From the NCBI GenBank assembly GCA_021234155.1, contig JAJEKV010000025.1, positions 8,834,330-8,898,329 on the forward strand: a stretch of DNA of 64,000 bases. Reading direction: 5' to 3'. The position numbers were made by a program, and so were the translations under genes. Each line of letters begins with the position of its first letter. Positions within the stretch are counted from its first letter, which is position 1. Below are positions 1-64,000 of the stretch, one piece after another. The DNA is from Isoetes taiwanensis (taxonomy: Eukaryota > Streptophyta > Lycopodiopsida > Isoetales > Isoetaceae). The notes under the pieces were generated by a model. That model was not told the origin of the DNA, searched no databases, and saw nothing but the letters and a program-made list of their open reading frames with translations.

Positions 1-175
1 TCTTTGTCTGAATTTCTCATTCTTGAATAAGCCCATTCTTGAATTGCCCACAATATTTCTTGAAGTGTAGAACGCAATAATGCAGATAGAGCTACTTAAA
101 TACTATTTAAATACTATTTAGCGGTGTTTGGTGTTGGTCACAATTTTCACATGTCCAAAGGATTCAAGCAATTTA

Positions 176-1020
176 TGCTTGTTCATGTTAGCTTGCATGA
201 TCTGCAGATACTTGAAATGTCATATCGTGCATTGTCTTATGGTTGTAGATAGTGTCATCCAGCATCATGCAAAGAAACTCAGAACATGACTTGCAGGGAC
301 TATCAATATTGATTTTGGTTATGCATACGAAGATGCATCTACTGAGCTGTGGATATCTGATACCATGTGGTCACTTAAGATTCAAATCTCCATTAGCCAG
401 ACCTGCTTTCTGCTCTAAACTGCAGTTATTACTGAGAAAGCAGGTCTCAATAAACATTTAGTCTCAAATATTGCTTTAGAGACGGGACGGTTAAAGGTGA
501 TTTGACAGCCATATCTGGCCTGCTCTGCTAATCCATTAAACCATAACAACATTGCCACGTAATTCTTGGAAGTTAATAGGCCTTGTGTAGATAGAGCTCC
601 CGGGAGCTTGGTTTGTATGTCTTGTTCATGCTAACTTGCATCATCTGCCGAACTTAGAGTCATGTGGTGCTTTGCCTATATGCGTAGATAGTATCATCCA
701 AGCACATCATGCAAAAATGGGGAGAATATTGCAAGCCATTTTCTACTTGCCGTGGTAAACAATGTGTTGATTCAAAAGCTGCCTCTAGGTCTATTATATT
801 TTCCATAGTAATGTTATGTTGGTTTTAAAAGGCTTTGGGGTGCGAGAGGTACATTTTTCTTAGAGTGACTGGAATAGAAAGTGTTCGGTTTCATAAATCC
901 ATCCTTCCAAATCTAAATAGCTTGATCAATGGGTTTGGTTACTTTTTGCTTTCTGAGAACATTCTATCTGCTATCAATATTGATTTTGGTTATGCATATG
1001 AAGATGCATTTACTAAAAGC
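176..1020. repeat. Diverged local duplication, two copies
   Basis: Positions 176-275 resemble 618-720 (both contain TTGTTCATG, TTGCAT, TAGATAGT and ATCATGCAAA). Positions 299-345 resemble 970-1016 almost exactly around ATCAATATTGATTTTGG. The second copy carries about 230 extra bases between the two matching parts. No protein is recognised in either copy. This looks like an old tandem duplication with a later insertion or deletion. Confidence 0.6.
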
Positions 1021-2750
1021 TATAGGTTGCAATTCTTGATTTGGATCCAATTCATCCCATGCACTTTTATTCCCCTTACGATACCATGTTGGAATGCATA
1101 GACTTTTATTCCCCAATCAAGTTCTTTGTGAAAAATCTTCATAGAGCCATTTTCAAATCATCGAAGAGTATGGCTCTAGAGTGGGTATTTGTTTCAAAGG
1201 GTTTTTGGTCGCGAGCTTGCTTTTTGCAAGTCTATTGGTGTAGATCCACGGGTAAAACCTTTTTTTACGGCATTTTCTTTCATACTTCTATATTTTTCTC
1301 ATTTTATTCTTCTAAATGCTTAGAAAAATCTTTGCTGGCAATATTAACATTTAGCGTCTTTGGGCAGAGGTTTTGGATTTAGGAGTGCATATCCAATTGA
1401 AGGTTTCAAAATCATGTGTAGCTATATGTTCCATGCACATGGAAGACCTACATGAAATTATTATTAGTAGGCAAGGTCCAATATGCGAGGGAGGTCACAT
1501 GTTACATTTATGAAAGCCGTGAAAATTGAAGCGAAGTGTGGAAATTGGCCCGAAGTGAATGGCATGAGACAAGCACACCTAAAGGTATGCATGCTAAATA
1601 CCTCCAGGACATATGATGTTACCCTCTTGCATTGAGCTTCAAGGAGATTTTGTAAACCTTTAGTAAATTGTCATGCTCTTTTTAGGCAATAGTCTTCACT
1701 TTAGTGCATAGGGTTATAAATTAGTCGGACAATGTTTCCTTCTAATTGTGCAATTTATGTCTGATGTAATTATATTTATAAATGAGGAGATGTAGCAGCT
1801 CTAGCAGATTTGGGGTTTGGCTTGGAAGGACCATTGTCCTAGAGAGCTTTTGCTCATTGTTTATCATCGGCATAGCGGCGAGTTTGTTGACATCATTTGA
1901 TGGTTCAACTGTTGTGTTTCTATTTGAAGTCATGGAAGAAGCGGTTGTAAAAGATCCCTTTGTTGTTTTGTGGTAAGAGGAGTTTATGCTATTGTGGAGT
2001 TTTGAGTTTTTTAGACAAGATGAAAAGAAATGAATGGAATGAAAGAAGAGGTTGCTGCCTTTTGGATATGTAGCGATTGCTTTGGAAGATGCATTTATTG
2101 AAGCATATGATAATTGGCAATGGTAAAGCACAATTAATGAAGATCCAATGAAGATTGAGATGATGGGTCCAAAAGTCGAGAAAGCCCTTCATTGTATGAA
2201 AAGTTGAGTCCCAAATTATCATGTGATAATATGCAGTCTTAGGGCATGACAATTACTTGAGGCCAAGTAATTAAAGAAACAAAGAAAGCAACAAAAATGC
2301 TTTCGGCTTTGTTCTCCGCCATACATAGTTGCCATTTATTTGTAGATATATATTGTTTGTCATTTTATTATAAGTAATATAATGGTTTTTTAAGTTCTCT
2401 AACTCAATAGTCTTTTATCTCATTTGTTGTGAACTTGAGGCATGTGATTCACACTCTCTTTTAATGGTTTGATTTGTCATTTGAATGAATTTGATTTATG
2501 CAAGGATTTATTTCTCTATACGCCTCGAAGTTATTGAAATTGGATCATTTTACCTATTTGTACATGGTGCTTTTTATAGATAAGAAGATAAATCAACAAG
2601 CTATTGCTAAGTTTTCCTTAGATGGACTTAAAGAGCGATTTGCAATGGGCAATTTACATGTGACTACTTGGAGGCTTGCATATCCTTGATTGATAAAAGT
2701 CAAGGCATGAAGATCATGAAGTTTGAGTTTATAAATCCATATATATGTAG
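1021..2750. other. No recognisable gene
   Basis: AT-rich sequence with only short open frames on both strands and no domain I recognise. The stretch around 1780-2250 has somewhat longer frames and may be worn coding or transposon sequence, but no motif supports a name. Confidence 0.4.
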
Positions 2751-2754
2751 CTTG

Positions 2755-3020
2755 GGGAGCACTGCCACCTATTGCATTTATGATGTATTCTATAATACAC
2801 AAAATTCACGATCCAAATTTATTATGATTACGGCTTTGTTAAGTGGTTGAACTCCACTTATAGACATGCATCTCAACCAATTTCAACATAAATGTGAGCT
2901 AAGGAGAGCATTGCCACCTATTGTATTTAGGATGTATCCTATATTATGCAAAATGACGATCCAAATCTATTATGATTCTAGCTTTCTAAGTGGTTGAACT
3001 CACTTATAAACATGTATCTA
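2755..3020. repeat. Tandem duplication, about 150 bp period
   Basis: Positions 2755-2872 and 2905-3018 share GCCACCTATTG, a central ATCCAAAT.TATTATGATT, then AAGTGGTTGAACTC and CTTATA.ACATG. The copies differ by scattered changes and small indels. No product is recognised. Confidence 0.65.
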
Positions 3021-3445
3021 AACATGTATCTCAAAGTAAATGCGATGATGGGGAGTAAATGTGAGCTTCTTGATATTGAGGAGTTTTCAATGCCCGGATA
3101 TTGATTGTGTAATATTGTGTTGATGTTAGAATCTACCTAAAGTACTTGCATCCCAATTGTCATCCAAAAACAAATATGTTATCTTGCCATGCCCCCACCC
3201 ACCCCCAAAGATGGATTTATAGCCTTACGGTACAGACATATGCAACTCAAGTCCCGTGCTTTGAGTTAACACTCAACCTTATCTTGCAACGGCGGGACAT
3301 TTACTAGAAAGATATAGGATTCTTACATAAGCTTATTACTATTCAGGAATGTCTAATGGCTTATTCAACCAACAATGCAATTCCAATGGAATTGAAGCAT
3401 CAATTTATATAGACATGTGCTGGGCTTCTTGGACCTTCCTCAAAC

Positions 3446-4650
3446 CCGTGATGTTTAATGCAAGAAAAATTCGCTCTTATCGAACGCTTTAAGGAGTTGG
3501 AGACTAAACCGAGAAAAAGCAATCGCCGAGCCCGGCGACGCATGGCCAAGGCTAGGCATTAGTTATAGAGTTTGAGAATGTTTAACGCCTAGAAGCACAA
3601 CAATGGCTTCATGTTTGACCTACGAGAGTGGGGAACGTGGCGATGGTTGTGCCATTGGACTTTGAAGTTCCGCCAGTGTTGGGACTTGGGGATGTAGTGC
3701 TAAAGCCACCATTTCCTTAGTCTATGAGTATTGTGGCGGGAGGAGGGTGATTCAATGGAAGCAAGATACATCAGATTCATGTTGCAAGTATGGCTCATGA
3801 AGAACCAAGTACCATTGGTGCACGTGTTAGTATGAGAAGGATGAACTGAGGCATGCAGAGGCATTCCAAGGCGATGATGGAGATGCACCACCAACCGAGG
3901 GCAATAATAAGGAGAAGGGTTGGATTTTAAAAAAATAGCTTGGGTGATGCAAGTCTGCACTATTGGGATGGGGAAGGATGAGCCAAAGTGCAAGCACCGT
4001 GGAGCTTTGGAAGGATGAAGTTAATAAATTTTGTTGTTCAAATGGGAAGGTTTATTGCCACATTTTCCATTACCTCCTCCAGCTCTCTCATGGACCTATA
4101 CATAAGGAGGAGGGATGAGATTGGAAATGACTTATCCGGGTATTAGAAAAATATAATAACGCTTCTTGCATTGTAGGGAGTTATGCGATAGTTGATAACA
4201 CCAATTTGTATTCTTTGGGTAAAAAGTTCCCTCCAAGTATACATGCAGGGAATCCTGCATCAGGAGGCATACACACATTGGTGTTTGTGATGGGAGACGG
4301 TTCCAAGGCTTGGGCATCGATCCCACATGACGCAATGGGTGATTATGAGCTTCCGGAGTTTCTAGCAAAGTATAACATTGTTGTTGGTAGATCCGAGTGC
4401 TGCGATGTGGGACATGGTATCGAGCATGTTTACACATTTATGTTCGCCACCATAGCAAGTACCTGTGTAGAGGAGCTTCTATACCTATAAGCCGCGAATC
4501 GAAGCTTCACATCGAAAGGGCAGCCAGATGTCCCTAGAGTTCTTTGGGACAGGTTCTTCATGATGTGGATCCATTGAGATTCATGGACATAACCTCTATT
4601 GGCGCAAAAAATATTTTGTATTTGCATGTAGACTCAAAGATGATATTCTG
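3446..4650 (+). pseudogene. Worn coding region, unknown family
   Basis: Several stretches on the plus strand read like protein but are interrupted. They include a short basic peptide near 3449-3560 and the open stretch 4206-4490 (95 codons), which contains HDAMGDYELPEFL and GRSECCDVGHGIEH. The Cys-Cys and His pattern could be metal-binding, but I do not recognise the family. Decay by stops and shifts is evident because the protein-like stretches lie in different frames. It could be an old transposon protein or a host gene. No intron signals were convincing. The call rests on amino-acid composition only. Confidence 0.25.
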
Positions 4651-5533
4651 TTTAACATTTTGTTTGAACTTCATATTATGTGGTGCACTTTAAAAAAAGT
4701 TTGTTTACTATCTATATGTGTCTATTGCATCTACACATATGTTGCCTTGGATGCATTTGCACACATTCATGACATAACCACAACTAACACACATAAATGC
4801 CTTCCAGCGATCCGATGAATGCAATGTTCTGCACACGCTTCTTAGTCATCCGATACATAGTAATGTATTTCCTTGATAATCTCATCTGCCATCGGAGTCA
4901 TACCGATATGTTATTTTGAACCAAAATGGTAATCTAGTTATTGACCCGCAAAGACATCGATTGCACCTCCTCTTGTTCATTGAATGTATAGTTCTCGAAA
5001 AAAATCCACTACCAAACACATGCTCTGTGGGAGATTCTTTAAGAAGCTCCTTAAAATTGTTTTGCTCGCCATTGTTTTTGCAAAGGGAAAGATATTTAGA
5101 CGCTTCTTCAGGTTTATCTAGAAGCCCTTACCCCGTCTCATTGTCTTGACATGAGTCAAACTCCTACCAGTACTTCCTAGACGTTGTCTTTTTTCATAGT
5201 CAATGCAATTTCCCATTTCACTTTCCATTCTTGCCACTTTCTTCCATGGACAGTCTAAAACTTCTTGATTCCACACAGCTCACAATCCAAGGATGCACGC
5301 CTTCTTGTGAAACTCATCTAATTCACACTCTATGGACACAATATAGATCTCCACAAGCTTCCTAGGTACTTTGCAGTTTTATCTTTGGTGTAACCTTGCA
5401 TTGATCAAGTTCATGTGATCTACAACATCGCAGCAGTGCAAGTGCAATTCTTGGGATGTTTGGTTCTCATCCCATTGAGTCCATCCACTAGCATTTAAAT
5501 CCCCTCGCGTCTTTAATGCAAACAGAAACTTTT
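4651..5533. other. No recognisable gene
   Basis: No domain is recognised on either strand. A minus-strand run in about 5160-5290 reads like a charged peptide but is interrupted and cannot be named. Confidence 0.35.
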
Positions 5534-5744
5534 GAAGTCCTTCAATTTCACAACAAACCTGTGGTTTTAGCTTCTCAAAAAGCTCTAAGATCTAATCTTA
5601 ATTTGGATGTTGGTAAAACTTCTTGAACAATAGCATCTCGCATGAAATGAACACTAAACTTTGTTAGGATGTGTATATCACACCAAACCATGCACCATAC
5701 CATGCCCCACACTCATCATATTCACTGCAACAAGCACCTTAGTG

Positions 5745-5970
5745 TCGTGTACATTACCACACACCACACCACACCCCACCACACCATATACACCATACAC
5801 CAAATGTGGTGGTAGCAAAAGGAGTTGTAGGACACAGCAGGTGGTGGAGGTGGTGGTGTGGTAGTGGGAGGTGGGTGGTGGGGTGGTGGGAGTGGTGTGT
5901 GGTGGTATGATGTGGTGTGGTGGGTGTGGTGGTGGTGGGTGTGGTGGGGGTGTATTGGTGGTGGTCGTGA
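5745..5970. repeat. CCACA-rich then TGGTG-rich simple sequence
   Basis: A pyrimidine/A-rich run built on ACACCACACC is followed by a run built on GGTGGTGGTG on the same strand. The two halves could pair as a long imperfect hairpin. Long open frames here come from the base composition and are not genes. Confidence 0.8.
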
Positions 5971-7269
5971 TTAGCAGTCACGCACGTGAGTGTACCATAC
6001 CGTATAGTACGTCTTCTAATGTACTATACATTTTTGACTTTTATGGGTTTTCGCATGCATTTAGTGTACGTTTTGCATGAGTTGTTATATTTTGGCGCAT
6101 GATGCGACGTAGTACTTATAGCACGTTGCGGTACGCGTTATTCACATTAAAAAATATACATATTTTTTTAAACCATACTATTAAAAAGCATATCATTATA
6201 AGCGTAAGACCGTCTTATAGGCCTCTAAATAGTTCAAGTTCGTAAAACAAAAATATTATAGTGGGCAATTGAAAACACCTATACTCATTGCAATAGTTTC
6301 TTCATAATTTCGATCAATCTACTAGTCTCAATTAAAACATAGTAGTCTTATAAGCAGTCCAACACATAGTTCTGATTTGTCACCTTTTATCCTATTTCGC
6401 CCGGACATAAAAAAAATCGCTTAGCTGCCTCATAAACATTTCTGAAATTAGGACACCCCGATAATAATTACATTATCCTTCTAATCATTAGAAAAGGATC
6501 CGGGTCCTAAATCCCTGTTCCTCGCTTTTTGATGCTTTCATTCTCAAACTTAACAAGTTCATTCTCGCAATGGTAGGGATGTTCGAGATCACTCACGCCT
6601 ACCCCGGGATGAGAGCTGGTAGGAGGACCGCGATATGTTAAATAGGCTCGTGGGACCAACTGGTGTGAATGTGGAAATGCTGTGAAATCCACCTTCTTTG
6701 CTGATTTAATCCATCCTAAAGCCATACAATTTGGATGCTGGGCCTTCAATGGCTATGCTTGGGGTCCAGATTGACAGAAGTGAGCTCTTAGACAAAGGTC
6801 CATGACCTTATGTTACATGCCGTTGCAAAGGCGTTTGGTTTTATTTGTTTTCTCATCACTTGCCCGGCCTCGAAGCCCAAGACGAATTCTTGGCTGTGGT
6901 TGCGTTCTTACCACCGGGGGATGCGGAGGAAGCACCGGCAAACCTCATCCTAATTAAATCGATGATGGCAGAAAAGCTTAGATGCTTTAGTGCGAGAAAA
7001 CAATAATTTTGATGCACCGCCGTTCGAAACCATCATACCAAAGATTTCAGCAGCAATAACTATTGAAGTCCTTCAATTTCACAACAAACCAAGGTTTTAA
7101 CTTCTCAAAAGCTCAAGGCTAATCTTAATTTGTGGATGTTGGTCCTTGAACCTCATGAACAATAGCATCTCGCATGAAATGAACACTAAACCATTGGGAT
7201 ACCACACCAAACCATGCACCATATCATGCCCCCACACTCATCATATTCACTGGGCCGAGCACCTTAGTG

Positions 7270-7970
7270 TTGTGTGCGTCACACATACCACCACACCACC
7301 ACACCACACCACACCACACCACACCATGCACCACACACATCATAACCATCAAACAGACAATACTAAACTCATGCCACACCACACACCACAGAGCACAGAC
7401 CATGCACCACACATTCTACATGTTATACACCATCCATCACACATACCATACACTAAATGTGTGGTGGTAGTAAGGAGTGGTGGGACATTGTGCAGGGTGG
7501 TGGAGGGTGGTGGTGGGAGATGGTGGGCTTCAAGTGTGGCAGTAATGGAGAATGTGGTGCATGTGGTAGTGGGAGATGGTATGTTTGAAATGTGGTGATA
7601 AATATGGTGGTAGGATAGATGGTGGGGTGTTATGTGGTGTGGTGGTGGTGACAAATGTGGTGAACTGTGGTGGTGAGAATTGTGTGGTGGAATGTAATGG
7701 TGGTGGCGAATGTGGTGGGTGTGGTGTCCTGGGAGATGGTGGCCTTCTAGTGTGGTGGTAATGAAGAATGTGGTGAATGTGGTGGTGGGGGATTGTGGGG
7801 GAGGGTTTGGTGAGAAGGGGTGGGGTGGGGTGGGTGAGGGGGGAATAAATAAAATTGAATCCACACATATCATACATTTAACATGCACACACCCACATAT
7901 TAGACATAAATATCACGCACCCCAAACCACACCACACCACACCATACCACACCACACATCACATCACTTT
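7270..7970. repeat. Expanded CCACA / TGGTG simple sequence
   Basis: This is the second-unit counterpart of 5745-5970 and is much longer. CCACACCACA dominates at 7270-7330, a G/T-rich GTGGTGG block fills about 7455-7850, and CACACCACACCA returns at 7918-7965. The reversal of strand composition within the block gives strong self-complementarity. Confidence 0.8.
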
Positions 7971-8605
7971 GATCCTATTTTAGATACGCCATAAAAATCT
8001 GCCTTAGCCCGCTCTCATAAAATTTCTAAAATCAGTATACCCCGATAATAATTACATTCCTTTCCTAATATTAAAGGATCTACCCACTAAATCTTGTCTC
8101 GTGACTAGATTTTTGGTGCTCAAGCTTCCAAGTTTATTCCCCAATGGCTAATGGGAGGTTCGTGAGACAATTACGGCCTACCTAGAGTGAGCGAGGAGGC
8201 CCTTCGGTTTTGTTTTAACCAAGGCTCTTGACGGGATTACTCAAGGTGGATATGCCTAAATCCACCTTCTTTGCTCAATTGAAGCCACCCTAAACCCATT
8301 CAATAGACCGGATGCAAGGCCTTCAATGGCTATTTTGGGGTCGGATTGACGGGGAAGAGAGCTGCACAAAGGTCCATGGCCTTATGTTACATCTTACAAA
8401 GACATGTATAGCATTGGTTGTTCTAAGAATCGGCTTTGAGCTGAAAGAACAATAAAAATTATTGGTGTGGGATGCATTCTTACCACGAGGGATGCAGGAA
8501 GCTAATCGGGCGAATCGATCCTATGCAGTGCAGGATGAATGCAGAAAAATCATTTTGGATGCATCGGAAGTGGAGCTACATACCAAAGATTTCTGCCGCT
8601 TAGGA

Positions 8606-10498
8606 AATGCATGTAAATTTAGTTCTCGGCATAGAGGTTTCAATGAAAGCCAAATTTTTATAACATATGCTCTTTTTTTAATATATTATAAACTTTTGAG
8701 CAAGAGATGTACTTTCATCCTGACATAAATTTGTCTTTATCAATTCAACTAAACTTTTTTAGGATCGCTTAGTTATCCGTCATTCTCAAATATTTTAGAT
8801 CGTGCACATAGACCCAAGAAAGGAATATAGTACTTGTATCTCAATTTCGTCATGTTCTAATATTTCCAACATTAAATATTATTTAAGCGCATTTTAATCA
8901 ACTACACACAATTCACATACGCATACAATACACCACAATCACTTTGACAACACAATAACCACCACATGCACCACCACACTAAGCACCATAACTAAGAAAA
9001 ACATGAATAAAAGAATTTATAAACTAACCGCGGATTCCTCCGGATAGTGGGCAACATGTTCTTCTCTTACATTTCTCTCCAATCTTCTAGTTCTAACATC
9101 CTTTGTCTTAGGAGACACTCGTTGTTCTCAATCCAAAAGTTTTGAATCTTTTTCTATCCGCTCATCCGAAATTGCATCAATCTTTTAGCTCTCTTATAGA
9201 AAAACTCATTTCCCACCATTGTAATCGATCTCTTCCCTCTTTTTCTTTTGCCTTTTGCAAGTTTCTTGGGTGAACACCTAATACCTTTCTAAGATCTCTG
9301 GTTGATTTTGTCACTCGTTTGAGAACCAAGCGGTGTGGTGCGGACATTGTAAGAGCTGACTATTCTTGCACGCTAGGCGTCATTGCTGGTAGAGAGTTTC
9401 ACAACAAGCATAGAGTCCCAGGCTCCTAATGACGATCCTCTTGGCTTTCAAATCCTTTAATTCTTCACCTATAAAATTTTCCAATGTTTTATCCCTCAAA
9501 AACTCAAGTAAAATTTCTTTCTTCATGCTATCATCAATTCTTTTTGGTCCTGCATTTTATGGAAAGTTGTTAGCAAATTAGGGACAATACGGCGTTTCAT
9601 CGCTTGCACTTCTTGATGAAACGGATCCTACGCCAATTCCCGCAAAGCTCCATTTTTCCTCTCTTCTTCTTTTTCCTCGAAGCGTCCCTTTCTTCAACAT
9701 TTCTTCTCCTTGGTTTTTCTTCATTTTCTCACATGCGAAATGCCGGTTTGTAGACATATTACCTCGTTGACATCCATATCCACAATGGATTGGAGCTTGC
9801 AATACAGGGAGCCAACGAACAGGACGTAGGCAAAGAACAGGAATTTGAAGAATAGAAATTTGAATTTTAGTTTTGAATTAGAATTTCCCCCATAAATTGG
9901 GACTCCAATCTTAAATAAGGGCGGTTTGAGATTGCCATAATTATACTTTCATACCACAAAAGTGGCGGATGCATGACCATATTTTGAGGGGCATGGGGGC
10001 AGACGAATTGGGATACCACAGCATGCTTTTACCCCAGTCTGTTGACTCTGGGGCATCTATGTATCACTTGCCACCACAAAATTGCCACTTTGGGATGAAG
10101 CAACTTATCCCATACCCATGTCCAAACACTTTTTCATTGTAGTTGAGGGACTTGAACATGCCATCTCTTAGATGGAGTCAAGATTTTAGAATGCAGAAGC
10201 AATTTACACATAAAAACGAACAAAGTTTCTAGTAACATATATACTGAACATATATAATGGATTCTATCATTTTTGTTTTCTTTTGCGTGCAAGCTATTTT
10301 TTCTCCACCGCCTTTTTCATAAAGGCTGTACTAGTTATCCATTTTGGAAGAATTTAGAAATGTAGGGCTGAGATTTGAGGTATCAGGCGCCATAGCCATG
10401 GATTTAGGCCCGTATAATTTACTCTGTTGGGGCAAAATTGGATCGATTTGCACCCATTTGAGTTAAGGTTTTTTTCGTGGGTATGAAAATTTGCATGC
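8606..10498. other. No recognisable gene
   Basis: AT-rich sequence. On the minus strand, 9000-9260 and 9578-9802 give short charged, coiled-coil-like peptides (for example IENNECLLRQRMLELEDW), interrupted by stops. They may be remnants of a coding region of unknown type. Confidence 0.3.
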
Positions 10499-10870
10499 TC
10501 CGGCATCATTCTGGATCAAATAGCGCTGGAAATGATCTGTTTAATTTTTTGAACAATGGATCAACAAGAAGAGGGCCGAAACAACAAAAGGGTCCGGAAG
10601 ATAAAAATCGAGAAGGAGATGAATTGGGTATGTGTAAGAAGCATGGATCTGGATGTTGGGAAGAAACGGATCCTTTTGTGTATTGTTTTGTGCCATTTGA
10701 ATGGGGATTTCTCTTTTGGTATAAAAATATACTTTGGTCCTGCATCATTCTGGATTGAATAATAGAGTAAGTTGAACCACTAGATCAACAGGAAGAGAGC
10801 TAGAAAGAGCAAAGAGGGCTTTCTGGGCAGATAAAAATTGGGAAGAAGATGAATTCAAATTATTGCAAAC
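10499..10870. repeat. Tandem duplication, about 240 bp period
   Basis: Positions 10499-10628 and 10741-10870 share GGCATCATTCTGGAT / TGCATCATTCTGGAT, ATCAACA.GAAGAG and AGATAAAAAT.G.GAAG.AGATGAATT. The copies are moderately diverged. No function is apparent. Confidence 0.65.
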
Positions 10871-12339
10871 AATGCTTACTTCCTCTTTTTTCTCTGCTTT
10901 ATCTAAGCTTCTGGTGATGGAACAATAGAATTGCTATTTTACAATGGAATTGTTGGATTGCTCTATTCAAATTCGACCCCATCTTGGTCTGTTGAGGAAT
11001 GGCTATGGCAGCCTGTGCAAAATGCACTAAGAGTATGATTTCTGGCGCTTGCAATTTCATACAGATAAAATGATATGAATATTTATCTCTGGATTTGACT
11101 CTTTCTGAGTCAGGCATCTGTAATTGCTTTCTTTCTTCCAACATCAAGTTCATCGCTTACACATAGGATTCTACCGAGAGAATTCACTACAAAAAATAGG
11201 CCTTGGCTTAAAAACTCAAAGTAGAATCCGAGCAACAATTCGCTAATTCCTTCATTTTTTGCAATGATATTTCGATTGTGAAGGAAAATTTCAAACATAT
11301 ACTCCAAATGAGATTAATTTTGCAAATGTTGTCTTAATGGCTTAACATTTCTAGACTTGTTTTCAAAAACACTTGTTTTATGCTAGATGGTTCTCTTTGC
11401 GACCACGATATCTTATTCTCTTCAATCACATTCTATTTAATAGATAAAGAAAGACATCTTTTTTTTGGGAATTTTTCCCAAATAAGTCCCCAACCATTAC
11501 AATATTCCACCATAGCCCGGGGTAAAATTTTTGGAACAAATCAATCTTAGAATACAAGAACACTTCTTGATCCTATGCATTGACAACCAATGCCTAACTT
11601 TGGCAAAACATATCTTACATCAATGCTCTCTTTTCTAATCAAAGTTAAAATCTCTATCTAAATGGCATTTTAGTCTCATAGGGATATGTAGCCCTTGAGA
11701 TCAATGTCCCAAAAGGGCTTCATGAATTCCATTGATAGTGACTTTAGTATTAGCTATTACTTATTAGCTTTCACGACATTCTAACTTCGTATTGTGAGTC
11801 GTTATAGGGAAATGTGCATAGTGGCCAAGGATTCCTCTTTATTGACTAAATTTTGACATAGATAAAAAGAAATGTTGTGACGGTCTGGCCGCCACGATAA
11901 ATTTCTTGTATTATATTATTTTTTTCTCCATAGACAACGCCTATTTTTAAACATATATTATAAGATGTCAACCATTGCATGCCTAAAATTTATCTTTTTT
12001 ATAATTCCCAATTGTTTGCCTTTTAATATCGACATTTGTTTATATCTTGCATTTTCCACCTGTTGATGGCATGGCACGTGGTATGTGATATGAATGATTT
12101 TTATTGCATGGCAACCACTGTGGACCCAAATACATCATTGACTGAATAACCACTAAAGCATGGGGGAGATGGCATCAAGCATGGGGGATTGCAGGGGGGA
12201 TATTGTTTATATGTTTATATATACGTAATGGTTTAATGCAAGTATGAGCACACATGCACCGAAAGCCAACACATTAAATTTCTAAGAGAAACATTTATAG
12301 CTACTTGAAATGTCTCGTATTGGCTAATCAGTCAAAGAA
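10871..12339. other. No recognisable gene
   Basis: AT-rich, with many stops in all frames. I see no domain, RNA gene or well-defined repeat. Confidence 0.4.
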
Positions 12340-12513
12340 AAAAGGCATCCTCTTGCATCCTTTCCCTATCAAAATGTAACTTACATTTTGGAAGATATAC
12401 ACGAGGCCTACACCGAACTTAGCAATTATGTCGAAGTGCCTACACTTGATCTTGCCGTTATGTCCATTAAATGTTGTTGTATATTCAATAAAACATGTAG
12501 TCTTACAATTCAA
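12340..12513 (-). mobile_element. Ty1/copia RNase H C-terminal scrap
   Basis: The minus strand reads a short stretch resembling the end of copia polyproteins, where a KHI-type basic motif is followed by a hydrophobic segment and the NVADILTKG-like ending. It is a small, broken fossil with no terminal repeats nearby. The call rests on about 35 residues of weak similarity. Confidence 0.35.
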
Positions 12514-12540
12514 AGGACTTCACAACGTGTAGCGGATATT

Positions 12541-12549
12541 TATAAAAGA
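12541..12549 (+). promoter_or_regulatory. Possible TATA box of the pectinesterase relic
   Basis: TATAAAAG lies about 360 bases upstream of the likely start codon at 12903. The distance is long for a plant 5' leader but acceptable. It is the only good TATA-like match close upstream, and its use is inferred. Confidence 0.25.
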
Positions 12550-12902
12550 GGTTGACAATACTTGCTAGCTTATCACTACCAGCGTAAGTACGATTCTTAT
12601 AATAGAGCCATTTACATCTGTGGGCCTATCTATTGGCGACAGAGGTGGAAAACGCGGGAGGGTATTCTTTTTTTTTTATGGGCTGGAGCCCAAGGTATGG
12701 CCATATTCATGTCTTTCAATAGAATGTTGGTCTACGTCCCTTGAATTTATGGAAGGAAAGTGAGTCCTACCAATCCTTGGGCCCAACACATAAAGCTCCC
12801 AATAAAGTACAACTCTTGGACCATATGCCATATTGATTTGATAAATTACTACAACCTCCATCCTTCCCTCCCATCTTCAACATATTGTTGTTGCTACGAA
12901 TC

Positions 12903-14500
12903 ATGTCTAAGCGCCAAGTGCATGTGGTGGGTTTGTTCTTGGCTTTGTGCTTATCAGGTAGCTATGGATACACACTCACTGGAATGCAGAATGCAAAACA
13001 AGCTTGTGAGAATGGAATGAAAGCATCGGCACCGAAGCTTCGGGGTGTAATTAACATAGTCGAGAATGCGATGTCGTGTTGGGGAGAGGGGTCGAGAGGG
13101 CGGTGTTAGAAGATTGCATGGAGTTCTTGAGCGGGGCAATGGGGTGCCTAAATGATGCAACAGCCAAGGTGCAATATTTCTCGCATAAAGGTCAATTGAG
13201 GATGGGGATAGCGATGACATATGGACGTGGACAAAGCGGTCTTGCGGCGGGGGGAGGTCCACGTGTGCGGATGAGTGGAGGATCTGGGCGATTCAGAGCT
13301 GCGCAGAAGTGCCGAAGCAAAGGCAAAAGGGAACGCAAAATGATCTCCATAATTAAACTTGCGTTGTTTATGAATCTCGAAAAGCGGCCCCACGAACCGA
13401 TCTACTACCCATGAAATTTGGTAAAACAAAGAGCCCTCTTTTCCTTATAAGCTTAAGGCGGCCTCCCCAATGATGGATGCCCTCGACCGGGTGCCGTTTT
13501 CTCCTCCAAAATTCCTCCGCTAATTTGGTTGTAGCCAAAGATGGCTCAGGAAATTTCACCTCTATTCAGCCGCTATCAATGCCTCTTCTCTCGGCTATGT
13601 TATCTATGTTAAGAAAGGTATATACAATGAAACCGTCGAGGTTCCCAAAGAAAAAGGCAAACCTAACTATCTTTGGGGATGGCATCAACAAGACTATCAT
13701 TGCTGCTAGCAATTACTATGCTCAGGCTGGAACCACTTTTAGGACTGCCACTTTTGGTATATTGCTTTTATAATTTCTAAATGCTTGCAACTTCCTAACA
13801 TATTTAGCCTTTCTCACCACCCCTTTCCTTTTTGCCTATTGTAGGTGTCAAAGCAACCGGATTCATTGGTAAGTTCCTCACCATACTGAACAATGCCGCC
13901 CCCAAAATAACCAAGCGTCGCCTTGCTAGTGACTCTCGACAAGGTTGCCTTCTACAAGTGTTCCATGGTTGCATACCAAGATACTCTCTATACATATGCT
14001 AATCGGCAATTTTATAGAATGTGAGGTGACAGAACTGTAGATTTTATATTCGGAAATTCTGTAGTTTTCCAAAAGTGCTCATTATATGCTAGGACACCTC
14101 TTAGTAATCAAAGGGAACATCATCAACGCACAAGGGCGCAGTGATATAAATCAAAATACTGAGGAATATCAATTGACCAATGCCAAGTCGATGGGGCCAT
14201 CAACCAAACCTTTTGGGGCGGCCATGGAAAGATTATTCTAGAGCAGTGTTCATGAAAAGCCAGCTTAGTGGTGCAATCAATCCAGCAGGTTGGCTTGCAT
14301 GGGATGGTGCCCCTAATAGGTCCCAAACCGTGTACTATGGTGAATATAAAAACACTGGTGTAGGAGCAAGCATGTCAAATCGAGTGAATTGGAGCCGAGC
14401 ACTTACTACGAATGAGGCATCACAATTCACAGTTGGGTCATTTATTGCAGGCAATGAATGGTTGCCTTCGACGGGCATCACTTACACTGCAAGTCTATAA
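12903..14500 (+). pseudogene. Pectin methylesterase (PMEI-PME type), decayed
   Basis: A type I plant pectinesterase, which de-esterifies homogalacturonan in the cell wall. The ATG at 12903 starts MSKRQVHVVGLFLALCLSGS, a typical signal peptide. PMEI-domain traces follow (NAKQACENGMKAS, later VLEDCMEFLSGAM). The catalytic domain begins near 13515 with NLVVAKDGSGNFTSIQ and shows YVIYVKKGIYNETVE, IFGDGINKTII, the active-site YQDTLY at 13974-13991, DFIFGN at 14040-14057, RPWKDYSRAVFMKS near 14218 and the conserved C-terminus ending STGITYTASL before the stop at 14498-14500. The motifs fall in different frames, with at least six shifts and several stops, so no single protein can be made. One intron fits at 13757-13844 (GT...AG), splitting the glycine codon of TFGVKATG. 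Poor base-calling is an alternative explanation for the shifts, but in-frame stops argue for real decay. Confidence 0.88.
13757..13844 (+). other. Intron in the pectinesterase relic
   Basis: The donor GGTATAT after ACTTTT and the acceptor CTATTGTAG before GTGTCAAAGC flank 88 bases. The C/T-rich run just before the acceptor is typical. Removing it restores FGVKATGFI, the usual TFxVxGxGFI block of the family, so this intron is well supported. Confidence 0.7.
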
Positions 14501-16139
14501 TGGTTTATTCACATTGTAGGACAAGTCCTTGATAACATGCCTTAAGATATTCTCTTTGAGTTATAGCAATAAACAAAAAGAAGACAATTCTGAAGTATTT
14601 TGATAGAATGCACTTTACAAATATTTAAAATTTCCCCCAATATTGTCATTTGCAAGACTTGGAATTCTTGAGAACATCATGAGATGAAGGCACCGAGAGT
14701 TATGGTGAGAATGGCACCTGGAGAGGCCATTACATAAGGTAATAGGCAGGGGACACAATTGTAGCATTCGATTCTGGATAGCAGCCATGTGGAATGATCT
14801 AGGAGATGGGACAATAGATGGCATTATTGGGAGAGGGGGGAAGGGGGAGTTCTTGGAAGCAGTCCATGACTATAATAGGTTGTAATTGCTTCCCCTCGAA
14901 TATTTTGAATGAGGCTTTGGATTGTCAAATTTCATTTAAGGCATCCGACAAGTTTCATTTAAGGCAAGCTTCATTCTTTACTCTTTTTGTCACATGGCAA
15001 ATAGCTATTCCTAATGATAAACTTTTGGACTACACATGTTAAAGGGCCAATTTGTTAGTGAGAGACAGTTTTAGCACCTTGTAGGATATCTTAGCGCATT
15101 TGAGGATCATATGTTGTAGAGTGGGTTGGGGCATATTTGAAGATCATATATTGGAGATATGATATGATGGTTGTGGCATTGTTTTTTAATATAATTGCAT
15201 ATTCTATTTATATGCCAGAAAATAGTCTAAAAACTAGTTTGGTTTCAATGTCGATTTGGGATCCATGTGAATCTCAGCCTTAGAAATAAAAAATCATATG
15301 ATTCTAACCATTGAAAATAACCACTGCGTGGCCAATACTCGTTAAAGACAACCTTGAACGTTGGTTTTAGTGTGGAAGGAAGTCATCATATTGTTTTTTC
15401 GATCCAAGGTCCTTTGCAGCCAAGGAGTTTGGATCATGGCATAAGATAAGAGGCTTTTCATAGATCGATTTCTCATATGTTTTTCAATTTTACAGGCTTT
15501 GTGGCACCATCTCCATCATTTGTTATCTTTGTTTTTTAAGTATTGTGCTACCATTGCTTAGTTGTCTTTATTTCAAGCTTCTTAATATTCAGTTATCAGG
15601 AAATATGCACTTGAATTTGGAGCAAAAATCCCTTGGTGATTCTGCACCATTATACCTAGATAGATAGATAGGTAGGTAGGTAGGTAGATTTTTTAACATC
15701 CATGGAGACCAAATTGGCCATGGGACCCAAACAACAAAAAGGGCATGGAAGCCCAAAAAGTATAAAGGAAAAGATAATGCTAATGCAAGAAAGAATGTTG
15801 TACTTGATAGATTGTTAAACCTTTTTCTCAAAGAACTTATAACAAAACAAGATGCTGACGAGGAGGGAATATGAAGATGATATTAGTTTATGGTCTGAGA
15901 ATAGAGAGTTTTATAAGTATAGTGAAGCCACCATCTTAATGTAATATAAAATGTTTATAGGACCTTGTTTAATGCAGAATGCATCTAAGTAACCCAACCA
16001 AAGTCACTCATTTGCCACTTCCACCTATCTTATTAATCTTCCCCCTCCTTTTCTTTTTAAAGGAGGGATCTTATCAAGCTTGCCTGGAAGAGTTAATTTA
16101 CTAGTAAGGTAATCTATCAAGTTAAACTGTATTTTAGAG
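14501..16139. other. No recognisable gene; short tetranucleotide repeat
   Basis: After the pectinesterase stop there is an AATAAA at about 14569 that could have served as its polyadenylation signal. The rest is AT-rich without domains. A TAGA/TAGG tetranucleotide repeat lies at 15656-15688. Confidence 0.45.
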
Positions 16140-17705
16140 TGTCAGCCTTAACTACCTTGTTCAACATGGCATTACAGGAAGGTTTTGCCACCACAATAGA
16201 CCACTAGTCATGTTTTTTTCCCATCAACAACAACAAGGCAGGCTGGGCAGAGGCAACAGAGATGCAAACCCTCATGCAAGTAGAATTGAGATCCCGACAC
16301 TCAACCATTGATCGTATCTTTATGTTGCAGACTTTGGTTGAAGACATCAAGAACCATATACAAGGCATGTACTTGTTGCTTCGTAGACTTGAGTTTTTTA
16401 CATTGTGCCTTGGGGGAAAAGCTATGGATAAGATTGTACCAGCTGAGATGGTCCATGCGGATCTTCGGAATGTAGTGTACAGGCTATATGAGCTCAGCCC
16501 AGTTGTAGTCGACAAACCAAACATTCGACAACAGTATCAGGGTAGGAGGGATGCTATCTCTCTCCAACACTGTTTTAGGCTTTACATTGATCAGTTGGAA
16601 AATTGGCTTGCTGATAATGATGGCCATGAAGCTCAATTTTTGCATTGGATTATCAACATTGATGATGTAGACCTCCAAGCTTACACTCCAGAGGCCATGC
16701 CATGCCATCTAGATACTCTGGGCATATTCTGCCAAGCTACTGACATGTTTGTCAATCTGAGCAAGACTAAGGTGGCCCTTATCTCATCCTCATCCAAGGC
16801 CTCCCTCATTCACTTATCGGGGACAAAATGTGGAGGTGACATCCACTTACAAATATTTGGGAGTGGAGTTTTCTTTTAACAATGTACTGAGACACTTTCA
16901 TTCAGTTATGAGTGACAGCGGGCTAGAAAGCACTGTATGCAATGCAAGACAACAGTCACAGAAAGGAGCTGTATAATTGGGCCCATCAATCAAACCTACT
17001 TAGGGTCTTAATGGAGCTCATCCTTCTGTATGGGTGTGAAGTCTGGGGCCCGATGGGTCCCTTGCTACCTGAAATGACTTGGAGCAGGTGCAGAAAGCCT
17101 TTTTTGCATGGGCACTGGGAGGGGAAATCCACGATCCCATATCAAAATTTTCTGCAGGAGACAGGTTTCTTACCTCTTTAAATGTAGCCTTTGATCGCCC
17201 GTCGTCTACTTTTAAAAGGTGGTCATTATGGACGATGCTCGTCTCCCCAACCTGACTTACACCATGGCAATGGGGTCGCAACGCCTCAAGGCCTGCTAGA
17301 AAGAAAAGAGAGCTTAGTGGCTAGCTAGATGGAATATGCAGGAGCACAAGTACATACAAGTACAAACAGAAGTGGATCGCCATATTTTCAGGCAGTACCT
17401 TGATGTTTGCTTCCTCAACAAGTTTTGCTATCTATGTATCCATTTGCCCATGAAAAAGTACAGACTAATCGCCTCGATTTGTACAGGTGCACACCGTCTC
17501 CTAATTGAGACAGAGAGATGGTTTGGAGAGCCATGCCAAGACCGATTTTGTCAGTGCTACCAAGTGGGAGCTGTTGAAGATGAATGTCACAAGTCGCATT
17601 TAATTAAAGTGGATCTCATGCCATTCCCACTTTTTTTTGGAACCCTATTATTTTACACGAAAAGGACGACGGAAACTTTTAAAACTGCATTATTGCTTTA
17701 GAAGA
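16140..17705 (+). mobile_element. LINE (non-LTR retrotransposon) ORF2 remnant
   Basis: Plus-strand reverse transcriptase and downstream region of a plant LINE, in order. First comes a trace of RT N-terminal sequence. Then RSRHSTIDRIFMLQTLVE is the usual GFRxxxSTxDxIFxLxxLxE block. AVYRLYE-like (VVYRLYELSP), FRLYIDQLENWL and a degraded YADD box (NIDDVDLQAYTPEA) follow, with CQATDMFVNLSKTKV after it. A TYKYLGVEF-like sequence near 16840-16870 is in another frame. Then come LLYGCEVWGP (about 17024-17053) and TGAHRLLIETERWFGEPCQD with GAVEDECH near 17480-17590, which is the C-terminal region. The element lacks its 5' half, is broken by several stops and shifts, and shows no clear 3' poly(A) tail. 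The active-site Tyr-Ala of YADD is lost, so it is dead. Confidence 0.85.
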
Positions 17706-18224
17706 TGCCTGTTTTCCTCTAAGAAAGAAAATGTTAAGGAAAATTAAGTGGTCTATTTTTCTCGGTTAGGTTAGTCGAGAAGATAAAGAGCATAAATTTT
17801 AAAACCAATGAAAATGCTATCTCTCTATAAACAAAGTGTTGATCTACCACAATTTTCATTCATAAATGATTTCATTACATTGTATTTTATAGTGGTTGAA
17901 GATACCATGATGGTGGGGCTGGCACAAATATTACATCATCTTCGCACACAGACTACCTACTGGGAACAGAGATGCGAGCAAGGTCCGAGGTGTTCCAAGC
18001 CATGACAGCAACTTGAAGAGAATAGAAATATGAACACGCTGACCTGACCAATGCATGTCATCAACCTCTTCTCGTCCTCTTTCTTCAATGAACGGGTCTT
18101 TCCATGGCTCCCCGATCATGTCCTTCGCTCGTGATCTGTGGAAAGGCAAAATAAAGTTAATGCAAGTGATGCTACAGACAATACAAATAAGAAAACAACC
18201 ATGTTCTAAGGGCCATTTCTAAAG
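17706..18224. other. No recognisable gene
   Basis: AT-rich stretch after the LINE. I see no target-site duplication or domain. Confidence 0.4.
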
Positions 18225-18632
18225 AAAGTAGGTCTGAGGCCCTTTCTCGACTCGTGAGTGGAGAAAGGCCCTAAGGCCCCTCTGAGGGCCTTTCTCGACT
18301 CGTGAGTCGAGAAATGTAGCTTAGAGCCCAAAAAAACAAAAACAAATATATATTTTTTCCCTTCTTTTTTGTTAAGTAGGAAAAAAAGGGGGTTTTGAGG
18401 GCCTTTCTCAACTCGCGAGTCGAGAAAGGCCCCTCTGATGGCCTTTCTCGACTAGTCAAGAAAAGCAGTTCAAGGTGAGAAATGCAGTTCTGAGGGTCGA
18501 GAAATACAATTCTGAGGGCCTTTCTCGACTCGTGAGTCGAGAAAGGCAGCTCAAGGTGAAAAACGTTGTTCTGAGGGTCGAGAAACGCAGTTCTGAGGGT
18601 CTTTCTCGACTCATGAGTTGAGAAAGGCAGCT
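18225..18632. repeat. Array of CTCGACTCGTGAGTCGAG palindromes
   Basis: At least six spaced copies of the near-palindrome CTTTCTCGACTCGTGAGTCGAG or close variants occur near 18243, 18290, 18406, 18440 (half), 18520 and 18600. Most sit after GAGGGC and are followed by AAAGGC. Two related linkers (GGCAGCTCAAGGTGAAAAACG and GAAATGCAGTTCTGAGGGTCG types) recur between them. Each unit can form a hairpin with stems of about 12 bp. No coding content is seen. Confidence 0.8.
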
Positions 18633-18916
18633 CAAGATGAAAACCGCAGTTCTGAAGGCCACATACAGTGCCAAAATTGCCCTAAAAACCCCAAAAAGCT
18701 ACCCCTACGTACGAGTATATGTACGGTTTAAGGGGAAAACAAACCCTTTCGGGTCACTCACATGGTTTGTACGGCCAAAACTATGTGAACCCCCCTTGGG
18801 TGTTTGGTTGTGTATTTGGGCCCCATACTTGTGATTGTATGCATTCTTGACTACCACGTCAAGGATTATTATTTAACTTAGTCATTAGATTAATTTAATT
18901 TACTATTTAATTAATT

Positions 18917-18950
18917 ACTAGTAAACGTGTGCCCGGCGTTGCCGGGCTAA
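18917..18950 (-). mobile_element. Helitron-type 3' end, minus orientation
   Basis: Read on the minus strand this is a 17-base hairpin (GCCCGGC-AAC-GCCGGGC, at 18931-18947), then nine bases, then CTAG at 18921-18918 followed by T. A GC hairpin about 10 bases before a terminal CTAG (CTRR class), inserted between A and T, is the hallmark of plant Helitron 3' ends. The element body would extend to the right. Its 5' TC end was not found. The 34 bases are the exact reverse complement of 27813-27846. Confidence 0.6.
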
Positions 18951-20068
18951 CGTTGGGAACATGTTAATGACCTCACTTAAAAAGCCTTTTGAAAAATCAG
19001 CATAAAAATATGGGTTTTAATCAAATTTGGACTTCAGCACAATTTGACATTGCAACGCCAAGCCAAGCCAAGCTTAATTGCAAACTCAACAACCTTGGCA
19101 TTCATGATTGGAAGGGCTCTAGGCAATTCCATATAGAGAGGATAAATATGGACATTGGTTTGTCCCCGTACAAAGGTGTAGAAACAGAAGGCTGAACATA
19201 GGTTATTTGATACAATCAATGACCGTAAACCATTTCGGTTAGACGACCCAAGCTTTTTCCCCGCGAAGCTTGCACCAAAAAAAACGTTCATATGTAAGCA
19301 AGAAGATTACATCAAGAACCATGAGATCTCAGAATCGCCATTTCTCATCTATGCACTTGAAATAGATATGGGTTCACAAAGGCGCATGTAATTGATAGGT
19401 CCAATCATTTGAATTCCAAGAAAACCCGAAATATCAGGTTATCTACTTTTTCCCAGAAAAGAAAATGTGCCATACCACGTCATTTTCAAATTGAGGCTTG
19501 TGAACTAAACCATGCTCAAACCTATCGCACCACATTTGTCAGAAATATTCATGTGGCAGCAGAGCATATGTATAAATGGTCAACTTGTTACATTTCCAAA
19601 AGTTTGATTCTACATCCAGTTTGGAAATTCTACATCAGGTTTGACAATGATGAATAGTGTAACATATAATCCAAATGAAATGGACTCACAATTCAGCTGT
19701 AGCATGTGGGTTGGCAGTAGTTTTTCATGTTCCAAAACTGGATATTCCTTCTGCATAAAGATAAATGCATTAGTTATATTTTAATCATTAACCAACACTC
19801 AATTCCAAAACGTTGTAGGTAGGACAGAATGCAAAATATGCTGGTGCCATGTTCATAATGCAAAATACCAAATGTATCTCATTTAATTTTCATATTTACA
19901 AAAGTAAGAAAGCAAGGGTGCTTTGAATCCTATGGACAACCAAGTCATTTGATTTATCTGTTCTATAGGTTGTCCTAAACCACCCATCAGTTCCAAGTGG
20001 ACTCACCATTCAGCTGTGGCCTATGGGTTAGCACTTGCTTTTCCTGTTTCAAAACTGGATATTCACAC
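18951..20068. other. Interior of Helitron-bracketed tract, no gene
   Basis: No recognisable protein. An internal direct repeat is visible: 19685-19735 and 19998-20060 share ACTCA.CATTCAGCTGT and CAAAACTGGATATTC, with about 313 bases between them. Copy 2 is interrupted by the foldback that starts at 20069. Confidence 0.5.
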
Positions 20069-20875
20069 GGCTTGTTGTTAGCTCTACTACTATTTTCTAT
20101 TATGATTCATATGCACTAAGGAATCTCCATGCACAGATATTATATGCACAATATTACATGCACTAAGGAAACTCCATGCACAATATTACATGCACCCCTA
20201 CACCATCCTTAAGGCCCCGAAGGGGCCAAAAATTTTTTTAGTTAACACAAACCATTAACACACAACTATCATTAATATTATCAACACAAACCATTGCATT
20301 TGACACATTTAAATTAAAATCCCCCTTAAACCCCCTTTGGTTTGGGTGCATATTCACAGGGGGTTACTCCCGCAACGAGTCGCTTGGATGGGCATATTTG
20401 CCCTTTATTCCAAGATCTGGACCGTACGTAGCGATCCTCGTTTGTGGGGTATACAAGTACAAGTTTTTGTATACTGTATATTAAGGTTTGCAAAATACTA
20501 TAAGGTTTGAGAGATTGTACTTAATGGTGTTAATTTTGTACATGTATTGTAAATTTTTTGGGGCTCTCGCTGCCCTACGTAACCCCCGTGTGAATATGCA
20601 CCCAAACCAAAGGGGGTTTAAGGGGGATTTTAATTTAAATGTGTCAAATGCAATGGTTTGTGTTGATAATATTAATGATAGTTGTGTGTTAATGGTTTGT
20701 GTTAACTAAAAAAATTTTTTGCCCGAGGGCCTTAAGGATGGTGTAGGGGTGCATGTAATATTGTGCATGGAGTTTCCTTAGTGCATGTAATATTGTGCAT
20801 ATAATATCTGTGCATGGAGATTCCTTAGTGCATATGAATCATAATAGAAAATAGTAGTAGAGCTAACAACAAGCC
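20069..20875. repeat. 807 bp foldback element with ~297 bp arms
   Basis: The left arm 20069-20366 starts GGCTTGTTGTTAGCTC and the right arm 20579-20875 ends GAGCTAACAACAAGCC. The arms are reverse complements over nearly 300 bases with only a few differences by eye, enclosing about 212 bases. Internal landmarks such as CCTTTGGTTTGGGTGCATAT and its complement align. No obvious target-site duplication and no protein were found. It resembles a foldback or MITE-type DNA element. A transcript across it would form a very long hairpin. Confidence 0.85.
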
Positions 20876-22151
20876 ATTACATTCGAAGTCCTAATATTAA
20901 GTGTGACATAATATCATGATAGATAATAGACAAATGGTAACACTTTTAAAACAGAAAACATTAGTTCAAGACCAGCAGCAACAAAACTAAGAATTTAGAA
21001 ACATGCTAACAATGACAAGACGACCATCATGAAAATTTCTATTTCTGTAAAGTTTTTGCCTATAAAATGAACCACCCGGGAAGTCAAATCACAATAAATG
21101 ATACCTACCTTCTTCAAGCTACATATTCCATATACTGGATACAATTGGTTACCCAAGACAATATGTACTAAAGATACCGCTTGGAAAACAAAGCATCTTC
21201 ATGGCTTTGATGGCTTTGCACATAAGCTTGTACTTCCCACAAGAAATGCTTCAGTCTCTTCCTGACATAAATATAGTTATTCACTTATCGAGAGCTAGGC
21301 ATAATATAGAATTGTAGAAGATAGAAACCTTCTAAACATTATTGCAAACTTCTATTGCAAGAGAACTTATCAAAAAAGATGGCCCTCAAATGTGTTCAAC
21401 TTGGTGGTGGTGTCCTATTTGCCATTTCTGGCCATTGTGCATAGCTTAATATTGCCATTAGGCCCCTTTGCTCTCTATCAAGCCTCCTAAGCAGGATGCA
21501 TTACAGTTCCACAGACACATCTCGTAATGCACATTTGAGAAAGGTCGTTGATTGACATATACTGAACCTTGATAATAACATGGCTAACAAATCTAAGGAC
21601 TCACTAAATTTGGACATTATAATGGGTCTCTACACACCCCCAACCCCCACCCAAACAAGAAAACCGCCAATTCTTTTGTATCAAACTCTTTCATATCAAA
21701 CGTCGTAACATGGGCTGCTCAAGCAATAGGGACTTCAACAAGCATAGGGACTCCATATTTTAGCGAGAACCCAGAGATGATCGTTATGCACATGGTCATC
21801 CATATAGCAAAGATATGGGTAAATCTCGATTCTATTTCATGCCATTCACTATCCTTGGATATGGAGTGGAGTATGTCTTGAAGAGATTATGCACCGCCAA
21901 CACCCCACATGGACATTATCAAATTACTAATGTGACATCATGAATATAAGATGCATTAACCTAAATGTCGCATTAGAGGTCCCAAATGTTATATAATGAC
22001 CATCCTGTAAGTGAGTTTCCTTGTTTGGGAAAGAGAATATGGGCTTGCTGTTCCCAACAATCCTTGTTGATCTAACAATCCCTTTGCAGCCTTTAGCAAA
22101 TTTAACCTTAGCGTAAGAAAGTTTAGGCATAATATAAAGAATGAAGTGAAC
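20876..22151. other. No recognisable gene
   Basis: AT-rich sequence inside the Helitron-bracketed tract. Only short frames and no domain were recognised. Confidence 0.4.
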
Positions 22152-22655
22152 CTAGAAAGATAGAAACTTGGAGATGAAATGGAAGAAAACACGGATGAAC
22201 AGTCTTGCTCTAGCATTCGCCGCAAATAAAGGCCACCGCCCAGAGAAACCGCCGAGGACAAATAACCTAATTCTCGATACACACCGCCAAAAGGAGATGG
22301 CACCCAAAGGACCCGCCGACCTTTTTACAGATAGCAAAGCCTTCCCCGCGGTAATCTTGCTTCCAATCGCCACGAGTTGTGAGAGTAATAGCGAGTTGGG
22401 AGAGGAATTACAAGCAAATAGTAGAGCTCGAAGAACTTGCGAAGAAACTCTCTGTTGCAACAAACGCCTCAAGCGTAGGAATGTCACCGACGCAACATTT
22501 CCCCACTTGGTGCTCGTAGCAAAGTCCATGCTCAAGACCGCCACCACTCGAGAGGTCTCGTTGGGTGTTGATACTTTGGTATGAAGATAGAACACCAGGT
22601 TTGAAACCCTATGAGTCTTATATGCGTCTGCAAACTGCAACACAATCAAAATCAC
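22152..22655 (-). CDS. Uncharacterised open frame, 167 codons
   Basis: This is the longest uninterrupted minus-strand frame in the tract and lies in a patch richer in G+C than its surroundings. It reads STPNETSRVVAVLSMDFATS and later LGAISFWRCVSRIRLFVLGG, with a hydrophobic C-terminus, and does not match any family I know. A plus-strand frame overlaps most of it. It may be an exon captured by a Helitron or chance. I give it as a candidate only. Confidence 0.25.
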   Translation of the reverse strand: MILIVLQFADAYKTHRVSNLVFYLHTKVSTPNETSRVVAVLSMDFATSTKWGNVASVTFLRLRRLLQQRVSSQVLRALLFACNSSPNSLLLSQLVAIGSKITAGKALLSVKRSAGPLGAISFWRCVSRIRLFVLGGFSGRWPLFAANARARLFIRVFFHFISKFLSF

Positions 22656-24207
22656 TGCGGATGCCAGTAATAAAGCAATGAACAGAGATAAAGCATAAAT
22701 AATCTGCTTACTACCATACTAGACCGCCTTCAATTCCAATGATCTCAATACTAGACCGCCTCAGTTCCAACCATCCAACAGCCGATCGTGCCAACGACCC
22801 CAACAGAGACGGATGAATTCCTGACCCTTTTGTTGCCCTAAAAACGTAAGCGGACGATGTTTGCATGGGATGATGTCTACATACCTAACTAGACCATTAA
22901 AAAACTGATGAAAAAAAAATAAGGTGCGCACTCTATTTGTACTGATTAGTAGACCTCATGGAATACGCCTTTCAAATCATAGTAAAACTATAGGAAAAAA
23001 CGTACAAAACTAGAAAAAAAACCCCCTGTTATAATGCTACATATTCTTGCTGTTATAATGCTACATATTCTTGCTGCAAAATGATAATTGCATTAGTTAT
23101 ACTCTCATCATTAAACAACACTCAGTGAGATCTACTTTTGACATGCAACAGTTATATTCCCATTTTATCAGCAATATATCATGAGTAGTGAATACGCAGC
23201 CATCATACACCATTTCAAATCGTCTATGATAAACCTTAAACCATCAGATCTGTCTACTGACTGTAATACACATGCTCTGCAAAAGGAGAACAGACGGAAG
23301 AAACTTAAAGATGAACAAACTTAATATATCAGATATAGCTGCAAAATGGGGAAGAAAGCTTACACAAAAATTGGCTATCTAGATAGCTTGCCTTCACTAT
23401 AAGACAACATGCCTTTGTTCTCACTGCCTGCAGAACAAACGATCTGCATATGCAAATCTGGTGAGCCATGAATCTGGCGCTAATTTTTCCCTGTGTAGCC
23501 CCTCTTTTCGCACGATGATTTCAAGGTGCAGAGGTTATTTTTTCCGGAAGATTTGATTTTAGATTTTTGCTTGATCTCCAGCAATCGTCCAAATATAATA
23601 CTGATGCTGGTCTTTCTAATCGAACCATTTTCTACGAGAATACTCAAGCATGCTAATTCAGTTATGGGGCATGCAGCAATGATGCTAAGCAATATGCGTC
23701 ATCATACCAGTACAATAATATCACTGTTTTAGTCAATGGGCACACTGGCTATGTCATTGTATGAATGATTTGGTGATGTTTAAGCATTGCTAGAACACAG
23801 GAGGTTAGCTGATCAAGATCGCTATCTAACAAAAAGCATTTGAATATATAGGTTTGTATGGTAAGCGATTTGGGCCACTGTCTTTAGCAATGCATCATGT
23901 ATTGGAGGGATGTTCTAACCATTGTAGACTTTAAATTAGAGATAGCCCATTTGAAGATAATGCACTTCTTGATGTGTTAACAGGTACAAATTCATGGGCT
24001 TTCTATGGATGTCAGCTTGCAATGTCACGTTGACAGGTGCAGCTTGCAATGTCACGTTGACAGGTGCAGATACCATTGGTAACAAATTACCAAGGCTTTT
24101 GTGCAAATAACCCAGTAGATGAACAAAGTGCAATCCAAAAAAAGAGTTTTGGAACAATTCCAGGTAAACTATTCCAGGCGTGTATAGAGACACAAGGTCT
24201 AACGTAT
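22656..24207. other. No recognisable gene; 24 bp tandem repeat
   Basis: Two adjacent copies of TGTTATAATGCTACATATTC plus TTGC lie near 23028-23075. The sequence following (GCATTAGTTATA, ATCATTAA..AACACTCA) is also found near 19770-19800, so the two places share repeat material. Two copies of GCAGCTTGCAATGTCACG-type sequence sit at about 24010-24062. Confidence 0.5.
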
Positions 24208-24224
24208 GCCCGGCAACGCCGGGC
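24208..24224 (+). mobile_element. Helitron-type hairpin without its CTAG tail
   Basis: The same GCCCGGCAACGCCGGGC hairpin as at 27816. It is followed directly by TTACTTAAAAAG instead of the ACACGTTTACTAG tail, which looks deleted. It is a relic of the same terminus. Confidence 0.5.
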
Positions 24225-24640
24225 TTACTTAAAAAGTTTTTGCCCTTTCTCTCTCACGCCGGTGTCCCCTTTCCGGCCGCCGGATGTAACGCTTTTTCCG
24301 GCAAAAAACGCTTTTTTCCGGCCAAAACGCTTCTTCCAACATTTTTTTTTTCTTCTCCTCATTTTTCCGGCAGCGACTTTATCTCTCTTGGTTGTGGGCG
24401 GTGCCCGTCGATGGCAACCAGAGTTCGCCAAAGCAGAGCACATCAACGCTTGGATTTTGCAAGGCCACCGGTTCCGCAAAATCTACCGATTTCTTTCGAT
24501 CTTCAAGAGGTTGCCGTTTACAGCTCCTGCCTTGCTCATTGAAGGAAAATCGTGGTGGCTTAGGGTTTCAAAAAAATCGTCTGAGTTCTTAAGATCTTGC
24601 ATTCGATTCTTGGAGCTTGGAGACGCATGCAGAAGCAGGT
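24225..24640 (+). repeat. GC-rich repeat, copy 1 (pairs with 27847-28270)
   Basis: Starts TTACTTAAAAAGTTTTTGCC and contains CTCTCTCACGCCGGTGTCCC, several TTTTCCGGC runs and CTTTCGATCTTCAAGAGGTT. The same order appears at 27847-28270 with small indels. Both copies lie directly downstream of a Helitron-type hairpin. The open frames through it differ between the copies, so it is not treated as a gene. Confidence 0.7.
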
Positions 24641-27354
24641 AGAAAAGAAGATGGTTTCTGCATTCGGCTAAGGGAGCTTGAAGCGAGTTGGAGCTGTAGC
24701 AATCGAGCTATAGCAAGGCGAGTATGATTCTTGCTCATTTTTTGTGCTCTCTATTCTTTGATCCGACCTGTTCTACCCTTTTGTGCAGAGGGATAACGTC
24801 AAAAGAGTTTGTGCGGGATAACGTCTCTTGCATTCTTCGCCATTTCTCTTGCAAATTTCTATTCAGCGGATTCTTTGCTGCCTTTCAGCGGATTCTGGCG
24901 CCCAGACTGTTGAGGTAAAAAAATTTGGGTTCATTCTTCATTGTTTTTTTGCTTCAAACGCGCAGATCTCTCAAGCGGATGGTTACAGTCTTACAAGTCT
25001 CTGGAGCTGTTCTTAGCTTGAGGTTTTGAATTTCTGGAGCCCTCCTTACGAGATTTTGGAGCCCCCTTTTTAGCTCGAGGTTTGTTTTCTTTGAGTTTCT
25101 TTTTCCTCTTTCAATCTTCAACAATATGAAAATATTCAAAGTCATTAACTTTGTGAATCTGTATTTTGCAGGGAAACCCTCTTTGAAAGGGTTGCAGACT
25201 AGATCTCAAAAGGAGGTTCCAGAGTGCAGAGGATCACTGAAGCAGGTATGAAACATATCAGAACAGGAGTTTATGCGTCTATTTGTGCTTCTATTAGGAT
25301 TTCGCAAGCTCCAAAACTCAGTGTTTTTGCTTTCTATTTGCAGTTATTGAAGTTCAGGAGTTGCTGAAGAAGAGGAATCGGTGAAGCAAGTATGAAACAT
25401 AACAGGAGTTTGTGCTTCTATTAGCATTTCGCAGGTATTAGGATTTACGAGTTTGTGCTTCTATTTGCAGTCGTTGAAGCAGAGATCTCTGAAACAAAGC
25501 AGTTTTTGAAGCAAAGAAGCTTAAGGTGCATATAAAAGTTCCAGCAGCTTCAGATTTTGGAAAAAATCCAGCTCCAAATCTTAGTATTCTTGGCTTTTTA
25601 TTTGCAGTTCTTGAAGCTTAGGAGTCATTGAAGAATAGGAATCCGTGAAAAAAAGGAGTAAGCCTGAGACAGACGTTTCCTTCTATTCCACAGAAAACAG
25701 GTGCATACTCTCTATTTGCATATTTTGAAGTATCTTTATTGAGCGATTGAGAGACTCATAAGCATCTCATAAAACACATCCGGAATAACAATCTGCTATG
25801 TCAGAGATTTGCAGTAGCCTCTCCAAAATCAATATTGCATGCCATTAAGACATGCACCGGATGTGGTTTGCATCCCTAAATTGCTACAAAAAGATTGCAT
25901 GACATTGCCGTTTAATAATACAGATTCCTGCCTTCTTGAAGCTGTCCTGTTCAACATATAAAATGAAATATGATATTCTAAACCATATACACACTTCTGG
26001 CACATGGACATGTTGCATGTTTCTTGCTCAGGAAACCTGCCAAGCGTTGATAATCGCCAAAATGCCTATGTGTTGTAAGCTGTGCAGATCTTGATGAAAT
26101 CAGGGCAACTGTTAACACTAAAAATGCAATAAAGATTGCTGCTACTGAAAATCTAGCAATCGGAAGAACGCTTGGACCAGATTTTGGAGTGGCCCTGCAT
26201 CATAAATATAGGACTTGGCATAAAGAGCCATGGATCCAAAGAATGTGCTTAATCTTGGCTCACCTTTCATAATCGCCACAGATCTCAGAAGCTAATAAAT
26301 TGATTGAGTTCCAGAGTTTGCCCATATCTCACATTTGGAGCTCTTCTATGGCGCTTCGCAGCAAGTCCAGCTTTGAAAAATTCAGGGTACCATCAATTCA
26401 AGTTAATCTTCATAATTTAGGGTGCCCAAGGTTAATTTAACTTTCCATTCAGACTTTTAACTTAACAAACGCTAGATGCAGCAGAATAATCCATGCCTCA
26501 GACAGCTTGAAACAGGTGCACATATTAACAATTTCTGGGTTCATGAAAAAAAATGCATAATGTATTAGTCTATGGTTGCCATTTGTGCATAGTTTATTTG
26601 TGCATAGTTTTGAAACATTAGTATTGAGGATCCCTGTTTAAAGTTTGAGTTTTCTACTTTTAATAATTTTGTGGTGTTCGTGCAGGCACATTATCCTCAC
26701 GAGAATCATGAGAATCTAAGGTGGTTATTTTTATTCTTCGGGGATGTCCAATTAAGTAAGGATGATGGCTATTGTTAGATTGTGCATTTTCTATCTCACA
26801 AATCACAAAACACATCTCTGGGATTCTAACAGAATATTTCTTAATGGCATTCAAAAGTTGCAGCAAGTATTTCAAAGTTTGCATTCTTTATTTGTTCATT
26901 TGTTTGTTCGTTGTCATTTCGAATTACAAGTGTTGAGTGAATAAGTGAATACTGTCCATGAATAAGTGAAGAGAAGAGAGACTGTTCGTGAATGCTAAAA
27001 TATGCGCTGCAGATCACAGTTTGAGGTCAGGCTTAGCGAGTTGCATTTTCTTATCAGACCTGATGGTGATGGTGCATGAACGTGTGTACATAATGTACGT
27101 GATTCAAATCTATGCAGAATAATGAATAGTCTTCTAAGTAATTCTATTGCTCCTCTGAGATGGTGCGCTGATTTGAACTTTATGGCCGAGCTTGAGATGT
27201 TTGTGTACAAGAATTGAGATCTTTATGTGTACAAGAGTAACATATACAGGATTTCATAAATCTGACTGAAAACGTGGAAGAAAGTGTGGGATTGATTTCA
27301 TCTTATGCCATCTAGATGTGGTGCTCCTCCACATGGCAGTGACAGCGTAAGACT
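24641..27354. other. Low-identity internal repeats, no gene
   Basis: Between 25220 and 25690 a worn module recurs about three times: TGAAG..AGGAGT.(G/A)TTGAAGAA.AGGAATC.GTGAA, a GTATGAAACAT-like donor and TTCTATTTGCAG, an acceptor-like end. This looks like repeated exon-intron pieces of a non-coding or decayed gene. No protein was recognised elsewhere. Confidence 0.35.
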
Positions 27355-27466
27355 ATAACAGGTGGTTCTCATGAGAATTAGAAGGAGTTGCGCCTTAGGT
27401 GGTTGTTTATAACAGGTGGTTCTCATGAGACTTAGAAGGAGTTGCGCCTTAGGTGGTTGTTTTGCA
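27355..27466. repeat. 56 bp tandem duplication
   Basis: TATAACAGGTGGTTCTCATG followed by GAGA.TTAGAAGGAGTTGCGCC and TTAGGTGGTTGTTT occurs twice back to back, with one substitution visible. Confidence 0.85.
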
Positions 27467-27469
27467 CGC

Positions 27470-27770
27470 AATGAGATAACTCAGAAGAAAGCATCTCATC
27501 TTATTTAAGTTCAGCCAGGGCTGATGATGGGAAACTATCGAAACCTTTGCTCACAAGGAAGGATAATGGCCACAACAGTAAATGTATTTTCAAAGAGAAG
27601 GCTAATGTGCCCGGTTGAATTTTAATGTCTAACCGGCATTACGAGGAAGTAAATGAGAATAATTCAGAAGAAGGTGCCTCATATTTTTTAAGTTAAGCTG
27701 GGCCTGATGATCTAAACTATCGAAACCTTCGCTTTTGCAAAAGATAATGGCCACAACGTGACAGTACAGT
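27470..27770. repeat. Tandem duplication, about 180 bp period
   Basis: Positions 27473-27580 and 27652-27760 share AATAA.TCAGAAGAA.G..TCTCAT, TTAAGTT.AGC..GG.CTGATGAT, AACTATCGAAACCTT.GCT and GATAATGGCCACAAC. The second copy ends about 40 bases before the Helitron-type terminus. Confidence 0.65.
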
Positions 27771-27812
27771 TGTGCAAAAGATAAAGACCGAGGGAAAACA
27801 CGTGACAGTACA

Positions 27813-27846
27813 TTAGCCCGGCAACGCCGGGCACACGTTTACTAGT
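27813..27846 (+). mobile_element. Helitron-type 3' end, plus orientation
   Basis: Hairpin GCCCGGCAACGCCGGGC at 27816-27832, then ACACGTTTA, then CTAG at 27842-27845 followed by T. All 34 bases are the exact reverse complement of 18917-18950. The two ends therefore face outward and bracket 8.93 kb. Two head-to-head Helitrons, or one element with terminal inverted repeats, could explain this. Confidence 0.6.
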
Positions 27847-28270
27847 TTACTTACTTAAAAAGTTTTTGCCCTTTCTCTCTCACGCCGGTGTCCCCTTTCC
27901 GGCCGCCGGATGTAACGCTTTTTCCGGCAAAAAAACGCGTTTTCCGGCCAAAACGCTTCTTCCAACATTTTTTTTTTCCTTCTCTCCAGTTTCCGGCAGC
28001 AACTTTATCTCTCTTGGTTGTGGGCGGTGCCCGTCGGTTAACGCAGGCTACGCAGCAGCATGGCGGCCAGAGTTCACCAAAGCAGAGCACAAGAAAGCTT
28101 GGATTTGCAAGGCCACCGGTTCTGCAAAATCTACTGATTTCTTTCGATCTTCAAGAGGTTTGATTCTACTTCTAATCCTTGCCGTTTACAGCTCCTGTCT
28201 TGCTCATGGAAGGAAAATCGTGTTGGCTTAGGGTTTTAAAAAAATTGTCTGCCTTCTTAAGCTCTTGCAT
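27847..28270 (+). repeat. GC-rich repeat, copy 2 (pairs with 24225-24640)
   Basis: Begins TTTACTTACTTAAAAAGTTT immediately after the CTAG end and follows copy 1 through CGCCGGTGTCCCC, the TTTTCCGGC runs, GCAAGGCCACCGGTTC and the final CTTGCATTCGATTC. An extra TTTGATTCTACTTCTAATC lies near 28158. Confidence 0.7.
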
Positions 28271-29499
28271 TCGATTCTGTATTTTGGCCCATTTGCATTT
28301 CATGCATTTAACTGGGGATGCAGCGTTTCAGATGCTTCAGATGCTGCTAAGCATAAGAAGAGGTGCAGTCTTCAACAGAGGCATGTTTCAGAATGTGTGA
28401 TTGTTTCAAACAGAGGTCTTCAACCCTTTCTGCTGCTTGCAAGAAAGGATGGTAAATGTAATAGAGGCTGCTTCCGTGTCTTACTATTGAATGGATATGC
28501 TCCAGAATTCTGACGTGTTGATGGATGCCCAGAATTATAGTGCGGCTATGGGATTCAGCCATCACTCGAAGCATTCCGATCACATGGAGAGATTCAACAC
28601 TATCAAGCACAGAGGCTGGTTCATCAAGGCGCAAAATGGGAGGATCACGCACAACTTCTACGCCGATTAAAAGCCTCTTTCAGTCTCCTTTGGCGCCTCT
28701 GCCCCTTCCTTCCCTTGAACGCTCTTCCTTTCCAAGAACAAATTGACCTGCAAAACTGCTGCAAATCTGTTGAAGAATCTGCAGACCCATTGAAGCGCTT
28801 CCAGGGCTTTTTGCTTTGCCGTGAGTCCTTTTATTTTTATTTAGCCGTGAGACATGATTGTTTACATAAGATTTAAGTCTAAACGTAATCTAGATCATAT
28901 TAATTTACTGTTCGTTCTTTTAATGCAGTTTAGGACCCATGAGCGCTTCAATAAGCAGATGAATATCAAAAGCCCTTGCCCAGACGAATTTATATTGCGG
29001 TTTCCTTGGAGCCTAAGTTCAGCTTTTGGTGCATGACTACATCTATAGTACTGGTATCATTTGCATTACTATCTGCACTACTATAGTTCAGCCAAGTTAT
29101 AGCTGAAGCATGATTTGAAGTGCATCATTGAAGAAGAACCAATGTTGTTATGCCCATAAGCTCGCCCATGACTAATTGGATTTAGTCTATTGATACCCCA
29201 ATCCCCAATGATCTAAATGGTCTAGTCGGATGTACATTGAAAAGATAGCATATGGACCATTGCAATGGACCAAAGCGTCTAATAGTTTAAGAAAGGATGA
29301 AGTTAAAGTTTTTGTACATTACATTACACCAACTTCCATACAACATTAAACTAGGGATTGGCATGATTGGTTACTTTATACATTATGTCAATTGCATATC
29401 TAACTCATATAATTATTGTTAGTAGCGACACCTCTATGTTTTTTAATATTATGTGTTTTGGTGTGGGGAAAAAATAGTAGTTTGAGAATTATATATATA
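28271..29499. other. No recognisable gene
   Basis: The sequence becomes AT-rich after about 28850. A few short open frames occur in 28265-28750 but none has a known domain. Confidence 0.4.
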
Positions 29500-29527
29500 C
29501 TAGAAAAAGTGCCCAGCGTTGTTGGGC
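29500..29527 (-). mobile_element. Helitron-type 3' end, minus orientation, second family
   Basis: On the minus strand the hairpin GCCCAACAACGCTGGGC (29527-29511) is followed by ACTTTTT and CTAG (29503-29500), then T. The spacing is right for a Helitron 3' end. The body would run rightwards over the beta-glucosidase and diterpene synthase exons, which are on the same strand. No 5' TC end was identified. Confidence 0.55.
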
Positions 29528-30555
29528 TTTTATCATGCATAAATTAAGAAAAGTGATAAACGGGGTGGATTCAAGTTGAGAACATCTTAAGGAGCAAAAG
29601 TTGTATAAGTGACACTTGCATTGTTAGCTTTACACTCAAACCATGTTTGCTATCTTCCGGTATTTCTCTTTCCTAAGCATTTGTCTTTCTTAAGCATAGA
29701 CCCTTCAAACTTTGCATTTAGACTTTAGATTCAAAAGCTTCCTTAGGGGATTGGGATTCGTTATCGCATTTGCTCTGCCTGACAAATTACCATGTGTAAA
29801 TTTTGGACCGACAATAAAAATCAAAGATTAGAGCTTTGATTCTAAAACTTATGGGATGAAAATCTATATGCTTTGTTCCCATTTCTTTCATCATCAAAGG
29901 AACATGCCATACTCGTTTTCCTTCTTCCTCTAGCTTTGCCTCTAACATTTGGAGTAAAAAACTCACAAACTCTTTAGGTGTTCAATCTTCCCTAAGGAGT
30001 TCTTCTAGAGGGCTCCTTTACATCAAATATCAAAATGACAATAAGCTATTTTTATCCCAATATATATGTGGATAAAATCTCAATTTTTCTTAGTAATTTC
30101 AACAATCCTTTCTAGAGTATGTAAGTCAAAAGAAATTCACAAATAATAGCCCTACATGTGGAGAAATAAATAGGGGATTTGAGTTCTTTGATTATTGCAT
30201 AAAATTTTAAGAGAATACCCCTCATTCATAAATCCGTCTCTCTTTGCCAAATTCCATCAATCGTCTTTTAAATTAGAGCACATCAATGCATTGTTTTGAG
30301 GTCATTCGGAACACCAAGGGATTTGCACACATTCAATATCTCTTTGTGATAGATTGTCGATTGTGGAATATTGGAGGATTGTCTGTTCGAAGATATTCAG
30401 TAAAGGATTATGTTTCATTTTCTTATGCAAAAGCCTGAGCGGATTAATAATCATTTGTCAAACAGGTTTTTACATAAGATAGAATTAACAGTGGTTACAA
30501 ACGGCGCTTATTCTTTCTTTTGAAGTCAAAAGCTTGCATGATTTATATAATTTCC
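29528..30555. other. No recognisable gene
   Basis: AT-rich sequence between the Helitron end and the last beta-glucosidase exon. It may hold that gene's old 3' untranslated region. Confidence 0.4.
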
Positions 30556-30559
30556 TGTA

Positions 30560-31612
30560 AGGAAGTTTTTGCACTATACGGCTGACTGTTTAGGGTGTCT
30601 CTTTAGATCGTCTGTTTGATCCCCATAAAACAATCCATATCTCCACATATACCCAAGAAACCATTCCCAGCTATCCAAAAATGATCAAGTCATGTATCCT
30701 CTAGCATTTGCTCCACTCCTGAAAGTGCAGGCCAATATAAGGACTTTGCAGGCCTTTCTGTACCAAAATACCCTTACCGTAATGCAGCCTTCAAGCATTT
30801 GATATAAGCCTCAAAATATGTAATTCTCAGCCTGTCCTCCGAGACATTGCAAAATATGCATCAAAATAATGGCAGGTTCATATCAGCAATGCCTGCAAAA
30901 TGTAGAAGATATTAGATGAAATTTGGAGCTAGATAATCAACACAAACATGAGGCTCCTACCATTTTCTGTCCAGATACCCCAAGGAACAATATTGAAGTC
31001 ATGCACCTATAAAAAACATTTTGCATCAACATGCAGCATGGGTAGAGCATCATTGTCTAAATGCAATGGGCACACACTTACGGTCAGTCCAATAGGAACT
31101 CCGTTCTTGATTGCTGCAGAAATATCACAATTAGATTGAGAAATCACAAATAAATTTGCTAAAAGTTCGTATAAAATAAGAGTGCGCAAACATCTTGAGC
31201 ATCTGAGTGGTCTGAATGTGAACATCTTAAGATGGAGCTGATTTGCCAACGATGTCATAAGGTGGATTATTTGTAGCATAAACAGACGTATAATGATTAA
31301 GTCCAACAAAATCTACAGAAGCTTTTATCAAGGGAGATTCTTTATTGGTAAATCTTTGGAGACAGTCTCCAACCCTCTTACGCATTATGGGAGGATAATC
31401 TCAAAAAATTACAAGATGCATTCCCCTACATTGAAAGTATATAAAAGCTTCAGTTATGTGTTTTCTTAGTTATAGTTATTTAATCTTTTACCATCCAAGT
31501 TCAAAATCAATGCCTCTTTGCGCTGCTTCTATATCTTTGGCTGAATTAGTAAGTGCTTCATCCATCTTGCATAAAAAATGATGCCCATGTACCCCCTTGT
31601 TTTTCCTGCATG
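30560..31612 (-). pseudogene. Beta-glucosidase (GH1), C-terminal exons, decayed
   Basis: Glycoside hydrolase family 1 enzymes remove glucose from glucosides of defence compounds, hormones and lignin precursors. Reading right to left, the minus strand shows five blocks in family order. EALTNSAKDIEAAQRGIDFE (about 31590-31515) ends at the usual FELGW exon edge. MRKRVGDCLQRFTNKESPL with FVGLNHYTSVYA (31420-31300) corresponds to MRxxVGxRLPxFTxEES and FxGxNYYT. AAIKNGVPIGLTV (about 31120-31085) is followed by IVPWGI (near 30990). DRLRITYFEAYIKCLKAALR (about 30855-30790) ends at GTAAGG. GANARGYM then SFLDSWEW, YGLFYGD and LKRHPKQSA (30718-30565) are the LLDNWEW and RFGLYYVD blocks of the C-terminus. 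The N-terminal third, including the acid/base glutamate region, and the ITENG nucleophile block are missing. Stops occur, for example where the family has Trp in GYxAW. The introns are retained, so this is not a retrocopy. Confidence 0.82.
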
Positions 31613-31689
31613 ATATGATGAGCAATAGTGTGTCGGCTATCTTAAAAAACTACCATTTCCACCTTTTAGTCAAGAACTCACCTGGAACT

Positions 31690-32996
31690 GTTCCGTGTAT
31701 AGTATGACAATAGTAGCATGGGCAAGCAGCATATTATGAGCAGCATATTATGATGACAATATAAGGCTCGCCTGTCGAATATATAGAAAATGGTGGCGAT
31801 ACTATCTAGATCATGTAATTCCCCACGTTTTATTCCATTTCCAGGCCAAATCCTACAAGTTCAAGGTAACCTTTGAGCATGGCACATAAAATGATACTTT
31901 CTCTTATTGTGGATAGGTAACATGTATAGAGAGCTCACAATATATTCAAATTCATGGGTAAAATGCCGAGAGATTCCAAATTGGCATATCATATTTACGA
32001 TTTGTATGTTCTTGCAGACAGTCATGAGTCTTATTTGAGATACTGCATCTAAAATAGAAAGCTGTTTAATAACATATGTAATAGACATAATTATAGAAAA
32101 GAGATGTAAAATAAAGCCAAAATACCTGCATGATTGAGTTGATGTACAAGAGAATTTAATTACTTGAAACATTTCTCATTTTGTGTGTGCATGAATGCGC
32201 GTGCTGTTGTTGCAGGGGAATTAGAAAAGGATCCATTGGGCAACTGCAGTTCAGAAATTCGTTTCCAGTCCCTAAATTCTCTTGATTCTAGAAAATGCGC
32301 ATATGTAGGATACTCACACAACTGGTTCAAGGACATCCTAATCACAAAACCAACTACATTTTTTTAGTATGATAGCATAGTTACAGCCACAAATGTGCAG
32401 GCTCACCCTTGAAATATCTTTCGATTTTCCAAGCCAATGTGTTTCAGTTGTAGCAATTTGTTGGGAAGATCTATGTCCAGATTTATTGCTTCGTCAAGCA
32501 GTATCAGAAAAAGAATCTCAAAATCAGCAGGCAGGGAATTTTCTATCCACTTCATACTATCTTGCATTAAAGCATCGATGAAGCTTAGGCCTGGAATAAG
32601 GAGAAAGAGTATTTCTTAAAATGATCCAAAATCTAAAATGAACTTGTGACTTTAAAAGTTCCCATGACTACTATTGAAAGTGTTCTATAGGAGTCTTCCC
32701 TACCTTTTTTAACCTCTGAACTGAAGGGCAATAAGACAAGCTAGTGTGCAGCACATTAAATCAAGAGTATCCTGAATGTGATCATTACCCCAAGACCCAT
32801 TGGGCTTTTGATTGTCAATAATCCAACGTATAGCCTTTGGAAACTGTGGCCCTACTGAATGCACATCATGATGAGGAACTAATGCAATCCGTGCAACATT
32901 GTACGCTGATAGAATTATTTCTCCACTATTTCCCGTTGGAAAATTGTTCTTTATTATTTGAACCATATGTGTTATACCAGAAGTCTCAGCAATCTG
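31690..32996 (-). pseudogene. Diterpene synthase (CPS/KS-like), N-terminal exons, decayed
   Basis: Plant diterpene synthases cyclise geranylgeranyl diphosphate in plastids for gibberellins and resin-type metabolites. Five exons can be placed on the minus strand. 32996-32719 has EIILSAYNVARIALVP (SxYDTAW motif, altered), GPQFPKAIRWIIDNQ and NGSWGNDH. 32590-32407 has GLSFIDALMQDSMKWIENSL and FEILFLILLDEAINLDIDLP. 32337-32164 has ELQLPNGSFSNSPATTARAF. About 32049-31923 has FGISRHFTHEFEYIVSSLY. About 31852-31690 has GELHDLDSIAT. Donor and acceptor dinucleotides fit. The class II catalytic DxDD is DLDS at 31812-31801, so protonation-initiated cyclisation would be lost. The alpha domain (DDxxD) is absent: past 31690 the sequence changes to beta-glucosidase. 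A fragment with partly intact exons but dead as a class II enzyme. Confidence 0.85.
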
Positions 32997-34271
32997 GGAA
33001 AAAAGTTACAGGTGTTTAAAAGCTGTTGCACACAAATGAAGTTTAAAGTGAAAGCTGTTGGACACAAATGCTCACCAGTTTTATTTCTTTTAAAAAATAG
33101 TTATCAACCTGCCCTGCTGACGCACAAAAGCCTGACATGACTTAAACATCAGAAAGAAGATTATGTCAGAAAGAAATGACTTTAAGAAATGTCAACAGAA
33201 AGATTGCATGACTTAAACATCAGTTATAAAAGATGGCATGTGAAATTTAATACTGGGAAAAGAGCGCTGCCATGTACATAAGATAATTAGTGGAAAAAGG
33301 CTTTGTGTTTGAACATAGAGCAAACTTGGAGTGTGTCTAATATCATTGCTCACAGCAATATATGGTTCTTTAATGCACACTCACGTGGTGATAACCTGAC
33401 CCATCATCCAAGATACCATATGCTGATGAGAGCAGGTAGAGAATTATCAGTCATTCATAAAATGAATGCTCAATATTTAAAGGATTCAGCGTTTCTTGGG
33501 TGTTTGCCAGCATTCTCTATTGTATCTTTTATCTTTGTTACACAATCAAGTAAGTCTATGTTCTTTCATGTGTCATAGCCTTTCTACGTGGAAATCATAC
33601 TGGAAAAGGATCAATCAAGTATCCTTCTGTTCTGCTGCATATCATAGCCTTCCTTGGTTGAAAAGGAGAGAGACATCTTATAATAATGGTCTGCAGAGAA
33701 GAGTTTCAGGGCTGAGATACAGAGAGAACCAGTGGATTCCAGAAAGCCAAAAATTGCAGCAGCACTTGAAGGTCACTTTGATGAGTATATAATGCTTGGA
33801 TTACTGCATCAATTTCAATATTACATTCGAATGTTTACCATATTTACGAAACGGTAATCTTACATGCTTACCTAGCAGACATCCATAACAGAGCTTATTT
33901 CTTGGCCTTCATTCAATTTTCTGTTGATCATATTTCATTTCATAATGAATTCCACATTTTTCGTCTGAAGAGTTCTTGGTAGGATTCATTATGGAACTAA
34001 TATGCAAGTTCTGCATTTTCAACCCAACACGAGTTGCTAAAAGATGCTTAGATGCACTTTATGTCTTTCATCACTTTATTTTGATGGGTGCAACTATTAT
34101 TGTCACATTATTGTCCAATCACTATGCAGCTTCTTAAGGTGCAGACAATTGGCTGGGTTATTGGTAAGTAATGCTCAGCTAAAACAGGATGGAAAAAAAA
34201 GAACCTAAACCAGACAATGAACATTAAGTTCTCACCTTAAGGAAAGTATTGCTTACTAATGTTTCTGCAAG
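32997..34271. other. No recognisable gene
   Basis: Sequence upstream of the first diterpene synthase exon. A plastid transit-peptide exon should lie here if the gene were complete, but none was identified. Short plus-strand frames at 33303-33790 lack known domains. Confidence 0.35.
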
Positions 34272-34276
34272 GATTA

Positions 34277-36193
34277 TGTTGCCCCCAAAGGGCAACATAC
34301 ATACTAATCATTGGTTTATGTTTGAAGATTAGGTCAAAGTTTGGAAGACCTTGATAGGGGACATTGATGTTGAAGTCAAATTTGGGAAAAGAGAACTTAT
34401 TTTGAAGTCAAACTATGCACTAGAAAACTCTGGGTTGACTAAAGATTGGAAGGCATTTTTTGAAGATTGGAAGTTCAAAGTTTGGAAGACCCCATGGTAT
34501 TTGATCCCATTCCCTAGCCATTCTCACTCATTTTTATTCTTGCCCCTTGAAATTTTCTAGCCTTCTTTTTCCCTATATCTATACTCCCTTTTGTTCACTC
34601 TTGCATACCCTATCATATCTTGCCTAATTTTTCTTTCCCAATACATCTTTTTTTACTATATTTGCCAAGGTGATCATCCTAAATATTTCTTTATTCACAT
34701 TCTCCTTTCATTTCATTACCATTAAGATATTTCTCTATCATTACCCATGCACATCCTTTTGAGTTCCCACCATTCTATTCTTTCTTACTCCATACTCTCT
34801 TACTCTCTTGGATCCCATTTGTTTTCTTCTTCTTACCCCATGGTGACCATTGCTTAAGGTATTTGTGCCACTCATTATAGCCCCAAATGGACTTCAAACT
34901 TGAAAAATCACATGGCTATAGTTCCTCATGGTCCAAATTGCTAGATTTCCATATTATAATTGAATTATCCCTAAAAGACCTTGTCCGAAATTTCTAAAAT
35001 GCCAAAATACGGGCATATTCGGGCATATACTCCTCAAAATACGCAAACCCTATCGTGAGTTTTGCCAAAAAATACGGTCTTCAACCCTAGGATTTGGAAA
35101 TCTGCTTATATCCTGCTGAATTGGATCCTACCGCTCAGTAACCTATCTATTCTTGGATTCCCCGCTCATTATCTACCCAACAAGCCTAAATTTAAGACCT
35201 AATATTCTGGAACCGTTAATACTAAGAATAAATACATGGGAAACATCTACAGAAGTTTCGAAGGCCCAGAAGTATTGAAGCGTCCATTACCATGGCAGTG
35301 CATGATTTCTTGATGATCTCCAAGCTATCTGAGCATTCCTTAGCCATTGGCAATGATTCATGGCTAATATTCTTCCATAAATTATTTTCCCAAGATTTTT
35401 AACTGAGTTTATTGCTTGAATAGCATGAACACAGTATTATTATGATTATTTGATTGATACATCAATGAAAATCCCTGTCAAGTTTGAAAATTTGATCTTT
35501 CATTATTTTCGCAACTTTTTGCCACCAAAACATTGTTACAGAAGCAGTTTTCGTGATTCAAACTACTATTTTATCTTTTGCACATGCTTTTAGGCTCTAT
35601 TCAGACCTGTGACAATTGAAATCATGCAAAAATACCTTATAGAACTCAAGATACAAAAATTTGCTTGCTGTTTTTCTGTGACAGTTCAACGACAGAATTT
35701 TTGATCGACTTTGAATCCTTTTTTCTCCCTCATACCAGTTCCAAATCAAGCCAAGTTTTTTCCACATGTACCTACAACTGTTTTCTCATAGTCATTTCAA
35801 GAATCATACAAAAGGATCAGTAAATCTCGAGATATCATCATTTGAGTGTGCAGACCTCATTTTATCTCAGGGAAGTGCACTGGCCAGATTTTCTGTCAAC
35901 TTTGAACCCGATTTTCTCAGCCATTCCAGATCCAAATTGAGTCAAGTTTTTTTTTTCCACATATCACCACAACTTTTTTCTGATTTCTCCTTCAAAAATC
36001 ATTTGAAAAGGATCAGTACATCTCGAGATATTCATGTCCGAGTGCAACTGCCTTATTTTTCTTCAGGGATCCTAAAAGTAATTGATCTTTTCTTGCAAAT
36101 TTTGCACCAAGATTGGTTGCCTTAAGCAACCTGGAGGTCCTAACCATGTAGGCTCCACTGAGGTTGGTCCAGGTGCCAGGTTTTGGATCAACA
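34277..36193 (+). repeat. 5' LTR
   Basis: A direct terminal repeat of about 1.92 kb with TG...CA ends. The outer tip contains the inverted repeat TTGCCC..GGGCAA. It matches 38394-40315 throughout. Confidence 0.92.
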
Positions 36194-38393
36194 TTTTGAG
36201 GTCCTACCGAGATCTCTCCCCGGTAGAGATTACTCGAATGGCTTTTCACAATCAAGGTCCACCTTTTCAGATTGAAGTATGTATTCCTATTCCTTTACCA
36301 ATCTTTGATGGCTCAAAAGATCCAGAGAATTTTTGGTACAATTTGAAAAATACTATGATGAGTATGGTTTAAAAAAAGGGGAAAAATGTGTAGTCTTTGG
36401 AAAATGTATGGAAAGTGAAGCTGAAGGATGGTTCTTGTTTGAGCAGAATTATGGTTGTGGAGCATCGAGTGGTCAGTTTTGATCCATAATTTTGTCCAAA
36501 GATTTAGCAAGCAATTACATGATGAGATGTTGATTGAGCAACTATATACTTTGAGAATAGAAGAGAAGGAAAGTGTACCCCATTATGTGGAGAGAGTGTG
36601 CTTATATATTCTTAGGTGCAAGAAGAGAAACTTGGAGCTACCAGCCAGAGCCACCTAATCCATTTTTTTTGTGCGAGGTCTCAAGCCATGTTTTCCAGTT
36701 TACAAGAAGATACGTAAGCTCCAAGCAAAAGGTACTTTTGATTCCATTTATGAAGCTTTTGAGAAGTCTGTTGAAGTATATTATCTCCTAAAGTATTTGG
36801 ATGAGAGGTGTAGCATTCCAAAATATTTTCTTGATCATGCCAAATCCAAAAATAAAGTTCCAAACAAGAAGTTTGGAGTTTGAGAAGGTAAATTTGCATA
36901 CTTCTACTATGCTTGAGGAATGTTGCCATGTTCTTGCATGTGAAAATGAGAAATTACAGCAGTTAGAGCATGTTAACTATCATAATAGTCCAAAACTTGA
37001 ATGCTTTGATGATGGTTCACGAAATCAGCCATGACAGTCAAGATTTGAATGTTTTGGTTATGTAACACATGAGGCCAGCCATGAAACCTTGGAGTATGTA
37101 CCTTTATCAGCAAGCTTGAAGTCCAATGAGGTAAATATAATCACATCCCACATGATTGAGGAGTGTGAGCAAGTTCTTTTATATGGAATTGATGAGTTTG
37201 AGCATTGTCATGAGAAAGAGAGTGATAGATGCATGATCAGCCCTGAGTTTGAGAGTTTTCATACATGTGAAGCATTTTTAGAATATGGTGAACCATTATT
37301 ATGTGAATTAGAAGTGGAAAGCATTGATACTTTAGCATTTGAGCACTCTAAAGTTATGTTACATGCTCTTGAATTTAGTGACAGTCATGACAGAGCCCTC
37401 TTTATGAGAATTTCAGATTTGAGACATGTATACCAGCTGAAAATACAGGTGAGCATGATCTTTACATGCCTCAAAAGGAGAAATTTGTTTTTTTTGATGA
37501 TTTGGCACCACATTGTGAGCTAGAATTGCTAATTTTTGATGATTTGATGAATGAAGTGTGCATAGAATGGTTCAGACCTAAGTTTCAGTGTTGTGACGGT
37601 CAAAGAAGTCTAAGAATCAAAGAAAACTACTTCCTTGCATGTTTGAGCATGGAAGTGTAAAAGGGTTGAGTAAATTTGAGCATGACTATGTGATAGAAGA
37701 TGGGATATTGGACATGAGCAGCACTTTATCTCAGTATAATGCAGCAGCCAAAGATGTTCTTACAGGTTTGCTTGCACCATTTGGGATCAATAAGTTAGCT
37801 GGGATATGTCAGTTTAGCAAGTTCTATTACATTACATCAGATTTGCCACATTGGTATGCTAGTGCAGTCATATTTGAGCAGCTTGTTGGATTGTGGCTTG
37901 TTCTTTGGTCACACTTTTTGCTGTTATTACATGCTTTGAGCATTCTCCTATTTGGAAGATGCTTACTTGATAGAATTGGAGTTGGTTGAAGCATGCATCC
38001 ATCCAAAAATGTAGTCCAAGGCAAGGCATTGCTCCTTGACATTACATTAGCATGTTTATGGTTGAGAAGACCAGCCATTTTTCTTGTTTTGGCGAGTTCA
38101 CATCACACTCACACACTTCTCACTTCATTTGCACACTCACATTCCATATCTTCCATCCCATACTTAGCATGCACTTCACTTCTCCACTTACTCCATCATC
38201 CACATTTCGTTCACATTACATCTCCACCACACTCATACTCATTCCATCATACATACACTCCACCTTCATTTTCACACATCTCTTCTATCACATTTTCACT
38301 CAGAAGCATTGGTTTATGTTGAAGACCCCTCTGGATTGCTCATTTAGATATCCTATGGCTGAGGGGACCAGCCATTTTCTTGTTTTGGCGAGA
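36194..38393 (+). mobile_element. Internal region of the LTR element, gag remnant only
   Basis: Traces of a gag-type protein occur on the plus strand in the first half and several charged, Glu/His/Cys-rich stretches in the second half. A short direct repeat (AGACCAGCCATTTTTCTTG near 38069, GGACCAGCCATTTTCTTG near 38366) sits close to the 3' LTR. No pol region is present. Fossil, broken in several places. Confidence 0.75.
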
Positions 38394-40315
38394 TGTTGCC
38401 CCCAAAGGGCAACATACATACTAATCATTGGTTTATGTTTGAAGATTAGGTCAAAGTTTGGAAGACCTTGATAGGGGACATTGATGTTGAAGTCAAATTT
38501 GGGAAAAGAGAACTTATTTTGAAGTCAAACTATGCACTAGAAAACTCTGGGTTGACTAAAGATTGGAAGGCATTTTTGAAGATTGGAAGTTCAAAGTTTG
38601 GAAGACCCCATGGTATTTGATCCCATTCCTAGCCATTCTCACTCATTTTTATTCTTGCCCTTGAAATTTTCTAGCCTTCTTTTTTCTATATCTATACTCC
38701 CTTTTGTTCACTCTTGCATACCCTATCATATCTTGCCTAATTTTTCTTTCCCAATACATCTTTTTTTTTTTACTATATTTGCCAAGGTGATCATCCTAAA
38801 TATTTCTTTATTCACATTCTCCTTTCATTTCATTACCATTAAGATATTTCTCTATCATCACCCATGCACATCCTTTTGAGTTCCCACCATTCTATTCTTT
38901 CTTACTCCATACTCTCTTACTCTCTTGGATCCCATTTGTTTTCTTCTTCTTACCCCATGGTGACCATTGCTTAAGGTATTTGTGCCACTCATTATAGCCC
39001 CAAATGGACTTCAAACTTGAAAAATCACATGGCTATAGTTCCTCATGGTCCAAATTGCTAGATTTCCATATTATAATTGAATTATCCCTAAAAGACCTTG
39101 TCAGAAATTTCTAAAATGCCAAAATACACGGGCATATTCGGGCATATACTCCTCAAAATACGCAAACCCTATCGTGAGTTTTGCCAAAAAATACTGGTCT
39201 TCAACCCTAGGATTTGGAAATCTGCTTATATCCTGCGCCGAATTGGATCCTACCAGCTCAGAAACCTATCTATTCTTGGATTCCCGCTCATTATCTACCC
39301 AACAAGCCTAAATTTAAGACCTAATATTCTGGAACCGTTAATACTAAGAATAAATACATGGGAAACATCTACAGAAGTTTTCAAGGCCCAGAAGTATTGA
39401 AGGCGTCCATTACCATGGCGGTGCATGATTTCTTGATGATCTCCAAGCTATCTCGAGCATTCCTTAGCCATTGGCAATGATTCATGGCTAATATTCTTCC
39501 ATAAATTATTTTCCCAAGATTTTTAACTGAGTTTATTGCTTGAATAGCATGAACACAGTATTATTATGATTATTTGATTGATACATCAATGAAAATCCCT
39601 GTCAAGTTTGAAAATTTGATCTTTCATTATTTCGCAACTTTTGCCACCAAAACATTGTTACAGAAGCAGTTTTCGTGATTCAAACTACTATTTTATCTTT
39701 TGCACATGCTTTTAGGCTCTATTCAGACCTGTGACAATTGAAATCATGCAAAAATACCTTATAGAACTCAAGATACAAAAATTTGCTTGCTGTTTTTCTG
39801 TGACAGTTCACTGACAGAATTTTTGATCGACTTTGAATCCTTTTTTCTCCCTCATACCAGTTCCAAATCAAGCCAAGTTTTTTTCCACATGTACCTACAA
39901 CTGTTTTCTCATAGTCATTTCAAGAATCATACAAAAAGGATCAGTAAATCTCGAGATATCATCATTTGAGTGTGCAGACCTCATTTTATCTCAGGGAAGT
40001 GCACTGGCCAGATTTTCTGTCAACTTTGAACCCGATTTTCTCAGCCATTCCAGATCCAAATTGAGTCAAGTTTTTTTTCCACATATCACCACAACTTTTT
40101 TCTGATTTCTCCTTCAAAAATCATTTGAAAAGGATCAGTACATCTCGAGATATTCATGTCTGAGTGCAACTGCCTTATTTTTCTTCAGGGATCCTAAAAG
40201 TAATTGATCTTTTCTTGCAAATTTTGCACCAAGATTGGTTGCCTTAAGCAACCTGGAGGTCCTAACCATGTAGGCTCCACTGAGGTTGGTCCAGGTGCCA
40301 GGTTTTGGATCAACA
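38394..40315 (+). repeat. 3' LTR
   Basis: Mirrors 34277-36193 from TGTTGCCCCC to GGATCAACA and is followed by the target-site duplication GATTA. Confidence 0.92.
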
Positions 40316-40320
40316 GATTA

Positions 40321-40786
40321 CTCCAGTCGATGCCTACAAAATAAGTTACCCTTTACAATCTAAACAAAGGACCATAAACATCAAGAAGAAACAACCACTC
40401 ACAACCAAATCAGAAAGGGCAGAAAAGTGGTTGCTCTTGTTCTCTTATTGATATCTCCTTGTTCCAAAATTAGACATATAAATTGCATAGCTATCTCACC
40501 ATTGCATTGCCATCTGCCCTTGCGCAACCAATTTGCGATGCACTAGGTATCGTGCACCCGAATGCAGACAATTTAACCTGGAATAGAGGCAGGGAGGCCA
40601 TATAGATTTCAAGATAAGTCAGGTCGAGTTATGGCAGAACAAAATACCTAAAAATCAAGCAAAAAAACAATTAAATCGAAATCACAAGAATGATATACTG
40701 ACCTGGGCATCAGCTTTGCATCTAGTTGGGTCGTGATCCAGCAGAAAGAGCAGAAAAATGGTTGCTCTTATTCTTTTATTGATATG
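40321..40786. repeat. Relics related to the 54.6 kb flank
   Basis: Positions 40445-40540 match 54627-54730 (GATATCTCCTTGTTCC, GCATAGCTATCT.ACCATTGC, CCATCTGCCCTTGCGCAACC). A short direct repeat, GCAGAAAA.TGGTTGCTCTT with TTATTGATAT, occurs at about 40420-40456 and 40748-40785. The area therefore belongs to the same duplicated locus as 49.6-54.7 kb. Confidence 0.6.
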
Positions 40787-41232
40787 TGAATTGCTACATA
40801 AATTGCTGACACTAGATTGAATGTTAATACAACTCCACAACTACAAATACATGAATTGCTACATAAATTGCTGACACGAGGTTGGACGTTAATAGTGGGT
40901 TCAACCCCACAGGTTTAGAACTGAAGAAATATTCGCGACGGCCTGCGATAAATTTCTTATATCTTTAAAACATGTCTTTCCAACGCCCTAAATGCAAATT
41001 CAAATTTCAAGAAAAGCATTTCAAAAAGTTGTTGGGAAAGTTAATTGCAATAAACAGAGAAAATTATGTTCTTGGTATATTCTAAACCTAGCATCGTGCA
41101 CTCCAGCATGGTGCTTTTTTCAAACAAATGGATGAATAAGGTAATTGAAGTTTCTATAAGTACTAAGAATTTACCTTAACTTGCCCTTGGATTTAGCCGA
41201 TTTAGTTGCATCTGAGTTTGCGCCAAAAGAAA

Positions 41233-41267
41233 CGACATTAGGGCGGATTTGGGGTCTGAAAATGGCC
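41233..41267 (+). repeat. Left terminal inverted repeat, 35 bp
   Basis: Starts CGACATTAGGGCGGATTTGG and ends GAAAATGGCC. It is the exact reverse complement of 49533-49567. Beyond it the two ends share only weak similarity (TTCCACGTC occurs in both). Confidence 0.9.
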
Positions 41268-41386
41268 CTTATCTTGGGCTAAAGATTTCCACGTCGATTC
41301 GCGGGACCAATCAGGTTTCGCCTTTTTACTTTAAAGTCGAGATACTTGGCGGTGTAGAAGGATGAGCAGGCTTACTTGGCATCCAC

Positions 41387-41769
41387 ATGGCGTATTTTCA
41401 TAGGGGATGCCTGCGCTTTTATTGCAACCATTTTAATGGCCCGTATTTTTTCTGGAGTCGCCACGCCCAAAATAATGGTGACTTTGACCGGCCCCTCTTG
41501 TCCCGTCACCAACTCCCTTTGTCAAATTTTGGCCAAACTTACGTACTATCACTCCGAAGCGCTTCTACGTGCATCCTCTCGCCTTCACTCCTCATCCGCA
41601 ATCTATGTCTCCTGTAATTTTCGTGTTCTTGCCCCATTTACGTAACTCCCAAGGTCAAGAAGTGGGAGGTTTTGTCTCAATAGGTTCAGGTGAGTATGCC
41701 GCCATCAACGAGGGCGAGCATAGAGTTAGCGACAAAGGCGATCGACGTGCGGACACATTGGATAGGTAG
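41387..41769 (+). pseudogene. Coding-like region 1 of the insertion, unknown
   Basis: First coding-like stretch inside the left end, plus strand. The early part is rich in Cys, His and aromatic residues, the later part in acidic and basic residues. No family was recognised. It ends about 150 bases before the first palindrome pair, as expected for a gene in this element. Part of a fossil; not intact. Confidence 0.3.
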
Positions 41770-41918
41770 GATAAAAGAGTTCAAGTTGAATTCTAGCGGC
41801 GGAAAGTGGAAAGTATAACAATACGACATGCATATACCCCTTCCGATATGGCCAAAGAGCTAATCTCCACCAAAAACGGCTTCCCAAAATTGCCCGCAAA
41901 TGGTAACCACCTTAAGCG

Positions 41919-41989
41919 GATCACACGACGCTTGAAGCTAGCTGCCGACTACTTAAGCTGCGCGTGAGATAGTTTCGCGTCGTGTGATC
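41919..41989. promoter_or_regulatory. Intergenic palindrome H1
   Basis: Perfect 13 bp arms GATCACACGACGC (41919-41931) and GCGTCGTGTGATC (41977-41989) around 45 bases. It lies between coding-like regions 1 and 2. Confidence 0.8.
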
Positions 41990-41992
41990 TTC

Positions 41993-42905
41993 TTATCTTT
42001 TCATTTCTTTTCGTTGACCGTGTTTACAAACAAATTTATTGTGCGGGTTTATGTTTATCGGGACGCCGTGGATGTCATTCCGGCCGAAAGTATTAGTAGT
42101 GTACTTGTCGGTATCACATAGACATCGGAATTGTCCTTTTTCAAGGTATGGATGCCGTGACCTTTGCGGGGTATAGGCATCCGGTTTCTGGGACATGATT
42201 ATAACGTAAAGGTCGAAACCGAAGCTTGAGGCCGGTTGAATTGCCCCCTTTAAGTGAACTTTGTAAGCCACGGACTAATGAGAACAATGTAATTGCAATG
42301 AAGAAATGCATGGGTGACGAGGTGCAAGCGGGAATGTCAAAACGGAGGCGTGAGGATGAGTTTCAAAATCTTCACAATGTTTGAGGTATTTGCTAACATA
42401 TTCGGATGGCGGGAAGTTGAAAAGCTCGAAGACATATCGTGCTTTCTCCCCCCACGATTTTGTGGATGGCTTATTTTTGGTTCCGACTGGGATGTTCGAT
42501 TCCACTAATCATCCAGGTCAACTAACAGAGGTCCGCGTAGTTAAGTCCTCCTTTAAGTTCAGATACTTTCTTCCAAAACAATATTTATCGTTAATTGTCA
42601 ACTAGAACGAAGGAAACAGAAAAAAGAGAGGTCGCACAACTTTTTGGGAGCCATTTGAGGACCATAAATGCATTTTCTCGTCGGTGGATATTCGAGTATG
42701 GAGAGGGAGGAAGTCATTTATACGCCACCATGGAAAGTTTTTAATGGCCATTATCGAGCTAAGAGTGCTAATGGAGACAGAGGAGATTGGCCGACGACTT
42801 CCATTATTTTATTGATGGCATTAGGGTTGGTTACGTGCAAGAGGGAAATGTAAAGTTTAGTGAGTTCGCGATCAACAAGAAATTGTCTATCGGCTAGCGC
42901 TTTGA
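41993..42905 (+). pseudogene. Coding-like region 2 of the insertion, unknown
   Basis: Protein-like stretches on the plus strand occur directly after the right arm of H1 and continue to the TAG near 42896, before an AT-rich gap with GGGTTCCG repeats. Composition suggests one or two small soluble proteins with basic patches. I recognise no family. Not intact. Confidence 0.3.
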
Positions 42906-43110
42906 ATCTCGGTTTTTTATTTGTGTTTTTGTCTCGATGTTTTTAGGGTTCCGTATTTTGTCCGATATTTTTTAGGGTTCCGCACAATTATTTAAAAACG
43001 TTACCATCATATTTTACTTTAACTTCGTTTTTTACTATTTATCTCTTTGCCGCTTGTCTATTTTTGTCGGTGTTCAGTAGGTATAAAGCGCCATCCGGCC
43101 GAGAAGCCAT

Positions 43111-43975
43111 GGCAAGAACTAAGCAACCGCAAGGATCCATCCGTGGTGTAAGGCCGTGTGATTACATTAGTCCGCCTTCTTCATCTCGACTAAGTCTCGA
43201 TAGAGATTCTCCTCCTCCGACCATGCCTAACGTAAGACCCGGAAAAGAAACCGCGATGATGACGGGCGGGAGAAGCAGCTCCGGAGTAAGTAGGGAGGTG
43301 CACTCGGTTCGGAGACAGAGGATGAAAATGTAGAGAGACCGGGCAGCAGTAATATGACGCCGGATTAATTATTGGGCAGCCGCCTCTTCTTGCTCTTTCC
43401 TCGCCCTCCTTCCTCCCTGTGGAGGTGCCGTGACCTTCAAATCAAAGGAGGAGGCCCAACGCCGAAAAGGGAAGGCGACCAGGAATGTGAGGAGACGGGC
43501 CGGAAGAGTCGGCCGGAACTCTACTTGGCAGATCGGGGGAGGAGGCGGCCGGAAGAGTCGGGCCGAGCAAATGTGCTCCAAATGCCGGGTGGGTGAGGGT
43601 AGTGGCCGGAAGCGGAAGACTAAGCCCGGCATTAAAAGAGCTTCAGCGAGATTAAGAAGTATCGGAAGAATCGAGATGGTCATTCCGCGTCTCCCATTTG
43701 CCGGGCTCGTGAGAGAGATTCGCAAGAGTGTGGTGCGATACATCATACGATTCATGAATTCAAGCAAGCGCCTTAAATGCTCTTCAAATGGCTTCGGGCG
43801 GTTGGTGTCTGGGTCTGTTCGAGGGACTCGCACTTGCGGCAATACATGCCAAGCGGTGATATCATGCCCAAGGACATGCGCCTGCGTCTTACGCGATAAG
43901 GGATCCCGAAAGTACTATGGTCAAAATTTTAATTTGAATACAACAAGAAGAAAGACCCCCGAAAAAAGGCCGTGA
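43111..43975 (+). pseudogene. Histone H3-like coding region
   Basis: The start MARTKQ at 43111 is the universal histone H3 N-terminus. Downstream, within about 43610-43910, are the H3 fold landmarks in the right order: a KPG step before the alpha-N helix, LPFAGLVREI (H3: LPFQRLVREI), LFEG then AAIHAKR (H3: LFEDTNLCAIHAKR) and IMPKDMRLRL (H3: IMPKDIQLARRI). Between tail and fold lies a long, Lys/Arg/Gly-rich stretch absent from ordinary H3. Divergence from plant H3, normally almost invariant, is extreme. It could be a captured and decayed host H3 or centromeric H3, or a virus-type histone. The coding region is broken. Flanked downstream by palindrome H2 at 44110. Confidence 0.65.
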
Positions 43976-44109
43976 AGTGCCTTTGTGTTTTTTTTCATAT
44001 GTATAATATTTCTTAATGTAATGGCTTTATAAGCTTAATCTCTTAGTCCATTTCTTTCTTAGAAGCCTAGCTTTGCACTTTGTATTTTTTTTTTAATGTT
44101 ATCACGTGA

Positions 44110-44178
44110 GGATCACACGACGCACAGCAAGCATTGTGCTTTTTTGTTGCACATAGTAGTCTTCGCGTCGTGTGATCC
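44110..44178. promoter_or_regulatory. Intergenic palindrome H2
   Basis: Perfect 14 bp arms GGATCACACGACGC (44110-44123) and GCGTCGTGTGATCC (44165-44178) around 41 bases, immediately followed by the CCCTAA tract. Confidence 0.85.
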
Positions 44179-44180
44179 AA

Positions 44181-44210
44181 CCCTAACCCTAACCCTAACC
44201 CTAACCCTAA
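44181..44210. repeat. Interstitial (CCCTAA)5
   Basis: Five exact CCCTAA hexamers. The usual plant telomere unit is the heptamer CCCTAAA, so this is the hexamer type. It starts two bases after the palindrome H2 arm and ends just before a possible start codon at 44213. It is far from any chromosome end within this window. Confidence 0.9.
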
Positions 44211-44212
44211 AA

Positions 44213-45730
44213 TGTACGGACAAATCTCCCCACAACGGTGCGTCCCCTTTCATAATCGACAGCGGCTACTTGAGTTCAAAAGTGGCGGCGCTTTTACCGC
44301 TCCTAAACATCTTCTTGTTTTCGCCGTTTGTTTCGGGCCATGGATTGTTATGTGAAGTTCTGGAATGGTATGCATCCGCCCCTCATGACAACGAGGAAGG
44401 CGCCGATCGCGATTTATCCGTTCTATTGCAAAGGAGTTGGACATCATGGCAAAGCGATGGCGAAGCTTGGATGCTATCGCGAGGTTGCTTTAGCTTTCAC
44501 CCGGACCGCTTGGTCTCGCCAAGACGCCCTTTTGCGGATGTCCCGGCTCGTGGATTCCAAAACCAGCTCTAGAGGAGGCGGCTTCCCATTTGCAAACAGG
44601 GAAGATGTTTTTCAAGAATGCCGCGCGAACGGCTCCCTCCCGGCCAAGGCCCTTGTGCTTAAGAAGGTATCTTATTTCTCTTTGCCGCTTGCATTTGCTA
44701 GTTATTGCATTCTCCTTTCGCCAAACCGAAGATACAATGGAAACAATGAAATCTTTAAGCCAAGGGGGTCAGTTATGTGTGATGATGCTGACTATGACGT
44801 AGAAATGGAGATAGATCTACAAGAAGAAGAGCAAGAATGTAGGAGTTTTAGCTTCGACGCACTGGCCTTGGGTGAACCAGAGGAGGGAGATGATTCTGAA
44901 GGTGATGAGGATGGGGATGAGGATGAAAAGAAGTTGTCTGACATAACGCCAATTTTAGTGGAAGGCAAAGAATACTTATTGCTAAGTGATATACTGAGGA
45001 ACCCGTCTTTGTTACTTAATGTGTGCTAGGGAAGACGAGCTTATCAATTACCTTGGCCGAATGGGTAAACTTAGGCCTAGATTTTGAAGAGGATTTGGAC
45101 AAAGAGATGTTTGAAGTGTCTAATTATACAGGCAATGCTATAAAGCTTAAAGAAGCCTATGAGAGGAATTTGGAGTCTCGATTTGCTCAAGATGAGGCGT
45201 AATCTACCAACGGAAGAAGAATTCCAAGCGTCTCCGTGCAAAGCCGCCAACGGGGATCTCTGAGTTTGGCGGGCCCTTGATCAATCGCAAAAAGATAAGC
45301 CCGGTAGATGAGGATAAATGTGAAGAAGATAATCTTGAGGGTTCTTATTTGTGGGAAGTAGATGATTTTTCTTGCCGACATGCACGGGGGCAGGGAAAGA
45401 TTGAAGGACTCTACATTGTTACGATATATCTCAAGATTCGTTAATGGGGAGATAATCGTCTTCGTGAGAACTTTCAGTCCAAAAGGTCTTGAGTTTGTCT
45501 ATTACATTCGTGCATTATGCATGTTGGGGAACCATTCCCAATTGGCATCAAACAACTGAAAGGGTGATAGCAATTCGGGGGATGTTGTGTTACAATATTT
45601 TGACGACCAAGCGGTCTCAGGCTGAGCAATATGTTAAATTTTTTAGTCGCGGCTTGACTCACCCAAGGTTGGAAGTGGGGTCGATAACATGGAAGTCGTT
45701 GCCTTGTTGGATCGGTCGGGGGGATTGAAA
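44213..45730 (+). pseudogene. Coding-like region 4: acidic protein(s), weak SKP1-like part
   Basis: Protein-like stretches on the plus strand fill this interval. The first part contains a segment weakly like the SKP1/BTB fold (PFVSGHGLLCEVLEWYASAP beside SKP1 PNVTxKILxKVIEYC). The match is short and uncertain. The middle, about 44776-45029, is an open stretch with a dense Asp/Glu run (EEGDDSEGDEDGDEDEKK) resembling nuclear or chromatin-associated acidic domains. Later parts are basic then mixed. There may be more than one gene. AATAAAAATTAT near 45830 could be the polyadenylation signal. Not intact. Confidence 0.35.
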
Positions 45731-45904
45731 GAGCATGAAATTGTACGAAGCTTGAGAAATTGGAAGTTATATGTTTTCCAACTTGTATCGGTAAAATTAT
45801 TTATGTACGATTGTCCTTCCGAAATTCTAATAAAAATTATTTTATTTGTATTTATTCACATCACTTGAAATACATCGTCCGATTTTTACGTCATATCTAG
45901 GTTT

Positions 45905-46000
45905 TTCGCCGCGTGTGATATCTATCTCAAGAAATGAAATATTATTGGAAAAAGACAATTAATTTATTTATTCCTCACACGGCCCGAGAAGCAACTTCGT
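45905..46000. promoter_or_regulatory. Intergenic motif pair before region 5
   Basis: GCCGCGTGTGATAT near 45908 and CTCACACGGCCC near 45974 form a short inverted pair. A further TTCGTGTGACTCA at about 45996-46008 sits directly before the TATA box. This is a less regular version of the other intergenic palindromes. Confidence 0.5.
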
Positions 46001-46010
46001 GTGACTCATG

Positions 46011-46026
46011 TTATAAATAGAAGACC
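46011..46026 (+). promoter_or_regulatory. TATA box of region 5
   Basis: TTATAAATAGAAGACC, preceded by CGTGTGACTCA. The identical 16 bases, again after CGTGTGACTCA, occur at 46911-46926. The first ATG of the downstream frame with a good product is at 46108, about 95 bases on, a normal plant-like distance. Confidence 0.65.
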
Positions 46027-46107
46027 GATGTCCACGCTGACCTCCGACGCCTTCCGCCTTTACGCTCATCTTCTACTTCGGCTTCCGCCTTCCACCTTCT
46101 ACGCTCC

Positions 46108-46492
46108 GATGGCATCATCATCTTCCTCTAGCAAGCGACCACGCCAAGATAGCACTCCCCAGCCCCCAGAGCTGCCCGTGGACATCACCCTTGCAGTGGT
46201 GATGAAGAGATTCAAGGAGATCCATGATGAAAACAACCGTCTCGTCGCCGAGAACAATGAGGCGGTCGACAGATTAGCCTTCACGAGGGAGCTGCTGCAC
46301 GAGCGAGACGTTGAGCTCGTGGAAACATTCGCCATGTACCAAGAGGCGACGAGCCGCAGGGCCGAGGCAGTTGAAACTGCTCACATGATTTCGCAGGCCT
46401 TAGAAGATATGGAGAAGAAGCTCCGAGTCGCTGCGGAGGATGAGAACGCCAACTTTTACGGCCCAATTTTGCGGGACATGAAAATCAGCTAG
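46108..46492 (+). CDS. Coiled-coil protein of the insertion, ORF looks whole
   Basis: An open frame of 127 codons from the ATG at 46108 (MASSSSSSKRPRQDSTPQPP). The frame is also open upstream to 46001, but the TATA box at 46011 favours the later start. A Ser-rich, basic N-terminus (SSSKRPR, a possible nuclear localisation signal) is followed by a long amphipathic region (MKRFKEIHDENNRLVAEN, LHERDVELVETFAMYQE, ALEDMEKKLRVAAEDEN) predicted to be coiled coil. No family was recognised; superficially it resembles plant transposon-associated coiled-coil proteins. Its 3' end is followed by TTAAAATATCACACGACGC, the left arm of palindrome H3. It is the best preserved coding region of the element. Confidence 0.5.
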
Positions 46493-46611
46493 AGGATCAT
46501 GAAGATCCCTAGCCGTTGTATCTATCTATTTTTTGCTTCAAAGAAAAGTTTTCTCTATTTTTTGCTTCTATCTATCCTGTTGTTCCAATGTATGTTCTGT
46601 TTTATTAAAAT

Positions 46612-46676
46612 ATCACACGACGCGAAATGCCTTGCTTGCAATTAGGTAGCAATCAATGGATTTCGCGTCGTGTGAT
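46612..46676. promoter_or_regulatory. Intergenic palindrome H3
   Basis: Perfect 17 bp arms ATCACACGACGCGAAAT (46612-46628) and ATTTCGCGTCGTGTGAT (46660-46676) around 31 bases. The loop adds a weaker inner stem (TTGC..GCAA). It is the longest and best of the set and follows the coiled-coil gene. Confidence 0.88.
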
Positions 46677-46792
46677 CTCCATGCCGTTCTATTTTGCTTC
46701 AATGAGAAGTTCTATCTTTAGTTATGTATCAGTAAAATTACTTATGTATAGATTGTATCACCGAAATTATCAATAAAAATTATCACACGAGC

Positions 46793-46888
46793 TTTCTCTG
46801 GAAGAAAAGGCGAAGAAGTAACTTGGTCCTTTTCGCCGAGAAGTAGCGATCGATTTTCCGGCGCGACGGCATCCTTCGCGTCGTGTGA
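46793..46888. promoter_or_regulatory. Intergenic palindrome H4
   Basis: Arms TCACACGA (46793-46800) and TCGTGTGA (46881-46888), with TTCGCG just before the right arm. AATAAAAATTA lies directly before the left arm and the second TATA box lies 22 bases after the right arm. Confidence 0.65.
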
Positions 46889-46910
46889 CTCAAGCTACTA
46901 CGAAATCCCT

Positions 46911-46926
46911 GTTATAAATAGAAGAC
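46911..46926 (+). promoter_or_regulatory. Second copy of the TATA box
   Basis: TTATAAATAGAAGACC, identical to 46011-46026. The gene it would drive is missing: what follows from 46956 is the internal copy of the element's right-end sequence. Confidence 0.6.
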
Positions 46927-46955
46927 CTTCTATCTTGCCTATCTTTCCATACGCA

Positions 46956-47453
46956 ACGTGCATATGGAAATCGAAAAGTCCATTCTCCTACAATCCATGC
47001 TTTTATACAAAAGCAAATTCAAAATTCGAATTGTAGGGGGGCGGGAAGCCTGTATTGGGATGGCGTAAAAGATCCGATTCTACGAACTTTTAAAGGCGCA
47101 ATCGCGGCGCCTCAAAACGAAAGTCTAATACAAAGCTTCAACCTACACATTCAAATTTTGAAATGTAGAAGGCGGGAATGGACTCTAAATGAAAATAGGG
47201 CAAGACAAGAATCGGTGATCGCATGATTGGTATCGACAAACCAAGAGACAATCATGAGTTGCCGGTATGCTATAATGCAAGTGGCTTTTTAGAAGCGCCA
47301 CGTGTTGCGTCAATCTGTCGCGACAACAAGAGAATTAAATACATATGGCGCCATAGATATGCGATTCCCCTTATTAGGAGAATATTCCAAGCAAATCGGC
47401 CGGAAAAAAAGGGCGGAAATATGGACGTGGAATGGTCGATAGGAGGCCATTTT
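46956..47453. repeat. Internal copy of the right subterminal sequence
   Basis: Matches 49062-49543 in the same orientation, from GCAACGTGCATATGGAAATC through CATGAGTTGCCGGTATGCTA to GATAGGAGGCCATTTT, which is the inner edge of the terminal inverted repeat. Indels separate the copies. It suggests an older or second right end inside the element, truncated before the terminal repeat proper. Confidence 0.85.
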
Positions 47454-47562
47454 AGTTCATAAAACATAATATAACTTGGAATGATAGATATTTTATATGC
47501 AAATGGGAGACTATTGACGAGGGACTTGTGTTTAATTTTAATTTGACAACAAATAAGAAAGT

Positions 47563-47631
47563 GGATCACACGATCTTAATTTAGTGTGTTCCATTTTTTG
47601 TTGCATATGTACTATTCGCTTGGTGTGATCC
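47563..47631. promoter_or_regulatory. Intergenic palindrome H5
   Basis: Arms GGATCACAC (47563-47571) and GTGTGATCC (47623-47631) around 51 bases. It is the most diverged full member of the set. An open frame starts 20 bases after the right arm. Confidence 0.65.
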
Positions 47632-47650
47632 TTGAAAAATAATATGCTCT

Positions 47651-47923
47651 TTGAAAGGGATAATGACTTATGTACTTAAGAGTGGTAACACATGTCTGAT
47701 AAAAAAAAAGTTAGGTATTCAAATGGAATTAGAAGCAAAAACTTTTTACATTCAAAATTTTTATGGCCGTATGGCTTTACATCATTTTGTAAATTTAAAT
47801 GCCCGGGAGGCTTCAACTATTCACAACAAAAAAGCCGGAGGCTGCAAGTCATATGGTAAGAAGTCGGAGGCAAGCTCGACTAAGAACAAGGAAAAAAAAA
47901 AAATAAGAGGTGCTCTGCCCTAA
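47651..47923 (+). CDS. Small basic protein of the insertion, unknown
   Basis: An uninterrupted frame of 90 codons directly after palindrome H5. The C-terminal third is strongly basic (KKAGGCKSYGKKSEASSTKN then KEKKKK-like), suggesting nucleic-acid binding. The remainder has no recognised motif. ATG at 47651 or 47723 could start it. AT-rich codon use differs from region 5. It may be real or a remnant. Confidence 0.3.
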   Translation: MKGIMTYVLKSGNTCLIKKKLGIQMELEAKTFYIQNFYGRMALHHFVNLNAREASTIHNKKAGGCKSYGKKSEASSTKNKEKKKIRGALP

Positions 47924-48024
47924 CAAATTTCATTCATCCGCTTCACCATCCGCAAAAAAAAAAATAAGAAATAACCGTTAGTTGAATGCTTAAGAAAAGA
48001 AAGAAAACATGCATGTACCATGAA

Positions 48025-48362
48025 CTAACGCCATGAGCTCCCGAAGTCGGCGGATTCGTCTTCAACTTCTTCATCTTCTTCATCATCTTGACTTCTTCTC
48101 AGTCGGTCCTGAATACTCATTTTCTGAAAAATCTCCTATCCGGCCTTCAAGAACACTTGTGATGAACTCACGCCTCGAAATTTCCTCGATTCCTCATTCT
48201 CCGATTCCTCGTCAAAGGAATCAGAGGAATCGAGGAATCGAGAGGCATTCGTGAGCAAGAACCATGGGTGGCCCGGAGGGCTGCGGAGGGAACACCTCTT
48301 CCGGTAGTAATAGGCCTCTTGGAGGACACCTCAGAAGCTCTTAAAGTAGCTGATCTCTTCAT
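48025..48362 (-). pseudogene. Coding-like region on the minus strand, charged
   Basis: The only coding-like region of the insertion on the minus strand. Its beginning near 48362 is Ser/Arg/Thr-rich (MKRSATLRASEVSSKRPITT) and its end near 48025 is very acidic (DDEEDEEVEDESADFGSSWR). No family was recognised. Not intact. Confidence 0.3.
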
Positions 48363-48552
48363 GGCGATGGACTAGAGAAATTGGGGAGGAGGATCTAGCG
48401 AAGATTGGGCGGAGATTGGGGAGAATGGGCCAATCTAGGCTGGAATAGATATAATTTGGATTAGACGTGAAAATCGTGAAAGCAATGATTAGTATTCAGT
48501 CCTATCAACCATCATTACATGCCATTATGTGCATATCTCAAATTTGAGCCAT

Positions 48553-48662
48553 ATCTAATATCTTCCTTTTTTAACCTTATACCTAAATATCCAATATCTT
48601 CCTTTTTTTAACCTTATTCCTAAATATCCAATATCTTCCTTTTTTAACCTTATTTCCTAAAC
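48553..48662. repeat. 37 bp tandem repeat, three copies
   Basis: AATATCTTCCTTTTTTAACC followed by TTAT.CCTAAATATCC occurs three times in a row with small changes in the T-run length. Confidence 0.8.
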
Positions 48663-48837
48663 CTATATGATTTGAGTTTAACCCGAAAATGAACACCGAT
48701 ATAATTGAATTTAACATACTATTTAATACCAAGATGCTACGCCACACTATGTCGATAATTGGGATTTAAAAAACACTCCAAACCCTCCTCGAGAAAACCA
48801 CGTAAGTGCCGACCTCACTTGTGTTTAAGTTTAATTT

Positions 48838-49045
48838 GACAACAAGCAACTTCCATATCGTGTAGATCGCGACGGCTTGAAATCAAGGTGTGGTATTTTT
48901 ATGCCCCAACACAATTAAGCCCGTGTGAGGCTAACGTCCGGTACAACAAGCAACTTCCATATGTGTAGATCGCGACGGCTTGAAATCAAGGTGTGGTATT
49001 TTTATGCCCCAACACAATTCGCCGTGTGAGTCTAACGTCCGATAC
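48838..49045. repeat. About 105 bp tandem duplication
   Basis: Two adjacent copies of ACAACAAGCAACTTCCATAT ... TGTAGATCGCGACGGCTTGA ... CCCAACACAATT ... CGTGTGAG.CTAACGTCCG. Each ends in a CGTGTGAG motif related to the intergenic palindromes. Confidence 0.85.
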
Positions 49046-49061
49046 TAACCGTTTTTGAAAT

Positions 49062-49543
49062 TTGCAACGTGCATATGGAAATCGAAAAGTCCATTCTCCT
49101 ACAATCCATGCTTTTATACATTAAGCAAATTCAAATTTCGAATTGTAGGGGCGGGAAGCCTGTATTAGGATGAAGTGAAGATCGGTTAAAGTAGCGCACT
49201 TGACGCCTCTCGAAATGAAAGTCCGATGCGATACAAAGCTTCAACCTACACATTCAAATTTTGAAATGTAGAAGGCGTGACGCCAAGACGCTTATCAAGA
49301 GACACCGTCATGAGTTGCCGGTATGCTATAATGCAAGTGGCATTTTAGAAGCGCCACGTGTTGCATCAGTCCGTCTGACAACCAACAGAATTAAATACAT
49401 ATGGCGCCATGAATGTGCAATCCCCCTTATTCCGGAAGAATATTCCAAGCAAATCTGTAATTATGAGAGTTTGGTATCCTAGGTGGCATGGGAAAAAGGG
49501 AGCGGAAATATGACGTGGAATGGCTGATAGGAGGCCATTTTCA
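49062..49543. repeat. Right subterminal sequence
   Basis: The 480 bases inside the right terminal inverted repeat, duplicated at 46956-47453. No coding region was recognised. Confidence 0.85.
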
Positions 49544-49567
49544 GACCCCAAATCCGCCCTAATGTCG
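49533..49567 (-). repeat. Right terminal inverted repeat, 35 bp
   Basis: Ends CCAAATCCGCCCTAATGTCG and is the exact reverse complement of 41233-41267. Unchanged ends imply a fairly recent insertion or conservation of one terminus by the other. Confidence 0.9.
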
Positions 49568-49624
49568 ATTGACAAAGCCAATACTTCTTGCTCAATGCCA
49601 AGGTTTTTGTTCTAGCTATTTTTG

Positions 49625-50047
49625 CAGGATGTGCTTCCTGATCAAAGCCCACAAGCAATATCAGTTCAGAAAGAAGACCGAAACATTACAGAATATCTTA
49701 CTAAAAAAATAGCACAGATCCGGGCATAGAACGAATACCCTACTTGAAGAATTGAAGGTAAACCTGAATGGCGCTCAGTGGAAGAAGCTCTATTCTATCT
49801 TTACTTACAAATTTAACCATGTAAACAGACAATCGAATGGATCTGGAGTGGCCGTGAAAGAAAGCAAGAACAACTCATCATCAAAAGAGCGGAAGCAAGA
49901 AGCAATTTTAGTGAGGGCATGTTACTTACCGCTGGCGGTTCCACCACAGGAAGAAATGAGACTAGTTGGATCAAATCTGAAACCTGAATTAGCTGCACCA
50001 TGGGAACGGCTAGGAGGCCTTGAGGTTTCAAAATCTCCCTAAAGGTA
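49625..50047 (+). pseudogene. Exon-like segments of an unknown gene, copy A
   Basis: A strong acceptor (TTTTTGTTCTAGCTATTTTTGCAG ends near 49627) precedes a stretch reading DVLPDQSPQAISVQKEDRNI then TEYLTKKIAQIRA, closed by TTGAAG|GTAAAC near 49756. The downstream stretch (KESKNNSSSKERKQEAIL, then NLKPELAAPWERLGG) ends at AAAG|GTAAGC near 50044. These look like spliced exons of a plant gene I do not recognise, and frame continuity is not maintained. The same sequence is in copy B at 52323-52744, nearly unchanged. Confidence 0.35.
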
Positions 50048-51748
50048 AGCAACCCTGTTATTTCTTCCTATTTGCTGTTAAACTTCAGTGGCAAATGATT
50101 AATATTGATTAATATTGACGGCGAAATAAATTGGTGCAATTCCATAGATTCCAAAAATGCAATGCCTTATAGAATATTGTAAATTACTTGTTGTCTCTGT
50201 CCACATAGTATTCAATTTTTAGTATAATCCTCACTCCCATCAAACTTAGGACTTGCTCTTAAAGTTCACGGACTTGAGTCCGTGACATGCCCCACATGGT
50301 TACTCAATTTTTAATATAATCCTCACTCCCATCAAATTTAAGACGCTCTTAAAGTTCACAGACTTGAGTCGGTGACATGCCCCACTTAGACTTCATACTA
50401 CAACTCAAGGTACATGTGAACTAGTTTTTTTTCCTTTTGTTAAAAATAGCTTTATATGGTTGTAAATTTGACTTCATGGTTTAAGCTTGAATGCTTTTCA
50501 CAGACTCAAGTCCGTCATTTGATCTTTTATACATGCACGCTTATTATCTATATTACTACTTTAGCACTATATGGTTCACAAATTTGTGTTATACAGACTT
50601 AGGTCTGGGGCTCAAGCTTAGGGTCCAATTGCTCCATATCGTCACAAATCTGAATATGTATAGAGCTTAGCGGACTCTAAAAGATGCTTTTGTACTATAG
50701 TATGGTATTGCTTCTATGGGCTTCTATCTCTTCTGCCACTTCTCTTAAAACTCATTCAATCCATTTTCATGGACGTGTCAAGCATGCTAGGTGAAGTAGT
50801 CCAATAATGGTTATAAGATATTTATTTCCTCTATTTGTTTTGAGATTATGGCCTAACCTTTATAAAGAGTTCATGAGCTTAATTTTGTAACCCTAGATAC
50901 ATGCCCATAGAGTCAATATTCCGATGACATGGTGGCTAGTTACTGCATATGAGTTGCAAGCTTGAGGAGCATCCAGTCAAAGGGACAAATTTACATTTAA
51001 GATCGTCTCTCATGTAGGAGCTCTCATCTCCAAACCTTAGGACGTGGATGGGTTAAACCTGGCTTCAATATTATGGTCCCTTCTCCATGGAAATTGCAAT
51101 CTCTAATGCTTTTTTTGGCATAAAGGAGGAAGAAGATCAATGGTCGCAGACGACTTTATTGATAGAAAATACAAAACTAGGTGCAAACCTAAGTGTCGAG
51201 AAATGGTCATCGATTACTTGAAACTTAGGTTAGAAAACTGAATCCATGCAGTCTGGCTTTAAGAAGTCCTTGAGATTTGTGACTCATAGTTCTAACTTGC
51301 TATAAGTTTGATGGGACTTCGAGGATTGTGGCTCATGGTCCTAACCTGCTATAAGTTTTGATGTAGCTAGAAACCTAGAGGTTTGTGGCTCATAGAAAAC
51401 TGCCCTTAGTCCAACACACTATAGGTGATGTTGCTAATCCATCTCATGATGATGCATTAATCCACCATTTAGCTTCTTTAAATGGAGAAACAAATCCTAG
51501 CATGTGGACTCGTAGATGATTATGAGCAAGATGTTCCTTTTGAAGCTTTGCATCTAACAACTTCTTTTAACTCTTATACTCCCACTCCCACCCCCAAAAA
51601 AAAAAAAAAGGGGACCCTTAAATATGACGTTATTAGTGTCTTTTATGGTTCGTTGAATCTCTGTTAAGCATATGACATATAACAGACTAAGAGTGTCTGG
51701 TATGCGTCTCCCCATCTAATATGACAATGCATTTATCTTGTTTTCTAA
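50048..51748. other. Non-coding part of copy A, short palindromes
   Basis: A 115 bp tandem pair (about 50217-50390) carries the palindrome TCACGGACTTGAGTCCGTGA (50266-50285) and a damaged second copy. A further half, TTCACAGACTCAAGTCCGTC, lies near 50498. Otherwise no gene is seen. Confidence 0.6.
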
Positions 51749-51834
51749 TGTCAATACAATCAACTTAAAACTAGTTACTTAAATTTAAAATGAGAAGTGA
51801 GATTCTCTCAATTTAATTGCATAAGGCTTTACGT

Positions 51835-54545
51835 GAATTGCTACATAAATTGCTGACACTAGATTGAATGTTAATACAACTCCACAACTACAAATACATG
51901 AATTGCTACATAAATTGCTGACACGAGGTTGGACGTTAATAGTGGGTTCAACCCCACAGGTTTAGAACTGAAGAAATGTTCGCGACGGCCTGCGATAAAT
52001 TTCTTGTATCTTTAAAACATGTCTTTCCAATGCCCTAAATGCATTTCAAAAAGTTGTTGGGAAAGTTAATTGCAATAAACAGAGAAAATTATGTTCTTGG
52101 TCTATTCTAAACCTAGCATCGTGCACTCCAGCATGGTGCTTTTTTCAAACAAATGGACGAATAAGGTAATTGAAGTTTCTATAAGTACTAAGAATTTACC
52201 TTAACTTGCCCTTGGATTTAGCCGATTTAGTTGCATCTGAGTTTGCGCCAAAAGAAACGATCTATTGACAAAGCCAATACTTCTTGCTCAATGCCAAGGT
52301 TTTTGTTCTAGCTATTTTTGCAGGATGTGCTTCCTGATCAAAGCCCACAAGCAATATCAGTTCAGAAAGAAGACCGAAACATTACAGAATATCTTACTCA
52401 AAAAAATAGCACAGATCCGGGCATAGAACGAATACCATACTTGAAGAATTGAAGGTAAACCTGAATGGCGCTCAGTGGAAGAAGCTCTATTCTATCTTTA
52501 CTTACAAATTTAACCATGTAAACAGACAATCGAATGGATCTGGAGTGGCCGTGAAAGAAAGCAAGAACAACTCATCATCAAAAGAGCGGAAGCAAGAAGC
52601 AATTTTAGTGAGGGCATGTTACTTACCGCTGGCGGTTCCACCACAGGAGGAAATGAGACTAGTTGCATCAAATCTGAAACCTGAATTAGCCGCACCATGG
52701 GAACGGCTAGGAGGCCTTGAGGTTTCAAAATCTCCCTAAAGGTAAGCAACCCTGTTATTTCTTCCTATTTGCTGTTAAACTTCAGTGGCAAATGACTAAT
52801 ATTGATTAATATTGACGGCGAAATAAATTGGTGCAATTCCATAGATTCCAAAAATGCAATGCCTTATAGAATATTGTAAATTAGTTGTTGTCTCTGTCCA
52901 CATAGTATTCAATTTTTAGTATAATCCTCACTCCCATCAAACTTAGGACTTGCTCTTAAAGTTCACGGACTTGAGTTTGTGACATGCCCCACATGGTTAC
53001 TCAATTTTTAATATAATCCTCACTCCCATCAAATTTAAGATGCTCTTAAAGTTCACGGACTTGAGTCCGTGACATGCCCCACTTAGACTTCATACTACAA
53101 CTCAAGGTACATGTGAACTAGTTTTTTTTTCCTTTTGTTACAAATAGCTTTATAGGGTTGTAAACTTGACTTCATGGTTTAAGCTTGAATGCTTTTCACG
53201 GACTCAAGTCCGTCATTTGATCTTTTATACATGCACGCGTGCTTATTATCTATATTACTACTTTAGCACTATATGGTTCACAAATTTGTGTTATACAGAC
53301 TTAGGTCTGGGGCTCAAGCATAGGGTCCAATTGCTCCATATCGTCACAAATCTGAATATGTATAGAGCTTAGCGGACTCTAAAAGATGCTTTTGTACTAT
53401 AGTATGGTATTGCTTCTATGGGCTTCTATCTCTTCTGCCACTTCTCTTAAAACTCATTCAATCCATTTTCATGGACGTGTCAAGCATGCTAGGTGAAGTA
53501 GTCCAATAATGGTTATAAGATATTTATTTCCTCTATTTGTTTTGAGATTATGGCCTAACTTTTATAAAGAGTTCATGAGCTTAATTTTGTAACTCTAGAT
53601 ACATGCCCATGGAGTCAATATTCCGATGACATGGTGGCTAGTTACTGCATATGAGTTGCAAGCTTGAGGAGCATCCAATCAAAGGGACAAATTTACATTT
53701 AAGATCGTCTCTCATGTAGGAGCTCTCATCTCCAAACCTTACGACGTGGATGGGGTAAACCTGGCTTCAATATTATGGTCCCTTCTCCATGGAAATTGCA
53801 ATCTCTAATGCTTTTTTTGGCATAAAGGAGGAAGAAGTTGGAGAGGATCAATGGTCGCAGACGACTTTATTGATAGAAAAGACAAAACTAGGTGCAAACC
53901 TAAGTGTCGAGAAATGGCCATCGATTACTTGAAACTTAGGTTAGAAAACTGAATCCATGTAGTCTGGCTTTAAGAAGTCCTTGAGATTTGTGACTCATAG
54001 TTCTAACTTGCTATAAGTTTGATGGGACTTCGAGGATTGTGGCTCATGGTCCTAACCTGCTATAAGTTTTGATGTAGCTAGAAACCTAGAGGTTTGTGGC
54101 TCATAGAAAACTGCCCTTAGTCCAACACATTATAGGTTTTGATGTTGCTAATCCATCTCATGATGATGCATTAATCCACCATTTAGCTTCTTTAAATGGA
54201 GAAACAAATCCTAGCATGTGGAAAGATGTATTTGGTCAAATTATGAATCAAGTGTTAAAAGACAATTAACATCAATGTTTGTACTGTAATAGTAATTCAT
54301 AATATATACTTTGTAAACTCGTAGATGATTATGAGCAAGATGTTCCTTTTGAAGCTTTGCATCTAACAACTCCTTTTAACTCTTATACTCCCCCTCCCCA
54401 AAAAAAGGGGACCCATAAATATGACGTTATTAGTGTCTTTTATGGTTCATTGAATCTCTGTTAAGCATATGACATATAACAGACTAAGAGTGTCTGGTAT
54501 GCGTCTCCCCCATCTAATATGACAATGCATTTATCTTGTTTTCTA
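51835..54545. repeat. Tandem duplication copy B, uninterrupted
   Basis: Matches copy A from GTGAATTGCTACATAAATTG to ATTTATCTTGTTTTCTA. It lacks the 8.3 kb insertion and has CGATCT at the equivalent place (52258-52263). A 95-base stretch at about 54222-54316 is present only in B. Confidence 0.88.
52323..52744 (+). pseudogene. Exon-like segments of an unknown gene, copy B
   Basis: The same acceptor, exon-like stretches and donor sites as at 49625-50047, with only a few base changes, for example GGATCA to GCATCA at about 52666. Low divergence dates the duplication as recent. Function unknown. Confidence 0.35.
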
Positions 54546-55081
54546 AATATGCTTATGTCGTACTTATGGCAGGCAACAAAAACAACTACTTTTCCATGTC
54601 TGATTATGATTATGTAGATATAAGGCTTGATATCTCCTTGTTCCGGAATTACCAAAGCTACACAGACATATAAACTGCATAGCTATCTTACCATTGCATA
54701 GCCATCTGCCCTTGCGCAACCAATTTGTGAGTGACCGTACATCGACAGCCATAAACAAATGAGGGAAAACAATTCAGGCTTTATCACGCACTAATGCCAA
54801 ATTGATAAAGCAATGTCAACCCAATCTAACAATATAGCATCTTTTCCCATTTCATAAGAACCTCTATTTTGCTGCAAATGATCAGATCTGGAAGATCTAG
54901 AAGAGCCTGCTAGAGGCAACCCTTTGCCTTCCAGATTGAATGAAGAAGGCATGAGGTTTTCAGAGCTATTTCGCTGGGCCAAAACCGACATTGCTTCCTA
55001 TGCACAAAACCCCCGTTAACATATTATATATGCACTTAGAGTCATCTAAATACATAAGTCTCGGAAAGCGCCAATGCAGTT
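54546..55081 (-). other. Possible minus-strand exons, unrecognised
   Basis: The minus strand has an open stretch at 54991-54791 (SVLAQRNSSENLMPSSFNLE, then a Ser/Arg-rich run SSRSSRSDH) preceded by an acceptor-like CATAGGAAG. A second open stretch lies at 54758-54564. They read like plant exons but I cannot name the gene. 54627-54730 is shared with 40445-40540. Confidence 0.3.
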
Positions 55082-55642
55082 AATCCCATCGATCCGAGAC
55101 ATTGGATCGACATTCTAGAATGGGGCGAGCATGCATGTCTTGCATGCATGCATGCGGCGCATGCCCTTTCTGGTTGGGAGTTCGCTATTTTAGGCGCGGT
55201 TCTGCATCAACGTCTCATCGGCGCTTCCTCTTCTCTCATCAGTACCTTATTCTCTTTGAATTGTTTCCAGGCGGGGGAGGGGCTTCTTCACGCTTGGTTT
55301 GGCCAATTTGGCATTTCTTTCATCTTTGTGGCATGTCCTTTCTCGGCCTTAGCTCTTCTTTAGCCTTCATCCCGTGACCTTAGGCCCTCGATTCCAGTTT
55401 GTTAAGGAAGTTCTACGGTATTTGGGCGGTTTGTTGGTTTCATCGCGAGCCCCATTCTAGAATCCCATCGATCCGAGACATCGGATCGACATTCTAGAAT
55501 GGGGCGAGCATGCATGTCTTGCATGCATGCATGCGGCGCATGCCCTTCTACGGTTGGGAGTTCGCTATTTTAGGCGTGGTTACGCATCAACGTCTCATCG
55601 GGCGCTTCCTCTTCTCTCAGCGATTACCTTATTCTCTTTGAA
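55082..55642. repeat. 182 bp direct repeat with nested palindromes
   Basis: Copies 55082-55262 and 55461-55642 share ATCGATCCGAGACA.TGGATC, ATTCTAGAATGGGGCGAGCA, a GCATGCATGCATGCGGCGCATG run and TTCGCTATTTTAGGCG. GATCCGAGACATCGGATC is palindromic, and GAGCCCCATTCTAGAAT (from 55447) pairs with ATTCTAGAATGGGGCGAG (from 55491). The copies differ slightly. Confidence 0.8.
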
Positions 55643-56139
55643 CCCACCCTCCCCCCTTCTTTGTTTATTGTATTTGTCGCCCGCACGCGCGTGACCAGCC
55701 CCTCTATTTGAAGAGGTTTTTGTTTTTTGTCGCGTGGCACGCGTGATCAGCCCCTCCACTCTGGGAGGTTTGTTTTGTCTCGTTTTGTTGGTTGGTGATG
55801 TGCAGGTACAGGTTGGCGAGCGGCATTTGTTTCGACTTCTCCATGAGTGGGTTTTTGGGAGCGATTTCTATACCTTACGTTTGTCCAAGCCCCTTGCCGA
55901 AGGCTTATCACTAGGGTTTTTCCTCGAAAACCCGAAAGGGCAGGTACACCAGCCACACATCTATTAGCATTGTATTTTTTGGGGTCCAAATGATATAATT
56001 GGATTTTCCCTTTATTTTTCGTGGGTAGTTCGCATGTGTGCGGCTACCCACTGTCCACCATTGTAGAAAATCTGCTGAGATGAATGAGAAGCCTATCTAT
56101 CGGCGGTTTGTTGGTTTCATGCGAGCCCCATTCTAGAAT
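55424..56139. repeat. Direct repeats of about 37 bp flanking 640 bp
   Basis: GGGCGGTTTGTTGGTTTCAT then CGCGAGCCCCATTCTAGAAT at 55424-55463 recurs at 56103-56139. The intervening piece starts with repeat copy 2 and also holds a doubled CGCGTGA.CAGCCCCTC motif (near 55689 and 55740). It may reflect an insertion or an unequal exchange. Confidence 0.6.
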
Positions 56140-56743
56140 ATATCCATTTTGTGTTTTTCCCTCTCTGCGCTGCCTGTGCTTTTGCCTCTTCGTCTTCTCT
56201 GCTCTTCATTTCCTTGAAATTCTTCTCAAATTCGTTTCTCCAATGGTCCCAAGGAATTGGGTCAGATTCAAAATGGGTAGCTCCCAATTCGATGTTTTAT
56301 GGCAGATCTTTGCAAATTGCGATTATATGTTAGAAGGGAAGATTTAGGGACTAAATGTCGGAGCCGGTCGGCCACAGGGTCTGGCTATGCCGGATTTGGG
56401 TCAAAACAAATCCGCAGTTTGGAGCTGCAAAAATTGACACGTCATACAGGGACATGAATTTATTGTCCAGCCATTGCTATGGCAAATCAATGCCCAGAAA
56501 GCATGTTGCAAGAAGACTAACCAAATTGATGATAGACAATTTTACTCTTTTCCACAGAAGACCAGAGGTGATGGGGATCTGTAGTAGAAAAGGCCGAATT
56601 GAATTCGGCTTCCTAGGTATCAAGGAGCATTAGTCTGTTCAAATTTGATGCAGACCGGTTCGGATCTGCCAATGGCTCCTCAAATTTGTCACCTAGAGTC
56701 ATATTGCAATAAGTAACTTGCAGCCACTTTTAAGTATCCAAAT
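56140..56743. other. No recognisable gene
   Basis: Two open plus-strand stretches (to 56347 and 56355-56633) have no known domain. The second has a basic centre (GKSMPRKHVARRLTKLM). Confidence 0.3.
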
Positions 56744-57978
56744 AAATTTCGGTGCTTCGATCGGCTCCCGAAATTGAGTTGAAACGATAGGGTTCACCCT
56801 GCGAACCCGTGAAATTCGCTTTAGGCGAACCTGGGATTCGCCCAGCTTAACCCACCATGTTGACGCGTGGCGGCCAGGGGTGGCACTACTACCACGGGTT
56901 CGCTGCTTAACCCCAACCAGTGGTTAACCTAGGCATAACCGGCAAAGGGGCGGATAGGTACTGCAGCCAAGCATCGGTGCCCGTAACCCCACCCGGGTTC
57001 ACTCGGGCGAACCCTGTGTCGATCAGCGGGGTGGGTGGGTGTCGATCAGCAGGGGCGCGGGGTGGCAGGCGTGTTCGAGGCGGCCCCCCCGTTCGGTTTT
57101 TGTTTAACCCAAGAGCGTCTTGAGGGGGCGAAAGCCTATCGCCTCCGCTCATAAGCTCTTGAAGCTTTTCTTGAGAGCATTGGTATGAAGTTCTTGATGC
57201 AATGCGTAGGAGTGCCTTCTTCAAAGCCGGGGATCTTCCTATTTTTCTCATTAGATCATCCCGACCTTTCAAGCTCGATCTTTATATTCTTTGCAATAGT
57301 TAGGGTTTTCTCCACATCTTTTTTCCATCGTTCCCTCAAAGCCTTCAATGCGAGCCTTATGCATAGATTTTCCCTCTTCGTTGGCTCTGCGGCTTAAATG
57401 CGAGCTCCTAACTTTTCCATTTCCTTCTTAATCTTTTCAACCTCTTTGAAAAACTTCGGCGATTCTTTTACGCGTGCAGGGGAGCTCAACCCTGCTTAGG
57501 CCTGCTAACTCCGGCCTCTAGGTCTCCGCCATAGCCCAAGCCGCCCGGAAGCTCTGGATCAGAAGCCAAAAGATCATTCATGCTGCCAGATCTTGGGGTT
57601 AAAAGGCGAAAAGAAAAGGACCCAAGACATATTTCTGCTCTAAAAACTAAAAATCATAAAGCTTAAATGCAAATCAGGGCTGAATCAAGAAGAAAAATGG
57701 GGAACGGAAGCGAATGTAAAGGAAATGAAGGAAGCGGCAAAAGCAGATCGCCATCCTCTCCCCCCTGCCACTCTGCAGAAAAGAGTACCTATCCGCCCGC
57801 TGCCAGTCCGCCCGCTGCCAGTTCGCACGCCTAGGTTAACCCTGGTTCGGGTTCGCTTGGGCGAACCCGGTGGGTAGCGCCACCGCAGCGCCACGTCAAC
57901 ATGGCGGGTTCGCTTGGGCGCCCGCTTGGCGGTTTGACCCAATTTCGGGAGCCAATAAAGCGGGCGAAAAATTTGGAT
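56744..57978. mobile_element. Pack-MULE-like element with ~200 bp inverted ends
   Basis: The left arm 56744-56964 and right arm 57785-57978 are imperfect inverted repeats. Shared in complement are GGCTCCCGAAATTG, AAC..GCCATGTTGACG, GGTTAACCTAGGC and GGGCGGATAGGTACT. The arms are GC-rich while the surroundings are not. The 820-base interior carries a coding fragment on the minus strand. Long inverted ends with captured gene sequence and no transposase are typical of Pack-MULEs. A 9 bp target-site duplication was not confirmed because the edges are blurred. Confidence 0.65.
57262..57485 (-). pseudogene. Captured gene fragment, charged helix
   Basis: The minus strand reads KESPKFFKEVEKIKKEMEKL, then after one in-frame stop KRENLCIRLALKALRERWKK and DVEKTLTIAKNIKIELERSG, before a stop. 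The high Lys/Glu content suggests a coiled coil. The family was not recognised. It sits wholly between the inverted ends, as expected of captured host sequence. Confidence 0.4.
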
Positions 57979-58696
57979 TAGAAGGCTAAGAGGAATGTGC
58001 AAATGGGTGGAAAATTTTGCTCTGTAAGCGTATATGCCAACCATTTGCAAACAGGGCAGGCCGATGAGGCTGTGATTGTGAGAATTAGAGACCCAATTTA
58101 CGAATCAATGCTTAAGACATGGCTGTTGGAGATGACATCCAACACAAATTAGTGTCTTTCTCTTTCAAATGCTTCTTTCATGATGCGCTGCAAACTCGAA
58201 TAGACGATTTTCAAATGGTAAGGAGCTCGGCCAGTGACAACAGCCATAGGCAAACTAAAAACGGCAAAAAACATTTGTTTCAGGGAAATTTGATCCGGAG
58301 TAGTTAAATTGCACTGATGGCAGAGCTTAATGCTGCGTATAGCGTATAGATAGCAACTTAGCCGGCCCTCTTTGGCTGAGTTAATCGGTCCTTGGCTATT
58401 AGCCAGTACAGAGTCTCTGTAATGACTACACTAAAGAAAACCTATCAGTAATTTATACTGTGCAAACGAATTTACGGTTACGGCCCAAAATGGATCTCTT
58501 ATTCATTCTTAGAGCAAAGCTCTGATTTGCAGCCTTTAGAGTAAGACTCAAAGCCCGCCTGCCACAAAATTAGAGTTGCTGGATTGGAGCCTATACACTT
58601 CTGAATCTCACAATTTTTCCTTCTCTGTGGCTCGCAGACTGCTTTTGCTTATCCAGAAAGCTTCCTTCCACCCAACAGCCCTCTTGCAATGCCCAT
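57979..58696. other. No recognisable gene
   Basis: Unique sequence without domains or strong repeats. Confidence 0.4.
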
Positions 58697-58830
58697 TTTT
58701 TCCATTGGGTTCAAATCGCAGGCCAGGCTCTAGCGCTGGTTCCATTGGGTTCAAATCGTCAGGCCAGGCCCTAGCGCTGGGTTCAAAAGCACATTAAATC
58801 ATTGGGTTCAAATCGCAGGCCAGGCTTTGA
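58697..58830. repeat. 44 bp tandem repeat carrying B-box-like motifs
   Basis: CCATTGGGTTCAAATCG.CAG followed by GCCAGGC.CTAGCGCTGG occurs twice in tandem (58697-58781), and its first part recurs at about 58799-58829. Each copy contains GGTTCAAATC, which fits the RNA polymerase III B-box consensus. No A box or tRNA fold was seen. Confidence 0.75.
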
Positions 58831-59492
58831 AATCACTCTTTCCAAAAATCTTTGCCTCTTCAAGAAATCAGGTGCTATAGAATACAATTGCGGAGCTTTA
58901 TACATTTTAAAGAGGCAATAAAAATTACGGAGGAGCTGGCAATCATAGGCTCTCATGATCTTTTCACCCTGGGTCTATGAATTGCAAGCCTCTGAAGCCT
59001 TAACATTAACATAGACAAAATCGTCGGCTACTCATTATTCTTCTTAAATCTACCCGTATAGGACAAACTTGGCTCCGAAATCAGAGGTAATTGAGGTAGA
59101 CATAGCACCTGATTTCTCTTGGCTTCGCTGAGATGCAAGAGCAATAGGGCGGAACAGAGTAGAACAAAGCGCTTGGACGAACAAAGCATAATAAAGCGCT
59201 TGGATCCAAAAGCATAACAAACAGACTTGCTAATCCCAGCCTGGGCAAGGGCGCGTTTGTTGAGGAACTCAGCCCAAAAGTGGCCGGAAAAGTGTTTAAT
59301 GCTACCATCGAATCTAGTATTTAGTGGTGCAATCATATATTGTTTGAGGCACTTAATAGGCAATGGCGCCTAATAATCATATGGTTAAATTGGAATTTAA
59401 ATAATTATTTAGCAGTATTTGCTAACGTATTGACTTCTATTTGTATACGCGAAGTGCTAATAGGGGGCTTTAAGGAGCTATAGTATTATTAT
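58831..59492. other. No recognisable gene
   Basis: A repeated AAGCGCTTGGA..(A/C)AAAGCATAA pair lies near 59167-59217. No domain was recognised. Confidence 0.4.
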
Positions 59493-59565
59493 GCGGTTGT
59501 AACTTAGATGGTAGACCGCTCGCTTCGCATGCGAGAGGCATTGGATAATGTTAGTCCCCCCTTCA
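59493..59565 (+). tRNA. tRNA-Ala(CGC)-like sequence, probably a pseudogene
   Basis: The D-arm region GTAACTTAGATGGTAGA resembles tRNA-Ala GTAGCTCAGATGGTAGA. The anticodon arm CTCGC-TTCGCAT-GCGAG is perfect, with anticodon CGC at 59526-59528, followed by AGGCA as in plant tRNA-Ala. The T arm is degraded: no GGTTCGAATC loop is present and the acceptor stem does not pair well. It could be a dead tRNA gene or the head of a tRNA-derived SINE. Confidence 0.6.
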
Positions 59566-61689
59566 TTAAACATCCATGAAATCATCACCATCTTCTTGCC
59601 ATGGGAATATCGGGGAAGTACAATGTGGGAATTTCAAGGATATTAGACTTTCAATAAGCTCAATTTGCCATTTGATATTTCCACACTATCTTTCCATTTA
59701 AGTATGGTGAGAACAAACTATCCTTTGACCATTTAAGTCCACCCGAGTTCAAAGATATCATTTCCAATGTCATTAAAGTGTGTACATTCTTTTGAGAGCC
59801 TACTGTTAGGGTTTTTCCTCCCAAGTGGGGGTTTTTTCATCCCGGTAGTAGGGTTCTACTGTACAGTTACATTGTTTGTTTTTGGTGTTGGGGTTTTTGG
59901 CTTCTTTGCCTGTTCTCTGCATGTACCGTCTCATAGGCCTCTGGCCTCCGTGGACGTTAAAATAAACTTCCTTCCTTCCTTCCTTCCTTTTGCGTAGATA
60001 ATTGTGGATGAACCTACAAATCTAGGCCTACAAATCTAGGTGTTGCGATCACTATTTGCCTTCGTTGCCCCAAGATATATGGCTCATACTAATTTGTGAG
60101 ATTAGAATGCACATAGCAATTTGGACATTGTCATTACACTTAACCTAATATAAAAATATAATGCCATGCTAAATTATTGAGCATGGGTTCAATTTGACAT
60201 TCTAATGTAGAGTAATTGCCATCATTCAAAGGAAATGCATTGCCTTCTCATAGAATATTGAAATGAAATGAATAGATATGATTCTTAATAATGCCAAGAA
60301 GATCAAGAATGAAGTGGCTATTGCAAAAAATCAGATTGTTTTGGTGTTGCATATGCCTTTCACAAGCAAACTCTCCTCTTTCATATGTGCAAGTTGTAAC
60401 AAAAAAATTGAATCAAATTACTTAGCATCAAACAAATGCAATTTAAGATCAAAACAAATTAGATTCAATCCAAGTTAGATATGGAAACACGCCCATATTA
60501 TAAGTTTAGAAATATCACAAAGTTTTGTCCATTTAATTAATAATATGAAATAGGGAAGATGTAAAAGCTAGGACTTCCTTCTTGCATATTATCTACAAAT
60601 TAGGCACAGAGACAATCCCCCATGCTATAAATTCAAAAATATCACACCCGAGTCTTAGTTCAACAGATGGAACAAAAAACAATGTCTGAGGTATATCTTT
60701 TCATGATATCTTAGCAAGTTCGCTTAACTAGAAAGATTATGTATGAGGTATAGCTTTCTTGTTCATCTTAGCAAGCCAAGCAGACCTCAAAGACCTCAAT
60801 GTCTGCTCAATCATATGAGTCCAAATTATTCATGTAACACTAGACATGCATAGCATTTGATTTCTATTTGCTAGAGGGAACATGGCATTTGACTTCTATT
60901 TAAACCCAACCGTCAATTCATATCCTGCAGAAGAAATAACCTAACATTTGATTTCTATTTAAAGTCATCTCTCAATTTATAGTATATCATCCTGCAATCT
61001 TGCAATCTGTATAAGCTAAGTCAAGTGACATGCCCTTAGAAGTTTTCCCACCAGTCCTGTTACATGCAAGTGAAAAAATTTCAGTACTGCATAACAAAAA
61101 TGCCTAAACAAGAGAAAAAACTACATATATTTCAACAAAGACTTGAGATTTTAAGTGCCAGGGGATTCGACAATTTGTTTCCAAGCGTAAGCCTGAAATT
61201 TGCCACATCTTTTTTTAACCCTGGACTTGCCATAGCCAGACCTCTGTTTGTAGCAATGGAGCCATCCAAAATCCACTGCTCCAATTAAGTTCAACCAAAA
61301 AATATTTCTTTGCATTCTTGTTGTTGCTGTCGCAATAAATTGAATCCATGCTGAAACCCAGAGTTCCTTCAATAGAGCCCCATGATCTGATACATCGTGA
61401 ACTGGACAGAACTGGTAGAAATTCTAGAAAGGAAAGAACCAAACTGAAAGATAGCAGACAGTGACATGGGAGGTCGCAATCTCAGCCCCGATTTCAAAAC
61501 ATCAAGCACTGCCCTACGGATGACTTCTTCAGTAAATGATGGACTTTTGCAAAAAGGCTTAGAGGAGTTATGGCATCCTCTAAGCTTCAAAAATGGGAAC
61601 TATAGGGTTCAGAGGGCATCTAGCTTCAGAGTCATGCTATGTTGCTTTAGAAAAAATGCCATAGCTTCTTCTCTAAGGGCCATTGCACA
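59566..61689. other. No recognisable gene; CCTT microsatellite
   Basis: A (TTCC)n run lies at 59967-59990. The rest is AT-rich. Minus-strand open stretches in 61150-61590 lack known domains. Confidence 0.4.
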
Positions 61690-62005
61690 CTGGCCGTTAT
61701 GTTAGGTTAAATTTTTAATCTAACTGATGCTCCTTTATGTTAAGGTAATCTAACTACAAGATTTTACTTCACACTATCCGTTAGATTAAAAATTAGCATA
61801 ACGGCAACCGTTATAAAACACTTCACACTGCAACATACCGTTAGGTTACATTACACTTAATCTAACGGAAACCGTTACAAATTCCTTCACACTGCACGAC
61901 ACTGTTAGGTTATGTTACACCTAACCTAACGGAAACCGTTATAATCACTTCACACTACATGACGTCGTTAAGTTACATTACACCTAAAATAACGAAAATC
62001 TAACA
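61690..62005. repeat. Minisatellite of about 60 bp with repeated AACGG/CCGTTA motifs
   Basis: The unit CTTCACACT.CA.GAC..(C/T)GTTAGGTTA..TTACAC.TAA.CTAACGGAAACCGTTA occurs about three and a half times from 61770 on. Upstream, 61690-61735 and 61780-61820 form a related inverted pair (GCCGTTATGTTAGGTTAAAT against ATTAGCATAACGGC). AACGG and CNGTTA are the core of MYB-type sites. Confidence 0.75.
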
Positions 62006-63041
62006 TAAGTATCTTGCATTGTTGAACTTGCATGATCTATAGAAGGAGTGCAAATGGTTATTTACCTACAAAAGTGATTTTAAAGTATCCATCTGTCCTT
62101 TGTCAAAACCTTTTCACCCTTTTTACAGATTGTATTCTAACAATCATTTCTGAAGATGTCATGATCAATTTATGAGAATATGACTTCTTTGTACCTATTA
62201 CTCTCATTTGTCAGCATTCATTTGAAAATTGTTCAATTCAATTCAGTTTGAGAAGGAAAGAACCCTTCTGTTTTACCAAACTGGACAAAGCATGCATATC
62301 CCACCAAAATATCCGGGGCTATATCAGGTCATATGCTCCCATGGGCCACGAAATCTACTAAAAAAGCTATTCCAGTAGCCAAAAGAACCAAGTCTTTTAT
62401 GCTGACCTTTGATGCAGGTCAAAACACAATAGACAACAAAGTCAATACCCATCCCTAGAATATTCCAGAATATGTTGGCCTCACTGGTTTTTCAAATACC
62501 AGAGCAATGTAAGCCTGCATTAACCCAAATGAGAAGCTTAAGTTTGTTTGGCAAAGGGATTATTTCGTGCTCTGCCCAAGACAACATTCTGTTTCTTCTT
62601 GCAGTGGAAAGATTGAGAAAGACAATAAAGCAAATTCTCACAATTCGCCTGCAATATGTACGTCCTGGAAGCCTCATTACCATGATGGCATATCGTGTTG
62701 ATGGCAGCTAGAGAGTAACTGATGAAGGTCCTAGGAGCAACATGCTCTGATCTAAATCATGAAGCCATGAAGCTTCTGAACTTCTATATCTAGCAACATG
62801 CTTTGATCTTCTCTAGAGATTACAATTCTAGAAGAATGAATGAGAGCAATAATTTGTTGTACAATTCAGCAATAATTCATTCAATTTGCATGCTTATTCA
62901 CAACTTATTCCCTAATATAGCAGAGCTCCTTCCTGCATCTTTCTTCTGCACCTTTCTTGTGCTTCTGGATCTAATCTGAAAGCCTCTCTGGTATCCAATC
63001 ACAAAGCAAAATAGTATCCAATTGGGTACTACTGTTGTTGG
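62006..63041. other. 3' flank of the WRKY gene; nothing else recognised
   Basis: AT-rich, with a plus-strand open stretch at 62472-62711 that has no known domain. TTATTGCTG/ATTCATTC-type AT-rich stretches near 62870 could hold the WRKY 3' end on the minus strand. Confidence 0.35.
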
Positions 63042-63927
63042 TTAAGTAAGGCTAGGGTCATTCTGAATTGCTACTTGTGGGCAATCTCCTCCTTCAAATT
63101 CGAGTATAAAAGATGTGCAAACAGGAGCAAACATAGGCATGGATCTGAGGGCTAATTCAGAACCCTGTGATTTGGGCGCTGGTCCTTCAAGTTTACTGCT
63201 CATCTCCACAGTATTATGATGATCACTACTACCACTATCTGTGGCACTGCCAGTTGTATGTGTACTGATATTTTGAAAAGAACTTGTTTTCCTATCTCCC
63301 TGGTCCATGTTCTGGCTTGAAGGCTGTGCCGGATTTTGAGAACTCATAAAAGAAGCCCACTGCATTTTGCAATTGCAGTGATAAAATTAGGATCGAGAGG
63401 TAATGGCAAATGATGGCTGCATTTCTTTGTTTACGCTAGAGATGGAATTTGGAACTTGCGGCTAGTCTCTCGGCGGTTGGATCCTACCGGAAACCATAGA
63501 TGGAGCAATCGCAAGTTTTATTATGGTTACCAAATTGGACTTGTGAAGAATTAGATGTTGAAAAAGTAGGCATGGTGATGGGTGGCGAGAAATTAGCAAG
63601 GGATTAGATGGTGAGGCACATACGGGGGCGACCTCTGTTTTAACTCGATTGGAAAGGCTAAAAGGCGGTGGGCGAATTAGTCTTTGAGATCAAAGCGTTC
63701 TGAGAGGGAAAAGGTGTTGTAGCAGATATTGTTGGTGTTCCAATAGTGGAGCAATTGCTTAAATTTCCTGCCAAAAAGCTTGCATCACTAACTGTTGATC
63801 CCGAAACAATCATACTTCTGCTGCGCAGCAGTAGTAAACCCTTTGTCTTCTTTGGTGGAAGTGCATGGCTGTGAGTTCCCTCATAAGTTGTAATCAAAAC
63901 TGAAGTATCATCTGCACATCTTTGAAC
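63042..63927 (-). pseudogene. WRKY transcription factor, group IIb, last exon, apparently damaged
   Basis: WRKY factors bind W-boxes (TTGAC) and control defence, senescence and nutrient responses. The exon starts at 63927 after an acceptor (AAAACAG) with [20 protein letters not shown] then HALPP, the C-terminal half of the WRKY zinc finger (C...H.H). The junction directly before VQR is the intron position diagnostic of groups IIa and IIb. Downstream come a Ser/Thr-rich region ([17 protein letters not shown]), TPFP as in the APFPTITLDLT block, and DPNFITAIA near 63400, the IIb signature DPNFTAALAAAI. A stop after NSPTAF (63658) and a frame change before DPNF break the frame. The WRKYGQK half would lie beyond the right edge. 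A sequencing error at the stop is possible. Confidence 0.82.
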
Positions 63928-64000
63928 CTGTTTTCTTCCCATACCTTGGTTTGGTGACGTATCTTTGGGAACTACAAAACGTAGATATTCCAGAGATGAA
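63928..64000 (-). other. 3' part of the VQR-type intron of the WRKY gene
   Basis: On the minus strand this stretch ends in GGAAGAAAACAG before GTTCAAAG. It does not encode the expected YYRC..GCPVRKQ sequence in any frame, so it is intron. The preceding exon is outside the window. Confidence 0.6.

Follow-up and report, generated by a model that had tools for sequence, protein, structure and literature searches.

The window (the whole stretch of 64,000 nt analysed, from contig JAJEKV010000025.1 of the Isoetes taiwanensis assembly GCA_021234155.1) contains an element of about 8.3 kb, here called the window copy, which occupies positions 41236-49564. It is bounded by a left terminal inverted repeat (TIR) of 32 bp (41236-41267, plus strand), defined from genome copies and the exact-match count, and by a perfect right TIR, also of 32 bp (49533-49564, minus strand), defined from its inverted match to the left end and from genome copies. 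The original prediction had described identical inverted ends of 35 bp, and the match is indeed perfect over that length (97% complementary over 38 nt between 41230-41267 and 49533-49570); three of these bases, the CGA at 41233-41235, are host flank, and the repeat proper of the family is 32 bp, since most genome copies begin with the fourth base of the predicted end. The sequence at the ends is CATTAGGG, starting with CATTA and not CACTA, and the inner 18-mer of the end (up to 3 mismatches) matched only the two ends in the window, with 0.03 matches expected. The clean empty counterpart that had been predicted was recovered at one locus, tandem copy B of the host sequence (51830-54546), which lacks the element; alignment of the flanks, which differ from copy B at 26 of 1,941 and 6 of 431 aligned bases, places the precise empty site at the junction 52260/52261. 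The locus sits among young tandem duplications.

A histone H3-like sequence lies at 43496-43909 on the plus strand and aligns to H3 residues 3-135, the similarity extending over the histone fold, with 6 frameshifts and 1 stop in the assembled window copy. Its alignment score was 188, against at most 55 for H3 in a control stretch, and one 32-residue piece matched H3 from the PDB with E=7.8e-05. The sequence is strongly diverged, and part of its ORF found no relatives in a set of 5.8 billion proteins. A centromeric identity was rejected, since centromeric H3 scores 98 at this place and canonical H3 184, and other histones were discarded for the whole element, as their scores stayed at control level. 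In a frame overlapping the H3-like sequence, a conotoxin family of Pfam scored 18.8 bits, below its cut-off of 25, and this match was set aside as chance.

About seven coding-like regions had been predicted in the element. The excess of open frames is borne out: simulation gave on average 10.5 ORFs of 60 aa or longer where the element has 20, and the longest ORF, of 229 aa, lies above the simulated 95% point of 173 aa, whereas the individual regions could not be confirmed one by one, most frames being interrupted. The plus strand carries a listed 233-codon ORF with a TTG start and an acidic C-terminal half (44328-45029), for which no family matched, as well as an intact, charged and coiled-coil-like ORF of 127 codons (46109-46492), supported both by ORF reading and by genome copies: 39 other scored places are 91-99% identical, first-look candidates in the genome number 840, and the full-length copy C930 has an ORF with a similar start (L030:7683-8159). 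Neither the 127-aa ORF nor a 240-aa ORF had relatives in the same protein set. An TATAAATA box is found upstream of the 127-codon ORF (46012-46019, plus strand), and a second one (TATA box) appears in the same context (GTTATAAATAGAAGACC) at 46913-46920 on the same strand. The repeated intergenic palindromes of the original prediction are also real, since a search for TCGCGTCGTGTGATC arms that tolerated 3 mismatches found 9, every one within the element, against 0.32 expected in the window. The arm-motif search located the units U1 (a hairpin of about 70 bp, 41919-41989), U2 (44111-44177), U3 (46611-46677), the degenerate U4 (47566-47633) and the longer U5 (46782-46890), just before the second TATA box. 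No tRNA or Rfam features were found.

The base composition, likewise noticed as unlike the flanks, does stand apart in the assembled sequence: the GC content of 43.9% was reached by none of 78 outside intervals of equal length, and the CpG observed/expected ratio was 1.06, with none of 156 outside intervals exceeding 0.71. However, nanopore assembly error seems to explain a large part of both the frameshifts and the odd composition, and the high CpG was dropped as a sign of foreign or unmethylated DNA once this pattern had been seen. In this nanopore-based assembly the high-copy repeat shows dense changes at CAG/CTG sites, which can mimic pseudogenes as well as a foreign composition.

Copies in the genome and the internal deletion

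Searching the genome (1.658 Gb) for other copies of the ends, as had been proposed with the original prediction, returned many rather than none: the exact 32-mer occurs at 564 places (286 forward and 278 reverse, window copy included), against 0 for the reversed control, the same TIRs thus being present in many copies. Moreover, all 40 right ends scored, including that of the window copy, were 100% identical over 165-168 bp. Counting by hand among 100 of the 564 matches listed gave 20 facing +/- end pairs within 30 kb, of which, among these listed matches, 15 span 13.2-13.9 kb and the rest 5.4, 15.5, 18.5, 24.3 and 29.8 kb. A chance rearrangement that is no mobile element, for which the surrounding tandem duplications could speak, is ruled out by the 564 exact ends against 0 for the control, and its probability is practically nil.

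The left block of the window copy (41236-46940, plus strand) is common to longer copies (88-91% in the assembly), and among 20 fetched left-end copies it is contiguous in 17, interrupted in L017 and broken in L011 and L029. Comparison with the full-length copy C930 places an internal deletion junction at 46941-46952, where C930 has about 5.4 kb (element positions about 5661-11044) that the window copy lacks; the probable transposase gene lies in this segment. The right subterminal region is doubled, with an inner copy (46953-47453, plus strand; 72% to the outer one) and an outer copy running into the right TIR (49064-49541, plus strand); this doubling is also found in the full-length copies C930 and C1089. 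The statement that no mobility gene is recognisable holds for the window copy by six-frame Pfam scans, but probably fails for the family, whose full-length copies carry a probable transposase gene; the missing gene is a truncation. The window copy is read, with a probability of about 0.78, as an internally deleted, non-autonomous member of a 13.5 kb high-copy family of TIR DNA transposons, and it would be mobilised in trans.

The H3-like sequence was present in 22 of 22 copies tested (partial in L029), with frameshifts in each of the 22 assembled sequences that are probably inflated by assembly error, and the hairpin units are common to the copies tested as well. These data bear on a Pack-type origin, in which a non-autonomous element would have passively captured host gene fragments, an explanation which the frameshifts would suit. 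Gene capture is known for plant TIR elements (excerpt of PMC13317346) and, in Dothideomycete fungi, a hAT element captured an H3-like sequence and spread it to hundreds of copies, inactivated by RIP (excerpt of PMC6710886). The fungal case resembles the present one in that a DNA transposon multiplied an H3-like sequence to such numbers, while here a plant element of another kind is concerned and the H3-like sequence is strongly diverged. Nevertheless, although the window copy lacks the conserved gene, its H3-like region and remaining genes recur in the long copies instead of being peculiar to one derivative, and the full-length copies have a conserved gene of their own, so that a Pack-type origin is distinctly unlikely.

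Insertion sites

Target-site duplications (TSDs) are a usual signature for recognising and classifying cut-and-paste transposons. They were absent from 9 of 9 pairs of a first set with both ends found (window included; the tenth pair, C1059, was left out, its left end not being at the predicted place) and from 10 of 10 pairs of a second set, that is, from 19 of 19, the exact match across the junction in the pairs checked being 0-2 bp, near chance. No evident bias towards a target motif appeared in 17 left flanks. Because the pairs were located by their intact ends, the sample is biased toward intact termini.

The lack of TSDs in 19 of 19 pairs and of an evident target motif would also be accounted for by a linear extrachromosomal (invertron-like) element, or an excised linear form, joined by the host into breaks, for which no special transposase is needed. 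End-joining normally trims ends, whereas all 19 pairs keep their outermost bases, an argument tempered by the bias just described. Furthermore, no DNA polymerase or terminal-protein family was detected in the stretches scanned with Pfam (window copy and full-length pieces), and such an origin is improbable.

Spy, of the PHIS superfamily, is likewise a DNA transposon with TIRs and no TSD, which according to the excerpt of PMC4482050 inserts within AAATTT. This insertion pattern is absent at the 19 element pairs, no PHIS-type transposase model appeared in the Pfam scans, and autonomous PHIS groups average 3.5-4.8 kb (those with a size given in that excerpt), against 13.5 kb for the element.

The minus-strand gene of the full-length copies

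On the minus strand, full-length copies contain a conserved gene of about 850 codons, absent from the window copy. A 1,064-base piece of it (L030:8880-9943) was found at 39 other scored places with 94-98% identity, plus one partial piece at 95%. Among the copies read, none of the main family holds the whole gene uninterrupted; C1101 has an open frame of 565 codons (P0001), with one in-frame stop between P0002 and P0001. A sister lineage, represented by five loci with 53-54% identity, shows no stop in the matched stretch and open frames of 589-911 aa, two of the five loci yielding ORFs of 874 and 897 aa. Residues D412, D517, E778, C538, C541, H753 and H758 (L054 numbering) are invariant in three aligned sequences, the motif layout consisting of Asp, Asp and Glu together with CxxC and HxxxxH, and the spacing in P0001 is 118 (Asp-Asp) and 267 (Asp-Glu). 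Given the conservation of the gene and this layout, the protein is probably a DDE transposase outside every Pfam family: no Pfam or NCBIfam model exceeded its cut-off, the best one being DUF3370, which aligned to the N-terminal part with E=0.0037 and 16.6 bits where 25 are required.

The closest parallels were sought in two groups. With CACTA/EnSpm (CMC) the element shares TIRs starting one base away from CACTA, more than one gene, repeated subterminal sequence and a probable DDE transposase whose Asp/Asp/Glu, CxxC and paired His match the CACTA layout. A divergent member of that superfamily would be expected to leave a 3-bp TSD (excerpt of PMC8978399), found in none of the 19 pairs; besides, the ends are not CACTA, no CACTA transposase model matched in Pfam scans of the window copy and the minus-strand gene, and the element has a histone-like sequence and hairpin units; such membership is unlikely. 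A frameshift-tolerant scan of the window copy for decayed transposases, using short transposase stretches and comparing the best score with the best of four controls, gave 54 against 58 and 41 against 67 for two CACTA stretches, 36 against 46 for MULE, 46 against 37 for hAT and 44 against 42 for PIF, and a decayed known transposase was discarded. The hAT and PIF values are slightly above their controls, and no Pfam model supports either.

As regards RAG1/Transib, the Asp-Asp-Glu distances and the CxxC/HxxxxH placement are close to those of RAG1. The only structural lead was a RAG1 match of 41 residues around the glutamate in a single-sequence search (E=0.51), whereas profiles A3 and A4 of the protein failed to recover RAG1 even with E values up to 10, and the element ends differ. 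Moreover, RAG-like elements make 5-bp TSDs (excerpt of PMC9435367), against 0 of 19 element pairs with one.

Proposed mechanism and affinities

That the element is the fossil of a large DNA virus, or a satellite of one, had been offered as an alternative in the original prediction; such an insertion could have been single or repeated. Genes on both strands, intergenic hairpins, terminal inverted repeats and a histone-like sequence would agree with it, and some giant viruses have histones. This reading is not supported: viral Pfam families were lacking in six frames of the window copy, in L012 5.7-10 kb (both strands) and in L030 6.5-10 kb and L031 1-1200 (minus strand), and IMG/VR yielded neither relatives of three element proteins nor an exact match to the end. 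Nucleocytovirus core genes (capsid, packaging ATPase and others) were likewise not found in these scans or searches and, with 564 exact ends and one main length class also against it, a viral origin is highly improbable. The element end had no match in prokaryote genomes. One 17-mer of IMG/VR matched a palindrome arm, alone in its contig piece.

The best reading is that of a recently amplified family which integrates bluntly and fits no superfamily tested, its novelty being provisional. The minus-strand protein, as a putative DDE (RNase H-like) transposase, would bind the 32-bp ends and join them to a target cut without stagger; no TSD would arise because such a cut leaves repair no target bases to copy. 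The H3-like protein and the hairpins may, with less certainty, be functions kept by the element, for chromatin or for its own gene expression, and not dead cargo. Of the proposed new class of gene-carrying TIR element, the gene-carrying TIR part stands firmly (564 exact ends, full-length members of 13.5 kb, no TSD in 19 of 19 pairs and a conserved non-Pfam gene), whereas the novelty of the class is provisional. That these elements form a new superfamily is put forward tentatively, as somewhat less than an even chance; it would comprise large eukaryotic DNA transposons with a DDE transposase outside all known families, an unstaggered target cut without TSD, a diverged H3 gene of their own and hairpin-flanked gene cassettes, and their expansion to hundreds of copies in a lycophyte would be very recent.

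Since TSDs are a usual recognition signature, a high-copy plant family devoid of them could be missed or misfiled. The family would offer a way to study how a DDE enzyme integrates bluntly and, if the H3 gene is kept by the transposon, a rare case of a mobile element tied directly to chromatin. In this context, VANDAL elements encode VANC anti-silencing proteins (excerpt of PMC5735166), and a similar role here would be speculation. In that excerpt they resemble the element as multi-gene plant transposons with a short motif repeated in non-coding regions; the present element differs in having no Mutator-type family in the Pfam scans and in that its motifs are hairpin palindromes.

A deletion derivative of a multi-copy element

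The element at 41236-49564 is a deletion derivative of a multi-copy element with precise ends. The identical 35 bp inverted ends reported for it in the original prediction (41233-41267 and 49533-49567) are indeed perfect and far above chance, while the family's own repeat is of 32 bp. In fact, when the left 128 bp were used as query against the genome (1,658,258,908 bases in 1,110 contigs), 40 scored places, its own included, were obtained from 1,121 first-look candidates, and since most of them begin at query base 4, the family end was set at 41236 and the repeat shortened accordingly. For the right end there were 1,715 candidates, and each of the 40 places scored, counting the window's own, was 100% identical. 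The proposed check for further copies of the ends in the host genome came out positive, with 564 exact 32-mers (286 forward and 278 reverse) and none for the reversed control.

Among 100 listed of these 564 places, a hand count gave 20 facing end pairs at most 30 kb apart, 15 of them spanning 13.2-13.9 kb, and two full-length copies read in pieces, C930 and C1089, measured 13,548 and 13,889 bp. Of 20 fetched copies, picked by left-end similarity, 17 contain the initial 5.7 kb of the window element without a break. Set against C930, about 5.4 kb is missing from the window copy, which is joined at 46940/46953. Among the fetched copies, L011 is rearranged and L014 has repeated internal blocks; two end pairs are of odd length (C801:183264-213021, 29.8 kb; C907:3778086-3783456, 5.4 kb).

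A conserved minus-strand gene

The earlier statement that no mobility gene could be recognised holds for the window copy in Pfam scans, but the stretch absent from it bears a conserved minus-strand gene encoding a probable transposase. This gene (L030:8880-9943, in a piece of C930) was found at 39 other scored places at 94-98% identity plus one partial piece, of 705 candidates, compared with 39 other scored places at 86-92% for the H3-like region. In copy C1101 it comprises 317 and 565 codons in the same frame with a single stop between them. In a protein search of the genome, 77 of 3,770 candidates were scored and yielded 85 matches. The same search revealed a sister lineage, represented by five loci with 53-54% identity and no stops within the matched stretch, two of which carry open reading frames of 874 (L054:367-2991) and 897 aa (L055:375-3068).

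The three Asp/Glu candidates (D412, D517 and E778 in L054), a CxxC and an HxxxxH were invariant in three aligned sequences, the Asp-Asp and Asp-Glu distances being 118 and 267 in the 565-codon part (P0001). The corresponding residues of RAG1 are D600, D708, E962, C727, C730, H937 and H942, so that the paired histidines stand 25 and 20 residues ahead of the glutamate in RAG1 and in the element protein alike. RAG1 entries were also the sole matches of P0001 in the PDB, albeit weak (E=0.51 and 0.88). Profile searches did not find RAG1, one profile (A3) matching in the N-terminal part only and the other (A4) giving no match, and no Pfam or NCBIfam model scored above cut-off. Because the motifs are conserved, the RAG1 match is weak and these searches were negative, the protein is called a probable DDE transposase and is not filed as a RAG1 or CACTA relative.

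Insertion without target-site duplication

The clean empty counterpart noticed at first was confirmed, copy B (51830-54546) being unbroken at 52260/52261, while the element interrupts copy A, the other member of this young tandem pair. The occupied site reads GAAACGA-element-TCGATTGAC and the empty one GAAACGATCTATTGAC, with no base duplicated, none lost and one substitution adjoining the junction; this empty-site comparison concerns the window's own locus. Since the flanks of the two copies differ at only 26/1,941 and 6/431 aligned bases, the event is recent, be it insertion into copy A or, less likely, loss of the element from copy B. The window flanks contain pectinesterase and WRKY gene parts, which point to a land plant. 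Two young tandem duplications lie next to each other, 34276-36193 / 38393-40315 (11/1,909 differ) and 40783-51748 / 51830-54546 (26/1,941), and an inverted pair at 20069-20367 / 20579-20875 (about 300 bp, 97.7% identity, about 200 bp spacing) is possibly a MITE pair or a foldback element.

Across the genome, nine of a first set of ten end pairs, the window's included, had both ends, all perfect, with junction matches of 0-1 bp and no duplication; the tenth, C1059, was dropped because no left end was found where predicted. In another ten pairs the junction matches were 0-2 bp. Target-site duplications were therefore seen in 0/19 pairs, matches of at least 1 bp (8/19) and of 2 bp (2/19) being near chance, and all pairs were found via intact ends, end-base loss elsewhere being outside what these counts can judge. 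The 17 left flanks used, of 20 (three omitted for a left end with more than one mismatch), showed no evident motif.

In the favoured mechanism, the protein encoded by the minus-strand gene would work on the 32-bp ends both in cis and in trans and would integrate the element into a blunt cut. Alternatively, the excised linear form would be joined by host end-joining, which would likewise yield no duplication. Spy, according to an extract of PMC4482050, also moves without duplication but, unlike the present element, enters AAATTT; CACTA elements make 3-bp (PMC8978399, in extract) and RAG-like elements 5-bp duplications (PMC9435367, in extract), whereas none was seen here. The literature searched, Dfam, Repbase and the Isoetes paper supplements lying outside it, gave no report of this transposon family.

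H3-like sequence, CAG/CTG changes and other parts

Two weak Pfam matches in adjacent frames pointed to H3 at 43496-43909 (+). A 32-residue piece matched PDB H3 (E=7.8e-05), and another matched centromeric H3 only (E=0.13 and above). Frameshift-tolerant alignment scored 184 with H3.1, 98 with centromeric H3 and at most 48 with 40 H3.1 shuffles, the whole-element H3 scan giving 188 versus 55 in a control stretch; identity to H3 was about 47% (56/120). All 22 copies examined contained the sequence, one of them in part, and each had 3-14 frameshifts. Real decay may lie behind these; nevertheless, the H3 core of 20 copies showed 73 distinct indel events, of which 32 occurred in one copy each and none in more than 9, so that many may be assembly errors. 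In fungi, H3 has been spread by a hAT element (extract of PMC6710886).

In the 20 fetched copies, majority-CAG sites were altered in 55% of 580 cells and majority-CTG sites in 61% of 460, the value for ATG, TAT and AAT being 3-4%. The changes were mainly to CCG/CGG or deletions: CTG most often gave CCG (62), then TTG (35), and CAG gave CGG (43), CG (33) and CGA (26), C-to-T products, as expected of deamination, being a minority. CG-bearing triplets were also unstable (33-50%), the effect peaking at CAG/CTG and extending beyond, and per-base departure was 1.5% (20/1,360) in C/G-free 7-mers versus 6.4% (4,560/71,240) overall. In two host duplications, 8% (5/63) and 12.5% (10/80) of CAG/CTG sites were changed, as were 18% and 28% of CG-bearing triplets and, at other sites, 4.4% and 3.1%; for two element copies the values were 49% (17/35) and 68% (21/31), 30% and 45%, and 15% and 18%.

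CMT3 alone is needed for CAG and CTG methylation, CCG requiring MET1 as well (extract of PMC5221884), and the published Isoetes taiwanensis assembly (1.66 Gb, 204 scaffolds and 909 unplaced contigs) was built from R9.4.1 nanopore reads with racon and pilon polishing (extract of PMC8566536). The pattern of changes fits a systematic miscalling of methylated CAG/CTG by nanopore reads, within repeats that short-read polishing does not reach; the portions of the literature searched held no proof of this exact error. The base composition unlike the flanks was seen, as a CpG/CCG excess and a CAG/CTG deficit, while such miscalls would account for the deficit and much of the excess. Claims from frameshifts or composition in repeats of this genome therefore need care.

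The repeated intergenic palindromes proved real, units of about 70 bp recurring between genes and hairpin arms occurring in 6/6 other copies scanned (5-9 apiece). Two TATAAATA boxes share a common context, one of them about 90 bp ahead of an intact 127-codon ORF, which was scored at 39 other places with 91-99% identity. The element carries its right subterminal region twice (72% between copies), as do C930 and C1089. The right part of the element contains tandem repeats at 48839-49045 (103-bp x2) and 48551-48661 (37-bp x3), and a telomere-like AACCCT run of 5.3 copies (44179-44210) directly follows hairpin U2.
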